Positions 1-64,000 of a DNA stretch of 64,000 nt are shown here, in pieces (within the stretch, counting starts at the first letter, position 1; every line of letters begins with the position of its first letter). The translations under genes and the position numbers were made by a program. The notes beneath the pieces were generated by a model. It was not told the DNA's origin, did no database searches, and saw nothing but the letters and a program-made list of their open reading frames with translations. Source of the DNA: Opitutus sp. (GTDB lineage: Bacteria > Verrucomicrobiota > Verrucomicrobiia > Opitutales > Opitutaceae); the NCBI GenBank assembly GCA_024998815.1, contig JACEUQ010000002.1:1378501-1442500 (forward strand), given 5' to 3'.

Positions 1-653
1 GTTTTGGGATAGACGACGAAGGCGCACCTGCCGTTGGGAAGGGAGGTGGTGCCGTCGAGCAGGAAGTTGATGCCGTTCGCCGGACCGTTCGCCAAGACGA
101 ACGCTGCATCTACCACAGAACACTCCATACGGGTGGCGGTGGCTTGGCTTACGGTGGCAGCCCAGTTAGCCACGTTGGTGGGGTTGGTAGTTTGCCAAGT
201 GCCCGAGATGGAGTTCCACGTGAGGCGACCAGCGGTAGCTGGCCAAGCATTGTTGGTGCCAGGAGCGAATTTTGAGGTGAATACACTATCCAGCACGGCC
301 GGATTCATACTCAACAACATCTGATCCAAGCGGGCACCAGCATTAAAAGAGGCCGCATCGCCAGTCCTTGTTCTATCGGCGGCTGAAGAGAAGTCCGTAG
401 CAGCATAGCCGATATCGTTCGTGGTAGCCTCGGTCAGCGGCAAGGTGCCCCCGTTGCGGGCGGCGGCTTCGACAACGGCGGTACGGGCGGAGTTGATCTC
501 AGCCACGGCGGAGGTGACGCGGGCGCGGGACTGCGCCTTGGAAACGGCCGGGATCAAGATCGAGGTGAGGATACCAATGATGGCGAGGACAGTCAGGATC
601 TCGATTAGAGTGAAACCCTGAGTAGTATTAGTTTTTTTAACGTATTTTTTCAT
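1..653 (-). CDS. Type IV prepilin / type II pseudopilin-like protein (C-terminus beyond window)
   Basis: Reading down from the ATG at 653 gives a short basic leader ending in Gly, then FTLIEILTVLAIIGILTSIL. This is the class III prepilin signal: cleavage after Gly, methylated Phe +1, Glu +5, and a hydrophobic assembly helix. After maturation by a PilD-type peptidase the product should form or prime a periplasmic pseudopilus. An AGGAG ribosome site lies about 10 bases before the ATG. The protein is a close paralogue of the prepilin encoded just upstream (723-1613); they share the helix, an SKAQ segment, a GGTLPLTE segment and a late AFVVY/AYVVY strand. It is the last gene visible in the minus-strand operon and runs off the window, probably only a few dozen residues short of its end. 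The family assignment is firm; the substrate is unknown. Confidence 0.85.
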   Translation of the reverse strand, partial: MKKYVKKTNTTQGFTLIEILTVLAIIGILTSILIPAVSKAQSRARVTSAVAEINSARTAVVEAAARNGGTLPLTEATTNDIGYAATDFSSAADRTRTGDAASFNAGARLDQMLLSMNPAVLDSVFTSKFAPGTNNAWPATAGRLTWNSISGTWQTTNPTNVANWAATVSQATATRMECSVVDAAFVLANGPANGINFLLDGTTSLPNGRCAFVVYPK

Positions 654-722
654 GTTTTTTTTGCTCCTGTTTTGGAGAAATTGGAGAAATTGAATAAAGG
701 GAAAGACTGTGAGGCGGGGCGT

Positions 723-1613
723 TTAGAACTGCGCGAGGAACACGTAAACATCCACAACTCCGCCATTGGATGCACCATAGATCACCTTACCGCGACTCTG
801 CGCTGCGACGCCGCCCGGTGCCGTATCGTCCATCAAAAGATTCCCGTTTAGTTCGCGTGCCAGTGCATAGGCATCCCGTGTAGAGACTCTTTTGTAGACC
901 ACATAGGCGCAATTGAACGCTTCGGCAATAAAAGCACCGTTACCATCCAAGTCGAAATTGATGCCGTAGGAAGTGACGACATCGGAAAGGAGCGGGTTGG
1001 TGATGTCGAACAAAGTCCGTGAGACCATCCTAGCGCACTCGAGCCGGGATCTGTTGGATGAGTCGTCACCAGCATTTACCCCGACCACAGTGTATTGAGT
1101 TTGGTCAAGGACGGGCCCTCTTTTTTCGAAGCGCCGTAAATCGGGATTGTAGAAAAGTGCCGGCTGAATGAAGGGAGTCAGAGGGCGCCCCCCGCCAAAT
1201 TTGGTTGTCCAAAGACCGTCCATTAGGCTTGGTTTTAAACTAGTCAACACAAGATCGAGCGTAAGTAGCCTACTCGCGTTCTGGCCGACTTGTCGGTTAT
1301 GGGGGATAAGATCCTCCGGAGGTGGTTCAGTGTGACTAGCTGGAAAAAACTTGATTGTTCCTATGACATTGGGTGTGAACTGAAGGCCTTCTGTTAGCGG
1401 TAGCGTACCGCCGAGCTGAGTGGCCGCTTCGCTGACAATCAATGTGAGCGAACGAATTTCGGCCAACGTTGCCGTCAATCGAGTGCGCTCTTGTGCTTTC
1501 GACACTGCGGGGATGAGAATGGCGGTGAGAATGCCGATGATGGCGAGAACGGTGAGTATCTCGATGAGCGTAAAACCCCGCTGAAGGGGGCGGCGACGAA
1601 GTCGGGTGTGCAT
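723..1613 (-). CDS. Type IV prepilin / type II pseudopilin-like protein
   Basis: The 296-residue protein starts with a 13-residue basic leader ending in RG, followed by FTLIEILTVLAIIGILTAIL. This gives the prepilin peptidase site and the N-terminal transmembrane/assembly helix. The body (about residues 35-296) is longer than classical GspG/GspH pseudopilins and is typical of the large, variable prepilins of Verrucomicrobia. It lies 23 bases downstream of the GspE/PilB-like ATPase gene and 69 bases upstream of a paralogous prepilin, so all are probably co-transcribed. It is a substrate of the assembly ATPases encoded upstream. Whether it belongs to a pilus or a secretion pseudopilus cannot be decided here. 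Confidence 0.85.
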   Translation of the reverse strand: MHTRLRRRPLQRGFTLIEILTVLAIIGILTAILIPAVSKAQERTRLTATLAEIRSLTLIVSEAATQLGGTLPLTEGLQFTPNVIGTIKFFPASHTEPPPEDLIPHNRQVGQNASRLLTLDLVLTSLKPSLMDGLWTTKFGGGRPLTPFIQPALFYNPDLRRFEKRGPVLDQTQYTVVGVNAGDDSSNRSRLECARMVSRTLFDITNPLLSDVVTSYGINFDLDGNGAFIAEAFNCAYVVYKRVSTRDAYALARELNGNLLMDDTAPGGVAAQSRGKVIYGASNGGVVDVYVFLAQF

Positions 1614-1636
1614 GGTGAAGAGGGTGGAGGTGAAAG

Positions 1637-3394
1637 TTATTCGATACTGGAGGCGGAAAAGACTTCTTCGGGCGTGGTCCAGCCCATGGCGGCCTTAAAC
1701 ATGCCGTCCATGAGCAAGGTGCGGTCGCTCAGACGACCCGCCAAAAATGAATCGACAAAGGTACGCTCGGCCGCCGCGAGGTCGAATTCGTGTTTCTCCT
1801 CACTGATGCGCTTGCGCAGGACGGAGTCGGGCTTGCGCAATTCGAGAATGGCCATGCGCCCGCGAAACCCGGTCTGGTTGCAAGCGGCGCAGCCCGGGCC
1901 GGCTTCAAAAAACCCGAGCGGACCGCGGATGACCTTGGCCGCCTTGGCGCGCTCCAGCGTCTCGCCATGTTCTTCCATCAGCTCGTCCTGGCGAGAATGC
2001 GTTTGGCGACAATGAATGCACACCCGACGTACCAGACGTTGCCCCAGTAGGAGTTGGATGGAGGCCGCCACCATGGCCGGCTCCACCGCCAGATCGATCA
2101 AGCGGATGATGCCGCCCAAGCCGGTGTTGGCGTGGGTGGTGGTGAGCAGGAGGTGGCCGGTGTTGGAAAGGGAAAGGCCCGACTTGGCCGTCTCGGGATC
2201 GCGCATTTCACCCAGAATGACGACGTTGGGGTTGTGGCGCATGAGCGCACGCAGCACTTCGGCAAAGCCCATGTCCGGGGAGATGTTGGCCTGGATCTGG
2301 GTGACGCCGCGCAGGCGGTACTCGACGGGATCCTCGATGGTGATCACCCGCTTGTTATGGATGTCGATGTACTGCACCGCCGCCGCCAAGGTGGTGCTCT
2401 TGCCGTGACCGGTGGGTCCGCAATTGATGATCAGGCCGTCGGCCTTGCGCACCGCTGCGCGGTAGAGCTCGACGTGGTCGGGCAACATGCCCAGCGAGGC
2501 GAGGTCGCCCACCTGCGCGTCTTGATCGAGAAAGCGCACCACCACCGATTCCCCATGCAGGGTCGGGATGAAGCTGTAGCGCAGGCCCATGCGCTTGGAG
2601 CCGTAGCGGCGCACGGCGCTGCCATCCTGCGGGCGGGTGCGGATGGCCACATCGATGCCGCCGAGGCGGTCTTTGAGCAGCGTGCGGCCGTCCTCGGCGC
2701 GGTTGGCGGACAACTTAAGCGCGGTGACGAGGCGGTCGCGGAACTCGCCGGCGACCGTGCGGCGAGCGACCAGTTTGCCGTCGATGCGGAACTTGATCTG
2801 CACGGTGTGCTCCTCGGGAACGACGTGCAAGTCAGAGGCACCCGGGGTAAGCGACATCTCCTTGAATTGCGCTTCGACAAAACTGGCCCACTCGTTCTCC
2901 GATTCAAGGCGGATGGTGGGGGCATCGAGCGCGTCCAAAACCGCGAGGATGTCGCTGCGCGGAGCGATCACGAAGCGGTGCGGGTGCTGCGTCAGCGCCT
3001 GGGTGACCTGGGCGAACTGGGACACCTCGGGGTCATAACACAGAATCACGACTTTTCCCGCCTCGCGGCGCACGGGCAGCACGCCACGCTGGCGGCACAA
3101 GGCACGGGAAAGGACCCGGGCGACATCGGCCTGCACGAGATAATCCTCGCTCGCCGCTAGAGGTAAGCCGTGAGCCTTGGAAAGCCAATCGGCGATTTCG
3201 CGTTCGGTGGCGAAGCCGTGCTCGATAAACATCTCGGACAAGGCGCGGCTGCCCTCTCGGCTGCGGTATTCTTCTAGCAGGTTGTCCACCTGTGCATTGG
3301 TCAGGCCGCGATCCCGCAGGCTCTTGCACAAGCAACGCCCGGCGTGGGTGAGCAGGTTTTCGGAGGAAGATGAGGCTGAAGTCTGAGGCATCAT
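1637..3394 (-). CDS. GspE/PilB-family assembly ATPase
   Basis: This 585-residue cytoplasmic hexameric ATPase powers pilin or pseudopilin polymerisation. An N-terminal GspE-type (MshEN) domain covers about residues 15-150 and the catalytic domain about 165-560. Visible motifs are Walker A GPTGHGKST at about 326-334, Asp box IEDPVEY near 353, Walker B VVILGEMRD near 391, His box TTTHAN near 418, and the zinc-binding tetracysteine C459/C462 and C502/C505 that marks the extension (PilB/GspE) class. The ATG overlaps the stop of the secretin gene (ATGA), so the two are translationally coupled. A two-Met start (3394 or 3391) makes little difference. Known family role: assembly ATPase; the partner platform protein PilC/GspF is not in this window. 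Confidence 0.92.
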   Translation of the reverse strand: MMPQTSASSSSENLLTHAGRCLCKSLRDRGLTNAQVDNLLEEYRSREGSRALSEMFIEHGFATEREIADWLSKAHGLPLAASEDYLVQADVARVLSRALCRQRGVLPVRREAGKVVILCYDPEVSQFAQVTQALTQHPHRFVIAPRSDILAVLDALDAPTIRLESENEWASFVEAQFKEMSLTPGASDLHVVPEEHTVQIKFRIDGKLVARRTVAGEFRDRLVTALKLSANRAEDGRTLLKDRLGGIDVAIRTRPQDGSAVRRYGSKRMGLRYSFIPTLHGESVVVRFLDQDAQVGDLASLGMLPDHVELYRAAVRKADGLIINCGPTGHGKSTTLAAAVQYIDIHNKRVITIEDPVEYRLRGVTQIQANISPDMGFAEVLRALMRHNPNVVILGEMRDPETAKSGLSLSNTGHLLLTTTHANTGLGGIIRLIDLAVEPAMVAASIQLLLGQRLVRRVCIHCRQTHSRQDELMEEHGETLERAKAAKVIRGPLGFFEAGPGCAACNQTGFRGRMAILELRKPDSVLRKRISEEKHEFDLAAAERTFVDSFLAGRLSDRTLLMDGMFKAAMGWTTPEEVFSASSIE

Positions 3395-5070
3395 GGTTCG
3401 ATATACTGGAGGTTATTGGGAGCGGGTGGTGCTGCGACCGGATCGGCGATCACATCCGACTTGCCGCCGGTGCCTGTACTGATCGGTTCATTCATGAGCT
3501 GTCGCATGCGCGGCGAAATGCTGTCGCCGGGGCCGGGCAACACGACGTTGCGCGGGCTGCTCGGGCGAAGATCCTGCGCCTCCACGGTGACCAGAATGAC
3601 AAACTCACTGCGCTCGGAAATCGTGGCGTCCGTGCGGAAGAGCCTGCCAACATATGGGATGGAAGAAAGACCGGGTATACCGCGCATCTTGGACCCCTTG
3701 GTGTCGGAGATGTAGCCGCCCAAAACGGCGGTTTCCCCGTTGCGCAACACCACGGTGGAACGCTGGCGGCGCACCCCCACGTTCGCAGCGGTGGAAAAAC
3801 CGTCGGGAGACTGCACTAGCCCCTTAAAATCGGTGAGTGACGGCGCGATGTTGAGCGTAGTCACCAAGTTGTCGTCGATCTGGGGGGTCATTTCCAAGAT
3901 CGCACCAAAGGAGATATTGGTCTGCTGGTAAGTGCTTGAGCTGGTGGAGGAGCCCGAGGTGTTGCCGCCTGCGACGTTGCTGATAGTTGTCTCGGACGTG
4001 CGCGTGAAAAACGGCCGGTCATCGGAGACTTGAACCAACGTGGTCTGGTTGTTAAGCGACCAACCGATGGTGCGGTTTTCGACGGTGACGTTGCCCTGTT
4101 CCTTCAAGGCTGAAATCAGCGCCGATACTTTTCCCGAGGAAACGACTGCGCGCACGGTATCGCCCGGGAGTTGGGCCGGGCCGACTGATCCCGTAAAATT
4201 GGTGTCTGAGCCAAAACCGGAGAAACCGGCATCGCCTCGGAAAGGCTGGCCGATCTTCGGGGAATTGTTCCCTGAACCAATAGAGAAAGCGGTGACATCC
4301 CAATTCACGCCCTGTTTGTTCGAATCATTGAGGTCAACGCGCAACAGTCGCACTGTTATGGTGGCACTGCGGCGCACCCGCTTCATCACGGAATTGAGAT
4401 AAGTTTCGATCTGGGCATGCGTCTCCGGGGTGGCGCGCACTTGAAGGACGCCTGCGAACTTGTTGACCACCACTATTTCGTCGGCCTTGATCAGTGCACG
4501 AGCATCCGTCTCAAAACGGGTCCAAAAATCGGTTTCCGTGCTTGATGACAGGGAAACGCTTGAACTGCCGGTGCCTCCGCCCGAGCTGGAGCCCGAGGAA
4601 CCGGAAGAACCGGAAGAATCGGAAGAGCTGCCACCGCCACTGCTGGTACCACTCGAAACCGAGACACTGGCCGAGGAGGAGACCGTTTGCTGCAGCTGGA
4701 TATAATCAACCGAGTAAATCCGGGTGATAAAGCGCCGGACGATAACGAACGTGTAATCAGCGCTGCCTTCGATGCTGTAATGCCAGCCATTCGAGCGGCA
4801 CAGCGTATCGAGTACCCCACGCAAGGTGGTATCGTAGGTACGCACCGTGACCGAGCCCTGCACTTCGGCGTCCAAGACGATGGGAATGCGGTAGGTGCGC
4901 GAGAGGGTGTCGATCACCCCGGCGATAGGCTGAGCGTTGGAGACCACAAACTGGGTCACGGGTGCTTCGAGTGCCGTTTCCACTCTTTCGCGGGTTTGCG
5001 CAAACGACAGAGAAGTCGCGGCGAGAGCGAAGGTGACCAACAACCCGCGTTTTAAACAATTAAAGCGCAT
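3391..5070 (-). CDS. Secretin (GspD/PilQ-like outer-membrane channel)
   Basis: The protein has 559 residues. A signal peptide covers about residues 1-24 (hydrophobic core LLVTFALAATSLSFA). Residues 40-125 form short secretin N-domains with a STN-like VLDAEVQGSVTV stretch. A striking Ser/Gly linker spans about 131-178, another N-domain spans 185-240, and the secretin core spans about 300-520 with the signature IPGLSSIPYVGRLFR. The product should be a multimeric outer-membrane gate for the pseudopilus encoded with it. It overlaps the upstream PilT-like gene by 11 bases and the downstream GspE/PilB gene by 4. It is shorter than GspD (about 650-700 residues) and has few N-domains. PilQ-specific AMIN domains are not evident. 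Confidence 0.9.
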   Translation of the reverse strand: MRFNCLKRGLLVTFALAATSLSFAQTRERVETALEAPVTQFVVSNAQPIAGVIDTLSRTYRIPIVLDAEVQGSVTVRTYDTTLRGVLDTLCRSNGWHYSIEGSADYTFVIVRRFITRIYSVDYIQLQQTVSSSASVSVSSGTSSGGGSSSDSSGSSGSSGSSSGGGTGSSSVSLSSSTETDFWTRFETDARALIKADEIVVVNKFAGVLQVRATPETHAQIETYLNSVMKRVRRSATITVRLLRVDLNDSNKQGVNWDVTAFSIGSGNNSPKIGQPFRGDAGFSGFGSDTNFTGSVGPAQLPGDTVRAVVSSGKVSALISALKEQGNVTVENRTIGWSLNNQTTLVQVSDDRPFFTRTSETTISNVAGGNTSGSSTSSSTYQQTNISFGAILEMTPQIDDNLVTTLNIAPSLTDFKGLVQSPDGFSTAANVGVRRQRSTVVLRNGETAVLGGYISDTKGSKMRGIPGLSSIPYVGRLFRTDATISERSEFVILVTVEAQDLRPSSPRNVVLPGPGDSISPRMRQLMNEPISTGTGGKSDVIADPVAAPPAPNNLQYIEP

Positions 5071-6220
5071 ATTTTTTCTTTAGCTCGGCTTCTTCCCGTG
5101 TGTTCACCAAGTTCTTGGTCACCAGAACTCTAAGAGTTTCCTGGGGAACGGGAACGAATTTGAGAACTTCGGAAGGTGTGTAATCGCGCACGGCCACCAA
5201 GGCCGCCAAATGATCGTCAAACGACTGCATGCCGATGGAGCGACCCAGGCCCATCGCACTGGAAATTTGCACATAATCCTCCTGCCGTATCAGGTTGGCT
5301 ATCGCAGTATTGCAGATAAGGAGTTCATAATTGCCCCTCAGCTTGCCGGAGCGCGTCGGAATGAGGCGCTGGGAGACGACCGCGATGAGCTGGGACGCTA
5401 CTTTGGATTTCCAAAAAGCACTGTCGCCCATGTCGTTGGCCGAGACCAAGCGGCTGATGGCGGTGGCTGCGTCTCCGGTGTGCAACGTGGCGAGAACCAG
5501 GTGCCCGGTTTCCGCAACCTCGACCGCCATAGAGATAGAGGCTTTGTCGCGAAGCTCCCCAAACATCACCACATCTGGATCCTCACGCATGGCCGATTTC
5601 GCCGAATCCACAAAATCGCTCACGTGGGACGAGGCCAGATCGCCCACGTCGTGCTGCTGCACCAAGGCCTGGCGGTTATTAAAGATCACCTCAATGGGTG
5701 CCTCGTAGGTGACGATTTTTATCGGCTGGGTCTGGTTCAGCAGTTCAATCAATGCGGCCAACGTGGTGGATTTACCCGAACCGGTCTGACCCGTGACCAA
5801 AATAATCCCTGAGCCACGAGTGGTAACGAGATCCACCAGGGCGGCCGGCAATTGCAGCTGATCGACGGTCGCGGCGGTCTCCGCAATCAAGCGTAAATTA
5901 AAACTAAAACCAGTCTCGCAGCGTTTGGCATGGACGCGGAAACGGCGCGGCACCGGCATGGAGTCTAATTGAAAAGAAATCGTGCGATCGTCAGCACTTC
6001 GGGACCGGTCGCGCAACGGCACGCTACTCGCCTTTTCGAGACAAAGCGCTTGCCAGGCAGCCAAGACTTCCTGCTCCGACCAAAGCTCGCTCTCCGACCA
6101 CACCACGCTCCCAAACACCCGCCAACACAGACGGCTACCGGCCGTGAAATGCCAGTCCGAGGCCTCCATTTGCAGGCCTTTCAGCAAGCAGTCTATAAGT
6201 CGTGGAGACATAGCACACAC
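5060..6220 (-). CDS. PilT-family (twitching/retraction-type) ATPase
   Basis: The 386-residue protein has the PilT domain order: a small N-terminal PAS-like domain (about 5-120) and a RecA-like core (about 125-350). The core shows Walker A GQTGSGKST at about 144-152, an Asp box TYEAPIE, Walker B VVMFGELRD, and a His box ATLHTGDAATAISR. The tetracysteine zinc motif of PilB/GspE is absent, as expected for PilT/PilU. Known family role: pilus retraction or depolymerisation. It is the first gene of the minus-strand operon PilT-secretin-GspE-prepilin-prepilin, so both antagonistic motors are made together. The region before it (6221-6363) should hold the promoter. An internal ATG three codons in is an alternative start. 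Confidence 0.88.
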   Translation of the reverse strand: MCAMSPRLIDCLLKGLQMEASDWHFTAGSRLCWRVFGSVVWSESELWSEQEVLAAWQALCLEKASSVPLRDRSRSADDRTISFQLDSMPVPRRFRVHAKRCETGFSFNLRLIAETAATVDQLQLPAALVDLVTTRGSGIILVTGQTGSGKSTTLAALIELLNQTQPIKIVTYEAPIEVIFNNRQALVQQHDVGDLASSHVSDFVDSAKSAMREDPDVVMFGELRDKASISMAVEVAETGHLVLATLHTGDAATAISRLVSANDMGDSAFWKSKVASQLIAVVSQRLIPTRSGKLRGNYELLICNTAIANLIRQEDYVQISSAMGLGRSIGMQSFDDHLAALVAVRDYTPSEVLKFVPVPQETLRVLVTKNLVNTREEAELKKKYAL

Positions 6221-6270
6221 GAGCGGGATTTACGGCGTGGTTTACCCGACCAAGCGCCCCAGGCAGAAGT

Positions 6271-6320
6271 CTTCAGGAAACCAGCCAAGCCTGGGAAGAG
6301 GCTTAGCTGATTTCCCGAAG
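6271..6320. repeat. 50-bp imperfect palindrome upstream of the PilT-like operon
   Basis: The arm CTTCaGGAAAcCAGCcAAGCC pairs with GGCTTaGCTGaTTTCCcGAAG, with a mismatch about every five bases and an 8-base loop. It lies 51 bases before the PilT-like start codon on the minus strand. It could be a regulatory hairpin or a dispersed REP-like repeat. No second copy was noticed in the window. The rest of 6221-6520 has no supportable gene. Confidence 0.55.
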
Positions 6321-6520
6321 TAGTCGGCGTAAAATGAGGGGGGCTCATGAGGAGATGTGAAAGTTGAACCTCGCTTCGGCTTGCGACTACGGAAATGAGG
6401 GACAGGGACTTAAAAATTTTATGTTGGTGGTCGACATGAGGAGGGTAGGTGTTCACCCCATTGCCTTCGTTTTAAAAACCAACCAATGGTTTTTGTTACC
6501 CAGTACCAAGCTGTTTTATT

Positions 6521-6573
6521 GCAACATGACCAAATTGTGTTGCATGCAGAGGTGTTTAATTTTTCGATGTTGC
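6521..6573 (+). promoter_or_regulatory. Putative operator: GCAACA-N11-TGTTGC plus a third TGTTGC half-site
   Basis: An inverted repeat GCAACA (6521-6526) / TGTTGC (6538-6543) lies just before the regulator gene. A third TGTTGC (6568-6573) touches its ATG. The same GCAACA/TGTTGC pair, with a 9-base spacer, occurs before the paralogous regulator at 26231. This suggests autoregulation; it is an inference from position and symmetry only. Confidence 0.45.
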
Positions 6574-7668
6574 ATGAAGAAAACACTGTCGAAGTCGGCC
6601 TCCTCGAATACCCCTTCGGAAGTGGATGAGACGACCCTGCTCGATGAGATTATAGCTCTTAAACGCCAACTTCCGGGTGCAACGGCACTTCCATCGACCC
6701 GTGCGCTGGGCCTTAAATTTGGATGCGCCAGCACGACCATATTTCGCACCTTGATGAGGCTCGTCGCGGAGGGCGTTCTGTGGCAACATCCGGTCAACGG
6801 ACGGTTTTATCCGATCTCGGCGCGGGCCTCATTGGAACGTCCTAAGCCGTTGGCGTGTCTTATCCGGCGAGTGGAGTTGCGTAGTGCGCTGTATCGTGAA
6901 TTTCTGGAGGGAATCAGCACGGGTTGTGGCAAAGAACGCCGCACAATGTTGCTCTGGCACGACGAGTTACTGGTCAACCATCCTGATCTGAACTCGCCGC
7001 CGTCGTTTGCACTTCCCCCTGAGCAAAAGGCGATTTTAAAGCACTTTCTTAACCATCATGGCGAATCCTCGGGTGGGTATATTTTGGATCACATCTGGGA
7101 CGATGAAGCGCTCAGGCAGGTATCGCGCAAACTGCAGCCGGCGGTGTTGCTCTATCGCCGGGCACCGGCCGACCTGCACATAAGAAATGTGTATGCCGAT
7201 TTCCCTGCTGCCGCCATGCTGGCGATCACCCACTTGCTGGGAAAGGGGTTTAACCAAATCATTCCCGTGCAGCCGTTTGGAGGCGACCCAGCCGTAGAGG
7301 AGTTTCTCACGCAATTGGAGTCCATCGTCGATTTGCTGGGTTGCAGGGATAAGCTTACGCCCCGAGTTCCTGCAGACATGGGTGTGATCAGTAAAAGTCT
7401 CAAACGGAACACCCGTGCGGCCCTCATCGTGCCGGAGGATCACGTGGCGGTCCGGCTATGCGCGGAAATACGGGCAGAAGGTTGGAACCTTCCGGCCGAC
7501 GCGGGCGTTCTCTGCGTGATGGGCACTTCGGTAAGCGACAACACCGGAATCAGCCGACTTCGCTTCGATTTCCGAGAGATGGGTGCCAAGGCGGTAGCAT
7601 TACTTCGTCAAGGAACACCGCAGAGCATCTCGATGACCGGTATTTTGGAACCAGGCAACACCACCTGA
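6574..7668 (+). CDS. GntR-type HTH regulator with LacI-like (periplasmic-binding-like) sensor domain
   Basis: From the ATG at 6574 the protein has 364 residues. An N-terminal winged helix of GntR type spans about residues 15-85 (LPSTRALGLKFGCASTTIFR recognition region, then GVLWQHPVNGRFYP wing). A LacI/RbsB-like effector domain covers about 95-355. It is clearly paralogous to the regulator at 26231-27283 (shared EG..WQHP.NGRFYP). Proteins of this build control sugar-utilisation genes in Verrucomicrobia; the ligand cannot be read from sequence. The upstream in-frame extension to 6364 is Cys-rich and crosses operator-like repeats, so the later start is preferred, although no good ribosome site precedes it. 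Its downstream neighbour is now an IS1380-type element, so any target genes that followed may have been displaced. Confidence 0.75.
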   Translation: MKKTLSKSASSNTPSEVDETTLLDEIIALKRQLPGATALPSTRALGLKFGCASTTIFRTLMRLVAEGVLWQHPVNGRFYPISARASLERPKPLACLIRRVELRSALYREFLEGISTGCGKERRTMLLWHDELLVNHPDLNSPPSFALPPEQKAILKHFLNHHGESSGGYILDHIWDDEALRQVSRKLQPAVLLYRRAPADLHIRNVYADFPAAAMLAITHLLGKGFNQIIPVQPFGGDPAVEEFLTQLESIVDLLGCRDKLTPRVPADMGVISKSLKRNTRAALIVPEDHVAVRLCAEIRAEGWNLPADAGVLCVMGTSVSDNTGISRLRFDFREMGAKAVALLRQGTPQSISMTGILEPGNTT

Positions 7669-7704
7669 TCGGACGCAGTAAAGGGGAAGCAAAAGTTGTC
7701 TAAG

Positions 7705-9445
7705 CCTAAATCCGGCAATAGAAACTAGCCAAAAATCACGCAGGTGATTGTTTGGCTGTCATATGCCGCCGTTTTTACCGCCGGAAAAAGCTCACCCCGA
7801 GGGTGAGTCAGAAAACCCTGATCACAAGGCAACGCCAAGCGATGCCGCCGAGGTGTTGATTGTGGATACACCCGGAGGACGTTTTCGTGCGCAGTTCGCC
7901 CCAGAGTTGCCGGTGAGCCCCTTGGGGGCACTGGTGTTTTTCACGCAGTACTTGTGTGCGACAGGAGGCTTCGAGGCACTGGTTGCGGACACGCCGCTTT
8001 GTTACAGCAGCAACCGCGCACACCGCCCTCGCGACGTGATTGGAACCCTGCTTTTGGGGATGCTCTCCGGGCACTATCGCTACGCGCACCTCGCGGCCCT
8101 GCGCGGCGACGACATTGCCCCGAGCCTGCTCGGACTTAAGTCGATTGTCAGCGAGGATTGTGTGCGCCGGGCGCTGGCTCGCATCGGTGCCGAGCAGGGG
8201 CAGGACTGGTTGCGGCGTCACCTCGACCAAACCTGTCATGGGTTTTTGGATAACCAGTGGATCCTCGACATCGATGTCACCATCAAGCCCATCTATGGAC
8301 GTCAGGAAGGTGCCAGCATCGGCTATAACCCGCAAAAGCCCGGACGCCCCAGCCACGCCTACCACACCTACTGGATCGCCACCTTGCGCCTGTGTCTGGA
8401 CGTGGAGGTGCACCCCGGCGATCAATCCGCCGCCGGACATGGTTTTGCGGGGCTGTGGGCGCTCATCGACCGACTGCCAGCCGAGCGCCGGCCCCATCTT
8501 TTGCGCGGTGACTGCGCCTATGGCCAGGAGGCGCTGCTCAGTGAAGCTGAAGCGCGTAAACTCAACTATTTGTTCAAACTGCGCCGCACCGCCAAGGCCC
8601 GCGAGCTGGTGGCCGCGCTTGAACGCACCACCACCACCGCTTGGACCGACGCCGGACAAGGCTGGCAGGGCTGCGAAAGCTGCCTGCGCCTGCAAGGCTG
8701 GAACCGGGCCCGACGTGTGGTGGTCTTGCGCCGTCGCCTCAACGACCAACGCCACCCCCGGGCCCGCCGCCGCCTCGTGCGCGAGCAAGCCGACCACGCT
8801 TTGCTGCTGAACATCCCCGACGCGGCCGCCTGCGAGCCGATCATCTACGAACATCAGATCCTCGTTACGAGCCTGCCCTACGAGATCCTTACCCTTGCCA
8901 CCCTGTATCGGGAACGTGGGGGCGCGGAAAACCCCTTCGACGAGCTCAAGAACCAGTGGAGCTGGTCGGGGTTTACCTCCCAGGAGCTAAACTCCTGTCA
9001 GCACGCCGCGCGTTTGGCCGCACTGGTTTACAACTGGTGGACGCTCTATCACCGCCTGCTTCAACCCGGTCAGCACCACGAGGCGGTGAGTACACGTCCC
9101 CGTCTGCTCTGCGGAGCGACCCGGCAGAGCGAACACTCCGGTCAACGCCGCCTGGACGTGCGCTTGAGCCATGCCGAGGCACCTCGCCTGAGTGAACTCA
9201 TCACAAAGCTGGCCAGATGGTTACATGGTATCCTTCATAATGCGGAGCAATGGAGTGTCGCCCAGCGCTGGGGGCAAATCGTAGCGAGGATTTTACAGGA
9301 AAACTTCCCTGTACTCGGCCCTGAACCGCCTTTGGCCACCGCCCCAAGCTGATCGCGCTTCCGTTCAGCCTGCCGCAGCACTCTCCACCCTCATCTATCC
9401 GACGGGCAACGCCCGCCGGCCGCACTTTCTATTGCCGGATTTAGG
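7705..9445 (+). mobile_element. IS1380-type insertion sequence, copy 1 (complete, 1741 bp)
   Basis: The element is bounded by perfect 20-bp terminal inverted repeats CCTAAATCCGGCAATAGAAA. Copies with the same ends and same length lie at 37266-39006 and 44958-46698, and a truncated one at 41532-42757. A hairpin (CCAAA-AATCAC, GTGATT-TTTGG; 7729-7755) lies just before the transposase start and may limit read-through expression. The flanks TAAG (left) and CTGA (right) do not form a target duplication. On the right it cuts a group II intron remnant. Confidence 0.88.
7763..9352 (+). CDS. IS1380-type DDE transposase (copy 1)
   Basis: The protein has about 529 residues and fits the IS4-superfamily / IS1380 fold (Transposase DDE group 1). 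It shows ILDIDVTIKPIYGRQEGASI with the first catalytic Asp, the typical SIGYNPQKPGRPSHAYH stretch, LLRGDCAYGQEALL with the second Asp, and a late YRERGGAENPFDELKNQW with the catalytic Glu. A TTG five codons upstream is also possible; the ATG is preferred. The translation is identical to that of the copies at 37324 and 45051, pointing to recent transposition. The family name is by motif recognition and could be refined to another IS4-superfamily group. Confidence 0.88.
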   Translation: MPPFLPPEKAHPEGESENPDHKATPSDAAEVLIVDTPGGRFRAQFAPELPVSPLGALVFFTQYLCATGGFEALVADTPLCYSSNRAHRPRDVIGTLLLGMLSGHYRYAHLAALRGDDIAPSLLGLKSIVSEDCVRRALARIGAEQGQDWLRRHLDQTCHGFLDNQWILDIDVTIKPIYGRQEGASIGYNPQKPGRPSHAYHTYWIATLRLCLDVEVHPGDQSAAGHGFAGLWALIDRLPAERRPHLLRGDCAYGQEALLSEAEARKLNYLFKLRRTAKARELVAALERTTTTAWTDAGQGWQGCESCLRLQGWNRARRVVVLRRRLNDQRHPRARRRLVREQADHALLLNIPDAAACEPIIYEHQILVTSLPYEILTLATLYRERGGAENPFDELKNQWSWSGFTSQELNSCQHAARLAALVYNWWTLYHRLLQPGQHHEAVSTRPRLLCGATRQSEHSGQRRLDVRLSHAEAPRLSELITKLARWLHGILHNAEQWSVAQRWGQIVARILQENFPVLGPEPPLATAPS

Positions 9446-9790
9446 CTGACTCCTTCGGCCCTTCGCTCTTCCTGGGTTTCCCCAAGCGTCTTCACTACTA
9501 CGGCCTCTGCTGACTTCTCCAGCGCTCTCGCGCCAGAGATCTCCCCGGGTAAGGTGCGTGAACTTTCGACCCGTTCCGTCAGGTTCTACCCGATGCGTCT
9601 TTCGGTGACAGTTGGATTTTGCGTTTCCAAGCACGCTCATCGCCCGCATCAAGGCCTCGCTGCCTGTTCGTGTTCCTACGGCCGTGTCTTTGCCTCCACC
9701 TTCTTTCGTGCTGAGCCCCTCGCGAGGCCCGCCTTGGTCTTGGCTACTGTTGTTGTCACTTAGTCCGAACATTTCGTTTCATATGTTTAG
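9446..9790 (-). mobile_element. Probable 5' fragment of a second group II intron
   Basis: Read on the minus strand this stretch has features of the 5' ribozyme domains of bacterial group II introns: a GTTCGG-ACTAAGTGA segment, GGCCTCGCGAGGGGCTCAG followed by CACGAAAG, and CAGCAGAGGCCGTAGTAGTG followed by GAAGAGCGAAGGGCCGAA. A similar order of motifs is seen before the reverse transcriptase of the full intron at 55818-57811, but the sequence is different. The fragment is cut at 9445 by the IS1380-type copy and its RT part is absent. The 125-residue open frame across it is not a credible protein. The outer boundary is approximate. Confidence 0.45.
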
Positions 9791-9817
9791 TTCACGCCCA
9801 TGCCGGGCACACTAGAG

Positions 9818-9869
9818 TTGGCCGTCCCCGGCCAAGGTTTTCCGCGCCGAGCTGGAGCTAGGCGCTCCG
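9818..9869. repeat. Two short palindromes: GGCC-type and GCCGAGCT-type
   Basis: TTGGCCGTCCCCGGCCAAGG is followed by GCGCCgAGCTggAGCTaGGCGC. The first resembles the repeat at 24151-24214, the second the pair at 15271-15342, so both look like members of dispersed repeat families. They lie downstream of the AraC-type gene and could serve as its terminator. Confidence 0.5.
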
Positions 9870-9928
9870 TTTGTCGCTGTTCGCCAAAAAAAACCGATCA
9901 AGAATCGGCCAAACCCCAGGCTCATTGC

Positions 9929-10813
9929 CTACGTGGAACCGGCCTGAACCGCGGGGCGATTCGCGCGGAACTCAGTCGGGGCGACCCCGTAGTGGTGTTT
10001 AAACGCCCGGCTGAAACTGAAAACCGAGGCGAAGCCGCATTGCTCGGCGATTTCGGAAACGCGAATCGTACTCATCTTCAGCAACCCGCTGGCGCGCTCT
10101 AGGCGCAGGGTGCGCATGTGTCGGCCCAGACTCACCCCGCAGGAAGCGCGGAAGCGCGTGCGCAGGTTGCTCTGACTCATCCCGAGGTCGCCCGCCAACT
10201 CGCGGATCGACGGGGCGGTCGGCCGGCGTTGCTGCGCGGCATGGTTAACCTTCAAGTCGAGCCGCGCCTTCGGCTTGGCCTCCGCGCCACTCCGCCCGGG
10301 CGGCGGGGTGAGTTCCGCCAGGAGCAGGGCCAGCCGCAGCTCCGGCATCCCCTGGTCGGCCAAATCGCGGTGGGCGCTGAGCAGCCCGGCCAGTTGCACC
10401 GCCAGCTCCGCGCTCACCGGAAACACCACCTGGCGGAGCGGCTCCATCGCCACGCCCTGGGCGTACTCGAATGTGATGAATAACCAGTGCAGGCGCCGGT
10501 CGGGCCGCAGGTAATGGTGATACTGGTAGGGTAAGATCACCAGTCCCTCGCCGGGCCCGAGTGGTAGCTCGACGTCTTCGGCGCAAACCACCGCCTGACC
10601 GCGCAAGGGCACGATCAGCACGTGACGATGGTGCATCGCCCGGCCTTTTTGCGGGTGGTTTAGCGCGTCCCCCGATCGGCGCTGAAAACAGATGATGTTC
10701 TCTGGCAAGGGCGGAGGCGTGCGCCGCACCCCGTGGAGCGGGCTGGCCGGGCTGGGCAAGCGCCGGGCAATCACCGCCAACCGGTCAAACGCCTGCTTTT
10801 TTAATTTTGTCAT
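9929..10813 (-). CDS. AraC-family transcriptional regulator
   Basis: The protein has 294 residues, with an N-terminal cupin-like sensor (about 1-160) and a C-terminal double helix-turn-helix (about 195-285). Visible parts are the first HTH IRELAGDLGMSQSNLRTRF, the linker helix LERASGLLKMSTIRVSEIAE, and the second HTH QCGFASVFSFSRAFKHHYG with the family-typical YGVAPTEFR end. It is transcribed divergently from the nagB-type operon beginning at 10944, with 130 bases between start codons, so it probably controls amino-sugar use and its own gene. The effector is not evident. Confidence 0.85.
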   Translation of the reverse strand: MTKLKKQAFDRLAVIARRLPSPASPLHGVRRTPPPLPENIICFQRRSGDALNHPQKGRAMHHRHVLIVPLRGQAVVCAEDVELPLGPGEGLVILPYQYHHYLRPDRRLHWLFITFEYAQGVAMEPLRQVVFPVSAELAVQLAGLLSAHRDLADQGMPELRLALLLAELTPPPGRSGAEAKPKARLDLKVNHAAQQRRPTAPSIRELAGDLGMSQSNLRTRFRASCGVSLGRHMRTLRLERASGLLKMSTIRVSEIAEQCGFASVFSFSRAFKHHYGVAPTEFRANRPAVQAGST

Positions 10814-10943
10814 TTTTGTTAAACTTAGAGTCGGTTTGGCTATTCACGGAATGAACTCAAAAGTCTAAGGTGTGAAGCATCGAATCACCGGCCCGTCGGC
10901 CGCCACTTCCCCCCTCCCCTCCACCGCCAGCCTCTTATTTTTT

Positions 10944-12860
10944 ATGACCACTCCCCTCACCGAATCCCAACAGCGCGAACACATCCGGACCGAGATCTTC
11001 CCCGCCGCCGACGCGGCCTCCTTGCAATTGGCCAACGAGATCGCCGCCCTCATCCGCCAACGCGCCGCCGCCGGCCAGGGCGTCGTCCTTGGTCTGGCCA
11101 CCGGTTCGACCCCAGTGCGCCTCTACCGCCAGCTCATCCGCATGCACCGCGAGGAGGGCCTGTCCTTCAAAAACGTCACCACCTTCAACCTCGACGAATA
11201 CTACGGGCTGACCCGCGACCACCCGGAGAGCTACTGGCGCTTCATGCACGAGCAGCTCTTTAACCACATCGATATTCCGGCAGCCAACATCAACCTGCCT
11301 GACGGCACCGTCGCCCGCGCCGACGTGTTCGCCTCCTGCCGCGCCTACGAAGAAAAAATCGTCGCCGCAGGCGGGCTCGACCTGCAGGTGCTCGGCATCG
11401 GCCGCACCGGCCACATCGGCTTCAACGAGCCCGGCTCGAGCCGCGATTCGCGCACCCGCCTAGTGACCCTCGACAGCCTCACGCGCCGCGACGCCGCCCG
11501 TGACTTCCTCGGTGAGGCCAACGTCCCGCGCCACGCCATCACCATGGGCGTTGGCACCATTCGCGATGCCCGCCGTATCGTGCTACTGGCCTGGGGTGAA
11601 CCCAAAGCCGCCGTGCTCGCGCAGGCCGTCGAGGGCGCACCGGTGGACACGTTGCCCGCCAGCTTCCTGCAAGGCCACGCGAACGTGAGCTTTTACGTCG
11701 ATCACTCCGCCGCCTCTGCCCTCACCCGCGAACGCCACCCGTGGTTGGTTGGCGCGGTCACGTGGACCCCGGAGCTTAGCCGCCGCGCCGTGGTGTGGTT
11801 GGCGCTCAAGGTCGGCCGCCCGGTGCTCAAGCTCATCGACGAAGATTACAGCGAGCATGGCATGGCCGATCTGCTCACCGAGCAGGGCTCGGCTTACGAG
11901 CTAAACATCCGCATTTTTAACCAACTCCAGCACACCATCACCGGTTGGCCGGGCGGCAAACCCGGTGCCGACGACACCCACCGGCCGGAGCGCGCCGAGC
12001 CGGCCAGCAAGCGCGTCATCGTGTTTAGCCCGGAGCCGTCTCACGACATGCTCGGCATGGGTGGCACGTTGCGCCGCTTGGTCGATCAGGGCCACCAGGT
12101 CACGGTGGTTTACCAAACCTCGGGCAACCTCGCGGTGCCCGACGCCGACGCGCTCATGGCCACCGATTTCGTCACCGACCTAGCCCGCAGTTTCACCGGC
12201 CAAACCGGCCCGGCGGAACACTTCGCCCAGGTCGTGAGTATGCAGATCAGCCAAAAGTCAGCCTTCTCCGGCGATTCCGCCCAAGTTCGCCGCCTCAAAG
12301 GCCTAATCCGCCGAGGCGAGGCGCGCGCCTCGCTCAAAACCTGCGGCGTGGGCGCGGTGCGTATCCGCTTCCTGGACCTGCCCTTTTACGAGCAGGGCCG
12401 CTACCGCCAATTCAAGCCCGCTGCCGCCGACTTGCAGGCGATCGCCGCGGTGCTCGCCGAGATTCAGCCGCACCAGATTTTTGTCACCGGCGAACGCGAC
12501 GATCCGTCCTCGGTGACCGCGGTCTGTTTTGACCTGGTGCGCCAGGCCCTGGGGCAACTCGCCAGCGCAACCTGGCAGGCCGACTGCCGCGTCTGGCTGT
12601 ACCGCGGTCTGGAAACGCCCTGGGGCGTGGCTGAGGTGGACATGGTGGTGCCGCTGAGCCCGCGCGAGCTCGGCCAAAAAACCCAGGCGATTTTCCCGCA
12701 CCGCTCGCAGCGCAGCAGTTCGGCGCTGGCCTCCGGTCTGCGCGAGCCCTGGCAGCAGGCCGAGCAGCAGAACCGCGATCTTTCCCACAGCTACGACGCG
12801 CTCGGCCTGGCCGACTACGAGGCGATCGAGGGTTTCAGCCGCTGGACTCCCGCCCGCTAA
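10944..12860 (+). CDS. nagB: Glucosamine-6-phosphate deaminase fused to a degenerate PIG-L/LmbE domain
   Basis: The protein has 638 residues from the ATG at 10944. Residues about 15-285 are NagB: GLATGSTPVRLYR, TFNLDEYYGL, GIGRTGHIGFNEPGSS and TMGVGTIRDARRIVLL, with the catalytic His and Glu of GHIGFNEP present. This domain converts glucosamine-6-phosphate to fructose-6-phosphate and ammonia. Residues about 355-625 have a PIG-L/LmbE fold as in the NagB fusions of Bacteroidetes, but the metal motif usually written PHPDDD reads PEPSHD, and the later DPHGTH-type motif reads DPSSVT. The second domain is therefore probably not a working deacetylase. It is the first gene of an operon with a ROK-type kinase and a stand-alone PIG-L protein. 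An upstream start at 10872 is possible but less likely. Confidence 0.88.
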   Translation: MTTPLTESQQREHIRTEIFPAADAASLQLANEIAALIRQRAAAGQGVVLGLATGSTPVRLYRQLIRMHREEGLSFKNVTTFNLDEYYGLTRDHPESYWRFMHEQLFNHIDIPAANINLPDGTVARADVFASCRAYEEKIVAAGGLDLQVLGIGRTGHIGFNEPGSSRDSRTRLVTLDSLTRRDAARDFLGEANVPRHAITMGVGTIRDARRIVLLAWGEPKAAVLAQAVEGAPVDTLPASFLQGHANVSFYVDHSAASALTRERHPWLVGAVTWTPELSRRAVVWLALKVGRPVLKLIDEDYSEHGMADLLTEQGSAYELNIRIFNQLQHTITGWPGGKPGADDTHRPERAEPASKRVIVFSPEPSHDMLGMGGTLRRLVDQGHQVTVVYQTSGNLAVPDADALMATDFVTDLARSFTGQTGPAEHFAQVVSMQISQKSAFSGDSAQVRRLKGLIRRGEARASLKTCGVGAVRIRFLDLPFYEQGRYRQFKPAAADLQAIAAVLAEIQPHQIFVTGERDDPSSVTAVCFDLVRQALGQLASATWQADCRVWLYRGLETPWGVAEVDMVVPLSPRELGQKTQAIFPHRSQRSSSALASGLREPWQQAEQQNRDLSHSYDALGLADYEAIEGFSRWTPAR

Positions 12861-12935
12861 CCACCGCCGTCACCGCTCCCCAGCCCCGCTGCGTTGTTCG
12901 CAACTCCACACCCCCCATTTCCCTCATTCATTCCC

Positions 12936-14360
12936 ATGTTAAAAACTTCTCCTCAGTTTATCCCAACGCTCAACACGGAATTTGTCCCGGCGGTGCTCTG
13001 GAACCGGGCCTATAAGTCAGTGGTCGCGGCCACGCCTGACCGCCGGGCACTCGCACTCGCCTTGGTCCGGGCCGACGGCGAAGCCTCGGTCTGGCAAGGC
13101 GAGGTGCTGCCAGCCAACCATCCCCAGGCCGCCCTCACCCTCCGGTACGTGGAGCGCCTGCTCAAGTTCCTGCTCTGGCAGCGCGGCGGATGCCGCGTGC
13201 GGTTGGCCGGGGCTGCGGAGGTCGCTGCTCATCTCAATGAGGTCTACTCGCCCACCGGCGCGCGGGCCTTTGATCACCGTTTCATGGGCGACGAAGTTTA
13301 CGGCAAAACCTTCGCGGTGGAGGCCTGTGGTTGGGACGAGTTGCCCCAGGAAAAATCCACCGGGCTGCCGATCGGCCGCAACTTGGACGGCTGCCGCATC
13401 GGCTTCGATCTCGGTGGCAGCGACCGCAAGGTGGCCGCGCTGATCGACGGCAAAGTGGTGTTCTCCGAGGAGATCGGCTGGGACCCGTATTTCCAGGCCG
13501 ACCCCACCTACCACATCGAGGGTGTGCAGGATTCCCTACTGCGCGCCGCAGCCCACTTGCCCCGGGTGGACGCAATTGGTGGCAGCTCGGCCGGCGTTTA
13601 TGTGAACAACGAGGTCCGCGTCGCCTCGCTGTTCCGCGGCGTACCCCGCGACCGCTTCGAGGCGAACATCCGCCGGATGTTTTTCGACCTGCAGACGCGC
13701 TGGAACGGCATCCCGTTCGAGGTCGTCAACGACGGCGAAGTCACCGCCCTGGCCGGCTCGATGTCGCTGGGCGACAACGCGGTGCTCGGCGTGTCGATGG
13801 GCACCAGTATGGCGGGCGGTTACGTCACCCCCTCAGGAGGAATCACCCCCTGGTTAAACGAGCTGGCCTTTGCTCCGATCGATTACGCCGAGGAGGCGGC
13901 GGTGGACGAGTGGTCGGGGGACCGGGGCTGCGGCGTGCAATATTTCTCCCAGCAAGGCGTCAACCGCCTGGCCCAACGCGCCGGCATCGTCTTCTCGGAG
14001 GCCATGCCGCTGGCCGAGCGCTTGGTGGTGGTGCAGACCTCGATGGCGGCCGGCGACGACCGGGCGTTGGCCATTTACGAGAGCATCGGCGTCATGCTCG
14101 GTTATTCGATCGCCCACTACGCCGAGTTTTACGAGCTCCGCAACCTGCTCGTCCTTGGTCGCGTGACCACGGGCAGCGGAGGCGAAGTGATTTTGGAAAA
14201 AGCCGGCGAAGTCCTCCGCGCCGAGTTCCCGCAACTCGCCGCCGGGCTGCGCCTGACCATGCCCGACGAAAAAGATAAACGCCACGGCCAGGCGGTCGCC
14301 GCCGCCAGCCTGCCCGCCCTCACCCCCGTTTGCGCAGCCGCTAACCTTGCGTCCTGCTAA
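12936..14360 (+). CDS. ROK-family sugar kinase-like protein
   Basis: The protein has about 474 residues. The ATPase core of the ROK/ASKHA fold begins near residue 155 with the phosphate-1 loop IGFDLGGSDRKVAALIDGK. GGSSAGVYVNN, EVVNDGEVTALAGSM and the phosphate-2 loop VLGVSMGTSMAGGYV follow. The N-terminal 150 residues are an extension not found in ordinary 300-residue ROK kinases, and the Cys-rich ROK zinc motif is not seen. It sits between the NagB fusion and a PIG-L deacetylase and would fit as a glucosamine or N-acetylglucosamine kinase. This substrate is inferred from context only. An ATG 14 codons upstream is an alternative start. The gene ends 49 bases before the next ATG. Confidence 0.75.
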   Translation: MLKTSPQFIPTLNTEFVPAVLWNRAYKSVVAATPDRRALALALVRADGEASVWQGEVLPANHPQAALTLRYVERLLKFLLWQRGGCRVRLAGAAEVAAHLNEVYSPTGARAFDHRFMGDEVYGKTFAVEACGWDELPQEKSTGLPIGRNLDGCRIGFDLGGSDRKVAALIDGKVVFSEEIGWDPYFQADPTYHIEGVQDSLLRAAAHLPRVDAIGGSSAGVYVNNEVRVASLFRGVPRDRFEANIRRMFFDLQTRWNGIPFEVVNDGEVTALAGSMSLGDNAVLGVSMGTSMAGGYVTPSGGITPWLNELAFAPIDYAEEAAVDEWSGDRGCGVQYFSQQGVNRLAQRAGIVFSEAMPLAERLVVVQTSMAAGDDRALAIYESIGVMLGYSIAHYAEFYELRNLLVLGRVTTGSGGEVILEKAGEVLRAEFPQLAAGLRLTMPDEKDKRHGQAVAAASLPALTPVCAAANLASC

Positions 14361-14409
14361 AACCTCCCAACTCCCAACTCAAAGCTCCCAGCTCCTAGCT
14401 CCCTTCCCG

Positions 14410-15264
14410 ATGAACTTTTCCCATCCCAAAGCCGACGTCTATGTCCCCGGTGGCGCGCTGCCGCCCGCCGCCGCGCTCGCCAAGGTCACCCACCTGTGCA
14501 TCGGCGCGCACCAGGACGACATCGAGATCATGGCCCACGCGGGCATCTGTGACTGCCTCGACACCCCAGGCAAGGCCTTCGGCGGGGTGGTCGTGACCAA
14601 CGGCGCCGGCTCCTCCCGCACCGGTCCCTTTGCCGCCTACACCGACGAGCAGATGCAGGACATCCGCCGCCTCGAACAGCGCAAGGCCGCCGATCTCGGG
14701 AGCTACGCGATCCAGATTCAACTCGCCCACCCCAGCGCCGAGGTGAAGCGCCCCGGGCAACCCGGGGTCGCCGCCGACCTGCTGGCGATTTTCGCCGGCT
14801 GTCAGCCCGAGGTGGTTTATCTGCACCAACCCGCCGACAAACACGACACCCACATCGGCGTGCTGGCGCGGTGTTTGGAGGCGATTCGGGCGCTGCCCGT
14901 GGAGCGCCGCCCGCGCCGCGTGCTCGGTTGCGAAGTCTGGCGCGACCTCGACTGGATGATCGACACCGACAAGGTCGCGCTCGATTCCGGCCGCCGGCTC
15001 GAACTGGCCGCGGATTTGTTAAAGGTGTTCGATTCCCAGATCAGCGGCGGCAAACGCTACGACCTGGCCACGATCGGCCGACGCGCGGCCAACGCCACTT
15101 ATCACACCTCGCACGCCTCCGACAAAACCGAGGGCATCACCTGGGCGATGGACCTGACGCCACTGGTGACCGCGCCGACGCTCGATCTGGCCGGCTACAC
15201 GCAGGGCTATATCGACCGGTTACGCGCCGATGTAACCGGTCGCATCCAGCGGCTGGGCGGGTAA
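14410..15264 (+). CDS. PIG-L/LmbE-family deacetylase
   Basis: The protein has 284 residues. The diagnostic motif GAHQDDIEIMAH near residue 35 carries the zinc ligands (H, D) and catalytic Asp of the PIG-L/LmbE family. A later HQPADKHDTHIGVLARC segment supplies the third ligand (DTH). The family removes acetyl groups from GlcNAc-containing substrates. It is the last gene of the nagB-ROK-PIG-L operon, so a role in deacetylating N-acetylglucosamine or a chito-oligosaccharide before NagB is plausible. Unlike the PIG-L half of the upstream fusion, its motif is intact. The start at 14410 is chosen because upstream in-frame codons overlap the preceding gene. Confidence 0.85.
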   Translation: MNFSHPKADVYVPGGALPPAAALAKVTHLCIGAHQDDIEIMAHAGICDCLDTPGKAFGGVVVTNGAGSSRTGPFAAYTDEQMQDIRRLEQRKAADLGSYAIQIQLAHPSAEVKRPGQPGVAADLLAIFAGCQPEVVYLHQPADKHDTHIGVLARCLEAIRALPVERRPRRVLGCEVWRDLDWMIDTDKVALDSGRRLELAADLLKVFDSQISGGKRYDLATIGRRAANATYHTSHASDKTEGITWAMDLTPLVTAPTLDLAGYTQGYIDRLRADVTGRIQRLGG

Positions 15265-15270
15265 CCGGAA

Positions 15271-15342
15271 CGCCGAGCTCCAGCTCGGCTCGAGGCCTTT
15301 GGGCGGGGGCCCGCTCAGGCCGAGCTGAAGCTCGGCGCTCCG
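15271..15342. repeat. Pair of GCCGAGCT palindromes after the amino-sugar operon
   Basis: CGCCGAGCTCCAGCTCGGC (15271-15289) is followed by GCCGAGCTGAAGCTCGGCGC. Each arm pair folds as a hairpin, and a relative occurs at 9844-9865. They may act as the terminator of the nagB operon and also look like a dispersed repeat. The stretch from here to 15474 has no gene. Confidence 0.55.
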
Positions 15343-15474
15343 TGCGTTCAACAGAAGCTAGTCCATCCCTCCGACTCGAAACGACTCCGTCGTCCCGCTA
15401 CGCCGTGCAGGCGGCCAGATTCTTGGCTCCGTGACGTAACGGGATCGCGAAGAGCTTTTGTTTTCAGCTCGGAT

Positions 15475-15553
15475 TTAACCAAGCCGTACGCGGGACCACT
15501 CCTGCTGGCGGTGAAACGAAAGCTCCCGGTGCGGGGAAGATGAATAATTCTCA
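15475..15553 (-). pseudogene. C-terminal end of the IS21-split CBM9-like gene
   Basis: On the minus strand, directly after the 7-base duplication ATCACCA at 15554-15560, the reading continues ENYSSSPHRELSFHRQQEWS and RVRLG before a TAA at 15475-15477. An FHRxxEW..L/V-R-L end is typical of CBM9-like sugar-binding proteins. Joined in frame to 18943-19499 it restores one 211-codon gene. Confidence 0.8.
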
Positions 15554-15628
15554 ATCACCATGTGAGCGGCGGCGCGAACACCGTCTATTTCTGGCGGTTA
15601 CAAAATCACCTGTCGTAAAAGCCGATGA

Positions 15629-15648
15629 CCGGCCCCGCCAGGGGCCGG
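15629..15648 (-). terminator. Hairpin after istB
   Basis: CCGGCCCC-GCCA-GGGGCCGG lies 13 bases beyond the istB stop. It is conserved after istB in the second copy near 41450. No long T run follows it immediately, so termination strength is uncertain. Confidence 0.4.
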
Positions 15649-15661
15649 CTTTCGAGACTGG

Positions 15662-16429
15662 TCAGCTTGCGGGTTCGTCGGCCAGGCGGTCTTTCATGCG
15701 GTAGGATTTGCCCTCGATGACGACGGTCTGGGCCCGGTGCAGTAGGCGGTCCAGGATCGCCGCGGTGATGCCAGCGTCGTTGTTAAAGATCCCTGCCCAG
15801 TGTTTGTAGGCCTTGTTGGTGGTGACGATCAGCGAGCCGCGTTCGTAGCGTTGGCTGACGATCTGGAAGAGCAGGTCGGCCCCCGACTTGTCGAGCGGCA
15901 GGTAGCCGACCTCATCGAGCACGAGCACCGCAGGGGTCATGTAACGCTTCAACTCGGCTTGCAACCGGTGCAGGGACTGGGCGGTGACCAGGGCGTTGAT
16001 CGCGTCCACCGCCGTCGTAAACAGCACCGTGTAACCCGCCTGGCAGGCCGCGTAGCCCAACGCGCTCGCGAGATGTGTCTTCCCAAGCCCCACACCACCG
16101 CAAAACACCACGTTGGTGCGCTCCTTCACAAAACCCAGTTCGAAGAGGTGCCGCACCTGCGCTTCGTTCAACTCCTTGGGCCAGTCCCACTGGAACTGGT
16201 CGACGGTTTTCTTGACCGGGAAGCGCGCTGCCTGGATGCGCCGCTCCAGCGCCCGGATCTGGCGGTCCTGGGTCTCGGCCTGCACCAGTCGGCGTAAAAA
16301 TTCGGCGTGCGAACAGCGCGCCTTGGCCGCCTCGGCGGTCAGTTCGCCGTGGTGACGCAACAGGTAACCGAGTTTCAGATACTTGAGCTGGTCTTTTAAT
16401 AAATCGGGTTTTTCGGGTTCTGTTTTCAT
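15662..16429 (-). CDS. istB: IS21-family helper ATPase IstB
   Basis: The 255-residue AAA+ ATPase is related to DnaC. Walker A is GGVGLGKTHLA, Walker B is VLVLDEVGYLPLD, the sensor segment is SLIVTTNKAYKHWA, and the end LHRAQTVVIEGKSYRMKD is typical of IstB. It assists IstA in target capture and strand transfer. Its ATG overlaps the istA stop (ATGA). The second copy at 40663-41430 is nearly identical. Confidence 0.93.
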   Translation of the reverse strand: MKTEPEKPDLLKDQLKYLKLGYLLRHHGELTAEAAKARCSHAEFLRRLVQAETQDRQIRALERRIQAARFPVKKTVDQFQWDWPKELNEAQVRHLFELGFVKERTNVVFCGGVGLGKTHLASALGYAACQAGYTVLFTTAVDAINALVTAQSLHRLQAELKRYMTPAVLVLDEVGYLPLDKSGADLLFQIVSQRYERGSLIVTTNKAYKHWAGIFNNDAGITAAILDRLLHRAQTVVIEGKSYRMKDRLADEPAS

Positions 16430-17892
16430 TGGGTATAGGGGCTTAAATCCGGGGGACGCAGTTCGAGTTCCAGTGCGGCCAACGCGTCGGCGCGGGTGAG
16501 GTGGATCGGCCCGGCTTGCGGCAAGGCCCGCGCGCGTTGTTCGAGCAAGTTGAGGATGTAATCGCTGGAGTAGGCGCCGAGTTCATGGGCGCTTTCGATC
16601 GCCCGGCCGACTGCCTCCGTTCCATACAGGGCCACCAAACCCACGATAGTCGCCAGGTGGTGTCCCGCGTTGAGCCGGCGCTCCTCCAGCCCCCGTTGGT
16701 AGGCGGGTGCCGCCGGGCTCAGTTCCAAAAACCGTAGCCGCAGGCGCTGCCGCGCCCCCTGCCGTTTGCGCTCCTCGAGTTCGCGCACATGCTCGGGGTT
16801 TTCCACATCGGCGCGGCGGGCAAAACTGCGGGCATGCTCGGCCACCAGGGTGCGGTCCGCATAAAACCTCACCTGCGCCCCCTCGATCTGCGCGGTGAGT
16901 AGCGCCCCGGCAAACTTCGTGGGCACCGAGTAGCGGTTCGTTTCGATACTCACCCGGCACCGCCGCGACGCCCGCACGCTTAAGGTGCGCACCGCCGGAC
17001 TGGCCACCGGGTTAAGCGGCAGGAGCGCAGCGCGCTCCTCGGGCAGCCGGTCCACCGGCCGGCCCTGGGTTTCAGCGTGAACGCGCACGTTGGCCACCGT
17101 TTCCAGCCACAAGCTGGCGGCCGGCCCCAGCTCGGTAAACCCGTTCATCTGCCGCCCGCCAAGGAAGCTTTTTTTCACGTAACCCACCGCGTTTTCCACC
17201 ATGCCCTTGGACTGCGGATGCCCCGGCCCGCACGCTTTTATCGTAAACCCGTAGTGCCGGGCAAAGTCCAGGTACTGGGCGTTGTACACCGGGTCGGTCC
17301 CGGGCACATGCGAGAGGACGGCCGTCTTGCAGTTGTCCACCATCACCTCGCGCGGCACCCCGCCGAGTTTTTCAAAGGCGCGCCGGTGACAGCCCAGCCA
17401 CCACTCCTGGCCCTGCCCGAGGGTAAATTCCACATGCAGGAACCGGCTGTACCCCAAAACCATGACGAAAAAACTTAAAGCCCGCCGGGTGCCGTCCACC
17501 TCCACCGCGCCAAAACTGCCCCAGTCCACCTGCGCGGTCTGGCCGGGGGCAAACTTGAGGGTAAGAAACGCCTCCAGGTTCCTCGGCCGCACCCGCCGCA
17601 CGTAGTCTTTCAAAATTGAATACCCGCCCGTGTACCCCCGCTCGCGCACCTTTTGCCAGAGCTGCATGGCGGTGAACGGATGGGCCTCCAGCCAGCGCGC
17701 GATCGCCGGCTTGTGCACGTCGAGCTTGCTTGGCCTAGGCACCTGCGCGGCCTGGCTGCGCACGTACTTTTCCTGCGCCTGCCAGCGCCTCACCGTCTGC
17801 ACGTGCAACTGGAGCGAGCGGGCGATTTGCGGCGCACTGTGACCGGCCGCCTCCGCCTGTTTTATCCGGCAATACAGTTCGTAATCGATCAC
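16426..17892 (-). CDS. istA: IS21-family transposase IstA
   Basis: The protein has 488 residues with a GTG start, which the second copy also uses. An N-terminal HTH (about 1-60) is followed by an rve/DDE integrase core (about 110-300): APGQTAQVDWGSFGAVEVDG with the first Asp, REVMVDNCKTAVLSH with the second Asp, and GPGHPQSKGMVENAVGYVKK with the Glu. The C-terminal part includes the Mu-type beta-barrel SRRCRVSIETNRYSVPTKF. The stop overlaps the istB start and the start overlaps the end of a passenger gene. Confidence 0.93.
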   Translation of the reverse strand: MIDYELYCRIKQAEAAGHSAPQIARSLQLHVQTVRRWQAQEKYVRSQAAQVPRPSKLDVHKPAIARWLEAHPFTAMQLWQKVRERGYTGGYSILKDYVRRVRPRNLEAFLTLKFAPGQTAQVDWGSFGAVEVDGTRRALSFFVMVLGYSRFLHVEFTLGQGQEWWLGCHRRAFEKLGGVPREVMVDNCKTAVLSHVPGTDPVYNAQYLDFARHYGFTIKACGPGHPQSKGMVENAVGYVKKSFLGGRQMNGFTELGPAASLWLETVANVRVHAETQGRPVDRLPEERAALLPLNPVASPAVRTLSVRASRRCRVSIETNRYSVPTKFAGALLTAQIEGAQVRFYADRTLVAEHARSFARRADVENPEHVRELEERKRQGARQRLRLRFLELSPAAPAYQRGLEERRLNAGHHLATIVGLVALYGTEAVGRAIESAHELGAYSSDYILNLLEQRARALPQAGPIHLTRADALAALELELRPPDLSPYTQ

Positions 17893-18248
17893 GCGCCCAC
17901 CTCCCGGCTCGGCGGCGGCGTTGCCGCCAGCGTGTGCGTTGGCCTGCCCCGGTCCAAGGAGAGCACCTGGTAAAGTGGCGCGGCGTAGGCGATCACCCCG
18001 GCCTCGATTAACTGCCGGCGCGCCTCGACCAGGCCGTCCTCGCTGAGCGTGAGCAGCCGGGCCAGGGTGCGCGTGGCGTAGTAACTCAGCCCGTCGGCGT
18101 CGCCCACGGTGACCAGGACCAGATAGAGGCCCCAGGCGGGGGCACTGGCCCGCCCCAGGTAATTGCCCCGCACCAGCCGGTGGTCCAGCCAGCTAAACTG
18201 GGCCGGCGTGCGCCGGAGTTGTTCGCGATCGATCGGTTGTTTTTGCAT
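17889..18248 (-). CDS. IS21 passenger gene, winged-helix-like protein of unknown function
   Basis: The 119-residue protein contains FSWLDHRLVRGNYLGRA, then GLYLVLVTVGDADGLSYYAT, LARLLTLSEDGLVEARRQLI and EAGVIAYAAPLYQVLSL. This resembles a winged-helix (replication-initiator or GntR-like) DNA-binding domain. I recognise the pattern as one that accompanies IS21 elements in other bacteria, but no function is established to my knowledge. It overlaps istA by 4 bases and the upstream passenger gene by 56, so all four are one transcription unit. The second IS21 copy retains only its last 65 codons. Confidence 0.7.
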   Translation of the reverse strand: MQKQPIDREQLRRTPAQFSWLDHRLVRGNYLGRASAPAWGLYLVLVTVGDADGLSYYATRTLARLLTLSEDGLVEARRQLIEAGVIAYAAPLYQVLSLDRGRPTHTLAATPPPSREVGA

Positions 18249-18750
18249 AATCGGGCGGCTGGACGTCGATGCCCAGGATCACCCGCCCCCGGGATTGCAG
18301 GTGTCGCAGCATGGGTTCGAGGTCCTCTTGTAACGTCACTCCGGCGAACTGCGCGATAAGCCCCACGAGCACAGGGTTTTGCGACTCCCATCTGTCTTGT
18401 AACGGCACGCAGGGATTCGGTAACGCCACCTCGGCGACCGGCTCGGCTTTAGGCTGGTGCACAACGGATTGCGTAGTTGGGATGTCTTGTAACGCCACCC
18501 GCCGTCGCGGCCCCCTCCGCCTTGAGTACCCCGGATTGGCCTTCCGCCACTCCTGCACCCGTTGGACATTTTCTGGGCCTTTCCAGTGGTCGAGGTTCTC
18601 CGGCTTCGCCAACCATTTGGCCTGACTGGCCGCCCGGCTCGCCCGTCGGCATCCCGGCTTCCCGCAGTAGCGCTGACGCTCGCGGTTATGCGCGTCGGGC
18701 AGAAAGAAATCGACACAGTGCAAACACTTGCGTGAACCGGTTGGATGCAT
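18193..18750 (-). CDS. IS21 passenger gene, zinc-finger-like protein of unknown function
   Basis: The 185-residue protein is the first gene of the IS21 operon. Residues about 9-35 hold CLHC and RYCGKPGCRRA, a likely four-Cys zinc site. A basic segment ASQAKWLAKPENLDHWKGPE and ENVQRVQEWRKANPGY follow, and the C-terminal half is less ordered. Zinc-finger proteins of this pattern are found beside IS21 elements elsewhere; a role in DNA binding or regulation of transposition is inferred. It has no counterpart in the truncated IS21 at 39007. Confidence 0.65.
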   Translation of the reverse strand: MHPTGSRKCLHCVDFFLPDAHNRERQRYCGKPGCRRASRAASQAKWLAKPENLDHWKGPENVQRVQEWRKANPGYSRRRGPRRRVALQDIPTTQSVVHQPKAEPVAEVALPNPCVPLQDRWESQNPVLVGLIAQFAGVTLQEDLEPMLRHLQSRGRVILGIDVQPPDYAKTTDRSRTTPAHAGPV

Positions 18751-18942
18751 CGCTGTGCATCCGCCAAGCGTCCCGCCGGTTCAATCTCCACCCATTCGCA
18801 CCCCTCATATCCCCAGCCGGACAGGGAAGAAAACCCACCCACGGAAGAAGAGTATTACTCTTTTTAAGGGGAAGAAGATCCACCGAAGAAGAAGTGCATT
18901 CCTAACCGCCAGAAATAGACGCTTTCCCGCTCGCCGCTCACA

Positions 18943-19499
18943 ATCACCAGACCGGTGGGAGTCCGCGTATAATCATAACGCGAAAAGGAAACCAGCCACT
19001 CGCTGCCCACCCGCACGGCTTCGTGCTCGCTCAACGGCCCCAGAGGAATCTGGGCGCAGACCGTCCATTGTTTATTCTTACGATTAATCGCCACCCCACT
19101 GGCGATCGGCAGATCCATAAAGGTAAAGGCGTGGACTTCCCCTTCCCTCACCCCGGCTTTATCCTGCGGGAAACGCACTTGATATTGCTGATTTCCCGGC
19201 GTGACGTGGAATTCATAATAAGCCTCCTGGCCCACCGGTTTGATAAAAACCTCAAACACATCGCCCACCAAATACGCTTCTTCATTAAAGGCGGTGGCGG
19301 GATTGAATATATCCTGATCCGGCAGGATGGCCTGGACCAATAAATCCCGGCCATACCAGGCAAACCGGACGGTACCGCCGTCATTTGATTCAGGGCCTTT
19401 CCACGCCTGGTGCAGAGTCAGCACCGGCTCGGCGACCGCCGGACGGTGCGCCCAGCTGAACAGGTAAATTGCGTCAAAGCACGGACAGTTGATCGTCAT
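18943..19499 (-). pseudogene. CBM9-like carbohydrate-binding protein, N-terminal part, split by IS21
   Basis: The 5' part of the gene encodes about 185 residues of a CBM9-like beta-sandwich: LTLHQAWKGPESNDGGTVRF, AWYGRDLLVQAILPDQDIFN, GDVFEVFIKPVGQEAYYEFH, and WTVCAQIPLGPL. The IS21 then interrupts after ...RTPTGLVI. Removing the IS21 and one ATCACCA copy joins 557 and 79 bases into exactly 212 codons including the stop. Such short CBM9-like proteins bind sugars or form part of carbohydrate-active proteins. No signal peptide is evident. A second insertion (19522-22648) lies 22 bases before its ATG, so the gene has lost both promoter and end. Confidence 0.8.
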
Positions 19500-19720
19500 G
19501 GGTTCGATTGTGTAATAAGTAGAGCCTGTCCCAAATTTCCGGATTTTTAAAAAGTGCGCAGAGGTCCATTGGGATTGCGGGCGAACGAGGTGGCACGAAT
19601 CACCCCAGCGACGTTAAACGGCGGCCCGAATCGATTTTTCCCGCCCCCAAGCGCGGTAGTAAGGTACGGCAAAGCCGGGGCGAGCCCCAGGGTTATTCAC
19701 ATTTTTGCCGGAAAATTGAA

Positions 19721-21214
19721 TTAAGCGGCCAGCGGAAGTGTTATTTCCTCGGCAAGGATTCGTGACACCAGCCAGAGGTTGTGACCGAGTACACTCCAAC
19801 CCACCGAACGGTAGCGGTTGGCAAACCCTTTACAGCGCAAGCGTCCGCCGAGGCGTTGTTTGAGGATCGCAATGCGCGCTTCGGTCGCCGAACGGCGCCG
19901 CTGCAATTGGGCGAAGCGTTTTTCGCTCAAACGCTCCTTGAGCGCGTGCGGATCACGCGGGCATACCGCATCGTAAACGTCTTGTTGCTTGAGCATTGCG
20001 GAAGTTTTTTTGGTGGCGAAGCCGCGGTCGGTGCCGACCGCGCTAATCGGCGCACTCAGGTCAAAGCGGTTCTGCCGCGCCAGGCTTTCCTCGAGTTGGC
20101 ACCATTCTGCCGGAGCCGCGCCCTGGTAGAGTTGCCAGTCGGTGATTAAACCGGAGAGCGCCTCGCTCAACAGCAACGAGTTGCCAAACTCGACTTGGCT
20201 CCCTGCTTTGCCGCGAACCAGTACGTTCACATCAAGTTCATGCACGCTGAGGATCTTTTGGTCGTTGGGCACCGGGCGTCCGCCGATGATGCGCTCGTGG
20301 GCCTGCTTGATGACGGCGGGCAGTTGGCCGAGCATAGCGTCGATGCGGGTGGTTATCCGCTTGGTTTGGCGTTGGCTGTAATGGGTTTGGCTATACTTCT
20401 GCGCCAACAGGTCGCGGTGGCGGCGGGCATGTTCTCCGATCGTGCGTAACAGCGTCTTCATCTTGCGCAGGATCTGTTTACGCGCGCGCTTGGCGTCGTT
20501 GCGGCGGCCTGCGTGGGTCATTGACATGCACAACTTGTTCATCTGCTTGGCAAAGCACTCCGGCTCTTCAGGCATACGGTGGAGCAGTCCAGCGCGGCGG
20601 ATTAAAATCATGGCCTTGAGCAAAGTCTTGGACACATCACGCAACAGCACCCAGTCCACCGGGAAGTGGATGTTGGTCTCCAAGCACGTGCCGTCGATGA
20701 GGCAAACATCCATGTCCAGCGGCGCGCTCAACCCGAGTTCAGTGGCGCGATCCTTCTCGCCGCACATCTCCACCAACACTTGCCCCATCCAGCGCACCTG
20801 TTCGGCGGTGAAAAACTTCGAGGCCCGCTCCAGCACACTTTTGGACGCCCCCTTGATTCCCTCAAGCGTGCGAACACCGCAAAAATCCGCCAGTAAATCA
20901 CTTGAGGCAATGCTACGGGAAAGCTCGCGAAAGGATATGTTGCCCAAATGCACCCGCAACACTTCAAAGCGTAACGCTTTGAGCGCAAACTCCATACGCT
21001 GGCGTAGTTGTGCGACACTGGCTTGGCCTGCCCCCGCCTTGGCAAAGTCCATCGCCATCGTCTCCAAGTGGCTGCCACGCAACAACGCGTCGAGTCCTTC
21101 CAATTGCTGGCGAAACTCGGCGTAATCTTTATTGGCACCGACTGGCGTTAGCGCCGGACGCAACCAGCGTTGCAGGGCAATGGCCGAGGTGGCGGATACG
21201 GGTTTTGACTTCAT
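19721..21214 (-). CDS. DDE transposase (IS1182/ISNCY-like)
   Basis: The protein has 497 residues. Candidate catalytic residues are Asp in DMDVCLIDGTCLETNIHFPVD, Asp in SAVGTDRGFATKKT, and Glu in QRRRSATEARIAILKQRLGG. The end YRSVGWSVLGHNLWLVSRIL is typical of IS5/IS1182-related transposases with an alpha-helical insertion between the second Asp and the Glu. It is intact; the ISL3 insertion lies just beyond its start codon at 21230 and probably removed its promoter from the start. Confidence 0.75.
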   Translation of the reverse strand: MKSKPVSATSAIALQRWLRPALTPVGANKDYAEFRQQLEGLDALLRGSHLETMAMDFAKAGAGQASVAQLRQRMEFALKALRFEVLRVHLGNISFRELSRSIASSDLLADFCGVRTLEGIKGASKSVLERASKFFTAEQVRWMGQVLVEMCGEKDRATELGLSAPLDMDVCLIDGTCLETNIHFPVDWVLLRDVSKTLLKAMILIRRAGLLHRMPEEPECFAKQMNKLCMSMTHAGRRNDAKRARKQILRKMKTLLRTIGEHARRHRDLLAQKYSQTHYSQRQTKRITTRIDAMLGQLPAVIKQAHERIIGGRPVPNDQKILSVHELDVNVLVRGKAGSQVEFGNSLLLSEALSGLITDWQLYQGAAPAEWCQLEESLARQNRFDLSAPISAVGTDRGFATKKTSAMLKQQDVYDAVCPRDPHALKERLSEKRFAQLQRRRSATEARIAILKQRLGGRLRCKGFANRYRSVGWSVLGHNLWLVSRILAEEITLPLAA

Positions 21215-21237
21215 GGCCGATTATAGCGGCTTTTTTT

Positions 21238-22550
21238 GGTTCTTCCCGTTTTGTTGTGGGTTCGGGCATAAAAGCAGCTAAAAAGTAAAGATGAGCATAA
21301 GCGCACATGAACATTACCGGCGGTTGCTGTTGCTGCCGGAACCGTGGGAAGTAACCAAAGTGGAGGAAGACATTCTCGGACTAAACGTGACGGTCTGGTT
21401 ACGATGGCCAGACGGGGCCAAGGTGCCGTGCCCAGTGTGCGGTCAGTTGATGCCTATTTACGACCGAATGAAGGAGCGGAGTTGGCGTCACCGTGATGTG
21501 ATGCAATATCGACTCGAACTGCGGTGCGCGGTGCCCCGCTGCGATTGCGAGGAGCATGGTGTTAAAACGATGCACGTGCCGTGGGCCGAACCAGGCTCGC
21601 GGTTCACCTCGCTTTTTGAAAGCTTTGCCGTGGCCGTGATCGCCTCTAGCCGATCGCTAAGCCAAGCCGCCGAGTTGCTGGGACTTCATTGGGATAGTGT
21701 ACAACGTATAATCGATCAGGCTGTTGAGCGAGGCTTGGCGCGGCGAAACCTCGACGGCATCACCCGAGTTGGCTTAGACGAAAAGAGTTTTTTGCGCGGT
21801 CAAAGCTACGTTTCATTGATGACCGATCTCACCGGTCGGCGGGTACTGGACGTGGTTCCAGGCCGGGATACAGGGAGTGGGTTAAAGCTTTGGGCATCAT
21901 TATCAAAGGAGCAAATTGACGGGATTGAAGCCGTCGCGATGGACATGGGTGCATCCTTCATCGCCGCCACCCACCAGGCCGCGCCCAACGCTGACATCGT
22001 TCACGACCGCTTTCATGTTTCAAAGCCTATGAACGAGGCGGTCGATCATACCCGCCGGGATGAGGCCGCTGAACTCGCTGCCAAAGGCGATGACATCTTA
22101 AAACGCACTCGCTTTCTTTGGCTGCATGGCATCGTTCCTGATGACCGCAAAGAGCACTTCGAGGCGCTGCTGGAGTCCAATCTTCGTACGGCCAAGGCAT
22201 GGGCTTATAAAGAGCAGCTGGTCGAGTTTTGGGGACAACCCAACGCCGATGCGGGTAATACTTTCTTCCAGCTGTGGTATCGCTCGGTTATGAGTAGCCG
22301 CCTGCCCAGAGTCAAAAAAGTAGCAAAGTCACTAAAAGCCCATCTGGCCGGATTACTGACTTACTTTAAGCACCGTATTTCGAATGCACTCACCGAGGGT
22401 TTTAATTCAAAAATCCAAGCAATTAAAGCCGATGCTCGTGGCTTCCGTAAGTTCGAAAACTATCGCACCCGTATTCTTTTCTTTTGTGGTAAACTCGACC
22501 TCGAGCCTAATTTCCCCCCAGCCCTAACCCACAGTATTCCGTGAAGAACC
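21238..22550 (+). mobile_element. ISL3-family insertion sequence (complete, 1313 bp)
   Basis: The ends GGTTCTTCCCG and CGTGAAGAACC are imperfect inverted repeats with the GGTTCTTC start typical of ISL3. An exact 8-bp duplication CTTTTTTT flanks it (21230-21237, 22551-22558), the size known for this family. It has landed inside the surrounding DDE element. Confidence 0.9.
21291..22544 (+). CDS. ISL3-family transposase
   Basis: The protein has 417 residues. An N-terminal zinc-binding domain shows CPVCGQ and later CAVPRCDC; a HTH segment SLSQAAELLGLHWDSVQRII follows. The DDE core shows GLDEKSFLRGQSYVSLMTDL, VAMDMGASFIAATHQAAPNA and IVHDRFHVSKPMNEAVD, with the catalytic Glu region ISNALTEGFNSKIQAIKADA and GFRKFENYRTRI near the end. 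All are hallmarks of ISL3 transposases. It is full length and apparently intact. Confidence 0.92.
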   Translation: MSISAHEHYRRLLLLPEPWEVTKVEEDILGLNVTVWLRWPDGAKVPCPVCGQLMPIYDRMKERSWRHRDVMQYRLELRCAVPRCDCEEHGVKTMHVPWAEPGSRFTSLFESFAVAVIASSRSLSQAAELLGLHWDSVQRIIDQAVERGLARRNLDGITRVGLDEKSFLRGQSYVSLMTDLTGRRVLDVVPGRDTGSGLKLWASLSKEQIDGIEAVAMDMGASFIAATHQAAPNADIVHDRFHVSKPMNEAVDHTRRDEAAELAAKGDDILKRTRFLWLHGIVPDDRKEHFEALLESNLRTAKAWAYKEQLVEFWGQPNADAGNTFFQLWYRSVMSSRLPRVKKVAKSLKAHLAGLLTYFKHRISNALTEGFNSKIQAIKADARGFRKFENYRTRILFFCGKLDLEPNFPPALTHSIP

Positions 22551-22684
22551 CTTTTTTTGACCAAAACCAGGGAATTACCCCTCTTTAGGCATCATTAAAC
22601 TTATGCTAATAGTTCACTGCTAGGTTTTTATGCTTTCGGGACAGGCTCTAAGTAGTAACATTCAAGATGTCGGATAAAACCCGA

Positions 22685-22778
22685 TTGTCTCGCGAAGTAT
22701 TCGAAGGGAGCGAAGGAACTGCCTGAGTTGCTTTGGGGTTGGTACTTCTTCCGGCTTCGCTCCCTTCGCGAGACAAAG
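22685..22778. repeat. Inverted repeat with TTGTCTCGCGAAG / CTTCGCGAGACAA arms
   Basis: The left arm TTGTCTCGCGAAG and GGGAGCGAAGGAA pair with TTCCGGCTTCGCTCCCTTCG and CGAGACAA; the left arm has a 9-base bulge (TATTCGAAG). The loop is about 30 bases. It looks like a palindromic dispersed repeat in the gene-free stretch 22649-22980. Confidence 0.5.
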
Positions 22779-22854
22779 GATTCGGGCTCGGGCATGTGCA
22801 GTACGGCGTTGGGGTTTAGCCCTAGTCTTAATATCAACTCAATGACTCGAACCC

Positions 22855-22933
22855 TTTAGCCGCAAAAAACGCAGAGTTCGCAGAGAACTACAGTGTAGGT
22901 TCTTTGCGTACTTTGCGTTCTTTTGCGGTTAAA
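22855..22933. repeat. Palindromic repeat of the GCAAAGAACGC type
   Basis: TTTAGCCGCAAAAAACGCAG and AGTTCGCAGAGAAC form the left arm; the right arm is GTTCTTTGCGTACTTTGCG and TTCTTTTGCGGTTAAA. About 34 bp pair with a few mismatches. It lies 48 bases beyond the stop of the kinase gene and may end its transcript. Confidence 0.6.
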
Positions 22934-22980
22934 CCGCCTTGATTGGCTCCGACCGATAGAATGTTACTGCCGACTAAGTA

Positions 22981-24099
22981 TTATTTCTTGCCGCGATGAC
23001 GGGCGACGATCGCCTGCAACTCCTTGTCGGCCGCTTCAATCCGGGCCACCAGACGCAACTGGTTGCGGGCACGGTCGAGGTTATGGCCTGGGCGTTTGGT
23101 TTTGAAATAGACGTCGCCTTGTAAGTAATCGGTTAAGAAACGCAGACCGACCTCGTAGGTCATCAGCTTGCCCGCGAAAATCAGATTATCCCACTCAGCC
23201 GGAGTAAGAATATCGCCAGCACCGGCAATATAGCCTTCCACAATCGCATCCACCACGGGGAGTGAAACTTGGATTTTCTCCTGATCAATTTCGTCCTCGG
23301 CGGCGGTGTTGCCGGCGAAACGCACCAAATCACCGAAATCATAGAGCGACAGGCCGGGCATGACGGTATCTAGGTCGATCACGCAGATGCCTGCACCGGT
23401 GGCGTCATCGAGCATCACATTATTCAATTTAGTATCATTGTGGGTGACGCGCTCGGGAATTTTCCCCGCGGCGACCAGCGCGAGCAGGCGGCCGGCATCG
23501 GCCTCGCGAGCGAAAGCGAAATCGAGTTCGGCCTGCACTTCTTTTTTGCGCCCAGCGACGTCGGCCTCGGCGGCTTTACGCAACGCGGCGAAACGCGACA
23601 CGGTGTTGTGGAAGTTGGGGATCGTCTCGTGGAGGCGAGTACCGGGCAGGTCGGCCAAGGCCTGCTGAAACAGACCGAAGGCGCGGGCGGCCTCACGGGC
23701 CTGGGCGGGTTTTTCTACCGCATCGTAGGTGCGGGCTTTTTCGATAAAAAGATAAACGCGCCAGAAATTACCGCAGGCAGTTTTATAAAACGGGGCGCCG
23801 TCGCGGGTGAGCACCAAGGTGAGTGCGGCCCGGCTGTCGCCACCGGCCGTTTTGGCGACTACGTGGGCGGTCACCCGGCTGATGTTTTCCATCAACTCGG
23901 GCACGTTTTTAAAGATATTATGATTTACCCGCTGAAAGATATAGCGAACGGGTGCGCCGGCTTGGTCAAAGCAGAGCGCGTAGGTGTCGTTGATATGACC
24001 GCTGCCGTAGCGGTCGAAACTCACCAGCTTGCCGTGAAGGGCAAACTGGGCGGCGATGGCGCGCATTTCGTCGAGAGAAAGAGTGGTAGCAGGGGACAT
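22981..24099 (-). CDS. APH-fold sugar kinase, N-acetylhexosamine 1-kinase (NahK)-like
   Basis: The 372-residue protein is related to aminoglycoside phosphotransferases. The kinase motifs are VTHNDTKLNNVMLD (catalytic loop) and ICVIDLDTVMPGLSLYDFGD (metal-binding loop). The same combination occurs in bifidobacterial NahK, which phosphorylates GlcNAc/GalNAc at C1. The following genes of the same strand group are an epimerase and a nucleotidyltransferase, exactly the steps needed to turn a sugar-1-phosphate into a nucleotide sugar. The substrate is an inference from this context. The start at 24099 is favoured over the upstream in-frame Met at 24144. Confidence 0.75.
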   Translation of the reverse strand: MSPATTLSLDEMRAIAAQFALHGKLVSFDRYGSGHINDTYALCFDQAGAPVRYIFQRVNHNIFKNVPELMENISRVTAHVVAKTAGGDSRAALTLVLTRDGAPFYKTACGNFWRVYLFIEKARTYDAVEKPAQAREAARAFGLFQQALADLPGTRLHETIPNFHNTVSRFAALRKAAEADVAGRKKEVQAELDFAFAREADAGRLLALVAAGKIPERVTHNDTKLNNVMLDDATGAGICVIDLDTVMPGLSLYDFGDLVRFAGNTAAEDEIDQEKIQVSLPVVDAIVEGYIAGAGDILTPAEWDNLIFAGKLMTYEVGLRFLTDYLQGDVYFKTKRPGHNLDRARNQLRLVARIEAADKELQAIVARHRGKK

Positions 24100-24150
24100 G
24101 TGATTCAGGCGTAATGCTAATTCTTGATTAAAATATGACGGCAATTCGGC

Positions 24151-24214
24151 ATTGGCCAGGGACGGCCAACCCTACAAAAAGCAAGCGGTGTAGCGTTGGC
24201 CGTCCTCGGCCAAT
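24151..24214. repeat. GGCCGTCC inverted repeat between kinase and epimerase genes
   Basis: ATTGGCCAGGGACGGCCAAC and GTTGGCCGTCCTCGGCCAAT pair over 20 bases with two mismatches around a 24-base loop. A single related arm is at 9818-9837. It is a likely dispersed repeat, and may act as a processing or termination site between the two genes. Confidence 0.55.
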
Positions 24215-24283
24215 TCAACTCATTTTGAGAACGGATTGAATGAGTGATTATTGTATATAAAAATTCCGAATGCGGTGCGGCCG

Positions 24284-25210
24284 TTAGGCCTGCGGCGAGG
24301 TCACCGCAGTGGCAGCCAGGGTGGCCTTGAGGCCGTTCATCACTCCGTGGGCGGGCTTCCAACCGGCGGCCATCAGTTTGGCCGGACTGGCTTGAGAGTG
24401 GCGGATGTCGCCGGTGCGTTCCGGCGCGTTTTTGATCTCCGAAACCGAACCGGACTCCGCGAGGATGATCCGGGCGAGTTCGGCAATGCTCATCGATTGA
24501 CCATAACCGGCGTTATATACTCCGGTGACTCCGGGACTCTGCGCCAAAAAGGCGAGCGCGCCGACGATGTCTTTCACATAAATAAAATCCCGAGTCTGGC
24601 CGCCATCGCCAAAGATGGTGATCGGCTGACCGGCGAGGGCCTTCTGTATAAAAATCGGCACGGCGGCGGCGTAGGCGCCGGACGGATCTTGGCGCGGGCC
24701 AAAAACATTAAAGAAACGCAGAGCGGCGGTTTCGAGCCAGCCCTCGCGACTATACAGGGAACAATAATATTCACCGTCGAGTTTGGTGATCCCATACGGG
24801 CTGCGCGGGTCGGGCGTCATCGTCTCGACCTTGGGCTGCACCGGGTTTTCCCCATAAACGGCGGCCGAACTGGCGAAACAGAGTTTTTTCACCCCGTGCT
24901 TTTTGGCGGCAGCGAGCACGTTGAGCAGGCCCTGGACGTTGATCTCCACCGTCTCGGCGTGCAGCGACATCGACTCGGGCACGCTGACCAGCGCGGCCAG
25001 GTGGAAAACGTAGTCAACCCCCGCCATCACGCGGTCGAGCAAGGCCTTATCGAGAATAGAACCCTCGATCAGCTCGCACTTCAGGCCGGCGAGGTTTTTG
25101 CGATGGCCGGTGCGGAAGTTGTCCAACACCACGACCTCGGCCTGGTTTTGGTAATGCTCGACGAGGTGGCTGCCGATAAAACCGGAGCCGCCGGTGATGA
25201 GGATTTTCAT
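24284..25210 (-). CDS. NAD-dependent nucleotide-sugar epimerase (extended SDR)
   Basis: The protein has 308 residues. The Rossmann motif is ILITGGSGFIGSHL at residues 3-16. Catalytic elements are FASSAAVYGE (Ser) and YGITKLDGE (YxxxK), with RFFNVFGPRQDPSGAYAA typical of UDP-glucose/UDP-GlcNAc 4-epimerases. It is encoded 19 bases downstream of the nucleotidyltransferase and upstream of the NahK-like kinase, so it probably acts on the same NDP-hexose or NDP-N-acetylhexosamine. The length is slightly short of GalE (about 330) and closer to WbpP/Gne-type epimerases. Confidence 0.85.
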   Translation of the reverse strand: MKILITGGSGFIGSHLVEHYQNQAEVVVLDNFRTGHRKNLAGLKCELIEGSILDKALLDRVMAGVDYVFHLAALVSVPESMSLHAETVEINVQGLLNVLAAAKKHGVKKLCFASSAAVYGENPVQPKVETMTPDPRSPYGITKLDGEYYCSLYSREGWLETAALRFFNVFGPRQDPSGAYAAAVPIFIQKALAGQPITIFGDGGQTRDFIYVKDIVGALAFLAQSPGVTGVYNAGYGQSMSIAELARIILAESGSVSEIKNAPERTGDIRHSQASPAKLMAAGWKPAHGVMNGLKATLAATAVTSPQA

Positions 25211-25229
25211 GGGGTACTGTAACTACGGG

Positions 25230-26147
25230 TTATTGCGCGGACAGGGACGCGGGGTATTCGCCGGCGGCGACGAGCTTGGCGATCTCAGCGGTGACGAGGG
25301 GCTTGTCATCGCGGTAGGTGACGCCGAACCAGGAGCCGCTGCTGGTGAGCACTTTAACCTGGGCGGTGTTGGCCGCCATCATCCCGGCGACAGCCGAGGG
25401 GATATAATACTCGGCCTTGTCGTCGACGGCGGCGCGGGTGTTTAAAAACTCGATCAGGCCGGCCTCCAGCATGGAGAAAATCGCCGGGGTAAAACCAAAA
25501 AAGTTCATCGAGACGGTTTCCGCACCGGAGAAGTTCACCCATTCGCCGGCCGCATCTTTATAGCGGGCGCCGGCAGGGGCTTTTTCAATCCCGACGCATT
25601 CGATAATCGACTGCAAGTGGCCGGTGCTGTCGGTGGCGCAGACCCCGCGAGCGACGGTGCCGTGATCGGAGAGCGTGCGGTCGAGGCGGTATCCGACCAT
25701 CGCGAAATTCTGCCGGCCAGCGGACGGGGCGGACTGGGCGAAGAAGTGGGCGAGCGAGCGGTAGGCGTCGGCCCCGTAAAAGTCGTCGGCGTTGATCGCG
25801 GCGAAGGGGGTTTTGACGGCATCGCGGGCGCACCAGATGGCGTGGCCGGTGCCGAGCGGCTTGGTGCGGGTGGCCGAAACGCTGCAACCGGCGGGCAGCG
25901 TGTCCAGGCCCTGATAGACGTAATCGACGTCGATGCGGTTTTCGTAGCGGCTGCCGATCTTGGCGCGGAACTCGGCGTCGAAATCGCGCCGGATGACAAA
26001 GACCACTCGGGTGAAACCGGCGCGAATCGCGTCGAAAATCGAGTAGTCAAGGAGGGTTTCCCCGGAGGGCCCGACGGAGTCGAGCTGCTTGAGGCCGCCG
26101 TAGCGGCTTCCCATACCGGCTGCCAAAATGAGCAAGGTGGTGGACAT
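25230..26147 (-). CDS. Sugar-1-phosphate nucleotidyltransferase-like protein
   Basis: The protein has 305 residues. The N-terminal LILAAGMGSRYGGLKQLDSV is the G-x-G-x-R...K nucleotide-binding signature of the NTP_transferase family. AINADDFYGADAY holds the metal-binding Asp. The C-terminal half (about 180-305) differs from RmlA/GalU. First gene of a three-gene minus-strand set (nucleotidyltransferase, epimerase, kinase) and divergent from a regulator, with a candidate operator between them. A role in activating the product of the NahK-like kinase is inferred. Confidence 0.8.
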   Translation of the reverse strand: MSTTLLILAAGMGSRYGGLKQLDSVGPSGETLLDYSIFDAIRAGFTRVVFVIRRDFDAEFRAKIGSRYENRIDVDYVYQGLDTLPAGCSVSATRTKPLGTGHAIWCARDAVKTPFAAINADDFYGADAYRSLAHFFAQSAPSAGRQNFAMVGYRLDRTLSDHGTVARGVCATDSTGHLQSIIECVGIEKAPAGARYKDAAGEWVNFSGAETVSMNFFGFTPAIFSMLEAGLIEFLNTRAAVDDKAEYYIPSAVAGMMAANTAQVKVLTSSGSWFGVTYRDDKPLVTAEIAKLVAAGEYPASLSAQ

Positions 26148-26178
26148 GGGTGGAGACAGACCAAGCCGATGGCAGAAA

Positions 26179-26199
26179 GCAACACTTTATTTTTGTTGC
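26179..26199. promoter_or_regulatory. Putative operator GCAACA-N9-TGTTGC in a divergent promoter region
   Basis: A perfect 6-base inverted repeat with an AT-rich 9-base spacer lies between the divergent nucleotidyltransferase (start 26147) and regulator (start 26231). The same half-sites occur before the paralogous regulator at 6574. It would suit control of both directions by the regulator. Confidence 0.5.
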
Positions 26200-26230
26200 A
26201 AATAACAAAGGTTTGGTCCGCTTTGAGGTT

Positions 26231-27283
26231 ATGCCGAAAAAACCCACCCTGCGGGCCCGCGAGGCCGAACTGACGCTGCTGCGGATGTTGGAAAACAAAA
26301 GCCTGGAAGTGTCCGCTCCGCTGCCGGCGGTACGCCAACTGGGGGACGAGCTGGGGTTGTCGTTTGCCACCGTGTCGCGGCTGCTCCAGCGCCTGGTGCG
26401 GGAGGGCAAGGCCTGGCAGCACCCGAATGGGCGGTTTTACCCGGTGCACGCCGGCTCGCAGGCGGCGGCGGGGCTGCCGATCGTGGTGCTCGGGCGCCAA
26501 ATCCAGCGCTGGAGCCGGCTCTACCAGGAGATCATCGAGGGGGTGTCGGAGAGCTGCGCCCAACTGGGCTGCCCGCTGATGTTTTTGTCCTCGGAAAAAC
26601 TGGTGGAGCACGCCACGCCGGCTCACCCGCCGGCGTTTGCCCCGGGAGCGGTGCAAGCGGAGGAGTTGCAACGCCTGGCCGACGCGGTGCCGCGGCTGTG
26701 TGCGGGGATTTTATTGGACCACCTTTGGGCGGAGACCTTGATCGCGACGACGCGCTTTCCGGCGGTGCCGCGCCTGCTGTTGGCGCGGGGTTCGCAATTG
26801 GGCGAACTCGATTCGCTTGCGCCGGATTTCGCGGCGGGGGCGCGGGTGCTGTTGGGGCAACTGCGCGCCGAGGGCTGCGAGCGGGTGTTTTTGGGGGTGC
26901 CGTTTGCGGGCGACCCGGCGGTGGATGCGGCCGGCGCAGCCTTGGGCGCGGAGGCCAAGGCTGAGGGTTGGCCCGCGGTGGAGTCGCTCGACTGCTCCAC
27001 CCCGGAGGCCCGAGCGGCGTCGGTGGGCAAGTTGCGCGGGTTAACCGGCCGGTTTGGCCTGGTTTGCGCCGAGGACAACGTGACGGTGATGTTGGCCGAG
27101 GAATTGGCCCGGGGCGGGCGCGGGGCCAAGGGGAAGATCACATTGGCAGGCATGCAGGGCACCGGGGAAATCCGGGGGCAGGTGCTGCGGCTGCGTTATA
27201 ATTATCGGCAGATGGGCCGGGAGGCGGTGGCTGCGGTGGTGGCTCGCCGCCAGGGCAGTCGGCTGATCGGCCCGAACGTCTAG
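26231..27283 (+). CDS. GntR-type HTH regulator with LacI-like sensor domain
   Basis: The protein has 350 residues from ATG 26231, which has GAGG four bases upstream. The winged helix spans about residues 8-75 (LPAVRQLGDELGLSFATVSR, then LVREGKAWQHPNGRFYPVHA). The periplasmic-binding-like effector domain spans about 85-345 and ends RLRYNYRQMGREAVAAVVAR. It is paralogous to the regulator at 6574. It is divergent from the nucleotidyltransferase/epimerase/kinase genes, which are its probable targets. The ligand is unknown, perhaps an amino sugar. An in-frame extension to 26150 is possible but crosses the putative operator. Confidence 0.8.
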   Translation: MPKKPTLRAREAELTLLRMLENKSLEVSAPLPAVRQLGDELGLSFATVSRLLQRLVREGKAWQHPNGRFYPVHAGSQAAAGLPIVVLGRQIQRWSRLYQEIIEGVSESCAQLGCPLMFLSSEKLVEHATPAHPPAFAPGAVQAEELQRLADAVPRLCAGILLDHLWAETLIATTRFPAVPRLLLARGSQLGELDSLAPDFAAGARVLLGQLRAEGCERVFLGVPFAGDPAVDAAGAALGAEAKAEGWPAVESLDCSTPEARAASVGKLRGLTGRFGLVCAEDNVTVMLAEELARGGRGAKGKITLAGMQGTGEIRGQVLRLRYNYRQMGREAVAAVVARRQGSRLIGPNV

Positions 27284-27333
27284 GCGAGCGGAAGTGCGTC
27301 GGGGATTTAATTGGAAGCCACGAAAGTCGGCGG

Positions 27334-27546
27334 TCAATCCGTGTAGCCGTTTAACCATCGCTCAAAATAGCCTGCCCGAAGACCAAAGTAGCGGTCGAGC
27401 ACGAGAGACAGGTCAATATCGGCGAAGCTATCGTCACTGCCACTAGCAAAATTGGCGACTTCTTTGGCGTAATTACGATTCGAATTATCTGCGCTCGGTG
27501 GAAGTGACTTTGCACTCTTTTCGGACAGGCCTGATAAGGTTAGCAA
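27334..27546 (-). CDS. Small hypothetical protein, possibly HigA/XRE-like remnant
   Basis: This is a 70-residue open frame with no clear ribosome site. The C-terminal IDLSLVLDRYFGLRAGYFER and WLNGYTD loosely resemble the ...RLARYFG.SPEFWLNLQ end of HigA-type antitoxins, but the HTH part is missing. It could be a fragment or chance. Confidence 0.25.
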   Translation of the reverse strand: MLTLSGLSEKSAKSLPPSADNSNRNYAKEVANFASGSDDSFADIDLSLVLDRYFGLRAGYFERWLNGYTD

Positions 27547-28088
27547 TACCGCTTCCTAGAAGCGTCGCACGGACTGATTTCAGGGACTGTGTAAAGTCGT
27601 CGGGGTAAGTTCGGGTTTCGGTTGGCATGACTTCTGCCTCCCACCACACCCGAATTTACAGATGTAAATCGGTCGGCTCGAGTTCATCCATACGGACTCA
27701 ATGGCTTCTTCCTGCCCATGCCTAAAAGACCCAGTTTGGTCGGGATGGCTTCGACCGTCTTACAATGGGTTAACCACCGCAATAATGCCCCAAATCGCCC
27801 CCACGAGGAATCACCAGGAAAATGTAGGTCTTTGAACAATGCTGCGTCCATTTAAGAAACACCGAAAATAGAATCCAATATTAAACAAATACTTAGAAAC
27901 TAATAAAATAAAATTAATTAATGTATAAGTTAAAAAAAGTAATCCCTATAAAACACTTTACGCATACACACGAATGTCATGACGAGTGCGGTGCGGCCTA
28001 GAAAAGGCGCCCATTTACAGGGCTAAAGGAGCACCTCTCGCCCTTACGGCCCTCCTGCCGTAAACCTGAAACCCACTACCGTTTCGGC
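27547..28088. other. Gene-free stretch with an AT-rich segment
   Basis: No open frame worth calling is seen. Bases about 27840-27960 are strikingly AT-rich compared with their surroundings (many A/T runs such as TTAATTAATGTATAAG). It separates the regulator from the convergent end of the GT41 gene. No repeat, tRNA or terminator was recognised. Confidence 0.5.
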
Positions 28089-30071
28089 TCAGGCGTCACT
28101 CGCAATAGTGCCGTGGGCGCAACCGGTCACAGCCGACCAAAACCGTACCGCCTGCCCGGCATGGTCCAGCATTGCCCCGGCCGCCATGCGCCCGCGCAGG
28201 TCCCTGCCTATGTTGGCCAGCCCGACAGGGTCCGCCACCAAACCCACAGCGATACGCACGTACTCATCTTCGGATACAGCCACCCACTCGGGGTGCCCGC
28301 AGGCGGCCAGCAGAGAAACCCCGACCCGACTGCGGTGCTCTTCACCTGCCAGCGTGACGACCGGACGCCCCATCCACAGGGCCTCGCAGGTCGTCGTGGT
28401 GCCGTGATAGGGCACCGGGTCGAGCGCCACATCTACCCGGGCGTACAGCTCCAGATGCGCCTGCGACGAGCGCGTACGGTCGATCATCTCCACCCGGGCG
28501 GCATCCACTCCCACCGAGGAAAAACGGGCAGCCATACGATCCCGCATTGCTGCGCCATCGAACCCATGGCCCTTGAGCAACAAGCGCGAGCCGGGCACAG
28601 CCTGCAAAATCCGCGCCCATAACCGCAGCGTTTGCCCGCTCAGCTTCGCCGGATTGTTAAATGATCCAAGCGTCACCGGCGCCCCTCCCGCGCAGGGGGG
28701 CGGCGCAGGCACCGGCGCGTCAACCGGCGGTTGGTAAGCCCAGGCGCAGGGCGAATAACGCACCAGCTGCTCCGTATGCAAAGACTCGGTAAGTCCAACG
28801 GGGTCGGCAAAGGCGTCGGTCAGACGGTAATCCATCGCCGCCAGACCCGTGGTGTTGGGATAACCGAGGTAGGAAATTTGCACGGGCGCCACCCGCTTTG
28901 CGTACAGGGGCAGGCGGTTCAACCCCGTATGCCCGGCCAGATCGATCAACACATCGGGAGAGTCGGCGCGCAGCATCGCCTCCACGGCCCCGTTCGCCAG
29001 CCCGCCGATATGCCGCCACTGGGTCGCCAAGCCCTGCAGACGCCCACTGACCTCATCGACCACCGTGTGATCATGGTACAGCCACACCTCGATACCGGCG
29101 GGACGCGGATGCGCCAGAAGAGGTTCGAAAAACGACGCCACGGCATGCCGGCGAAAATCACCCGATAGCACCGCCACGCGCAGGGGGCGCCCGCCGGCCG
29201 AAACTTGTCCTCGAGGTGCCGGTCGCGTGGCCAGCCCGGCTATTTGCGCCCGCCCGTAGGCGAAATGAGCCTCGCGCAAAGCCTCGGCGCTAACTGTATC
29301 CAAATAATTTAAACACAGCAGGCGCGCGCTGCCCGCCTCGGGATGGGCGGGCTCGGCGCGCAGCACCGCCTCGTATTCGGCGACCGCCTCGGGAATGCTA
29401 AACGATTCCTGCAGCGCCAGCGCCCGCCCCAGCCGGGCGGCGGTAAACGTCGGCTCGATGGCCAGGGCGCGCTCCAGCGACACCAAGGCGGCCTCGGCCT
29501 CATGCAAACAGGCCTGCACGGTGCCCAAGTCCTTCCAGGTATCGGCCACCTTCGGCCAGCGCACGGTAGCCTCCTGATAAAGCGGCAGCGCAGTCATCAA
29601 TCCCTGAATACGACCGACCAGCTGCGCCACACGGCTGAACGCCCCCTGCTCGTCGGGTTTAAGCCGTACTGCGGCACGGGCCGCCTCCAGCGCCTGGGGC
29701 AAACGCCCGGCTTGGTCGTGCACCACCGCTAGGTGCTCCCAAGCCTCCGGCAGTTTTGGATCCACCTCGGTTGCACGCCGCAGCACCTGCTCGGCCTGAA
29801 CCAATTCGCCGCGCATCCGCCGGACCACTCCAAGTCGCATCAGGCACACCGCCGATTTCGGCATCAGTGTCAGGGCCCGAGTCAGCTGGCTGACGGCCTC
29901 ATCGAGGCGCCCCAGTTGCATCGCGGCCAAGCCACCCAAATGCCAGCCGTCGAACATCGCCGGCCCCTGCCGCTGGATCTGTTGATAGATCGGATAAGCT
30001 GCGGCAAAACGGCCGGCTTGGTGATGGGCGATCGCTTGTTGCAGGGCATGCTGAAGGGGAGTCGGACGCAT
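28089..30071 (-). CDS. TPR-containing GT41 (SPINDLY/OGT-like) glycosyltransferase, paralogue 1
   Basis: The protein has about 660 residues. The N-terminal half (about 1-280) is built of 34-residue TPR units (for example AIAHHQAGRFAAAYPIYQQI). The C-terminal catalytic part is that of O-GlcNAc transferase/SPINDLY: VAVLSGDFRRHAVASFFEPL, DVLIDLAGHTGLNRLPLYAK, PVQISYLGYPNTTGLAAMDY, a FNNPAKLS donor loop, and TTTCEALWMGRPVVTLAGEE. Known family role: transfer of GlcNAc (or another sugar) to Ser/Thr or Cys of proteins, often flagellin or adhesins in bacteria. Two paralogues are adjacent. Start at 30071 chosen because the upstream 22 codons are atypical. Confidence 0.88.
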   Translation of the reverse strand: MRPTPLQHALQQAIAHHQAGRFAAAYPIYQQIQRQGPAMFDGWHLGGLAAMQLGRLDEAVSQLTRALTLMPKSAVCLMRLGVVRRMRGELVQAEQVLRRATEVDPKLPEAWEHLAVVHDQAGRLPQALEAARAAVRLKPDEQGAFSRVAQLVGRIQGLMTALPLYQEATVRWPKVADTWKDLGTVQACLHEAEAALVSLERALAIEPTFTAARLGRALALQESFSIPEAVAEYEAVLRAEPAHPEAGSARLLCLNYLDTVSAEALREAHFAYGRAQIAGLATRPAPRGQVSAGGRPLRVAVLSGDFRRHAVASFFEPLLAHPRPAGIEVWLYHDHTVVDEVSGRLQGLATQWRHIGGLANGAVEAMLRADSPDVLIDLAGHTGLNRLPLYAKRVAPVQISYLGYPNTTGLAAMDYRLTDAFADPVGLTESLHTEQLVRYSPCAWAYQPPVDAPVPAPPPCAGGAPVTLGSFNNPAKLSGQTLRLWARILQAVPGSRLLLKGHGFDGAAMRDRMAARFSSVGVDAARVEMIDRTRSSQAHLELYARVDVALDPVPYHGTTTTCEALWMGRPVVTLAGEEHRSRVGVSLLAACGHPEWVAVSEDEYVRIAVGLVADPVGLANIGRDLRGRMAAGAMLDHAGQAVRFWSAVTGCAHGTIASDA

Positions 30072-30214
30072 CGAAAAAGGGGTGGGGGTAAACGACTTGT
30101 TGAACCTGAAAAAAATACGGTTCGCGGAGAGATGCACAGGCTTAAAACATCGAATTCAAGGTCATGGCCCGAATCCAGGTACGACTTCTGATTTGAAGTC
30201 TTCGGTATTGGAAT

Positions 30215-30333
30215 GAGAACGAGTAGGAGTAGGAGAACGAGAATGATTAGGCATTATGGGTTGGTACCAGTGTCCACTCCTGTGGGTTTCCCTCAATAGA
30301 ATCGTTCTCGTTCTCCTACTCCTACTCGTTCTC
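30215..30333. repeat. Long perfect inverted repeat between two GT41 genes
   Basis: A 29-bp arm at 30215-30243 (GAGAACGAGTAGGAGTAGG plus AGAACGAGAA) is exactly complementary to 30305-30333. The loop is 61 bases, and pairing continues inward with one mismatch. It sits in the divergent promoter region of the GT41 genes starting at 30071 and 30426. It may be a miniature mobile element or a strong regulatory hairpin. Confidence 0.75.
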
Positions 30334-30425
30334 GCTCCACCCGCCTCTGCCCTCCGCCTGCGGCCCCGCCGCATGGCGCCATCTCTTGAATTGGCAGCGG
30401 CCCCGCCCTCTGCCTGCCTGTGCCC

Positions 30426-32102
30426 ATGACGCTCGAACGCCTCCTCAGCGAAGCCAACCGACTGCGCGACCAGGCTCGCCTGACCGAGGCGCTCGCCTGT
30501 CTGGAGCAAGCCGCCGCACTCGCCCCCAACGACCCTGGCACCGCCCTCACCTTGGGCGTTACCCTACTCGATTTACAACGCCCGCGCGAAGCCGTCGCTC
30601 CGCTTGAACGTCTCGTCGCCCTCGTCCCTCAATTCGCCGAAGCGCGCAACATCCTCGCCTCGGCCTTGCTCGCCGCCGGCCAAACCAGCGCCGCCCATCT
30701 ACACGTTTCCGCCGCTCTACAACTGCGCCCCGGACACCCCGCCACCCTTGAAAACCTCGGCCGCTGCCTGCGCGCGCTGGGGCGCATGGACGAAGCCCTG
30801 CCAGCCTACGACGCCGCCGCGGCCAGTTCCCCGCTGCCTGCAACGCACAGCAACGCCGTGTTCGCCGCGCAGTATGTCGCCGGCCTTGGCCTCGCTGAAC
30901 TCACCGCCCGCGCCTCGGCCTGGGCGCGCCGCCACACCTCGCCTTGGGCCTCCCGCCCGCGCCCGCCTCGCGCCAGCGGCAGCTTCCCCGCTCCCGGCGC
31001 ACGCCTGCGCATCGGCTACGTCTCGGCGGATTTCCGCCAACACGCGATCGCCTTCTTTTTGGAACCGGTGCTCTGCGCCCACGACCCCGCCGCAGTCGAG
31101 ACGTTCTGTTATGTGGGCAACCGCGAAGCCGACCCTGTCACCGCCCGCCTGCGCGCAGCCGCCCACCACTGGCGCGACATCACGCGCATGGATGACGAAG
31201 CGGCCGCCGCGTGTATCCGCGCCGATCATATCGACGTGCTCGTTGACCTGTCAGGCCACACCGCCGACCACCGCCTCGGCGTGTTTGCACGCCGCCCGGC
31301 CCCCTGCCAAATCACCTGGCTCGGCTACCCCGCCACCACGGGGTTAACCGCCATCGACTTCCGCGTCACCGACGACGCCTGCATCCCGCTCGACGCGGAC
31401 GAGCGCCTGCACGGCACCGAGCGCCTGCTACGCCTACCGAACGTGTTTTGTTGTTATCGCCCGCCCGCCGACGCCCCTGCGGTCGGTCCCCTGCCCTGCC
31501 TCGACGGTGCGCCATTTACCTTCATCAGCTGCAACGCCCTCGCCAAACTCAGCTCAACCACGATCGCATTGTGGGCGGCGGTGCTGCGCGCTGTACCCGA
31601 CTCGCGGTTACACCTGCACGCCCCCGGCGGCGAAGACGCCAGCGCTCAAACCGGTTTCGCCGAAAAATTCGTCGCTCATGGCATCGCGCCGGGTCGTGTC
31701 GCGCTCAGTGGCGAACCCCTGCCGGTGCGCGCCCACCTGGCCCGTTATCATGCGGCCGACGTGGCGCTTGATTCGACGCCCTACGCGGGCACCACGACCA
31801 CCTGCGAAGCCCTCCTGATGGGCGTGCCGGTGATCACGCTGGCCGGCGAAACCCACGTTTCCCGTGTAGGGGTTAGCCTGTTACGTTCAGTGGGACTGCC
31901 TGACTTCGTTGCGCAAACCAGCGCTGAGTTTGTAGAAATCGCAGTGCGGTTGGCCCAAGACCGCAGCGCCCTGGCCCGATTGCGTGCGAGCCTGCGGGAG
32001 CGCCTGCTAAGCGGACCCTTGGGGCAAACCACCACCTTCACCCGCAACTGGGAAAACGCGCTGCGCACGACACACAATGAGGTGACCACGGCGGCTAGTT
32101 AA
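30426..32102 (+). CDS. TPR-containing GT41 (SPINDLY/OGT-like) glycosyltransferase, paralogue 2
   Basis: The protein has 558 residues from ATG 30426 (a GTG two codons earlier is possible). TPR units occupy about residues 1-150. The GT41 catalytic part shows LRIGYVSADFRQHAIAFFLE, DVLVDLSGHTADHRLGVFAR, CQITWLGYPATTGLTAIDFR, and TTTCEALLMGVPVITLAGET. It has fewer TPRs than its neighbours. Transcribed on the plus strand, divergently from paralogue 1 and convergently with paralogue 3 (45 bases between their ends). Confidence 0.87.
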   Translation: MTLERLLSEANRLRDQARLTEALACLEQAAALAPNDPGTALTLGVTLLDLQRPREAVAPLERLVALVPQFAEARNILASALLAAGQTSAAHLHVSAALQLRPGHPATLENLGRCLRALGRMDEALPAYDAAAASSPLPATHSNAVFAAQYVAGLGLAELTARASAWARRHTSPWASRPRPPRASGSFPAPGARLRIGYVSADFRQHAIAFFLEPVLCAHDPAAVETFCYVGNREADPVTARLRAAAHHWRDITRMDDEAAAACIRADHIDVLVDLSGHTADHRLGVFARRPAPCQITWLGYPATTGLTAIDFRVTDDACIPLDADERLHGTERLLRLPNVFCCYRPPADAPAVGPLPCLDGAPFTFISCNALAKLSSTTIALWAAVLRAVPDSRLHLHAPGGEDASAQTGFAEKFVAHGIAPGRVALSGEPLPVRAHLARYHAADVALDSTPYAGTTTTCEALLMGVPVITLAGETHVSRVGVSLLRSVGLPDFVAQTSAEFVEIAVRLAQDRSALARLRASLRERLLSGPLGQTTTFTRNWENALRTTHNEVTTAAS

Positions 32103-32147
32103 AACCATTTCTCATCCCAGCAGGAGCGCTGAGCTCCCTCAGCCGCC

Positions 32148-34031
32148 TCACCCGGCCCAGCACGCCCGGATCGCCTGCGCAAACGCCCTGCCCTGCCCCG
32201 CCGCGTCCATCAGCGGCGATGCCAACAGGCCCTCACGTAATCCCGCCGACCGCACCGCCAGCGCCGCGCGGTCCGCCACCAGCGCCCGTGCCCGCTCAAT
32301 GAATTCGTCCTCCGTCGCCGCCACGCAATCGCCCTGACCCGCCGCCGTGAGCAGCGACGCGCCCACCCGGCTCACATGGCGGTCGCCTACCAGCGTGACC
32401 ACAGGGCGCCCCATCCACAGCGCCTCGCACGTGGTGGTCGTTCCGTTGTAGGGCACCGTATCGAGTGCGACGTCCATCTGCGCGTAACACCCCAGGTGCG
32501 CGGCCTGCCCCACCACCACGGGGAGTAACGTCACCCGCGCCGGGTCCAAGCCCACCGCCCCAGCCTGCCGCGCGACCCAGTCAGGCGAGGGCTCCGTGCC
32601 TTTGAGCAACAAACGCGCCCCGGGCACCGCCGCCAACAGCCGCGCCCACAGCCGCCACGTGGACGGCGAAAGTTTGCCCAAATTGTTAAACGACCCAAAC
32701 ACGGGTGCTACCCCCGCACCCACTTCCGCACCTACATCCGCGCAACACGGTGGCGGCACCACTTCAGGCGCATCCGGCGTTGGCGAATAACACCACGCGG
32801 TTGACGCAAAACGCACCAACCGCTCCGTGTGCAACGCTTCGGCCGTCCCCACGGGATCCGCCAGCGCGTCGGTTAACCGGAAGTCCATGGTCGTTAACCC
32901 GGTGGTATCGGGATAGCCCAGGTAGGTGATCTGCACCGGGGCGAGCCGGCTCGCCAGCAGCCCTTGGCGGTTTTGCCCGGTGTGGCCGACCAGATCGACG
33001 AGGACATCCGGGGCGTCGGCCAAAATCTGCCGCGCCACTTCCACATCGGGAACACCGGTAAAATTGCGCCACAACGCCGCCCGACCGCGCAGGCGCGCAC
33101 TGGTGGCGTCCTCGATCGCATGATCGTGGTAAAGCACCAGCTCGAAGCCGTCTGGGGTCAAGCCACCCAGCAGAGGCTCTAAAAAACACGCGACGGCATG
33201 GGTGCGCAGGTCGGGCGAGAGGAACGCCACACGCAGGCGTTTATCGGGGCCGCCCACCCGCGGCAGCACCCGCGCCGGCTGAAGTCCCGCCGCAAGCCGT
33301 CCGAACTCCCGATGCGCTTCAGCCACGTCAGCCGCAGAAAAATCATCGAGGTAGTGCAACACCAGCAGGCGCTGGCTGGCGGAGGTCACATCGAGAGGAT
33401 CGATGCGCAGTGCAGCATCGAATGCCGCCAACGACTCGCGCATGCGGTGGCAGCCATGCAACGCCATCGCCCGGCCCCGATGGCCAATGGCTTCGTGGGG
33501 CGCGAGCGCGATGGCGCGCTCATGGACAACCAGCGCCTCGGTCGGGTGCCCCAGGGTGAGCAACGCCCCGCCCAGATTCAGCCAGCCGGCGGCGACCGTG
33601 GGGCGCAATTCAGCCCCGCGCCGCAGCGCTTCCAAACCGGCGGCCCCCTGTCCGATACGCACGAGGAAAATCCCGAGGTTGGTGGCGTTTTCACCATTGG
33701 CTGGCTCCAGCCGAACGGCTGCGCGCAAATGAACCTCGGCTGGCTCGTTCAGGCCTGATTGCGACTGGGCCAAGCCCAAACACATGTGCGTTGCTGCGGC
33801 ATGGGGTAAAATGCGTAAGGCGGATTCCAACCAAGGGCAGGCCTCCACCGCCCGCCCGAGTTGCAACAGGGCTGTTCCACCCAGGTGCAACACCCGATAG
33901 TCACGCGGCGCAAGGGGCCGCAGGCGTTGATAGGCCGCCAAAGCCTCGACCAGGCGTCCGGCTTGGTGAAGCGCCGTGGCGGCAGTGAACTGCTTTTCGA
34001 ACCCGGAATTGACGCGAAGGGGAGGCGGCAC
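32148..34031 (-). CDS. TPR-containing GT41 (SPINDLY/OGT-like) glycosyltransferase, paralogue 3
   Basis: The protein has 627 residues with a GTG start. The N-terminal TPR region covers about 10-250, and the catalytic part includes LRVAFLSPDLRTHAVACFLE, DVLVDLVGHTGQNRQGLLAS, PVQITYLGYPDTTGLTTMDF, FNNLGKLSPS and TTTCEALWMGRPVVTLVGDR. It is closest to paralogue 1 by motif wording. The start lies only 2 bases beyond the stop of the upstream glycosyltransferase gene, so epimerase, glycosyltransferase and this protein form one minus-strand operon. Confidence 0.88.
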   Translation of the reverse strand: MPPPLRVNSGFEKQFTAATALHQAGRLVEALAAYQRLRPLAPRDYRVLHLGGTALLQLGRAVEACPWLESALRILPHAAATHMCLGLAQSQSGLNEPAEVHLRAAVRLEPANGENATNLGIFLVRIGQGAAGLEALRRGAELRPTVAAGWLNLGGALLTLGHPTEALVVHERAIALAPHEAIGHRGRAMALHGCHRMRESLAAFDAALRIDPLDVTSASQRLLVLHYLDDFSAADVAEAHREFGRLAAGLQPARVLPRVGGPDKRLRVAFLSPDLRTHAVACFLEPLLGGLTPDGFELVLYHDHAIEDATSARLRGRAALWRNFTGVPDVEVARQILADAPDVLVDLVGHTGQNRQGLLASRLAPVQITYLGYPDTTGLTTMDFRLTDALADPVGTAEALHTERLVRFASTAWCYSPTPDAPEVVPPPCCADVGAEVGAGVAPVFGSFNNLGKLSPSTWRLWARLLAAVPGARLLLKGTEPSPDWVARQAGAVGLDPARVTLLPVVVGQAAHLGCYAQMDVALDTVPYNGTTTTCEALWMGRPVVTLVGDRHVSRVGASLLTAAGQGDCVAATEDEFIERARALVADRAALAVRSAGLREGLLASPLMDAAGQGRAFAQAIRACWAG

Positions 34032-34033
34032 GT

Positions 34034-35095
34034 TCAGGCGGTCGAAAGGTGGAAGGCGGCCAAGGCATCGGCCAACACCGGCCCGACCGTTTCAGCTCGG
34101 TTAAAATGATCGTAAATGCGGCGCCTCTCACTGCCAGAGGTAGCCAGGGCCTCCTCGCAGGCGGCACGTAGCGCGGGCAAGTCGGCGTGGGCGTAGCGGC
34201 GGATTAATCCCGCATCGGCCAAGCCATCAAGGCGTCCACCTTGGGCCGAGTTTTCCGAAACCGGAACCAGCCCAAGACAGCCTGACCAGAACGGACGATC
34301 AGTATGCGTGCCCGCCATAGCTGGGGTGTTAAACTTGCGCCCTTCGGGGCAAAAACCCACCGCGTAGCGACTTAATCCCGCGCGATCACCGACGCTCAGG
34401 GAATGGTCGTGGTGGGCGATAAAGCGGTCCTTGAAGGTGGAGCGCAAAAAATCGATCTGCCGATGCCGATGCGGGGTGAGGCCCAGTTGAGAACCGAGAA
34501 ACACGATTTTAGGCTCAGGGTTTTCGTTAAACGGGACAGCGAACGGCACGACGTTGGCCACCCAGCTGCGATGCCGCCTCAGGCAATCCGGGCGCAGTCG
34601 GGCGGCGGCGGGGCCAAGCGGGAATTCATCGTGAATCAACACATCCAGATGAGGCGCGAGTGCCGCAAAACACGGCATCGTGCGACTGGCCTCATCGTAG
34701 GCGTAAAAGGCGATGCGCACGCCCTGCTTTTTTAAAAATGAACAGAATGGCACTAGGGCAGGCCCGAGTTTCTCAGGATGCTGCCCCATAAACACCAGCC
34801 AACGGGTCGCTTCGGCGGGCTGAGAGCAAAATTGCGCCAACTCGGCCAAGCCGCTGGTGCCGGTTACCCAGGCGGTTTGAAAAGACATCTGGGAATGCAC
34901 TAGGCACGCAAAGCACCGGGCACACTCGCCGTGCCAATCGCAGTCGAGTTGGGCCATTTTCCGCAACCGCTCGTCGGCCCCGGCAGAAACTCGGGGAGTG
35001 ATGTCCCAGCTTGGCAAACGACTCAGGTAAGAATCGACCGTCTCCAGCCCATCGGCCCAGGGGTTAAAAAAGATGATAGTGGCAGTGCTCTGCAT
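34034..35095 (-). CDS. Glycosyltransferase-like protein
   Basis: The protein has 353 residues from the ATG at 35095. The C-terminal half (about 205-345) resembles GT-B transferases: KIVFLGSQLGLTPHRHRQID, RYAVGFCPEGRKFNTPAMAG, THTDRPFWSGCLGLVPVSEN, then a helical end. The N-terminal half contains a Cys cluster DCDWHGECARCFACL of unknown meaning. It lies between a nucleotide-sugar epimerase (23 bases upstream) and GT41 paralogue 3, suggesting a shared glycosylation pathway. The acceptor and donor are unknown, and the family call is tentative. Confidence 0.55.
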   Translation of the reverse strand: MQSTATIIFFNPWADGLETVDSYLSRLPSWDITPRVSAGADERLRKMAQLDCDWHGECARCFACLVHSQMSFQTAWVTGTSGLAELAQFCSQPAEATRWLVFMGQHPEKLGPALVPFCSFLKKQGVRIAFYAYDEASRTMPCFAALAPHLDVLIHDEFPLGPAAARLRPDCLRRHRSWVANVVPFAVPFNENPEPKIVFLGSQLGLTPHRHRQIDFLRSTFKDRFIAHHDHSLSVGDRAGLSRYAVGFCPEGRKFNTPAMAGTHTDRPFWSGCLGLVPVSENSAQGGRLDGLADAGLIRRYAHADLPALRAACEEALATSGSERRRIYDHFNRAETVGPVLADALAAFHLSTA

Positions 35096-35118
35096 AGGAT
35101 AATTGATCCAGAAAAAGA

Positions 35119-36096
35119 TTAATGTGGTTCGCCTGCCTTCGACCTCGGGACCGCGCTCAAGGAGTTTTGTGCGACTACAGCACAGGCATCCGCGAGCGAC
35201 CACTCACATGTAAAATCCAGCTCGGCCAGCGCTCGCCGCGGATCGCCCACAGAGCGGCGAATGTCCCCGGGCTTGGCCTCCTCGCGCCGAATCGCCCCCC
35301 TAAACCCCGTCACGCCAGCCAGTATCGAAAGAAGTTGATTAAGGGTGGTCTCGCGGCCCGAGCATATGTTGGCCACACCGCTACGAACTGCTGGCTGAGT
35401 TGCCGCCAACAGGTTGGCCCGGGCCACATCCTGCACGGAGATAAAATCGCGTGACTGATTTCCATCGCCGAAAGTGACAGGGTCTAGGCCCGCCCGCATC
35501 CGATTAAGAAAAACGGTGACAACCCCTGAATAAGGCGAGGCCGGATCCTGCCGCGGTCCGAAAACATTAAAATAACGCTGGCAGCGCACGATGAGCCCGT
35601 AGGTGTGGGAGTAGCTCAACAACAGGTGTTCGGATGCTGCCTTGGCCGCACCGTAGGGACTTAGCGGATGCGCGAGGGTCTCTTCAACCAGTGGAAGCCC
35701 CGGCGCATCACCATAGATCGCCGCTGAGGAGGCGAACACCAACCGCGGGACTGCATGTGACCGTGCGACCTCGGCGACGGTCTGGGTGAGTTCGAGATTT
35801 AGCGCGAAGTTCAGTCCGGGATCACGGATACTGGCCTGCACGCTCACAAGCCCCGCGAGATGAATGATAGCCGCCGGTTGCGTAGAACACACGAGCTCGG
35901 CAAACCGCCCGGGCATGCGCAGATCAAACTGTTCAAAAACAAAATTCGGGCGCTCCCGAGCCTCGGCCAAATTCACCAACCGACCACTGCTAAGGTCATC
36001 GACCGCCACCACACCGTGCCCAGCAGCCAACAAGCAGTCACAGGTGTGACTGCCGATAAAGCCGGCCGCTCCGGTTACAATGATGGTCGATTTCAT
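35119..36096 (-). CDS. NAD-dependent nucleotide-sugar epimerase/dehydratase (extended SDR)
   Basis: The protein has 325 residues. The Rossmann motif is IIVTGAAGFIGSHTCD at residues 4-19. VFASSAAIYGDAPG holds the catalytic Ser and SPYGAAKAASEHLL the YxxxK pair. RYFNVFGPRQDPASPYSGVV is typical of GalE/WbpP-type enzymes. First gene of a minus-strand operon with a glycosyltransferase and GT41 paralogue 3, so it probably makes their sugar donor. The in-frame extension upstream to 36291 has no family likeness; the ATG at 36096 begins the fold directly. Confidence 0.85.
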   Translation of the reverse strand: MKSTIIVTGAAGFIGSHTCDCLLAAGHGVVAVDDLSSGRLVNLAEARERPNFVFEQFDLRMPGRFAELVCSTQPAAIIHLAGLVSVQASIRDPGLNFALNLELTQTVAEVARSHAVPRLVFASSAAIYGDAPGLPLVEETLAHPLSPYGAAKAASEHLLLSYSHTYGLIVRCQRYFNVFGPRQDPASPYSGVVTVFLNRMRAGLDPVTFGDGNQSRDFISVQDVARANLLAATQPAVRSGVANICSGRETTLNQLLSILAGVTGFRGAIRREEAKPGDIRRSVGDPRRALAELDFTCEWSLADACAVVAQNSLSAVPRSKAGEPH

Positions 36097-36540
36097 GGGG
36101 CTATCCGCTTGGCGATTGTGGATATATCGTCCCAGCGCGCAAAAACTTAACCCATCAGCACTGAAAAAAGCGAATGACGAGGTGGTGGGACGGAGATCAT
36201 GCAGCACAACCCAAACAGAACTCAGCTTTGAACGCCCCAATCCGTCGGGTCCGTGACGTCCCCGATGAAACCGATGATACCGTAATACCACCCCGCTAAC
36301 CGCTTCTTTAATTCCCCCCCTTCAGCCAAACACTGAACGTGTCGATAAAACATAAAATCAAAATGCGCTGTTCGTAGATTTCAACGGTCTACTTTTAGGA
36401 TTACAAGTTACCTTAAAATCATTAAACTCTCACAATAAACAAGTAGCGATTTAAATTTAAGTTTAATCCTTTTAAAACGTAAGCACGCTAAGTCGGTTAA
36501 TTCCTATCCTATACATCAGTCCAGTCCCGGCCCAAAACCC
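36097..36540. other. Divergent intergenic region, AT-rich in its second half
   Basis: The stretch lies between the minus-strand epimerase and plus-strand methyltransferase starts. No gene, tRNA or repeat was recognised. Bases about 36350-36480 are AT-rich and probably hold the promoter of the methyltransferase gene. Confidence 0.45.
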
Positions 36541-37265
36541 ATGAACCCTTTCCATACCTTCCTGAAAGACCTCGTCCCCATACTCGGGGGCTTTAAAGGA
36601 AAAGTGATCCTCGATGTCGGCTGTGAACTCAAAGGGGACCTGGTCCGCTGCCTGACTGAGGACTATCAAGCCCAAGCGGCAGTCGGCATCAACCCGATCG
36701 CCCCTCCGTTGACCATCAGCGATTGCTGCGAGGTCATCCCCGGGGACATTCGAAAAACTGAATTCGCGGACGCCACGTTCGATTTAATCATCTCCAGCTG
36801 CGCCTTTGAGCACATTCCCAATCTCGACCGCGCTTTGGTCGAAATGAACCGGATCCTCAAGCCGGGCGGCTTCATCTACTCCCATCACGGACCGATCTGG
36901 TCGACGCTCTACGGTCACCACATCTATCTGCCCGGAGGGAATACCTATTGGAAAATCATCCTGCCGCCGTGGTGCCACCTGCTCATGCTAGAGCCCGAAC
37001 TGGCCGAGTGGTTGTCGAAGACCTACGATCCGCCCAGCGTGAAACTTATCCTGGATTGGGTCTACCGCGACCCGGGGCAAAATCGGCTCATGTATAGCGA
37101 CCATGTGCGGATCTACCACAACAGCCCGCTCGAGGTGTGTTTTTGCTACGGCTACACCCACCCCGAACTCTCGGATCGATACCTGAGCCTGATGTCCTAC
37201 GACCTGATCGAAAAACTCAAAAGCCGTTTCCCCAACCATGAGGGCTTTTTCTACGAGGGCATTAA
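36541..37265 (+). pseudogene. SAM-dependent methyltransferase, 3' end cut by IS1380-type copy 2
   Basis: About 241 codons remain before the IS begins in the codons following ...FFYEGIN. Class I methyltransferase motifs are present: VILDVGCELKGDLVRCL (SAM-binding loop), VIPGDIRKTEFADATFDLII (motif II/III) and NRILKPGGFIYSHHG (post-motif). It may methylate a sugar or glycan made by the adjacent glycosylation genes. Its missing end is not found on the other side of the IS, where IS21 sequence begins, so DNA was deleted as well as inserted. The truncated product may still fold, since the core is complete. Confidence 0.75.
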
Positions 37266-39006
37266 CCTAAATCCGGCAATAGAAACTAGCCAAAAATCAC
37301 GCAGGTGATTGTTTGGCTGTCATATGCCGCCGTTTTTACCGCCGGAAAAAGCTCACCCCGAGGGTGAGTCAGAAAACCCTGATCACAAGGCAACGCCAAG
37401 CGATGCCGCCGAGGTGTTGATTGTGGATACACCCGGAGGACGTTTTCGTGCGCAGTTCGCCCCAGAGTTGCCGGTGAGCCCCTTGGGGGCACTGGTGTTT
37501 TTCACGCAGTACTTGTGTGCGACAGGAGGCTTCGAGGCACTGGTTGCGGACACGCCGCTTTGTTACAGCAGCAACCGCGCACACCGCCCTCGCGACGTGA
37601 TTGGAACCCTGCTTTTGGGGATGCTCTCCGGGCACTATCGCTACGCGCACCTCGCGGCCCTGCGCGGCGACGACATTGCCCCGAGCCTGCTCGGACTTAA
37701 GTCGATTGTCAGCGAGGATTGTGTGCGCCGGGCGCTGGCTCGCATCGGTGCCGAGCAGGGGCAGGACTGGTTGCGGCGTCACCTCGACCAAACCTGTCAT
37801 GGGTTTTTGGATAACCAGTGGATCCTCGACATCGATGTCACCATCAAGCCCATCTATGGACGTCAGGAAGGTGCCAGCATCGGCTATAACCCGCAAAAGC
37901 CCGGACGCCCCAGCCACGCCTACCACACCTACTGGATCGCCACCTTGCGCCTGTGTCTGGACGTGGAGGTGCACCCCGGCGATCAATCCGCCGCCGGACA
38001 TGGTTTTGCGGGGCTGTGGGCGCTCATCGACCGACTGCCAGCCGAGCGCCGGCCCCATCTTTTGCGCGGTGACTGCGCCTATGGCCAGGAGGCGCTGCTC
38101 AGTGAAGCTGAAGCGCGTAAACTCAACTATTTGTTCAAACTGCGCCGCACCGCCAAGGCCCGCGAGCTGGTGGCCGCGCTTGAACGCACCACCACCACCG
38201 CTTGGACCGACGCCGGACAAGGCTGGCAGGGCTGCGAAAGCTGCCTGCGCCTGCAAGGCTGGAACCGGGCCCGACGTGTGGTGGTCTTGCGCCGTCGCCT
38301 CAACGACCAACGCCACCCCCGGGCCCGCCGCCGCCTCGTGCGCGAGCAAGCCGACCACGCTTTGCTGCTGAACATCCCCGACGCGGCCGCCTGCGAGCCG
38401 ATCATCTACGAACATCAGATCCTCGTTACGAGCCTGCCCTACGAGATCCTTACCCTTGCCACCCTGTATCGGGAACGTGGGGGCGCGGAAAACCCCTTCG
38501 ACGAGCTCAAGAACCAGTGGAGCTGGTCGGGGTTTACCTCCCAGGAGCTAAACTCCTGTCAGCACGCCGCGCGTTTGGCCGCACTGGTTTACAACTGGTG
38601 GACGCTCTATCACCGCCTGCTTCAACCCGGTCAGCACCACGAGGCGGTGAGTACACGTCCCCGTCTGCTCTGCGGAGCGACCCGGCAGAGCGAACACTCC
38701 GGTCAACGCCGCCTGGACGTGCGCTTGAGCCATGCCGAGGCACCTCGCCTGAGTGAACTCATCACAAAGCTGGCCAGATGGTTACATGGTATCCTTCATA
38801 ATGCGGAGCAATGGAGTGTCGCCCAGCGCTGGGGGCAAATCGTAGCGAGGATTTTACAGGAAAACTTCCCTGTACTCGGCCCTGAACCGCCTTTGGCCAC
38901 CGCCCCAAGCTGATCGCGCTTCCGTTCAGCCTGCCGCAGCACTCTCCACCCTCATCTATCCGACGGGCAACGCCCGCCGGCCGCACTTTCTATTGCCGGA
39001 TTTAGG
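37266..39006 (+). mobile_element. IS1380-type insertion sequence, copy 2 (complete, 1741 bp)
   Basis: It has the same 20-bp ends and length as copy 1. The left flank is the truncated methyltransferase gene; the right flank enters the middle of an IS21 passenger gene. TTAA on the left and GTTA on the right do not match, so no target duplication is present. Confidence 0.88.
37324..38913 (+). CDS. IS1380-type DDE transposase (copy 2)
   Basis: The translation is identical to copy 1 at 7763-9352, with all catalytic segments present. The two copies also match in their alternative frames, showing near-identity at the DNA level and a recent common origin. Confidence 0.88.
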   Translation: MPPFLPPEKAHPEGESENPDHKATPSDAAEVLIVDTPGGRFRAQFAPELPVSPLGALVFFTQYLCATGGFEALVADTPLCYSSNRAHRPRDVIGTLLLGMLSGHYRYAHLAALRGDDIAPSLLGLKSIVSEDCVRRALARIGAEQGQDWLRRHLDQTCHGFLDNQWILDIDVTIKPIYGRQEGASIGYNPQKPGRPSHAYHTYWIATLRLCLDVEVHPGDQSAAGHGFAGLWALIDRLPAERRPHLLRGDCAYGQEALLSEAEARKLNYLFKLRRTAKARELVAALERTTTTAWTDAGQGWQGCESCLRLQGWNRARRVVVLRRRLNDQRHPRARRRLVREQADHALLLNIPDAAACEPIIYEHQILVTSLPYEILTLATLYRERGGAENPFDELKNQWSWSGFTSQELNSCQHAARLAALVYNWWTLYHRLLQPGQHHEAVSTRPRLLCGATRQSEHSGQRRLDVRLSHAEAPRLSELITKLARWLHGILHNAEQWSVAQRWGQIVARILQENFPVLGPEPPLATAPS

Positions 39007-39203
39007 GTTACTACGCCACGCGCACCCTGGCCCGGCTGCTCACGCTCAGCGAGGACGGCCTGGTCGAGGCGCGTCGGCAGTTAATCGAGGCCGGGGTGAT
39101 CGCCTACGCCGCGCCACTTTACCAGGTGCTTTCCTTGGACCGGGGCAGGCCATCGCACACGCTGGCGGTAACGCCGTCGCCGAGCCGGGAGGTGGGGGCG
39201 TGA
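39007..39203 (+). pseudogene. IS21 winged-helix passenger gene, 3' fragment
   Basis: Reading YYATRTLARLLTLSEDGLVE onward to the TGA at 39201-39203 matches residues about 54-119 of the protein at 17889-18248, with a few substitutions (for example SHTLAVTPSP for THTLAATPPP). The 5' part was removed with the IS1380-type insertion. Confidence 0.8.
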
Positions 39204-40666
39204 TCAATTACGAACTGTATTGCCGGATAAAACAGGCGGAGGCGGCCGGTCACAGTGCGCCGCAAATCGCCCGCTCGCTCCAGTTGCACGTGCAGACGGT
39301 GAGGCGCTGGCAGGCGCAGGAAAAGTACGTGCGCAGCCAGGCCGCGCAGGTGCCTAGGCCAAGCAAGCTCGACGTGCACAAGCCGGCGATCGCGCGGTGG
39401 CTGGAGGCCCATCCGTTCACCGCCATGCAGCTCTGGCAAAAGGTGCGCGAGCGGGGGTACACGGGCGGGTATTCAATTTTGAAAGACTACGTGCGGCGGG
39501 TGCGGCCGAGGAACCTGGAGGCGTTTCTTACCCTCAAGTTTGCCCCCGGCCAGACCGCGCAGGTGGACTGGGGCAGTTTTGGCGCGGTGGAGGTGGACGG
39601 CACCCGGCGGGCTTTAAGTTTTTTCGTCATGGTTTTGGGGTACAGCCGGTTCCTGCATGTGGAATTTACCCTCGGGCAGGGCCAGGAGTGGTGGCTGGGC
39701 TGTCACCGGCGCGCCTTTGAAAAACTCGGCGGGGTGCCGCGCGAGGTGATGGTGGACAACTGCAAGACGGCCGTCCTCTCGCATGTGCCCGGGACCGACC
39801 CGGTGTACAACGCCCAGTACCTGGACTTTGCCCGGCACTACGGGTTTACGATAAAAGCGTGCGGGCCGGGGCATCCGCAGTCCAAGGGCATGGTGGAAAA
39901 CGCGGTGGGTTACGTGAAAAAAAGCTTCCTTGGCGGGAGGCAGATGAATGGGTTTACCGAGCTGGGGCCGGCCGCCAGCTTGTGGCTGGAAACGGTGGCC
40001 AACGTGCGCGTTCACGCTGAAACCCAGGGCCGGCCGGTGGACCGGCTGCCCGAGGAGCGCGCTGCGCTCCTGCCGCTTAACCCGGTGGCCAGTCCGGCGG
40101 TGCGCACCTTAAGCGTGCGGGCGTCGCGGCGGTGCCGGGTGAGTATCGAAACGAACCGCTACTCGGTGCCCACGAAGTTTGCCGGGGCGCTACTCACCGC
40201 GCAGATCGAGGGGGCGCAGGTGAGGTTTTATGCGGACCGCACCCTGGTGGCCGAGCACGCCCGCAGTTTTGCCCGCCGCGCCGATGTGGAAAACCCCGAG
40301 CACGTGCGCGAACTCGAAGAGCGCAAACGGCAGGGAGCGCGGCAGCGCCTGCGGCTACGGTTTTTGGAACTGAGCCCGGCGGCACCCGCCTACCAACGGG
40401 GGCTGGAGGAGCGCCGGCTCAACGCGGGACACCACCTGGCGACTATCGTGGGTTTGGTGGCCCTGTATGGAACGGAGGCAGTCGGCCGGGCGATCGAAAG
40501 CGCCCATGAACTCGGCGCCTACTCCAGCGATTACATCCTCAACTTGCTCGAACAACGCGCGCGGGCCTTGCCGCAAGCCGGGCCGATCCACCTCACCCGC
40601 GCCGACGCGGTGGCCGCGTTGGAACTCGAACTGTGTCCCCCGGATTTAAGCCCCTACACTCTATGA
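39200..40666 (+). CDS. istA: IS21-family transposase IstA (second copy)
   Basis: The protein has 488 residues with GTG start at 39200. It has the same HTH, DDE core and C-terminal domain as 16426-17892, with a handful of changes (INYELY for IDYELY, LCPPDLSPYTL for LRPPDLSPYTQ). All catalytic segments are present. The longer open frame running back to 38993 is an artefact of the IS1380 junction. Confidence 0.9.
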   Translation: MINYELYCRIKQAEAAGHSAPQIARSLQLHVQTVRRWQAQEKYVRSQAAQVPRPSKLDVHKPAIARWLEAHPFTAMQLWQKVRERGYTGGYSILKDYVRRVRPRNLEAFLTLKFAPGQTAQVDWGSFGAVEVDGTRRALSFFVMVLGYSRFLHVEFTLGQGQEWWLGCHRRAFEKLGGVPREVMVDNCKTAVLSHVPGTDPVYNAQYLDFARHYGFTIKACGPGHPQSKGMVENAVGYVKKSFLGGRQMNGFTELGPAASLWLETVANVRVHAETQGRPVDRLPEERAALLPLNPVASPAVRTLSVRASRRCRVSIETNRYSVPTKFAGALLTAQIEGAQVRFYADRTLVAEHARSFARRADVENPEHVRELEERKRQGARQRLRLRFLELSPAAPAYQRGLEERRLNAGHHLATIVGLVALYGTEAVGRAIESAHELGAYSSDYILNLLEQRARALPQAGPIHLTRADAVAALELELCPPDLSPYTL

Positions 40667-41430
40667 AAACAGAACCCGAAAAACCCGATTTATTAAAAGA
40701 CCAGCTTAAGTATCTGAAACTCGGTTACCTGTTGCGTCACCACGGCGAACTGACCGCCGAGGCGGCCAAGGCGCGCTGTTCGCACGCCGAATTTTTACGC
40801 CGACTGGTGCAGGCCGAGACCCAGGACCGCCAGATCCGGGCGCTGGAGCGGCGCATCCAGGCAGCGCGCTTCCCGGTCAAGAAAACCGTCGACCAGTTCC
40901 AGTGGGACTGGCCCAAGGAGTTGAACGAAGCGCAGGTACGCCACCTCTTCGAACTGGGTTTTGTGAAGGAGCGCACCAACGTGGTGTTTTGCGGTGGTGT
41001 GGGGCTTGGGAAGACACATCTCGCGAGCGCGTTGGGCTACGCGGCCTGCCAGGCGGGTTACACGGTGCTGTTTACGACGGCGGTGGACGCGATCAACGCC
41101 CTGGTCACCGCCCAGTCCCTGCACCGGTTGCAAGCCGAGTTGAAGCGTTACATGACCCCTGCGGTGCTCGTGCTCGATGAGGTCGGCTACCTGCCGCTCG
41201 ACAAGTCGGGGGCCGACCTGCTCTTCCAGATCGTCAGCCAACGCTACGAACGCGGCTCGCTGATCGTCACCACCAACAAGGCCTACAAACACTGGGCAGG
41301 GATCTTTAACAACGACGCTGGCATCACCGCGGCGATCCTGGACCGCCTGCTGCACCGCGCTCAGACCGTCGTCATCGAGGGCAAATCCTACCGCATGAAA
41401 GACCGCCTAGCCGACGAACCTGCAAGCTGA
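40663..41430 (+). CDS. istB: IS21-family helper ATPase IstB (second copy)
   Basis: The protein has 255 residues, with Walker A GGVGLGKTHLA and Walker B VLVLDEVGYLPLD. Its product is essentially identical to the copy at 15662-16429. It overlaps the end of istA by 4 bases. Confidence 0.9.
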   Translation: MKTEPEKPDLLKDQLKYLKLGYLLRHHGELTAEAAKARCSHAEFLRRLVQAETQDRQIRALERRIQAARFPVKKTVDQFQWDWPKELNEAQVRHLFELGFVKERTNVVFCGGVGLGKTHLASALGYAACQAGYTVLFTTAVDAINALVTAQSLHRLQAELKRYMTPAVLVLDEVGYLPLDKSGADLLFQIVSQRYERGSLIVTTNKAYKHWAGIFNNDAGITAAILDRLLHRAQTVVIEGKSYRMKDRLADEPAS

Positions 41431-41531
41431 CCGGGCCTGATGATCGGCCCCTGGCGGGGCCGGTCATCGGCTTTTACGACAGGTGATTTTGTAACCGCCA
41501 GAAATAGACGGTGTTCGCGCCGCCGCTCACA

Positions 41532-42699
41532 TTTCCGCGCCCCCACGTTCCCGATACAGGGTGGCAAGGGTAAGGATCTCGTAGGGCAGGCTCGTAACGA
41601 GGATCTGATGTTCGTAGATGATCGGCTCGCAGGCGGCCGCGTCGGGGATGTTCAGCAGCAAAGCGTGGTCGGCTTGCTCGCGCACGAGGCGGCGGCGGGC
41701 CCGGGGGTGGCGTTGGTCGTTGAGGCGACGGCGCAAGACCACCACACGTCGGGCCCGGTTCCAGCCTTGCAGGCGCAGGCAGCTTTCGCAGCCCTGCCAG
41801 CCTTGTCCGGCGTCGGTCCAAGCGGTGGTGGTGGTGCGTTCAAGCGCGGCCACCAGCTCGCGGGCCTTGGCGGTGCGGCGCAGTTTGAACAAATAGTTGA
41901 GTTTACGCGCTTCAGCTTCACTGAGCAGCGCCTCCTGGCCATAGGCGCAGTCACCGCGCAAAAGATGGGGCCGGCGCTCGGCTGGCAGTCGGTCGATGAG
42001 CGCCCACAGCCCCGCAAAACCATGTCCGGCGGCGGATTGATCGCCGGGGTGCACCTCCACGTCCAGACACAGGCGCAAGGTGGCGATCCAGTAGGTGTGG
42101 TAGGCGTGGCTGGGGCGTCCGGGCTTTTGCGGGTTATAGCCGATGCTGGCACCTTCCTGACGTCCATAGATGGGCTTGATGGTGACATCGATGTCGAGGA
42201 TCCACTGGTTATCCAAAAACCCATGACAGGTTTGGTCGAGGTGACGCCGCAACCAGTCCTGCCCCTGCTCGGCACCGATGCGAGCCAGCGCCCGGCGCAC
42301 ACAATCCTCGCTGACAATCGACTTAAGTCCGAGCAGGCTCGGGGCAATGTCGTCGCCGCGCAGGGCCGCGAGGTGCGCGTAGCGATAGTGCCCGGAGAGC
42401 ATCCCCAAAAGCAGGGTTCCAATCACGTCGCGAGGGCGGTGTGCGCGGTTGCTGCTGTAACAAAGCGGCGTGTCCGCAACCAGTGCCTCGAAGCCTCCTG
42501 TCGCACACAAGTACTGCGTGAAAAACACCAGTGCCCCCAAGGGGCTCACCGGCAACTCTGGGGCGAACTGCGCACGAAAACGTCCTCCGGGTGTATCCAC
42601 AATCAACACCTCGGCGGCATCGCTTGGCGTTGCCTTGTGATCAGGGTTTTCTGACTCACCCTCGGGGTGAGCTTTTTCCGGCGGTAAAAACGGCGGCAT
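41532..42699 (-). pseudogene. IS1380-type transposase, truncated by IS21
   Basis: It retains residues 1 to about 389 of the 529-residue transposase, to ...YRERGGAE, the start of the catalytic Glu segment, then enters IS21 sequence. It is presumably inactive. Confidence 0.88.
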
Positions 42700-42757
42700 A
42701 TGACAGCCAAACAATCACCTGCGTGATTTTTGGCTAGTTTCTATTGCCGGATTTAGG
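41532..42757 (-). mobile_element. IS1380-type insertion sequence, copy 3 (3' part missing)
   Basis: The transposase-start end with the 20-bp repeat is intact (42738-42757). The other 0.5 kb is missing because an IS21 element joined at 41531. At 42758 it abuts the middle of an IS630 transposase gene, its own insertion target. Confidence 0.88.
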
Positions 42758-43532
42758 TTTATTGGAAGGGCCACCCCCTCCGGGGCAGGCGCGCTGGGAT
42801 GGTCCAGCGGTGGCCCGTGTGCTCGGCGGCTCGGTGCACGCGGTCTGGCGAGTGCTGCGCAAGGAGGGCATTTGCCTGCAGCGCCAGCGCTCGTGGTGCG
42901 TGAGCACTGACAAGCAGTTCGCAGCCAAGGCAGCCGATATCGTCGGGCTCTACCTGAGCCCACCGGAAAAGGCATTGGTGATAAGTGTGGATGAAAAGCC
43001 TGGCATCCAAGCCCTAGAGCGCGCCACCGGTTACGTGGAGACCGACAATGGTAAAATCGTCCAGGGACTCAAAAGCACCTACAAGCGCCACGGTACACTC
43101 AACTTGTTCGCTGCCCTTGATGTGGCCACGGGCTTGATCAAGACGCAGAAAACCACCCTTAAGCGCCGGGAGGAGTTCCTGCTGTTCATGGACCAAGTGG
43201 TGGCGGATCACCCGCCCGAGAGAGAACTCCACGTGATTTTGGATAATTATTGCACCCACAAAAAGTGCGACGCTTGGCTCGCTCGGCACCCCAATGTCCA
43301 CTTCCACTTTACCCCAACCTCGGCGAGTTGGCTCAATCAAGTTGAAATCTGGTTCGGCATACTAACAAGGAAGGCGCTACGGGGCGCGAACTTCAGAAGC
43401 GTCGCCGAACTTAGTCAGGCCATTGACGCTTTCGTCGCCGCCTACCTGCCCAATGCCAAGCCGTTCAAGTGGCGCAAGCGCGAGGTCAAGGGAAGCCAAC
43501 TCAGAAATACTATCATTAATCTACGCAATTAA
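42758..43532 (+). pseudogene. IS630-family transposase, N-terminally truncated
   Basis: It carries residues about 100-355 of the 355-residue transposase seen complete at 53863-54930, including ISVDEKPGIQAL, VILDNYCTHK and SASWLNQVEIWFG, the three catalytic segments. A few residues differ (VLGGSVHAV for ALDGSVHAV). The HTH part is missing. Confidence 0.88.
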
Positions 43533-43536
43533 GCAC
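42758..43536 (+). mobile_element. IS630-family element, 5' truncated
   Basis: The 3' terminus GCAATTAAGCAC (ending 43536) is intact and followed by TA, the expected IS630 target. The first 0.3 kb is absent, replaced at the boundary by IS1380-type copy 3. The TA belongs to a GCTAGATG site inside the reverse transcriptase gene of a group II intron. Confidence 0.88.
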
Positions 43537-43538
43537 TA

Positions 43539-43802
43539 GATGTGCGAACGCGCAACCAACCGGCGGTGGCGGTGGTCCGCAAGGTCAACCAAATCACTCG
43601 CGGTTGGGCGACGGCGTTTCATTACGGCAACAGCACGCACGTGTTTAGTAACCAGCAGGCTTTTGTGCGCAACCGGTTGCGGCGGTGGCTGTGGCGAAAG
43701 TATAGCCGCACCCACGGACTCTTCGAGTTCTTCACCGACGACCGTTTGCATGGTCAATACAAACTATGGCACTGGCCGCTTACGGCGGCTTGGAAGCAAT
43801 GA
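43539..43802 (+). pseudogene. Group II intron reverse transcriptase/maturase, C-terminal fragment
   Basis: It encodes VRTRNQPAVAVVRKVNQITR to the end ...WHWPLTAAWKQ, the maturase (GIIM) domain only. The RT domain is missing, so it cannot mobilise or splice in cis. Confidence 0.85.
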
Positions 43803-43840
43803 ACTCCGCTGAAACCAAACCGAAAGAATGGGGACTCGGT

Positions 43841-43873
43841 AAGCCGTGTGCGGGAAAACCGCTTGCACGGTTT
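43841..43873 (+). ncRNA. Group II intron domain V
   Basis: AAGCCGTGTGCGGGAAAACC followed by GCTTGCACGGTTT folds as the 34-nt catalytic hairpin: AGCCGTGTGCGG stem, GAAA tetraloop, CCGCTTGCACGGTT return. The same sequence lies at about 55876-55908 on the minus strand in the complete intron. Confidence 0.85.
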
Positions 43874-43948
43874 GACGAGGGGGAGGGTCGCGCTGACGGG
43901 TTACCGACGCGCGGCTCTCTCTACTCTACTAAACGGCCAAACTCCAGA

Positions 43949-44018
43949 CCTTGAGCTCACGCTCAAGGCCACAAGGAGTGTGTTCGCGAATCATGTGGCC
44001 TGGAGCGTGAGCTCAAGG
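43949..44018. repeat. Inverted repeat CTTGAGCTCACGCTCAAGG / GAGCGTGAGCTCAAGG
   Basis: CTTGAGCTCACGCTCAAGGC at the left pairs with GGAGCGTGAGCTCAAGG at the right around a 35-base loop. It is a diverged member of the GAGCGTGAGCTC family found at 44061-44146 and 58437-58523. Confidence 0.6.
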
Positions 44019-44060
44019 ATTCGGCTGATCTGCGTTCGACTAGTCAGGGGCCAAACTCCA

Positions 44061-44146
44061 GGCCCTGAGCGTGAGCTCAGGGTCTGGATGCGCAAATACC
44101 GCGTAATCCCTGAGCTCACGCTCAGGGCCACAGGTCTTGCTGTCCA
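44061..44146. repeat. 86-bp palindromic repeat (GAGCGTGAGCTC family), member 2
   Basis: GGCCCTGAGCGTGAGCTCAG and CCTGAGCTCACGCTCAGGGCC form the arms, with TCTGGATGCGCAAATACCGC in the loop, then CACAGGTCTTGCTGTCCA. It is nearly identical, loop and tail included, to 58437-58523. Confidence 0.75.
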
Positions 44147-44239
44147 GAAACTGGGGTGCGTCAGCAACTGACGGTACACGCGCCTTCGGTCTTGCCACGG
44201 ACAAGACGGGCGCGGCACTGTGGCGGCTCTCGCAGCAAC

Positions 44240-44323
44240 GCCCGGGTGGTGGAATGGCAGACACGAAGGTCTTAGAAGCCTTTATCGTAAGATGTGCAGG
44301 TTCGACTCCTGTCCCGGGCACCA
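44240..44323 (+). tRNA. tRNA-Leu (anticodon UAG), CCA encoded
   Basis: The acceptor GCCCGGG pairs with CCCGGGC at 44313-44319. The discriminator A is followed by an encoded CCA (44321-44323). The anticodon stem AAGGT/GCCTT encloses CTTAGAA, giving anticodon TAG. A long variable arm and the T arm GCAGGTTCGACTCCTGT fit a class II leucine tRNA. A truncated integrase gene starts 70 bases downstream, so this is a probable integration target. Confidence 0.92.
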
Positions 44324-44393
44324 GCAGTGACTTACGGAAGTGGGGTGAGGTCGGAATTGACTCATACCTAACCCGGCCACCTAACCCTTGGGC

Positions 44394-44957
44394 ATGAAAG
44401 TCATTTCCACCGCCACGCAAAACCTCGTTAAGGACGGCGACACGGGCGTCTATTACGCTCGGCTCAAGATCCAGGGGTTAAACAAATATCGGTCGCTGGA
44501 CACCAAGGTCTCCACGACCGCTAAGCTGCGGCTCCAAGATAAGCTGAATGAAATCCGCGAGAGTGTTCCCACCGGAACTGTCGCCTCCGGCATGAACTTG
44601 AAGTCGACGTTCGAGGAGGTGGCGTTGATTTATACGCAGCAGGTGCAGGCCGACCCCAAACTGCGACCCGCGTCCAAAAAAGTTCGCCTGCGCCCCATTG
44701 CGACTCTTCGCCGCACGTGGCCGGAGTTGTTCGGCATGGAGGTCCGCCGCGTAACGGCGGCATCCATTGCTGGGTATATCGCCGACTTTGAACGGGGGAA
44801 ATGGCCCTTTCTCCATTTTCTCGCAAAAACCAAGACCGTCGCAGGCAACTCCGCCTCCACCTTTAACAAGCTCGTCACCTGTCTTCGCGACACCTTCGAA
44901 CTCGCGGTAAAGGCGCATGTCATCGCGAAGAATCCCGCCGCAGATTTAACCTATCAG
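44394..44957 (+). pseudogene. Tyrosine recombinase (integrase), N-terminal part, cut by IS1380-type copy 4
   Basis: About 188 codons remain. They include an N-terminal arm-binding-like domain (GDTGVYYARLKIQGLNKYRS) and a SAM-like core-binding domain (about 65-185, ending LRDTFELAVKAHVIAKNPA). The catalytic domain with the R-H-R-Y residues is missing. The next codons are IS sequence. The ATG at 44394 is preferred to a TTG two codons upstream. The position next to tRNA-Leu implies a former genomic island or prophage whose mobility is lost. Confidence 0.8.
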
Positions 44958-46698
44958 CCTAAATCCGGCAATAGAAAGTGCGGCCGGCGGGCGTTGCCCG
45001 TCGGATAGATGAGGGTGGAGAGTGCTGCGGCAGGCTGAACGGAAGCGCGATCAGCTTGGGGCGGTGGCCAAAGGCGGTTCAGGGCCGAGTACAGGGAAGT
45101 TTTCCTGTAAAATCCTCGCTACGATTTGCCCCCAGCGCTGGGCGACACTCCATTGCTCCGCATTATGAAGGATACCATGTAACCATCTGGCCAGCTTTGT
45201 GATGAGTTCACTCAGGCGAGGTGCCTCGGCATGGCTCAAGCGCACGTCCAGGCGGCGTTGACCGGAGTGTTCGCTCTGCCGGGTCGCTCCGCAGAGCAGA
45301 CGGGGACGTGTACTCACCGCCTCGTGGTGCTGACCGGGTTGAAGCAGGCGGTGATAGAGCGTCCACCAGTTGTAAACCAGTGCGGCCAAACGCGCGGCGT
45401 GCTGACAGGAGTTTAGCTCCTGGGAGGTAAACCCCGACCAGCTCCACTGGTTCTTGAGCTCGTCGAAGGGGTTTTCCGCGCCCCCACGTTCCCGATACAG
45501 GGTGGCAAGGGTAAGGATCTCGTAGGGCAGGCTCGTAACGAGGATCTGATGTTCGTAGATGATCGGCTCGCAGGCGGCCGCGTCGGGGATGTTCAGCAGC
45601 AAAGCGTGGTCGGCTTGCTCGCGCACGAGGCGGCGGCGGGCCCGGGGGTGGCGTTGGTCGTTGAGGCGACGGCGCAAGACCACCACACGTCGGGCCCGGT
45701 TCCAGCCTTGCAGGCGCAGGCAGCTTTCGCAGCCCTGCCAGCCTTGTCCGGCGTCGGTCCAAGCGGTGGTGGTGGTGCGTTCAAGCGCGGCCACCAGCTC
45801 GCGGGCCTTGGCGGTGCGGCGCAGTTTGAACAAATAGTTGAGTTTACGCGCTTCAGCTTCACTGAGCAGCGCCTCCTGGCCATAGGCGCAGTCACCGCGC
45901 AAAAGATGGGGCCGGCGCTCGGCTGGCAGTCGGTCGATGAGCGCCCACAGCCCCGCAAAACCATGTCCGGCGGCGGATTGATCGCCGGGGTGCACCTCCA
46001 CGTCCAGACACAGGCGCAAGGTGGCGATCCAGTAGGTGTGGTAGGCGTGGCTGGGGCGTCCGGGCTTTTGCGGGTTATAGCCGATGCTGGCACCTTCCTG
46101 ACGTCCATAGATGGGCTTGATGGTGACATCGATGTCGAGGATCCACTGGTTATCCAAAAACCCATGACAGGTTTGGTCGAGGTGACGCCGCAACCAGTCC
46201 TGCCCCTGCTCGGCACCGATGCGAGCCAGCGCCCGGCGCACACAATCCTCGCTGACAATCGACTTAAGTCCGAGCAGGCTCGGGGCAATGTCGTCGCCGC
46301 GCAGGGCCGCGAGGTGCGCGTAGCGATAGTGCCCGGAGAGCATCCCCAAAAGCAGGGTTCCAATCACGTCGCGAGGGCGGTGTGCGCGGTTGCTGCTGTA
46401 ACAAAGCGGCGTGTCCGCAACCAGTGCCTCGAAGCCTCCTGTCGCACACAAGTACTGCGTGAAAAACACCAGTGCCCCCAAGGGGCTCACCGGCAACTCT
46501 GGGGCGAACTGCGCACGAAAACGTCCTCCGGGTGTATCCACAATCAACACCTCGGCGGCATCGCTTGGCGTTGCCTTGTGATCAGGGTTTTCTGACTCAC
46601 CCTCGGGGTGAGCTTTTTCCGGCGGTAAAAACGGCGGCATATGACAGCCAAACAATCACCTGCGTGATTTTTGGCTAGTTTCTATTGCCGGATTTAGG
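44958..46698 (-). mobile_element. IS1380-type insertion sequence, copy 4 (complete, 1741 bp)
   Basis: It has the same ends and length as copies 1 and 2, in opposite orientation. It joins an integrase fragment (left) to an AraC-type gene fragment (right). Flanking TCAG and TTTA do not match, so the two flanks may not have been contiguous before. Confidence 0.88.
45051..46640 (-). CDS. IS1380-type DDE transposase (copy 4)
   Basis: The translation is identical to copies 1 and 2. It is intact. Confidence 0.88.
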   Translation of the reverse strand: MPPFLPPEKAHPEGESENPDHKATPSDAAEVLIVDTPGGRFRAQFAPELPVSPLGALVFFTQYLCATGGFEALVADTPLCYSSNRAHRPRDVIGTLLLGMLSGHYRYAHLAALRGDDIAPSLLGLKSIVSEDCVRRALARIGAEQGQDWLRRHLDQTCHGFLDNQWILDIDVTIKPIYGRQEGASIGYNPQKPGRPSHAYHTYWIATLRLCLDVEVHPGDQSAAGHGFAGLWALIDRLPAERRPHLLRGDCAYGQEALLSEAEARKLNYLFKLRRTAKARELVAALERTTTTAWTDAGQGWQGCESCLRLQGWNRARRVVVLRRRLNDQRHPRARRRLVREQADHALLLNIPDAAACEPIIYEHQILVTSLPYEILTLATLYRERGGAENPFDELKNQWSWSGFTSQELNSCQHAARLAALVYNWWTLYHRLLQPGQHHEAVSTRPRLLCGATRQSEHSGQRRLDVRLSHAEAPRLSELITKLARWLHGILHNAEQWSVAQRWGQIVARILQENFPVLGPEPPLATAPS

Positions 46699-47430
46699 TT
46701 TATGGATACGCCCCAGCATTTGAAACTTCGCCGGCGCCAATCCTGTGGCGGCAGTGAAGTGTTTGCGAAACGAGTCATAGCTCACGTAGAGGCTGCGCGC
46801 CACTGCAACCGCCGATTCGCCGGTCGCCAGTTTGCTCCGTGCCAGTTCCAGCCAATCCGGGTGTTTGGCCATACCCAGGTCGCGAATTTCCTGTTGGGAG
46901 GCTAAGTCTGCGAGGAGTGCGACAAGACGCCCGGCGGCCGCTAGCGCCGCCAGCTCCCCTATGGGTAGCTCGGGCGGTATCACTTCACAGATTCGACGTT
47001 GCCAGCGCGCCACGGGATCTGCGCGCCAGATAGGGCGATCCGGGGATATCAATCCTGTTTCACTCCATTGATCAAACATGCTGCCGGTAAACACCAGGTA
47101 GAGCTCCTCCCAGCGATCTCCAGCGCCGGGGCCATAGGCATGGCCCTGACCCGGAAAAACCCAAATCAAGTCGCCGGCGGTGACTCTCGTCGCGAAACCA
47201 CTGGCGTTTCGGTAGTGCCCAGCCCCCGAAAGCAGGAGGATAATCGCATAGTCCCCCAGTATTCTAAGCCCTTGCCCAAACTCGAGCCCGGGGTCGCGTT
47301 TGCTCAAGCGCCCCGCGCGGGTAACGGCCCCCAGGCGCACTCGTTCTCCCGAACCTAGCAAAAGATCGGAAGCCGACTGGTTCTGTTCACGTCGCGCCAA
47401 AAGAGACAAAGATGTTCCCATTCGGGACAT
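46699..47430 (-). pseudogene. AraC-family regulator truncated by IS1380-type copy 4
   Basis: About 244 codons remain. The N-terminal cupin sensor (about 20-150) includes ILLLSGAGHYRNASGFATRV and GDLIWVFPGQGHAYGPG. The first HTH remains (ESAVAVARSLYVSYDSFRKH, then FTAATGLAPAKFQMLGRIH), after which the IS starts; the linker helix and second HTH are gone. It is divergent from the dehydrogenase/isomerase genes beginning at 47465, with only 34 bases between starts, and was probably their activator. Loss of half its DNA-binding domain suggests the pathway has lost its control. Confidence 0.8.
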
Positions 47431-47464
47431 GGTTAGTATTGGCGATTTAGTTTACAAGTAGCGG

Positions 47465-48580
47465 ATGACATCCAAAAATGACAATTCAACGCCTCCGCGC
47501 CACGTTCTAGGCGTGCTGGGGCTCGGTGAAGGTCGTAGCATCATTTCCGCCGCGCTGAGCAGCCAGCACTGGAAAATCGGGAATGTCTGCGACATGAACG
47601 AAGAACTCTGTCGCGAGCGGCAAAACGAGTTTGCTCTGCCGCGTTACACGACCCGCTACGAGGAATTGCTGGCCGATCCTGATATTGACACCATCGCCAT
47701 TTACACGCCCGACCAGTTCCATGCCAGGCACTGCATCGAGGCCTTCCGTTCTGGAAAGCATGTGATCTGCACGAAGCCGTTGTTCGACACGCTCTCCGAG
47801 GCTGCCGCCGTGCGACAAGCCGCATCGAAGGCCCACCGCCGGCTTTTTGTCGGTCAAAGCTCGCGATTCTTCGGACCCATGCTGCGGCAACGCGCCGATT
47901 TTGAGGCTAGGAAAATGGGAGATGTTTACTCCGTGGAGGCCCACTACCACGCCAATCACGACTACTATTTCGCGAAACACAAAAACCTCGCCGCCTACAA
48001 GCCGCTCTACGGCGGCTTGAGCCACCCGGTGGATTTGGTGCGCTGGTATCTCGGGCCGATCGAGGAGGTGTTCGGCTATGCGATCCTTTCTCCCCGGGGA
48101 GCTTCCCTGGGCTTGCAGCATCCGGATGCGATGCACTTTGTTCTGAAATCAAAGGACGGGCGAATTGGCCGCGCCAGTGGTTGCTACAGCACGCCGACGC
48201 CCGCTGGCCTTCGCGACAGCCATGTGACTTGCGTGTTGCGCGGAGTCCAGGGCGGCAGCCAGGCCGATTATCCCGAACTTCGCTACTCGACCAATTTTCC
48301 GGGTGAGGGCGGCATCATCCACAGACTCGATCACGAAGCCAGTTTCTACTTTCGTTTCCCGAATCGTTCGCACCACGCCGGTGAGTTCCAAAACTACATC
48401 GATTACTTTGCCCGTTGCCTCGATACGGGCGTGTCCGCCGAGCCGGATTTGGAGGAGGGCATCGAGACCATCGCCATCATGCAGGCCATGGAGCTGAGCG
48501 TGGAGCGTGGACTGCCGGTCAAAATATCCGACGTGCTTGCATCCTATGGTCTCGCACCGGCGGTGCCCACTTCCTCATGA
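47465..48580 (+). CDS. Gfo/Idh/MocA-family oxidoreductase
   Basis: The protein has 371 residues. The N-terminal Rossmann domain (about 12-135) shows LGVLGLGEGRSI, DTIAIYTPDQFHARHCIEAF and the substrate-site GKHVICTKPLFD, in which TKP replaces the usual EKP. The C-terminal alpha/beta domain includes YKPLYGGLSHPVDLVRWYLG, with the GG..H..D pattern of this family. Members oxidise or epimerise sugars, inositols and their derivatives with NAD(P). It is the first gene of a plus-strand operon with two TIM-barrel isomerases; its stop overlaps the next start. Confidence 0.87.
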   Translation: MTSKNDNSTPPRHVLGVLGLGEGRSIISAALSSQHWKIGNVCDMNEELCRERQNEFALPRYTTRYEELLADPDIDTIAIYTPDQFHARHCIEAFRSGKHVICTKPLFDTLSEAAAVRQAASKAHRRLFVGQSSRFFGPMLRQRADFEARKMGDVYSVEAHYHANHDYYFAKHKNLAAYKPLYGGLSHPVDLVRWYLGPIEEVFGYAILSPRGASLGLQHPDAMHFVLKSKDGRIGRASGCYSTPTPAGLRDSHVTCVLRGVQGGSQADYPELRYSTNFPGEGGIIHRLDHEASFYFRFPNRSHHAGEFQNYIDYFARCLDTGVSAEPDLEEGIETIAIMQAMELSVERGLPVKISDVLASYGLAPAVPTSS

Positions 48581-49416
48581 AAACCGGCATCAATCTCATG
48601 CTTTTTGGGGCGTCCCCGGCTTCATGGCCCAAGGACTTGATTCCTCGACTGCATGGGGCCGGAGCCGAATGGATCGAGGTGCCTGTCTTTGAGCCAAGGC
48701 CCGCTGTATTTAAGGAAATCGCCAGACAAATACGCGACCTCGGACTGGGTGTTTCGGTTTCCAGTGCCCTGCCGCCGCAGGCTTCTGCGGTGAGTGACCA
48801 AACGTCGGCTGATCATTGGCAGGAGTTCCTAGCGCGTTTGGCATGCACATCGGAAACATTGGGGGCCGAACTCATCGTCGGTCCGCTCTATCACCCGGTC
48901 GGCGGGTTCGCCGCGGGGAGTCAGAGTGATTTACAGCAACGTCTAGCGCAGCGTCTTTCAAAATGGAAACCCGAGGCCGCGGTGCGCCTGGCGATTGAGC
49001 CGCTCAATCGTTTTGAAACCAACGTGCTCAACCTCTGTGTAGACGGCGCACGTGTCGTGGACGCCGCCGCCAATCCTGCGGTGGGACTCATGGCCGATAC
49101 GTTCCATATGCACATCGAGGAACGCGATCCCGCCGCCGCTCTCCGAGGCCTTGGCCCACGATGCATTCACCTGCATGCCAGCGAGAATGATCGCGGCCCC
49201 ATCGGCGGGGGACAGGTTGACTGGGAACCCTGGCTCCCAGCCGCCAGAACCACCGGTGCTGCCAGCGTCGTTGCCGAGTGCTTCGCGGGAGGTCTTGCCG
49301 AACTTTCCGCTGCCACCCGCATCTGGCGCGACATCACCGGCGACCCTACCGACTGCGCTGCTCGATCACTTCAGTTTCTCTGCGACCTTCTTTCCCGCCG
49401 TTCACTCCACCACTAA
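48577..49416 (+). CDS. Sugar phosphate isomerase/epimerase, D-tagatose 3-epimerase-like
   Basis: The TIM-barrel protein (AP endonuclease family 2 fold) has 279 residues. The four metal/catalytic residues of ketose 3-epimerases can be placed: Glu in RLAIEPLNRFETNVLN, Asp in VGLMADTFHMHIEE, His in CIHLHASENDRGPIG, and Glu in SVVAECFAGG. It probably interconverts keto-sugars by epimerisation at C3. The ATG overlaps the stop of the dehydrogenase gene (ATGA), so the 54-codon upstream extension is not used. Confidence 0.82.
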   Translation: MKTGINLMLFGASPASWPKDLIPRLHGAGAEWIEVPVFEPRPAVFKEIARQIRDLGLGVSVSSALPPQASAVSDQTSADHWQEFLARLACTSETLGAELIVGPLYHPVGGFAAGSQSDLQQRLAQRLSKWKPEAAVRLAIEPLNRFETNVLNLCVDGARVVDAAANPAVGLMADTFHMHIEERDPAAALRGLGPRCIHLHASENDRGPIGGGQVDWEPWLPAARTTGAASVVAECFAGGLAELSAATRIWRDITGDPTDCAARSLQFLCDLLSRRSLHH

Positions 49417-49430
49417 CCCAAATTACCTCT

Positions 49431-50294
49431 ATGAAAATTGGATTCCACACCGACGCGTTTAACAGTGCCTTCGTCTCATTTCGCCACAGCGTGGACTGGG
49501 CCTCGAAACACAAGATCCCCAACATCGAATGCGGGATGCTAGATGGAGTCAGCTGGATTCACGGCCTCGGTTACCAGCCCCACGTGGGCCTCCACGAAGA
49601 CCCGCTCGAACTGCGCGAATACATGGATGCGCGCCATGTCACCTTCTCCCAGGTGGACGCCGCCTATCCGCTTTCCGGCTTCGACGGGCTGACTCGCGGC
49701 GTGGCCTACATCGAAAAAACCATTCCGTGGGCCGCCCATGTCGGCTGCCCCTTTGTTGATACCACGGACGGCCTGCACAAGCCGGATGGCGTGGACGAGG
49801 AGGAATCCATGAAGTGGATGGCGCTTTCCTACCGCCGCGTCGTTTCGGTCGCGGCCCGATACGATATCGGTATCAATATTGAGCCTCACGGATATTTCAC
49901 GACCAAGCCGAAGTATGTCGAACGCATGCTCGATTTCGTGGACAGCCCTTTGCTCGGCTTAAACATGGACACCGGCAACACCTTCATCGCCGGCCAAGAC
50001 CCCGTCGCATACCTGAAGAAATTCATCACCCGCGTGAAACATGTCCATGTGAAGGATGTGTCCGCCTCGCTCGCCGCCGCTGTGCGGGGTGGCCAGACGG
50101 GGATCGCCCTGAGCCATTGCGCGCTCGGCGACGGCGTGAATGCCGACAACATCCGCGAGTGCCTCCGACTCTTGCACGCCCACGGCTACGATGGCGCCCT
50201 CAGTATCGAGTGCGAAGGTCAGTCCGGCCCGATGCTGGAAACTTCCCTCAACTGGCTGCGCAAGACGCTCAAGGAACTCGGAATCCCCGAGTAA
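49431..50294 (+). CDS. Sugar phosphate isomerase/epimerase-like TIM-barrel protein
   Basis: The protein has 287 residues starting MKIGFHTDAFNSAFVSFRHS, 14 bases after the previous gene. Metal-site candidates are Glu in DIGINIEPHGYFTTKP, Asp in LGLNMDTGNTFIAGQDP, His in RVKHVHVKDV, and Glu in GALSIECEGQSGPM. The pattern fits the IolE/IolI-like xylose isomerase-like family. It is the third gene of the operon with a MocA-type dehydrogenase. The exact substrate is not evident. Confidence 0.82.
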   Translation: MKIGFHTDAFNSAFVSFRHSVDWASKHKIPNIECGMLDGVSWIHGLGYQPHVGLHEDPLELREYMDARHVTFSQVDAAYPLSGFDGLTRGVAYIEKTIPWAAHVGCPFVDTTDGLHKPDGVDEEESMKWMALSYRRVVSVAARYDIGINIEPHGYFTTKPKYVERMLDFVDSPLLGLNMDTGNTFIAGQDPVAYLKKFITRVKHVHVKDVSASLAAAVRGGQTGIALSHCALGDGVNADNIRECLRLLHAHGYDGALSIECEGQSGPMLETSLNWLRKTLKELGIPE

Positions 50295-50357
50295 AGGTTG
50301 GCACGCCTCCTCGCCCGATGCTTCCTGACCACCACATAAGAATCCGGCACTCACAAG

Positions 50358-51191
50358 TCAGGTTGCCTTGAGTTTGAATTTCTCAACCTGCCTGAGGGCC
50401 ATCCAGTCGCAGATAGCGCCAAGGTCAGCGACTGGGACATTGGTGTGCGGTAGGGTGTGCAGGTAAGGTGGCGGGCCAAATTCTGGAGTCAGGGTGGAAG
50501 TCGCCAAGCCTCGGGCAGCCTGCGATTGCCAGACGAGTTCCCACCAGCTCTCGTGCGCTTTCAGGTGCGGTGCATATTCCGGTGCCGAGGGATCGGGGAC
50601 TTGAGGCCCTTCCTCATACCCGACCCGTGCATGGAGATGGTGGCACTGGCTTGCAGCGAGCGCGATGGTGTCGGCCATGTCGGGCAGCAGTCGCTCGCAG
50701 ACGCAGACCCAATGACTGAAATCGCAGGTCACGCGCAGGTCGGGAAACTGCTTCAGAATCTGCCGTGTCTGCCATGGCGTTCCGAAGTAGCGGAGTCGGT
50801 GGGTTTCGTGCGAAATGGGAATCCCCACCTCCTTTTCCAGAGCCAAGACCTGCCCGTAGAAATCCTCAGCCTCGGCGGGGCACCAGTTGTCGTAGCCGGA
50901 GTGGGCATTGAAAAACAGCGGTTCGTGTTCAAGGCACTCCTCGATCTGGACGCGCAGCGAATCCAGATGTTCGCGCACGGTTCCCCCGGCGATGAAGTCG
51001 TTGCTGAAGATTTGAGGCACCCATCCGAAGTTGGTTTCCTTGATAAAGCGTAGAAATATATCCCGGTCTGGCACGAACCGGATTGAAACTTCGAGGGCAT
51101 CGTAGCCCACCTCCCGCCAATGCGGGAGATAGTGGTTCAGGCCGTGACTGAGATCAACGCCCCATAGGTGTCGGACAAGTTTAAGGTTCAT
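50358..51191 (-). CDS. Sugar phosphate isomerase/epimerase-like TIM-barrel protein
   Basis: The protein has 277 residues from ATG 51191 (a TTG at 51203 is also in frame). An N-terminal VRHLWGVDLSHGLNHYLPHW, IPISHETHRLRYFGTP, LRVTCDFSHWVCVCERLLPD, and CHHLHARVGYEEGPQVPDP mark the barrel and its His/Asp/Glu metal site. It is the last gene of the minus-strand set with the desaturase-Rieske-reductase gene and ends 63 bases from the convergent operon. It is one of three TIM-barrel isomerases in 4 kb, each clearly different in sequence. Confidence 0.8.
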   Translation of the reverse strand: MNLKLVRHLWGVDLSHGLNHYLPHWREVGYDALEVSIRFVPDRDIFLRFIKETNFGWVPQIFSNDFIAGGTVREHLDSLRVQIEECLEHEPLFFNAHSGYDNWCPAEAEDFYGQVLALEKEVGIPISHETHRLRYFGTPWQTRQILKQFPDLRVTCDFSHWVCVCERLLPDMADTIALAASQCHHLHARVGYEEGPQVPDPSAPEYAPHLKAHESWWELVWQSQAARGLATSTLTPEFGPPPYLHTLPHTNVPVADLGAICDWMALRQVEKFKLKAT

Positions 51192-51221
51192 GGAAGGTTT
51201 CAAAGGTGCGATGCGCAGTCC

Positions 51222-53510
51222 TTAAAATTCGTCGTAGGCGATTTGGTTGGCTGGGACGCCGAGGTCGGTGAGGACTTTGACGCAGGCCTTGATCATCTGG
51301 GGCGGGCCGCAGAGGTAGTATTCGACGGCCTTGGGGTTGGCGTGCGCGCGTAGGTGTTTTTCTAGGACAACGTCGTGGATGAAGCCGGTGTGGCCGGTCC
51401 AGGCGTCCTCGGGCAGCGGGGAACTGAGCGCGAGGTGGAAGGCAAAGTTTGGATGCTTGGTGGCAAGGGCGGCGAAGTAGTCGTCGTAGAAAATTTCCTG
51501 TTTGGAGCGGGCGCCATACCAGAAGGACACGCGGCGGGCGGTGTGCTCGGTCTCGAAGAGCTGCGAGAGGTGGGCGCGGAGCGGGGCCATGCCGGCGCCC
51601 CCGCCGATGTAAACCATCTCGCGCTGGGTGGGCTTGGGGTGGAAATCGCCGAAGGGGCCGATGGCGGTGACGGTGTCGCCCGGCCTTAGGCTGAAGACGT
51701 AGGCGGAGCCGACGCCGGGGGCGCAGGCCTGGCCGGGGGGCGGGGTGGCGATGCGGACGTTGAAGCGCAGGACTCGCTCAGTCTGTTGGTTGCTGGCGAG
51801 GGAGTAGTTGTTGCGGCGACCAGCCTCCGGATTCCGCGCGACGAGGTCGAAGACGTGCTGGGTGCGCCAGACAGAGGCGTAGGGCTCGGGGATATCGAAG
51901 TCGGCAAAGCGAAGTTCTGCTTAGGCGGGGATGTCGAGCTGGAGGTAGTCGCCGGGTGTGAAGGCGATCTGCTCGGCGGCGTCGATGGGCTCGAGGACGA
52001 ACTCCTTGATGAAAGTGGCGACGTTGCGGTTGGAGACGACGCGGAGGCGGTAGGTTTTTTGCGGACGGGCGCCGACGCCGCCGGCCTGGACGACGTTGAG
52101 ATGGAGACGGCCGCCGCGCTCCTCGATCTGGTAGGTGGCGAGGCCGCGGCAGATGGGGGCGCGGGCCGGGGAGCCGTCGGCGAGGTTAAAGCGACCGTTG
52201 TGCTTGGGGCACTCGATGATTTTGCCTTTAACAAGGCCGTCGGCGAGGTGGGTGTTGCCATGGGTGCAGATGCCGTCGGTGGCGTAGAGTTTGCCCTCGG
52301 CGTCACGATAGAGCGCGTAGGTCTTTTTGCCGTGGTCGAAGCGGATGACGTCGGCGGGGCCGAGGTCGGCGGCGGCGCAGACCTCGATCCAGCCGCGGGC
52401 GTCGGGCTTGGCGTCGGCGTGGCGTCCGGCGGCGGAATCGGCGACGCGGGACTTGGGGGTGGGGAGCACGCGTTTGACGTGGAAGGCGGGGTCTTTGACC
52501 TGGCGGAAGACGGAGGGAACGATCTCGCGCCAGGCGGCGAGCAGGCTCGGGTAGGGGGTGGGGCAGTCGTCCTTCACGGCGGCGTGGAGCTTCGGCAGGG
52601 CGTGGTAGGGAACGAGCGGGAACATGTGGTGCTCCACGTGGTAGTTCATATTCCAATACAGGTAGCGGTGGATGAAGTTCATGTAGACCGTCCGGCAGTT
52701 GAGGCGGTGGTCGAGGACGTTCTCGGCGAGGCCGGAGTGCTGGGTGAGGCCGTAGACGACCATGAGCCAGGAGCCGAAGAGGTTGGCGAGGCCGACGAAG
52801 AGCAGCGGGAGGATGCTCTGGGTGGCGATGGCGGTGGCGATGACGGCGGCGTAGATGGCGACGGAGATGCGGGCCTTGCGGTAGATTTTGGGGAACTCGG
52901 TCTCGGGAATGAAGGTCTTCTCGTCGGCGGACATGCGGCCGAAGGAGTGGCGGAGGAGTTTGCCGAAATAGACCGGATACACGCCGAGGTTGAAGAAGCC
53001 CATGACGATGGCTTTGACGTCGGGCGGGCGGGGGACGGCGATCTCGGGATCGCGGCCGACGATGATGGTGTCGGAGTGGTGGCGGGTGTGGGACCAGCGC
53101 CAGAGGGTGGACTCACGCATGACCATGAACGAGGCGATCTCGTAGAGGGCGTTGTTCATCCAGTCGGTCTTGAAGGCGGTGCCGTGGCTGGACTCGTGCC
53201 AGCGGGAGTCGGAGGTGGAGGCGTAAAGCACGGCGTAGAAGGCGTAGGGGATGAGGGCCCACCAAGTGCCCCAAAGGGCGTAGGTGGCGTAGGCGGTGCC
53301 GAGGAGGAGGGCGAACCAGATGAAGGTGTCACGGAGGGCGGGACCGTCGCGGCGCTCGAGGAGCTTGCGCATGGTGGCGCGGGGGACGGGGCATTGATAC
53401 CACTCGGCCTCGGCGAGTCCGCGCTCGATGGCACGGGTGGCATTTTCACCCGTAAGACTGTAGTCAAGGTGGGGCGTAGGTTTGGAGAGAATAGTGGTAT
53501 CTGTGCTCAT
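51222..53510 (-). pseudogene. Fatty-acid-desaturase-type oxygenase / Rieske / ferredoxin reductase fusion (MocD-MocE-MocF-like) with an in-frame stop
   Basis: One reading frame of 762 sense and stop positions joins three modules. Residues about 30-310 are a membrane desaturase/hydroxylase with His boxes HESSHGT, HTRHH and NYHVEHHMFP and several hydrophobic segments. Residues about 350-470 are a Rieske domain: CTHGNTHL...CPKHNGRF. Residues about 480-762 are an NqrF-like FAD/NAD reductase with RNNYSLASNQ, VYIGGGAGMAPLRAHL and EYYLCGPPQMIKAC. A TAA at 51921-51923 interrupts it between ...LQLDIPA and AELRFADFDIP; the frame is otherwise open to 51222. MocD, MocE and MocF of rhizopine demethylation are separate proteins, so a one-chain version is notable. 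The ATG at 53510 begins the conserved part. Whether the stop is a mutation, read through or sequencing error is open. Confidence 0.8.
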
Positions 53511-53562
53511 GGGGCTAGGGAGCTGTTGTAGGGTGTTTTGTGCGGAACCGATGACCGAGGCA

Positions 53563-53858
53563 TTAGCCGGTTGAGGTGTCATTCGTGGTGAAGACTTCGT
53601 CCATATTTGCCCACCACTCGCCCTCGGCACGGTCGTCGAGAGGGATATGGCAAGGCTTGCAAAGATCCCACCATTCCTGAGTTCTCGGGTCGGCTGCCAT
53701 GCGGGCGGAGTCGGCGGCGATGTCCGCGCCGATGTATTCAAAGTAACTGAAGAGATAGTGATTCCCGTCGGGGAGCTTGCGGAGGAAGATCGAGTAGTTG
53801 CGGATGTTGCAGTCCTTTATCTTCTCAAGGATCTCCGGCCAGACCGCCTCGTGAACTC
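53563..53858 (-). pseudogene. L-rhamnose mutarotase-like gene, 5' end lost at IS630
   Basis: The minus strand encodes RVHEAVWPEILEKIKDC, then RNYSIFLRKLPDGNHYLFSY, FEYIGADIAADSARMAADP, WWDLCKPCHIPLDDRAEGEW and a short tail to the TAA at 53563-53565. These are the signature blocks of the RhaM (DUF718) family, which interconverts sugar anomers. About 25-30 N-terminal residues are missing; they are not found beyond the IS630 at 54974. It lies 52 bases upstream of the desaturase fusion, implying one catabolic operon, perhaps for a deoxy- or O-methyl-sugar. Confidence 0.85.
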
Positions 53859-54973
53859 GTGCTTAATTGCGTAGATTAATGATAGTATTTCTGAGTTGGC
53901 TACCCTTGACCTCGCGCTTGCGCCACTTGAACGGCTTGGCATTGGGCAGGTAGGCGGCGACGAAAGCGTCAATGGCCTGACTAAGTTCGGCGACGCTTCT
54001 GAAGTTCGCGCCCCGTAGAGCCTTCCTTGTTAGTATGCCGAACCAGATTTCCACTTGATTGAGCCAACTCGCCGAGGTTGGGGTAAAGTGGAAGTGGACA
54101 TTGGGGTGCCGAGCGAGCCAAGCGTCGCACTTTTTGTGGGTGCAATAATTATCCAAAATCACGTGGAGTTCCCTCTCGGGCGGGTGATCCGCCACCACTT
54201 GGTCCATGAACAGCAGGAACTCCTCCCGGCGCTTAAGGGTGGTTTTCTGCGTCTTGATCAAGCCCGTGGCCACATCAAGTGCAGCGAACAAGTTGAGTGT
54301 ACCGTGGCGCTTGTAGGTGCTTTTGAGTCCCTGGACGATTTTACCATTGTCGGTCTCCACGTAACCGGTGGCGCGCTCTAGGGCTTGGATGCCAGGCTTT
54401 TCATCCACACTTATCACCAATGCCTTTTCCGGTGGGCTCAGGTAGAGCCCGACGATATCGGCTGCCTTGGCCGCGAACTGCTTGTCAGTGCTCACGCACC
54501 ACGAGCGCTGGCGCTGCAGGCAAATGCCCTCCTTGCGCAGCACTCGCCAGACCGCGTGCACCGAGCCGTCGAGCGCACGGGCCACCGCTGGACCATCCCA
54601 GCGCGCCTGCCCCGGAGGGGGTGGCCCTTCCAATAAAGCCAGCACCCGATCTCGAAAGTCCTCACCGTAGGTGCGCTTCGCGCCCGGCCGTGCCGCATCA
54701 TCCAGCCCCTTCATGCCAAGCAGCACAAAGCGATCCCTCCACTTTATTACGGTGTTCGGCCTAGTGTTGCAGCGGCGCGCCACCTCTTGCACCTGCTCGC
54801 CACTCACGCACCCAAGGATCATCCGGGCGCGCTCAACTCGCTGCCTCGACTCAATCCGGCTGGTGGCCCGTTTTTCTAGGGATTGCTGATCCCCCTCGCT
54901 ACAAGTGATTCGCACGGCTTTTCGTCCCATCTACAAAGCGGATACAATATCACTTATTATTGCAAGTAAGCAC
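53859..54973 (-). mobile_element. IS630-family insertion sequence (complete, 1115 bp)
   Basis: The ends GTGCTTAATTGCG (53859) and CAAGTAAGCAC (54973) are inverted repeats. TA follows the right end, as expected for IS630, but the left end is flanked by CTC, not TA. A target duplication is thus missing on the mutarotase side, suggesting a deletion that began at the IS end. Confidence 0.88.
53863..54930 (-). CDS. IS630-family transposase
   Basis: The protein has 355 residues. The N-terminal HTH is EVARRCNTRPNTVIKWRDRF. The DDE core shows ISVDEKPGIQAL (first Asp), ELHVILDNYCTHK (second Asp) and FTPTSASWLNQVEIWFG (Glu), as in Tc1/mariner-IS630 transposases. It is complete, unlike the copy at 42758. 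Confidence 0.92.
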   Translation of the reverse strand: MGRKAVRITCSEGDQQSLEKRATSRIESRQRVERARMILGCVSGEQVQEVARRCNTRPNTVIKWRDRFVLLGMKGLDDAARPGAKRTYGEDFRDRVLALLEGPPPPGQARWDGPAVARALDGSVHAVWRVLRKEGICLQRQRSWCVSTDKQFAAKAADIVGLYLSPPEKALVISVDEKPGIQALERATGYVETDNGKIVQGLKSTYKRHGTLNLFAALDVATGLIKTQKTTLKRREEFLLFMDQVVADHPPERELHVILDNYCTHKKCDAWLARHPNVHFHFTPTSASWLNQVEIWFGILTRKALRGANFRSVAELSQAIDAFVAAYLPNAKPFKWRKREVKGSQLRNTIINLRN

Positions 54974-55154
54974 TAGATGCGATTGAACCCTTGGAGGCAC
55001 TGGCTCAAGCATAATGCACACGAAGCCTAACCTGCCTGTAAAGGCGTCTGTTCAGGTTTTTTATCGATAACGTGTCCAGGGCGAAATCGGCGAAACTTAT
55101 TTTTTCCCGCCACTTTTACGCCCACTCGATTTGGGTGGACTGGTTTTCCTTACA
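54974..55154. other. Unassigned stretch between IS630 and an IS21 remnant
   Basis: No open frame or recognised repeat. It does not encode the missing start of the mutarotase gene. Confidence 0.4.
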
Positions 55155-55281
55155 TGTGAGCGGCGAGCGGGAAAGCGTCTATTTCTGGCGGTTAGGAATG
55201 CACTTCTTCTTCGGTGGATCTTCTTCCCCTTAAAAAGAGTAATACTCTTCTTCCGTGGGTGGGTTTTCTTCCCTGTCCGGC
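55155..55281 (+). mobile_element. IS21 remnant (passenger-side terminus only)
   Basis: TGTGAGCGGCGAGCGGGAAA and the following bases, through AAAAAGAGTAATACTCTTC, match 18942 downwards (reverse complement) to about 127 bp, then diverge after CCCTGTCCGGC. It contains the terminus and probable promoter of the passenger genes but no coding sequence. It is a third, almost wholly deleted IS21. Confidence 0.88.
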
Positions 55282-55389
55282 CGGAACCGCTAATATCGCT
55301 TCTGAACCTATCGTCTCTGACGACGGTTCGGTCTCGGTGTAGGTTCTCGGCTAAATCCTACAGCCTTCAGGCTGTGGAACTTTAATGAA

Positions 55390-55575
55390 CGACTTTGGCG
55401 CTCCGTAAAATATGAGGAAGTCTACCTCCATGCTTACGTCAACCTAGTCGAGGCCGAACGCCAACTACGCGCCTACTTAAGCTTCTACAACGACCGCCGT
55501 CCGCACAGTTCGCACGATGGCCAAACGCCTTCGGAAGTCTACCACCTGAAAACCAAACCCCAGAAGGCCGCCTGA
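55390..55575 (+). pseudogene. IS3-family transposase (OrfB), C-terminal fragment
   Basis: An open frame too short for most callers reads RLWRSVKYEEVYLHAYVNLV, then RAYLSFYNDRRPHSSHDGQT and PSEVYHLKTKPQKAA before TGA. The RLWR..KYEE/YLHAY and FYN..RPHS..G.TP blocks are the end of the IS3-family integrase core, including the catalytic-Glu-side helix. The rest of the element is absent. Confidence 0.85.
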
Positions 55576-55592
55576 CGGAGGCCAGACAATGC

Positions 55593-55616
55593 GGGGAGGG
55601 AGCAAGCTCCCTCCCC
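55593..55616. terminator. Perfect 11-bp hairpin after the IS3 fragment
   Basis: GGGGAGGGAGC-AA-GCTCCCTCCCC is a perfect palindrome 17 bases after the stop. No T run follows; it could be an IS-encoded terminator or simply a stable palindrome. The stretch 55617-55817 contains a C run but no gene. Confidence 0.45.
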
Positions 55617-55817
55617 TGGAGTTTGGCCCCAAAACGAATTGAGATCCGCCCCCCCCCCAGCTAAGGTAGAATCGTACCGCAGGTAGCAACGGCATGGGTT
55701 TCGATGAGTTCGTTGACGTGAGGGTGGCTGTTGCGAAGTCTGCGAAACTCTCCGGAGTGATCAGCTCAGATCGCCATACATGATGCGCAGCACCTGTATG
55801 GTTCTTGGCACGAGTTA

Positions 55818-57811
55818 AGTAGAGTAGAGAGAGCCGCGCGTCGGTAACCCGTCAGCGCGACCCTCCTCCTCGTCAAACCGTGCAAGCGGTTTTCCCGCAC
55901 ACGGCTTACCGAGTCCCCATTCTTTCGGTTTGGTTTCAGCGGAGTTCATTGCTTCCAAGCCGCCGTAAGCGGCCAGTGCCATAGTTTGTATTGACCATGC
56001 AAACGGTCGTCGGTGAAGAACTCGAAGAGTCCGTGGGTGCGGCTATACTTTCGCCACAGCCACCGCCGCAACCGGTTGCGCACAAAAGCCTGCTGGTTAC
56101 TAAACACGTGCGTGCTGTTGCCGTAATGAAACGCCGTCGCCCAACCGCGAGTGATTTGGTTGACCTTGCGGACCACCGCCACCGCCGGTTGGTTGCGCGT
56201 TCGCACATCTAGCTCCATCCGCACTTTGTCGCGTAACTTGGCCAGACTTTTCGCACTGGGTTCCACGTGCGGATACCTTCGTTTGCTCTTCATGCCTTGC
56301 CGCCATGCGACGGAAAAACCGAGGAACTCAAAGCCTTCCTTTCGTGTATCCACCAGTCGGGTTTTCTCTTCGTTGAGCTTTAACTTACGTGCCTCCAGCC
56401 ACCGTTTCAGTCGCGTTTGCAGCCCCGCCCCTTGACCCGGTTTGCACAGGATCAGGAGGTCGTCGGCGTAACGCACCATCGTCGGCTTTTGTTCGCACTT
56501 CTCATTCACCGCATGATCGAGGTCGTTGAGGTAGAGGTTCGCCAGCAGAGGCGATATAACTCCGCCTTGTGGCGTGCCACACCGGTTCGCGCTCACCTTG
56601 CGGCACCCCGTGTCCCGGTCCTCTTCCACGATGGGTGCGCGCAGCCACGTTTTTATTAAACGCAACACGCTCCCATCGCTCACCCGTTTGGCCACCAATT
56701 GCAGGAGTTCGCGGTGCGGGATCATATCGAAGTAGCTCGATAAATCCGCGTCCACCACCTCCACCTTTCCGCTCAGCAGGGCCTCTTTAACTTTGTCCAT
56801 CGCCTGATGGGTCCGACGTTTCGGCCGGTAGGCGTAGGAATGGTCATGGAAGTCCGCCTCTAGGATTGGCTGCAACACGATCACCGCCGCGCTTTGCACC
56901 ACCCGGTCTTTCACCGTAGGGATGCCCAGCGCACGACGTTTGGTCCTGGCCTGATCCTTCCATATATAGACGCGCAGGACCGGACTGGGTCGGTAGGTTT
57001 TCGTTCGCATTTCCTCCGCCAGCGCAAGCAGCCATGCCGCCCGATAGGCTTCGTTCTTTGCGAGCGTTTCCACCTCGAACCCGTCCACTCCCGGCACGCC
57101 GTCATTGGCGATCACCTGATCGAGCGCATCCGACAGAATGTCCTGCCGATACAGCTCTCCATACAAACTATAGAACCGCCAATGCGGCTCCGCTTTTGCT
57201 TTCCGATATAGCACACGTTGCAGCTTCCGAACCTTCGGTGACGTTTTTATCCAGAGTTCATCACCCCAGCCATCGTCGGGTCCTTTGCCGCTCTGTGATG
57301 CGTGGGAACAAGTGCCCTCCCTTCGCTCCCCGGCGGTTTTAATGTCCGCTAGATCATCACTACTATGGAGGTCTCCGACTCCTGCCACGGCCCGTCCGGC
57401 CTTACGAGGTTTTGCCGCGCTTGTGCCGGTGGTTGAGGCATCGCAAGACGCCCCACCGCCGCAGGTCTCACCACTTAACCTAACGACCTTTCCCACCCCG
57501 CCGCCCCCGCTGACTCCGCCGACGTGTTGATCGGAAATCAACGATTTAGGTCCTACGTCTTTGCGAGACTGCCTTTTCCGATCCTTGCAGTCTTCACCGT
57601 TCAGGTAGCGGCTGGACTCGTCGGTTGTTTCGGTAACGGAGCTCATTGGATGGGGTTCACCTTCGTTGCGGCTGACTGGTTCGGGCACACGGTCGTGCTT
57701 TCCGGCGAGGCCTCGCGGCCTGCATCCGTGACCGGGCCCTTCGACCGCGAATCATTAAATTCGGCCGAACAGACTTTCACTGTTATGGTTGTTAGTTTCA
57801 TGGTCGCACAC
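55818..57811 (-). mobile_element. Group II intron with reverse transcriptase (apparently complete)
   Basis: The 3' end is fixed near 55818 by divergence from the fragment at 43537-43929. A candidate 5' end GTGTGCGACC begins at 57811 on the minus strand. Between are ribozyme domains I-III (about 57270-57811), the RT/maturase gene in domain IV, domain V (about 55876-55908) and domain VI with GGCTCTCTCTACTCTAC at its end. The length is about 2.0 kb. It lies in a gene-poor stretch rather than in a host gene. Confidence 0.8.
55946..57688 (-). CDS. Group II intron reverse transcriptase/maturase
   Basis: The recognisable protein begins near residue 145 of the 580-codon frame with SPKVRKLQRVLYRKAKAEPH. 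RT motifs follow: GVPGVDG, RRALGIPTVKDRVVQSA, FHDHSYAYRPKRRTHQA, GTPQGGVISPLLANLYLNDL and RYADDLLILC (YADD at about 407-410). The maturase domain X ends the protein; no HNH endonuclease is seen. The first 140 codons overlap ribozyme domains and are probably not translated, since no family likeness is visible there; a true start near 57270 is expected, perhaps at a non-ATG codon. Role: splicing of its own intron and reverse splicing into DNA. Confidence 0.85.
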   Translation of the reverse strand: MPEPVSRNEGEPHPMSSVTETTDESSRYLNGEDCKDRKRQSRKDVGPKSLISDQHVGGVSGGGGVGKVVRLSGETCGGGASCDASTTGTSAAKPRKAGRAVAGVGDLHSSDDLADIKTAGERREGTCSHASQSGKGPDDGWGDELWIKTSPKVRKLQRVLYRKAKAEPHWRFYSLYGELYRQDILSDALDQVIANDGVPGVDGFEVETLAKNEAYRAAWLLALAEEMRTKTYRPSPVLRVYIWKDQARTKRRALGIPTVKDRVVQSAAVIVLQPILEADFHDHSYAYRPKRRTHQAMDKVKEALLSGKVEVVDADLSSYFDMIPHRELLQLVAKRVSDGSVLRLIKTWLRAPIVEEDRDTGCRKVSANRCGTPQGGVISPLLANLYLNDLDHAVNEKCEQKPTMVRYADDLLILCKPGQGAGLQTRLKRWLEARKLKLNEEKTRLVDTRKEGFEFLGFSVAWRQGMKSKRRYPHVEPSAKSLAKLRDKVRMELDVRTRNQPAVAVVRKVNQITRGWATAFHYGNSTHVFSNQQAFVRNRLRRWLWRKYSRTHGLFEFFTDDRLHGQYKLWHWPLTAAWKQ

Positions 57812-57828
57812 CCGAACGCCGAAGTTTT

Positions 57829-57964
57829 AACCACGGAATTCACAGATGAGCACAGATAACAGAGTGTTACTGAATTTGAAGACAGGATGAAAAAAAGGGG
57901 ATCAAGCTGAGTCCGTTTACCTCCTAAGGGATTGTATCTGTGCAATCTGTGTAATCTGTGGTTG
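57829..57964. repeat. Inverted repeat of the AACCACAGAT..CACAGAT type
   Basis: AACCACGGAATTCACAGATG and AGCACAGATA on the left pair imperfectly with TATCTGTGCAATCTGTG and TAATCTGTGGTT on the right. The pairing covers about 30 bp with several mismatches. It lies just outside the intron 5' end and ends 92 bases before the VF530 gene. It resembles a palindromic dispersed repeat; no second copy was found here. Confidence 0.55.
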
Positions 57965-58055
57965 GTTTGAACTTCGGAATTCAGGTTAAACGGGAAAGGG
58001 CACCTGTAGTGAAACACCCTTGCCCACGACGGGCGAGGGGCCTTGCCTCACTGCT

Positions 58056-58268
58056 ATGAACGCGTCCAACGACCCTTTGCATGGCATCACATTGGAGACG
58101 ATTATAACCGAGCTTGTCGCCCTGTATGGTTGGGATGGCCTAGCAAGCAGGATCGACGTGCGCTGCTTCACCCACGATCCAAGCGTCAAATCGAGCCTTA
58201 CTTTTTTGCGTAAAACCCCTTGGGCACGCAAAAAGGTGGAAGATCTTTTTGTACGCAGCCGACGTTAA
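58056..58268 (+). CDS. VF530-family small DNA-binding protein
   Basis: The 70-residue protein has the family-wide pattern [20 protein letters not shown], then [20 protein letters not shown] and [15 protein letters not shown]. The VF530 family (DUF2132) forms a SAP-like helical fold thought to bind DNA; its physiological role is not established. The ATG at 58056 is preferred to an in-frame start 12 codons earlier. It is monocistronic; 58269-58671 holds only a repeat. Confidence 0.88.
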
Positions 58269-58436
58269 TTAACTCTCAGCGCTCAGGCGGTTTTAACAGC
58301 AGAACGCTCCCGCTATCCAGAGTCATCCAGAAAAGCAACTCAGGCCGGGCGCCCCAGTTTTTGAATAGTGAGCTGCTTTTAGCTGGAAAAACGGGTCCTA
58401 GTGTAGCGTGGGTTCTTGCTCAGCGAACCGGTGCGT

Positions 58437-58523
58437 GGCCCTGAGCGTGAGCTCAGGGTTCTGGATGCGCAAATACTGCGTAATCCCTGAGCTCACGCTC
58501 AGGGCCACAGGTCTCGCTGTCCA
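58437..58523. repeat. 87-bp palindromic repeat (GAGCGTGAGCTC family), member 3
   Basis: GGCCCTGAGCGTGAGCTCAG and CCCTGAGCTCACGCTCAGGG flank a loop TTCTGGATGCGCAAATACTG, followed by CCACAGGTCTCGCTGTCCA. It is nearly identical to 44061-44146, 14 kb away, including loop and tail. Apart from it, 58269-58671 contains nothing recognisable. Confidence 0.75.
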
Positions 58524-58671
58524 AAACGCCCCCTAAGGCCCCTAGTCGTGACTGGTGTGTTGGTTGCAGACCCGAAGCCTGTGCTACGTAGGACACGGAC
58601 GCTTTCTTAAAAGGCACGTCCAAGGCCGAAACCGTGCCTAGCTAAAATTTGCGATGCTGGCGCTCGCGGGG

Positions 58672-58956
58672 TCAGGCAGCGAAGCCAAATCGGTTCTTGA
58701 TGTCTGAAGCGTCCACCTGTATGGACTCAGCTAACAATTGGGAAACGATGCGTTCGGCGGCAATTTTAAGCATCCGGTCGAACTGGTGTTGAGTCAGCAT
58801 GCCGCCTTCGTGGCGGATGGCCGTAATCCTGGCGTGAAGCAACAGGAGGCTCATCAGGAACTCCTCCGCCTCAATTGGATCTTCGGCAAAGTGGGTTCTA
58901 ACGGTTGAATTGTGCTGAGGGAAAATAACGTAATCGATGGTGAATTTGCTGAGCAT
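58672..58956 (-). CDS. Small hypothetical protein
   Basis: The 94-residue, probably helical, protein is not recognised. An AAAGGA ribosome site is well spaced before its ATG. Immediately upstream of that site on the coding strand is a tract of 19 C residues (58972-58990), so expression could vary with tract length. It follows the DUF2934 gene on the same strand, with 47 bases between. Confidence 0.55.
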   Translation of the reverse strand: MLSKFTIDYVIFPQHNSTVRTHFAEDPIEAEEFLMSLLLLHARITAIRHEGGMLTQHQFDRMLKIAAERIVSQLLAESIQVDASDIKNRFGFAA

Positions 58957-58971
58957 AAACGGGTTCCTTTC

Positions 58972-59003
58972 GGGGGGGGGGGGGGGGGGGAACGGGGGGG
59001 GGG
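58972..59003. repeat. Homopolymer tracts G19 and G10
   Basis: Nineteen G residues (58972-58990), AAC, then ten more G (58994-59003). They lie between two small minus-strand genes, at the very end of the DUF2934 gene and just before the ribosome site of the hypothetical gene. Such tracts are prone to slippage, and also to sequencing or assembly error. Confidence 0.85.
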
Positions 59004-59261
59004 TTAATAAGAGAGGTTGAGGTGTGGATGGCGGTAAACTTTGTGTTTGATCGCCTGCAGCTCGGCTTCGGCCTCGAGCCAGATGCCGAGGTCACAGTTA
59101 AGCGGGCGCCCCTGTTCCCGCCACAGCTCTTGAGCGCGGCGGGCGATTTCTTCATGGGTGACCGCGTGTTCCTCGGCCATCTCTTCGGCCAAGGTGGGGA
59201 GTAGGGTTGTCATTTGCATGGGGTATGCGGTGATTCTGGAGTCTTTTATTCGTAGGGACAT
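59004..59261 (-). CDS. DUF2934-family small protein
   Basis: The 85-residue protein's central block THEEIARRAQELWREQGRPL followed by DLGIWLEAEAELQAIKHKVY is diagnostic of DUF2934, a short helical family of unknown function common in soil bacteria. Met15 or Met17 (59219 or 59213) could be the true start; no start has a clear ribosome site. The stop is placed directly against the G10 tract. Confidence 0.75.
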   Translation of the reverse strand: MSLRIKDSRITAYPMQMTTLLPTLAEEMAEEHAVTHEEIARRAQELWREQGRPLNCDLGIWLEAEAELQAIKHKVYRHPHLNLSY

Positions 59262-59563
59262 GAATCGTAACGGGTTCCAATTAAGAGACGGCGCGAACGA
59301 TCACGGAAAAGCCGAAATCGAGGCAGGCATTCAGTTGATTGGCCAAAAACCAGCGCGATTCAGCGTCGGGTAACCTACGCCAAATGGGTTTAAAAGCTAG
59401 GCGAGCTGCTCGATTTTCACCTTAAAGTCTGCCACCGCATTCAGCGAAAATGTTGCGCGTGCCTGGGTTCTATGAGGCGGGACAAAAAAACGGGGGCATG
59501 CGCCGATTTCACAACAGTTTTCAGCAAATGTGCCGATTGATATGGGCAGGTGATTCTAAAACC
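59262..59563. other. Gene-free stretch before the HDOD gene
   Basis: It contains the divergent promoters of the DUF2934 and HDOD genes. An in-frame extension of the HDOD frame reaches 59450 but shows no conserved features. No repeat was recognised. Confidence 0.4.
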
Positions 59564-60454
59564 ATGAACGCGCCCAACATAATTCCTGCGGCAAAGGTCT
59601 CAGTCGCGACCGTCGCTCAGTCGTTACATTTCCCTCCCTCAGCACCGCGGGTTTTACCGCTTTTAAAGCGCCAACTGACTGATATTAATGTCGATATCCA
59701 GCAGATCATCGACCTTGTGCGGCTCGACCCAGGGATTTCCGCCCGGGTGCTGCACGCAGCCAATAGCCTGGTGTTCTCCCGCGGCGTGCGCTGCCACTCG
59801 GTCGCCGTTGCGGTGAATCGGATCGGATTTAACCCGATTTTTGAAATCGTGACGAACGCGGTCGCGGAGCAGGTTTTGGTGCAGTCGCTCGTCTCCTATT
59901 CGATGGAGGCAGATGAATTTTGGCGTCGATCGGTGGTTTGCGGCATGGCTGCGGAACGGCTTGCGAGCATGCGCGACGAGGATGACAACGTAGCCTATAC
60001 CATTGGGTTACTGCATGGCGTGGGTATGGTGGCGGTCGACCAGTGGTTGCAGCGGCATATGCCGACGCTGGGCTTTTTCGGGCGCGGTTTTCCCAATGAT
60101 TTTTCGGATGGCGAACGTGTTTTGCTAGGGTTTACCAGTGCCGAAGTGGGGGCGGCGGTGCTGCGCGGATGGGAATTCCCGCCAGAGATGTCCGAACCGA
60201 TTCGTTGGCAGCATGCGCCACAAGGCGCTGTAGCGCATAAGCAGCTTAATTGCCTTCTATATGCCGCAAAATGGCTCACCGATCGGGTCTGCGCAGGATC
60301 GAATTACAAGGGGGCAACTCCCGACTCCCGCATGCTCGCGCCGATTCAGTTAACTGCAGCCTCGCTGGCGTTTGAAGTGGATGAAATCAAGGAGCGGTTT
60401 GACACTGTCCTGCGTAAACTTGAGGTCGAGGGGCCCGTAGCGGCTGCGTCGTAA
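59564..60454 (+). CDS. HDOD-domain protein
   Basis: The protein has 296 residues from ATG 59564. The HDOD domain spans about residues 20-225: FPPSAPRVLPLLKRQL, IIDLVRLDPGISARVLHAAN, SVAVAVNRIGFNPIFEIVTN, and NVAYTIGLLHGVGMVAVDQW. In true HD phosphohydrolases the last segment would carry HD; here it reads LLHGVG, so it is a non-catalytic HDOD signalling protein. Such proteins take part in signal transduction, often with motility or stress systems. It has no obvious partner nearby. Confidence 0.87.
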   Translation: MNAPNIIPAAKVSVATVAQSLHFPPSAPRVLPLLKRQLTDINVDIQQIIDLVRLDPGISARVLHAANSLVFSRGVRCHSVAVAVNRIGFNPIFEIVTNAVAEQVLVQSLVSYSMEADEFWRRSVVCGMAAERLASMRDEDDNVAYTIGLLHGVGMVAVDQWLQRHMPTLGFFGRGFPNDFSDGERVLLGFTSAEVGAAVLRGWEFPPEMSEPIRWQHAPQGAVAHKQLNCLLYAAKWLTDRVCAGSNYKGATPDSRMLAPIQLTAASLAFEVDEIKERFDTVLRKLEVEGPVAAAS

Positions 60455-60589
60455 CCCGAGCGCCGCTAACGGCGAAGCGTTCCACCCGCTCGCCACCGCC
60501 CGATTTACCGGCGTGATATACCCGCCGAGTGAAAGCCACAGGCGTTTCCCTTTGCGTCGGGAGCGCGGGGCGGTTTGCGTGGCGGGCTC

Positions 60590-60898
60590 ATGTACGAATT
60601 CCCTCTCACTGCCGCACAAAAAACCTTCCTCCGCGGTGCCGGACAGACGCTCGAATCCTCAGTCAAAGTAGGCAAAAGCGGCCTCACTCCCGAGTTCTTC
60701 ATCGAGCTGCAAAAGCACCTCAACGCCCGCGAGCTGATCAAGGTCCGCTTTGTCGCCGCCGAGCGCGACGACCGCGCCGCCCTGGCCCAACAGATCGCCG
60801 ATGGCGGTCGCTGCGTTTTTGTAAGTTCCGTGGGTGCCACCGCCTTGTTTTTCCGCCAAAACCCCGATCCCTCACGCCGCGTTGTCACGTTGGCCTGA
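60590..60898 (+). CDS. yhbY: YhbY-family (CRM domain) RNA-binding protein
   Basis: The 102-residue protein's CRM domain covers most of the chain: LTAAQKTFLRGAGQTLESSV, KVGKSGLTPEFFIELQKHL, ELIKVRFV, and a final VGATALFFRQNPDP. The GxSG-like loop (GKSGLT) and basic surface fit binding of the large ribosomal subunit. Known role of YhbY: ribosome assembly. It is followed 17 bases later by rsgA, another ribosome-assembly factor, probably in one operon. Confidence 0.88.
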   Translation: MYEFPLTAAQKTFLRGAGQTLESSVKVGKSGLTPEFFIELQKHLNARELIKVRFVAAERDDRAALAQQIADGGRCVFVSSVGATALFFRQNPDPSRRVVTLA

Positions 60899-60915
60899 TT
60901 TAACGATTCCGGTTC

Positions 60916-62019
60916 ATGGCTTCCGCCATTAACGCTTTTGGCTGGGACGACGCTTGGGCGGTCGCCTTTACTCCGCACGTTCAGGCAGGGCTGGAGCCCG
61001 CTCGCGTGGTAGTCGAGTTGCGCCGCCATTATTACGCGGTGCAGACCGCCGGTGGTGAATTATTAGGTGAACTCACCGGCAAGTTCCATCACGCCGCCGA
61101 CCGCGATGCCCAAGCGTATCCGGCCGTCGGTGACTGGGTGGTGGTTCAAGTCGGCACCGATGGGCGTCGCGCGCAAATTCATGCGCTGCTGCCGCGCCGG
61201 ACGCGTTTTTCGCGCCAGGCCGCCGGCGAGGCGCAGGTCGAGCAGATCGTCGCCGCCAACATCGACACGGTTTTTTTGGTCAGCGGACTGGATGCCAACT
61301 ACAACGCGAAGCGCATCCAGCGCTTCTTCGTCGCCGCCCGCGACAGCGGTGCGCAGCCGGTCATCATTTTAAATAAATCGGATCTTTGCGACGACCCCGA
61401 TGCGGTACGTACCGAGATCGAGCTGCTCGTGCCGGGCGCGCCCGTGGCGATCACGAGCACCTACACGCGCAAGGGCCTCAAGGCGCTGACGGAGACCTAC
61501 GCTCTGCCCGGCCGCACACTCGCCTTTGTCGGATCTTCGGGTGCGGGGAAATCGACGCTGATTAACCGCCTGCTCAAGGACGCCGAGGCGATGCCCACGG
61601 CTGCAGTGCGCGAAAAGGACGGCAAGGGCCGCCACACCACGACACGCCGCGAGTTGATGCAGACGCCCACCGGCGCACTGGTGATCGACACACCCGGCAT
61701 GCGGGAATTCCAACTCTGGGACGCCAAGGAGGCGGTAGAGGACGCCTATCCGGACATTATCGACTTGGCCGTGCGCTGCCGTTTCACCAGCTGCAAACAC
61801 CACGAGGAGCCCGGTTGTGCGGTGCGGGTGGCGCTGGAAAGCGGCGTGTTGCCCGCTTCGCGATTGGAGAGTTACCGTAAACTCAAAGCCGAGCAGGTGG
61901 CCAAAGCGCCCAAACAGCTCAAGCCGGGGGCGCACGCCAGCGCGCCAGGCTGGCGGAAAAAGGCCGAGGCCGCCAGTGTACGGACCTACCGCGATCGGCA
62001 GCACCGCGAAGACGAGTGA
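60916..62019 (+). CDS. rsgA: Ribosome small subunit-dependent GTPase A
   Basis: The protein has 367 residues. An N-terminal OB-fold (about 40-105) precedes a circularly permuted GTPase: G4 IILNKSDLCDD comes before G1 GSSGAGKSTLINRL and G3 VIDTPGMREF. The C-terminal zinc site is CRFTSCKHHEEPGC. RsgA releases RbfA and checks maturation of the 30S subunit. It is co-directional with yhbY. A bidirectional terminator follows. Confidence 0.93.
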   Translation: MASAINAFGWDDAWAVAFTPHVQAGLEPARVVVELRRHYYAVQTAGGELLGELTGKFHHAADRDAQAYPAVGDWVVVQVGTDGRRAQIHALLPRRTRFSRQAAGEAQVEQIVAANIDTVFLVSGLDANYNAKRIQRFFVAARDSGAQPVIILNKSDLCDDPDAVRTEIELLVPGAPVAITSTYTRKGLKALTETYALPGRTLAFVGSSGAGKSTLINRLLKDAEAMPTAAVREKDGKGRHTTTRRELMQTPTGALVIDTPGMREFQLWDAKEAVEDAYPDIIDLAVRCRFTSCKHHEEPGCAVRVALESGVLPASRLESYRKLKAEQVAKAPKQLKPGAHASAPGWRKKAEAASVRTYRDRQHREDE

Positions 62020-62097
62020 CGGCCCGCTCTTCCCCGCCCCGCCCTACCTGCCATCCGGTTTACCGGGAAGCCCCTCAACGGGTTCGAATTTAAGTGC

Positions 62098-62139
62098 AAA
62101 AAAAAGACGCGACCCCCGATGGGGCCGCGTCTTTTTTTG
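62098..62139. terminator. Bidirectional rho-independent terminator between rsgA and ychF
   Basis: AAAAAAAAGACGCG-ACCCC, loop CGAT, GGGG-CCGCGTCTTTTTTT. The A run on one side and T run on the other suit both convergent transcripts. Confidence 0.88.
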
Positions 62140-62176
62140 CGCGCTACCAGAACAGGACGGTTGGCCGTCGCGTGGC

Positions 62177-63280
62177 TCAGTTATTAAAACGGAACAATGC
62201 GACGTCGCCGTCCTGAAAGACATATTCCTTACCTTCGAGACGGTATTTACCGGCATCACGCGCCGCAGCGGTGCTGCCCAAGCGGGTAAGATCGTCATAG
62301 CTGACGATTTCCGCTTTGATGAAACCCTTCTCGAAATCGGTATGGATGACACCCGCGGCCTGCGGGGCCTTGAAACCCTTTTTGATCGTCCAGCAGCGCA
62401 CCTCTTTTTCACCGGCGGTGAAATAGGTCTGCAGGCCGAGCAGGGTGTAGGTACCCTTGATGAGCATGGAAACGCCTGAGTCGCTTACGCCGAGATCCTT
62501 GAGGAACTCCTTGGCTTCGTCGGCGGACAGGTCGATCAATTCGGCCTCAATACGAGCGCTGATCGGCACGTAGGCGGCGTCGTGATGCGCCTTTACGAAC
62601 TCGGCGACTTTTTTCACGAAGGGATTGGCTTCGGCGGTGGCGAGATCGCCCTCGGCGACGTTGCAGGCGTAGATCACTGGCTTGGCGCTGAGCAACTGGA
62701 AGAACTGAAGCAGCTTTTTCTCGTCGTCGGTGGCCTCAAGAACGTTGGCAGGTTTACCCTCGTTGAGGTGGGGCACGAGGCGCTCCAGCAGGGCGAATTC
62801 CGCCACTGCATCCTTGTCGCCGGCCTTGGCGAGTTTCTGGGTCTTGTTCATGCGCTTCTCGACGGCGTCGAGGTCGGCAAGGACCAGCTCGGTGGTAATC
62901 ACCTCGATGTCACGCACCGGATCGACCGAACCCATGGTATGAAGGATGTCATCATCCTCGAAGCAGCGAACGACGTGCACAATGGCATCGGTCTCGCGGA
63001 TGTTGGCGAGGAACTGATTGCCGAGGCCTTCACCCTTGCTGGCACCGGCTACCAAGCCGGCGATGTCGACGAACTCGATGGCGGCCGGCACGACCACGTT
63101 GGTCTTGGCAATAGCCTTGAGCACATAGGCGCGTTCATCGGGAACCACCACCATGCCCACATTGGGATCGATGGTGCAGAACGGGTAATTAGCCGCCTCC
63201 GCCTTGCGGGAGCGGGTGAGTGCGTTGAAGAGAGTGGACTTGCCTACATTGGGTAGGCCGACGATGCCTGCTTTGAGCAT
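62177..63280 (-). CDS. ychF: Redox-regulated ATPase/GTPase YchF (OLA1 family)
   Basis: The protein has 367 residues from ATG 63280: MLKAGIVGLPNVGKSTLFNA (G1), VEFVDIAGLVAGASKGEGLG (G3), and VIYACNVAEGD (the NxxE G4 that favours ATP). A coiled-coil insert lies at about 120-200. The TGS domain at the end reads CWTIKKGFKAPQAAGVIHTD. Known role: ribosome-associated ATPase in stress responses. The upstream in-frame extension to 63397 is not family-like. Divergent from rpsP. Confidence 0.93.
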   Translation of the reverse strand: MLKAGIVGLPNVGKSTLFNALTRSRKAEAANYPFCTIDPNVGMVVVPDERAYVLKAIAKTNVVVPAAIEFVDIAGLVAGASKGEGLGNQFLANIRETDAIVHVVRCFEDDDILHTMGSVDPVRDIEVITTELVLADLDAVEKRMNKTQKLAKAGDKDAVAEFALLERLVPHLNEGKPANVLEATDDEKKLLQFFQLLSAKPVIYACNVAEGDLATAEANPFVKKVAEFVKAHHDAAYVPISARIEAELIDLSADEAKEFLKDLGVSDSGVSMLIKGTYTLLGLQTYFTAGEKEVRCWTIKKGFKAPQAAGVIHTDFEKGFIKAEIVSYDDLTRLGSTAAARDAGKYRLEGKEYVFQDGDVALFRFNN

Positions 63281-63434
63281 AAGAGTCGCACGTTCGGTCC
63301 GCGCGCAGGTGTGGTCAAGGTCCGTCTTTCTTTGCGCGGCGATTATCGTATGAAATGGCAGCTTGACATCAATTGTCCCGTTCGGTGGATTCCTCAACTT
63401 TTCAATTCAAGCACCTGTCCGAAAGCATACTCTC

Positions 63435-63695
63435 ATGGCCCTTAAAATCCGTCTCTCCCGCATCGGTTCCACGCACAACCCGATCTATCACGTAGTCGTC
63501 GCCGAAGCCCGTTCGCGTCGCGATGGTGCTGCTGTCGAAACCCTCGGCACCCACAACCCCCGCATCAAGAACGACATCATCAAGCTCGATGTCGCCCGTT
63601 GCGACTACTGGATCAGCAAGGGTGCTACCCCGACCGACACCGCCAACTCGCTCATCAAGCGCGCCCGCAAGGCCTTGGTGGTTGCCGCCGCCTAA
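63435..63695 (+). CDS. rpsP: 30S ribosomal protein S16
   Basis: The 86-residue protein, MALKIRLSRIGSTHNPIYHV, VVAEARSRRDGAAVETLGTH and WISKGATPTDTANSLIKRAR, is a textbook S16. It is followed by a terminator-like hairpin and trmD, the usual rpsP-(rimM)-trmD order, with rimM absent between them. Confidence 0.96.
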   Translation: MALKIRLSRIGSTHNPIYHVVVAEARSRRDGAAVETLGTHNPRIKNDIIKLDVARCDYWISKGATPTDTANSLIKRARKALVVAAA

Positions 63696-63719
63696 GCTTT
63701 CGACCTAGAAAGCGCCTTT

Positions 63720-63754
63720 AATCGCCCAGCCTCACGGCTCGGGCGATTTTTTTT
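63720..63754 (+). terminator. Rho-independent terminator/attenuator between rpsP and trmD
   Basis: AATCGCCC-AGCC, TCAC, GGCT-C-GGGCGATT followed by eight T. It is placed to end the rpsP transcript or let only part of it continue into trmD. Confidence 0.88.
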
Positions 63755-63772
63755 GCCTACTTCCTTTACACA

Positions 63773-64000
63773 ATGCCACTCCACGTCGATGTGCTCACGC
63801 TTTTCCCTCGGATGCTCGAAGGCTTCCTTGCTGAAAGCATTTTGGGCAAGGGCATCGAAAGTGGCCTGTTGACCGTGAAGGTCCACGACGTGCGCGACTG
63901 GGCGACGAGCAAACACAAGAATGCCGACGACCGCCCCTTCGGCGGTGGCGCCGGCATGGTGATGAAGCCTGAACCCGTGTTCGCCGCCATCGAGCAACTG
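63773..64000 (+). CDS. trmD: tRNA (guanine-N1)-methyltransferase, N-terminal part
   Basis: The 76 codons visible, [40 protein letters not shown], then [20 protein letters not shown], are the start of TrmD (SPOUT fold), which makes m1G37 in tRNAs. The gene runs past the window end. It lies 77 bases after rpsP, separated by a terminator. Confidence 0.95.

Follow-up and report, generated by a model that had tools for sequence, protein, structure and literature searches.

In the window, by which we mean the whole 64,000-nucleotide stretch of the Opitutus sp. contig analysed here, a minus-strand reading frame joins an oxygenase, a Rieske protein and a reductase and contains a single internal TAA (Table 1). 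This layout had been put forward in a preliminary description of the same DNA and was borne out by translation and Pfam analysis.

Table 1 Features at the fusion locus (positions in the window).
Feature	Position	Strand	Remarks
Fusion reading frame: oxygenase, Rieske, NqrF-type reductase	51222–53510	−	762 codons plus terminal TAA, one internal TAA
FA_desaturase-fold di-iron oxygenase module	52545–53267	−	Pfam match, residues 82–322; 11 of 11 checked conserved His present
Rieske [2Fe-2S] module	52101–52391	−	Residues 374–470 (Pfam match 374–460); CxH...CxxH ligands present
NqrF-type FAD/NADH reductase module	51222–52058	−	Residue 485 to end; split by stop
Internal TAA, codon 530	51921–51923	−	Within FAD-binding domain
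Downstream gene, predicted TIM barrel, sugar isomerase/epimerase-like fold	50358–51191	−	No Pfam match of its own; relatives near many fusions
rhaM-like (L-rhamnose mutarotase family) remnant	53563–53862	−	First 17 profile positions absent
Insertion sequence	53856–54976	−	DDE_3 transposase ORF 53863–54930; imperfect 15-bp terminal repeats (13/15); presumably IS630-like
Regulator-like protein with AraC-type ligand-binding domain	46675–47430	−	Pfam
GFO_IDH_MocA dehydrogenase	47465–48580	+	Opposite strand; not a conserved neighbour
AP_endonuc_2 TIM-barrel gene	48580–49416	+	Opposite strand; not a conserved neighbour
AP_endonuc_2 TIM-barrel gene	49428–50294	+	Opposite strand; not a conserved neighbour

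In the frame translation of the window, the Pfam families FAD_binding_6 and NAD_binding_1 were matched 3′ of the internal TAA, and nqrF was the NCBIfam model common to the 45 residues preceding the stop and to the post-stop fragment. Because both flanks fall to the same nqrF model, the stop lies inside the FAD-binding domain, in agreement with the earlier claim of a break within the reductase module. All 25 cofactor positions checked hold the expected residue in the window; each is kept in 86 or 87 of 87 aligned fusion sequences, and the 11 His positions of the PF00487 histidine boxes are conserved in 86–87 of them. For this alignment the duplicates L040, L041 and L045 (of L028, L027 and L029, respectively) were removed, as was locus L035, which was left out of the fusion counts because it is split. 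The internal stop occurs in the window copy only. Among the 86 other sequences, its column is Tyr in 82 and Phe in 4, and the surrounding alignment contains no indel, which points to a simple nonsense codon rather than a frameshift. The search for uninterrupted homologues with the same domain order that had been recommended was successful, all 86 other aligned fusions being unbroken; with no indel near the stop, we reject the view that the fusion is normally frameshifted or split.

The architecture was found uninterrupted at 80 public loci, the best 80 of 434 relatives obtained in a scan of public contigs (L115 ends at a contig edge). By record titles and tree, 59 of these 80 belong to Verrucomicrobiota, 20 to Acidobacteriota and 1 to Planctomycetota. 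Isolates with the gene include IMCC26134 and Terracidiphilus gabretensis. A search of 56 genomes including that of the window (G000) gave full-length open copies in G012, G001, G055, G033, G024, G027 (two) and G016. Matches at E ≤ 1e-120 were present in 19 of 240 sampled genomes of the phylum (24 matches in total), among which the stop was seen in the window copy only and the G076 match spans just positions 5–621. In none of the 906 plasmid records with a match does a single region span 80% of the query. Since the same architecture recurs uninterrupted at the fetched public loci and in the second copy of this genome, the fusion is more than a chance event; it is a real, widespread protein family. 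It is apparently uncharacterised: we recognised no paper describing it in the open-licence literature, in searches that were not all aimed at the fusion itself, and we are not aware of biochemical work on any of these proteins.

A tree of the oxygenase and Rieske portions was built from 35 of the 87 fusions and 7 unfused pairs (hand-chosen, L126 left out), and a single branch (support 100/100) has all 35 fusions on one side; a single origin is therefore compatible with the tree. In G051, a genome of the same order, separate genes at the split locus L035 encode a rhaT-like transporter (named after another member of the same cluster, L101), the oxygenase, the Rieske protein and a TIM barrel that shares 36.7% identity with the protein encoded downstream of the window fusion; there is no adjoining reductase gene. 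Two public records named Akkermansia muciniphila (L036 and L037) contain a fusion that clusters with those of the genus to which the window belongs, and their taxon label may be wrong.

The oxygenase module is 54–57% identical to rhizobial MocD-like proteins over approximately 340 residues and scores above the FA_desaturase cut-off. Among these, the desaturase-fold protein from Rhizobium johnstonii pRL11 (L116) shares 57% identity with it, and those from the Rhizobium indicum (L123) and Phyllobacterium zundukense (L122) loci share 54–55%; the relative in R. etli CIAT 652 is annotated mocD. With the Rieske module approximately 50% identical to rhizobial MocE-like proteins, the likeness to MocD and MocE noted previously holds. 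The cut-off of the MocE family model TIGR02377 (136.15) was missed by the intact paralogue of the window copy (115.7 bits), the window copy (113.5) and L034 (131.8) and was passed by the unfused relatives, the split L035 (168.7) and the rhizobial L116 (184.3).

At L122 and L123, the genes follow in the order PLP-dependent aminotransferase-family protein, periplasmic sugar-binding protein, MocA-family dehydrogenase, desaturase, MocE ferredoxin and FAD-dependent reductase; a Pfam run for L123 revealed a GntR domain in its aminotransferase-family protein. Judged by gene content, both loci look like rhizopine catabolism. We take them to include MocR, MocB and MocF, names given here by comparison with excerpts of PMC10107442. 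The excerpted text of PMC2593844 describes MocD as the rhizopine oxygenase that converts 3-O-MSI to SI. The alphaproteobacterial loci were hand-picked from hit lists, and one (L117) has no annotation; at the annotated mocDE loci, a panB-like gene is next in line at 6/7, purU is present at 3/7 and folD at 1/7. All three are genes associated with folate-linked C1 handling. At L116, L122, L123, L124, L125 and L127, the gene after mocDE(F) is this panB-like member of the ketopantoate hydroxymethyltransferase family, which may be a formaldehyde-handling partner. In the 91 fusion-locus records, purU was found once (L058, directly downstream, 45% identity), and no panB or folD partner was found.

The third module had been likened to MocF, and this did not hold. 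The reductases of the two rhizobial loci tested (L116 and L123) are Pyr_redox_2 proteins, whereas the fusion module is composed of FAD_binding_6 and NAD_binding_1, a different reductase family, which rules out its identity with MocF. The intact fusion instead scored 347.1 bits with the nqrF model TIGR01941 (cut-off 295), at model positions 128–403 only; the paralogue, L034 and the window copy all begin to match at model position 128, and both intact fusions run against the model exceed its cut-off. In a fold search with a predicted model of the intact paralogue (pLDDT 78.9), the best structural matches were NqrF FAD domains with 46–49% identity to the reductase module, led by 7qty (Z 38.9, rmsd 1.4, 278 residues, 49% identity); the reductase filled the match list, and residues 1–463 were hardly probed.

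The module thus has the FAD/NADH domain of NqrF, subunit F of the sodium-pumping NADH:quinone reductase, in the same fold. The fusion differs from NqrF in the absence of model positions 1–127, which we take to be the N-terminal membrane helix and the plant-type 2Fe-2S domain, and in having a Rieske domain in the iron–sulfur place. It further differs in its genomic setting, as nqrB (TIGR01937) was not found in the window genome (99.93% complete). With the N-terminal part absent and nqrB not found, a true NqrF subunit was ruled out. Because the only two matches above the nqrF cut-off in this genome are the two fusions and nqrB was not found, the name NqrF is likely a misnomer for the fusion. Scores above the model's cut-off could lead to a sodium-pump part being credited to genomes without one, a warning to annotators.

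The intact paralogue in the window genome (contig C1, locus L026, 8303–10585) is open for 765 codons; its identity to the window copy is 84% across the oxygenase and Rieske modules and 87% in the full alignment. Its neighbours are an aldose epimerase gene (7255–8271), an AraC-type gene in divergent orientation (6228–7184) and, from 10711 on, a member of the TIM-barrel gene set. In the window, the cassette has two breaks, the fusion stop and the missing start of the rhaM-like gene, while the C1 copy is intact. Ka/Ks 3′ of the stop was 0.098 versus the paralogue and 0.078 versus the closest relative, L036 (0.13 to 0.32 versus six other relatives); 5′ of the stop the values were 0.29 and 0.19, respectively. 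Pairwise Ka/Ks averages over long times and gives no close date for the stop. The end branches of the window copy (0.064) and its sister L036 (0.071) are similar, and only one otherwise invariant column of the 87-sequence alignment is changed; there was no sign of accelerated evolution. Because Ka/Ks is low 3′ of the stop, the branch resembles the sister's and a single invariant column is affected, the stop is probably recent or an assembly error.

From these sequence comparisons we regard the window copy as a broken paralogue, disrupted probably recently. The allele might alternatively be alive, either because a 529-residue oxygenase–Rieske product uses a reductase in trans or because the stop is an assembly error. 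The separate oxygenase and Rieske genes of L035, with their lack of an adjoining reductase gene, and Ka/Ks values on either side of the stop that resemble those of the intact paralogue are compatible with this, which we nevertheless consider rather unlikely: the reductase is kept in the 86 other aligned fusions, and the rhaM-like gene directly upstream is broken as well, which fits decay of the window cassette.

A rhamnose mutarotase-like neighbour had been reported, and a rhaM-family gene is indeed present, but only as a remnant that starts where the insertion sequence ends (PF05336 profile positions 18–104); its absent 5′ part was not found elsewhere in the window. The remnant scored 85.4 with PF05336 (cut-off 23.4), compared with 107.8 for the rhaM-like protein of L060, which reached 51 with TIGR02625 (cut-off 99.6). 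A model of the downstream TIM-barrel protein (pLDDT 93.3) resembles IolE, D-tagatose 3-epimerase and xylose-isomerase-like proteins (Z 17–19, 9–15% identity). Regarding the sugar-gene surroundings described earlier, sugar genes are frequent neighbours at fusion loci, but the MocA-type gene and the two opposite-strand TIM barrels were rejected as conserved partners, with few or no counterparts near other fusions.

A survey of neighbours covered 96 adjacent same-strand proteins (45 upstream and 51 downstream; window, L035 and L069 left out), with 25 of 95 families listed; other contexts may occur. Among these 25, sugar genes are the commonest, with 21 aldose 1-epimerases, 7 sugar transporters and 7 AP_endonuc_2 proteins; there were also 3 aldo-keto reductases and 2 URO-D proteins, and no fatty-acid family was present. 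With profiles built from the same loci on which they were run, a TIM-barrel relative was detected nearby on the same strand in 43/87 loci (one distant match for each of two profiles) and none in the other 44, and an aldose epimerase in 28/87 (four distant matches). Because the home-made gene caller misses genes (3 called in the 19.9-kb L026; the L069 fusion uncalled), the counts of neighbours are minimum values. The most frequent type of TIM barrel downstream is defined by a Pfam match below the cut-off (19.9 versus 31.1 bits) and weak similarity to the window protein, itself assigned by its modelled fold.

Rhamnose markers are fewer. rhaM lies nearby in 5 loci (window, L052, L053, L060 and L108), in 4 of them on the same strand. 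The flanks retrieved include rhaT at 5 fusion loci, at one of which it is on the opposite strand, and the split L035 has rhaT beside it as well. An alpha-L-rhamnosidase gene of GH78 is directly downstream at L052 only, and a GH127 gene at L079. Neighbours unrelated to sugars include fumarase (L068), peptidase S46 (L094) and transketolase (L074). Genes for URO-D proteins (MtaA/CmuA-like) occur near the fusion in 7/87 loci, with 8 more distant matches (examples: L044, 7569–8837; L103, 8599–9591); a role in methyl transfer is conceivable.

The combination of modules and neighbours is best read as suggesting a sugar O-demethylase (or hydroxylase) that is self-sufficient and driven by NADH. In the presumed cycle, NADH would reduce the FAD of the C-terminal NqrF-type module, from which electrons would pass, following the order of the modules, to the middle Rieske cluster and on to the N-terminal membrane di-iron centre. 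By analogy with MocD, this centre would activate O2 and hydroxylate the methyl group of an O-methyl sugar, and the hydroxylated product would decompose to formaldehyde and the free sugar. The mutarotase and the TIM-barrel protein encoded nearby may then channel this sugar into catabolism. Taken together, we lean moderately towards the window copy being a recently inactivated paralogue of such a self-sufficient oxygenase, the intact copies of which would, by the MocD analogy, O-demethylate an O-methyl sugar. The folate-C1 genes at the unfused mocDE loci, together with purU at L058, are suggestive support for demethylation.

Hydroxylation might instead be directed at a sugar carbon, such as the C6 methyl of a deoxyhexose, or at another small polar molecule rather than at an O-methyl group. 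Sugar neighbours say nothing on methylation of the substrate, the rhamnose-related genes (rhaM, rhaT, rhamnosidase) close to some copies hint at 6-deoxyhexoses as such, and formaldehyde-disposal genes are as rare at fusion loci as the single purU implies. We still judge this alternative unlikely, given that the closest named relatives found, MocD and MocE, are assigned in print to the 3-O-MSI to SI conversion (excerpts of PMC2593844) and that the unfused mocDE loci do have folate-C1 genes. That the protein is a desaturase of lipids or fatty acids with its own electron chain appears very improbable: the Pfam FA_desaturase match and the cytochrome b5 fused to some fatty acid desaturases (excerpts of PMC8918992) speak for it, but other desaturase-fold matches in related genomes are 25–35% identical, against 54–60% for the MocD-like proteins compared, and the commonest adjacent families among the 25 listed are those for sugars. 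For the favoured O-demethylation, the most specific guess at a substrate is an O-methyl-6-deoxyhexose such as O-methyl-L-rhamnose, against which it counts that rhamnose markers are confined to a minority of fusion loci. It is a tentative and somewhat doubtful extension that the fusions are widespread undescribed sugar O-demethylases, made of MocD, MocE and the NADH half of NqrF, that let Verrucomicrobiota and Acidobacteriota use methylated 6-deoxysugars, O-methyl-L-rhamnose for example.

The fusion shares with rhizopine MocD–MocE–MocF a MocD-type di-iron oxygenase followed by a MocE-like Rieske carrier in the same order, and sugar or polyol catabolic neighbours. It differs in being one chain rather than three genes, in its NqrF-type in place of a Pyr_redox_2 reductase, in the near absence of C1 genes and in that a rhizobial MocA query matched weakly at just 6 of 91 fusion records. 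The founding work of Bahar in 1998 is said to present MocDEF demethylation as a model and to name it so in its title.

The excerpted text of PMC8918992 describes an active three-domain AlkB with ferredoxin reductase and ferredoxin N-terminal to AlkB, says that such proteins are wrongly annotated as desaturases or reductases, and quotes another source to the effect that ferredoxin-fused desaturases had not been found. Like the fusion, three-domain AlkB combines a membrane di-iron oxygenase, a carrier and a reductase in one chain; unlike there, the partners in the fusion are C-terminal (order oxygenase, Rieske, reductase), and the parts are a MocD-type oxygenase, a Rieske carrier and an NqrF-type reductase. 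We rate the fusion as belonging to a known kind, a membrane di-iron oxygenase fused to its own electron chain, with a new combination of modules. Polymers of algae, cyanobacteria and plants commonly contain methylated sugars. The sole characterised sugar O-demethylase met in the literature searched, that of 6-O-methyl-D-galactose, is, according to the abstract of PMC10033563, a cytochrome P450 with redox partners that converts the methyl sugar to sugar and formaldehyde. Oxidative O-demethylation of a methyl sugar is also the reaction proposed for the fusion; the P450 system consists of proteins unrelated to it. If the proposal is true, soil and freshwater phyla would possess an NADH-driven enzyme encoded by one gene, easily tested and perhaps a useful biocatalyst.

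The window is rich in further mobile elements. Part of the insertion sequence abutting the rhaM-like remnant (53856–54637) is repeated at 42758–43539 with 98.8% identity, next to a partial DDE transposase gene. Another transposase element, of which the copy tested is DDE_Tnp_1 by Pfam, is present in full at 45051–46655, 37309–38913 and 7748–9352 (99.9% identical) and in part at 41532–42762. An IS21-type element (IstB, rve) at 15557–18942 is 99.4% identical to positions 13415–16800 of L026, beside the intact fusion on C1, and a third IS21-type stretch lies at 39007–41532 of the window (97.9–98.5% identical). A group II intron with reverse transcriptase/maturase (RF00029, RVT_1/GIIM) occupies 55819–57688, and the segment 55814–56212 is repeated at 43536–43934 with 99.5% identity.
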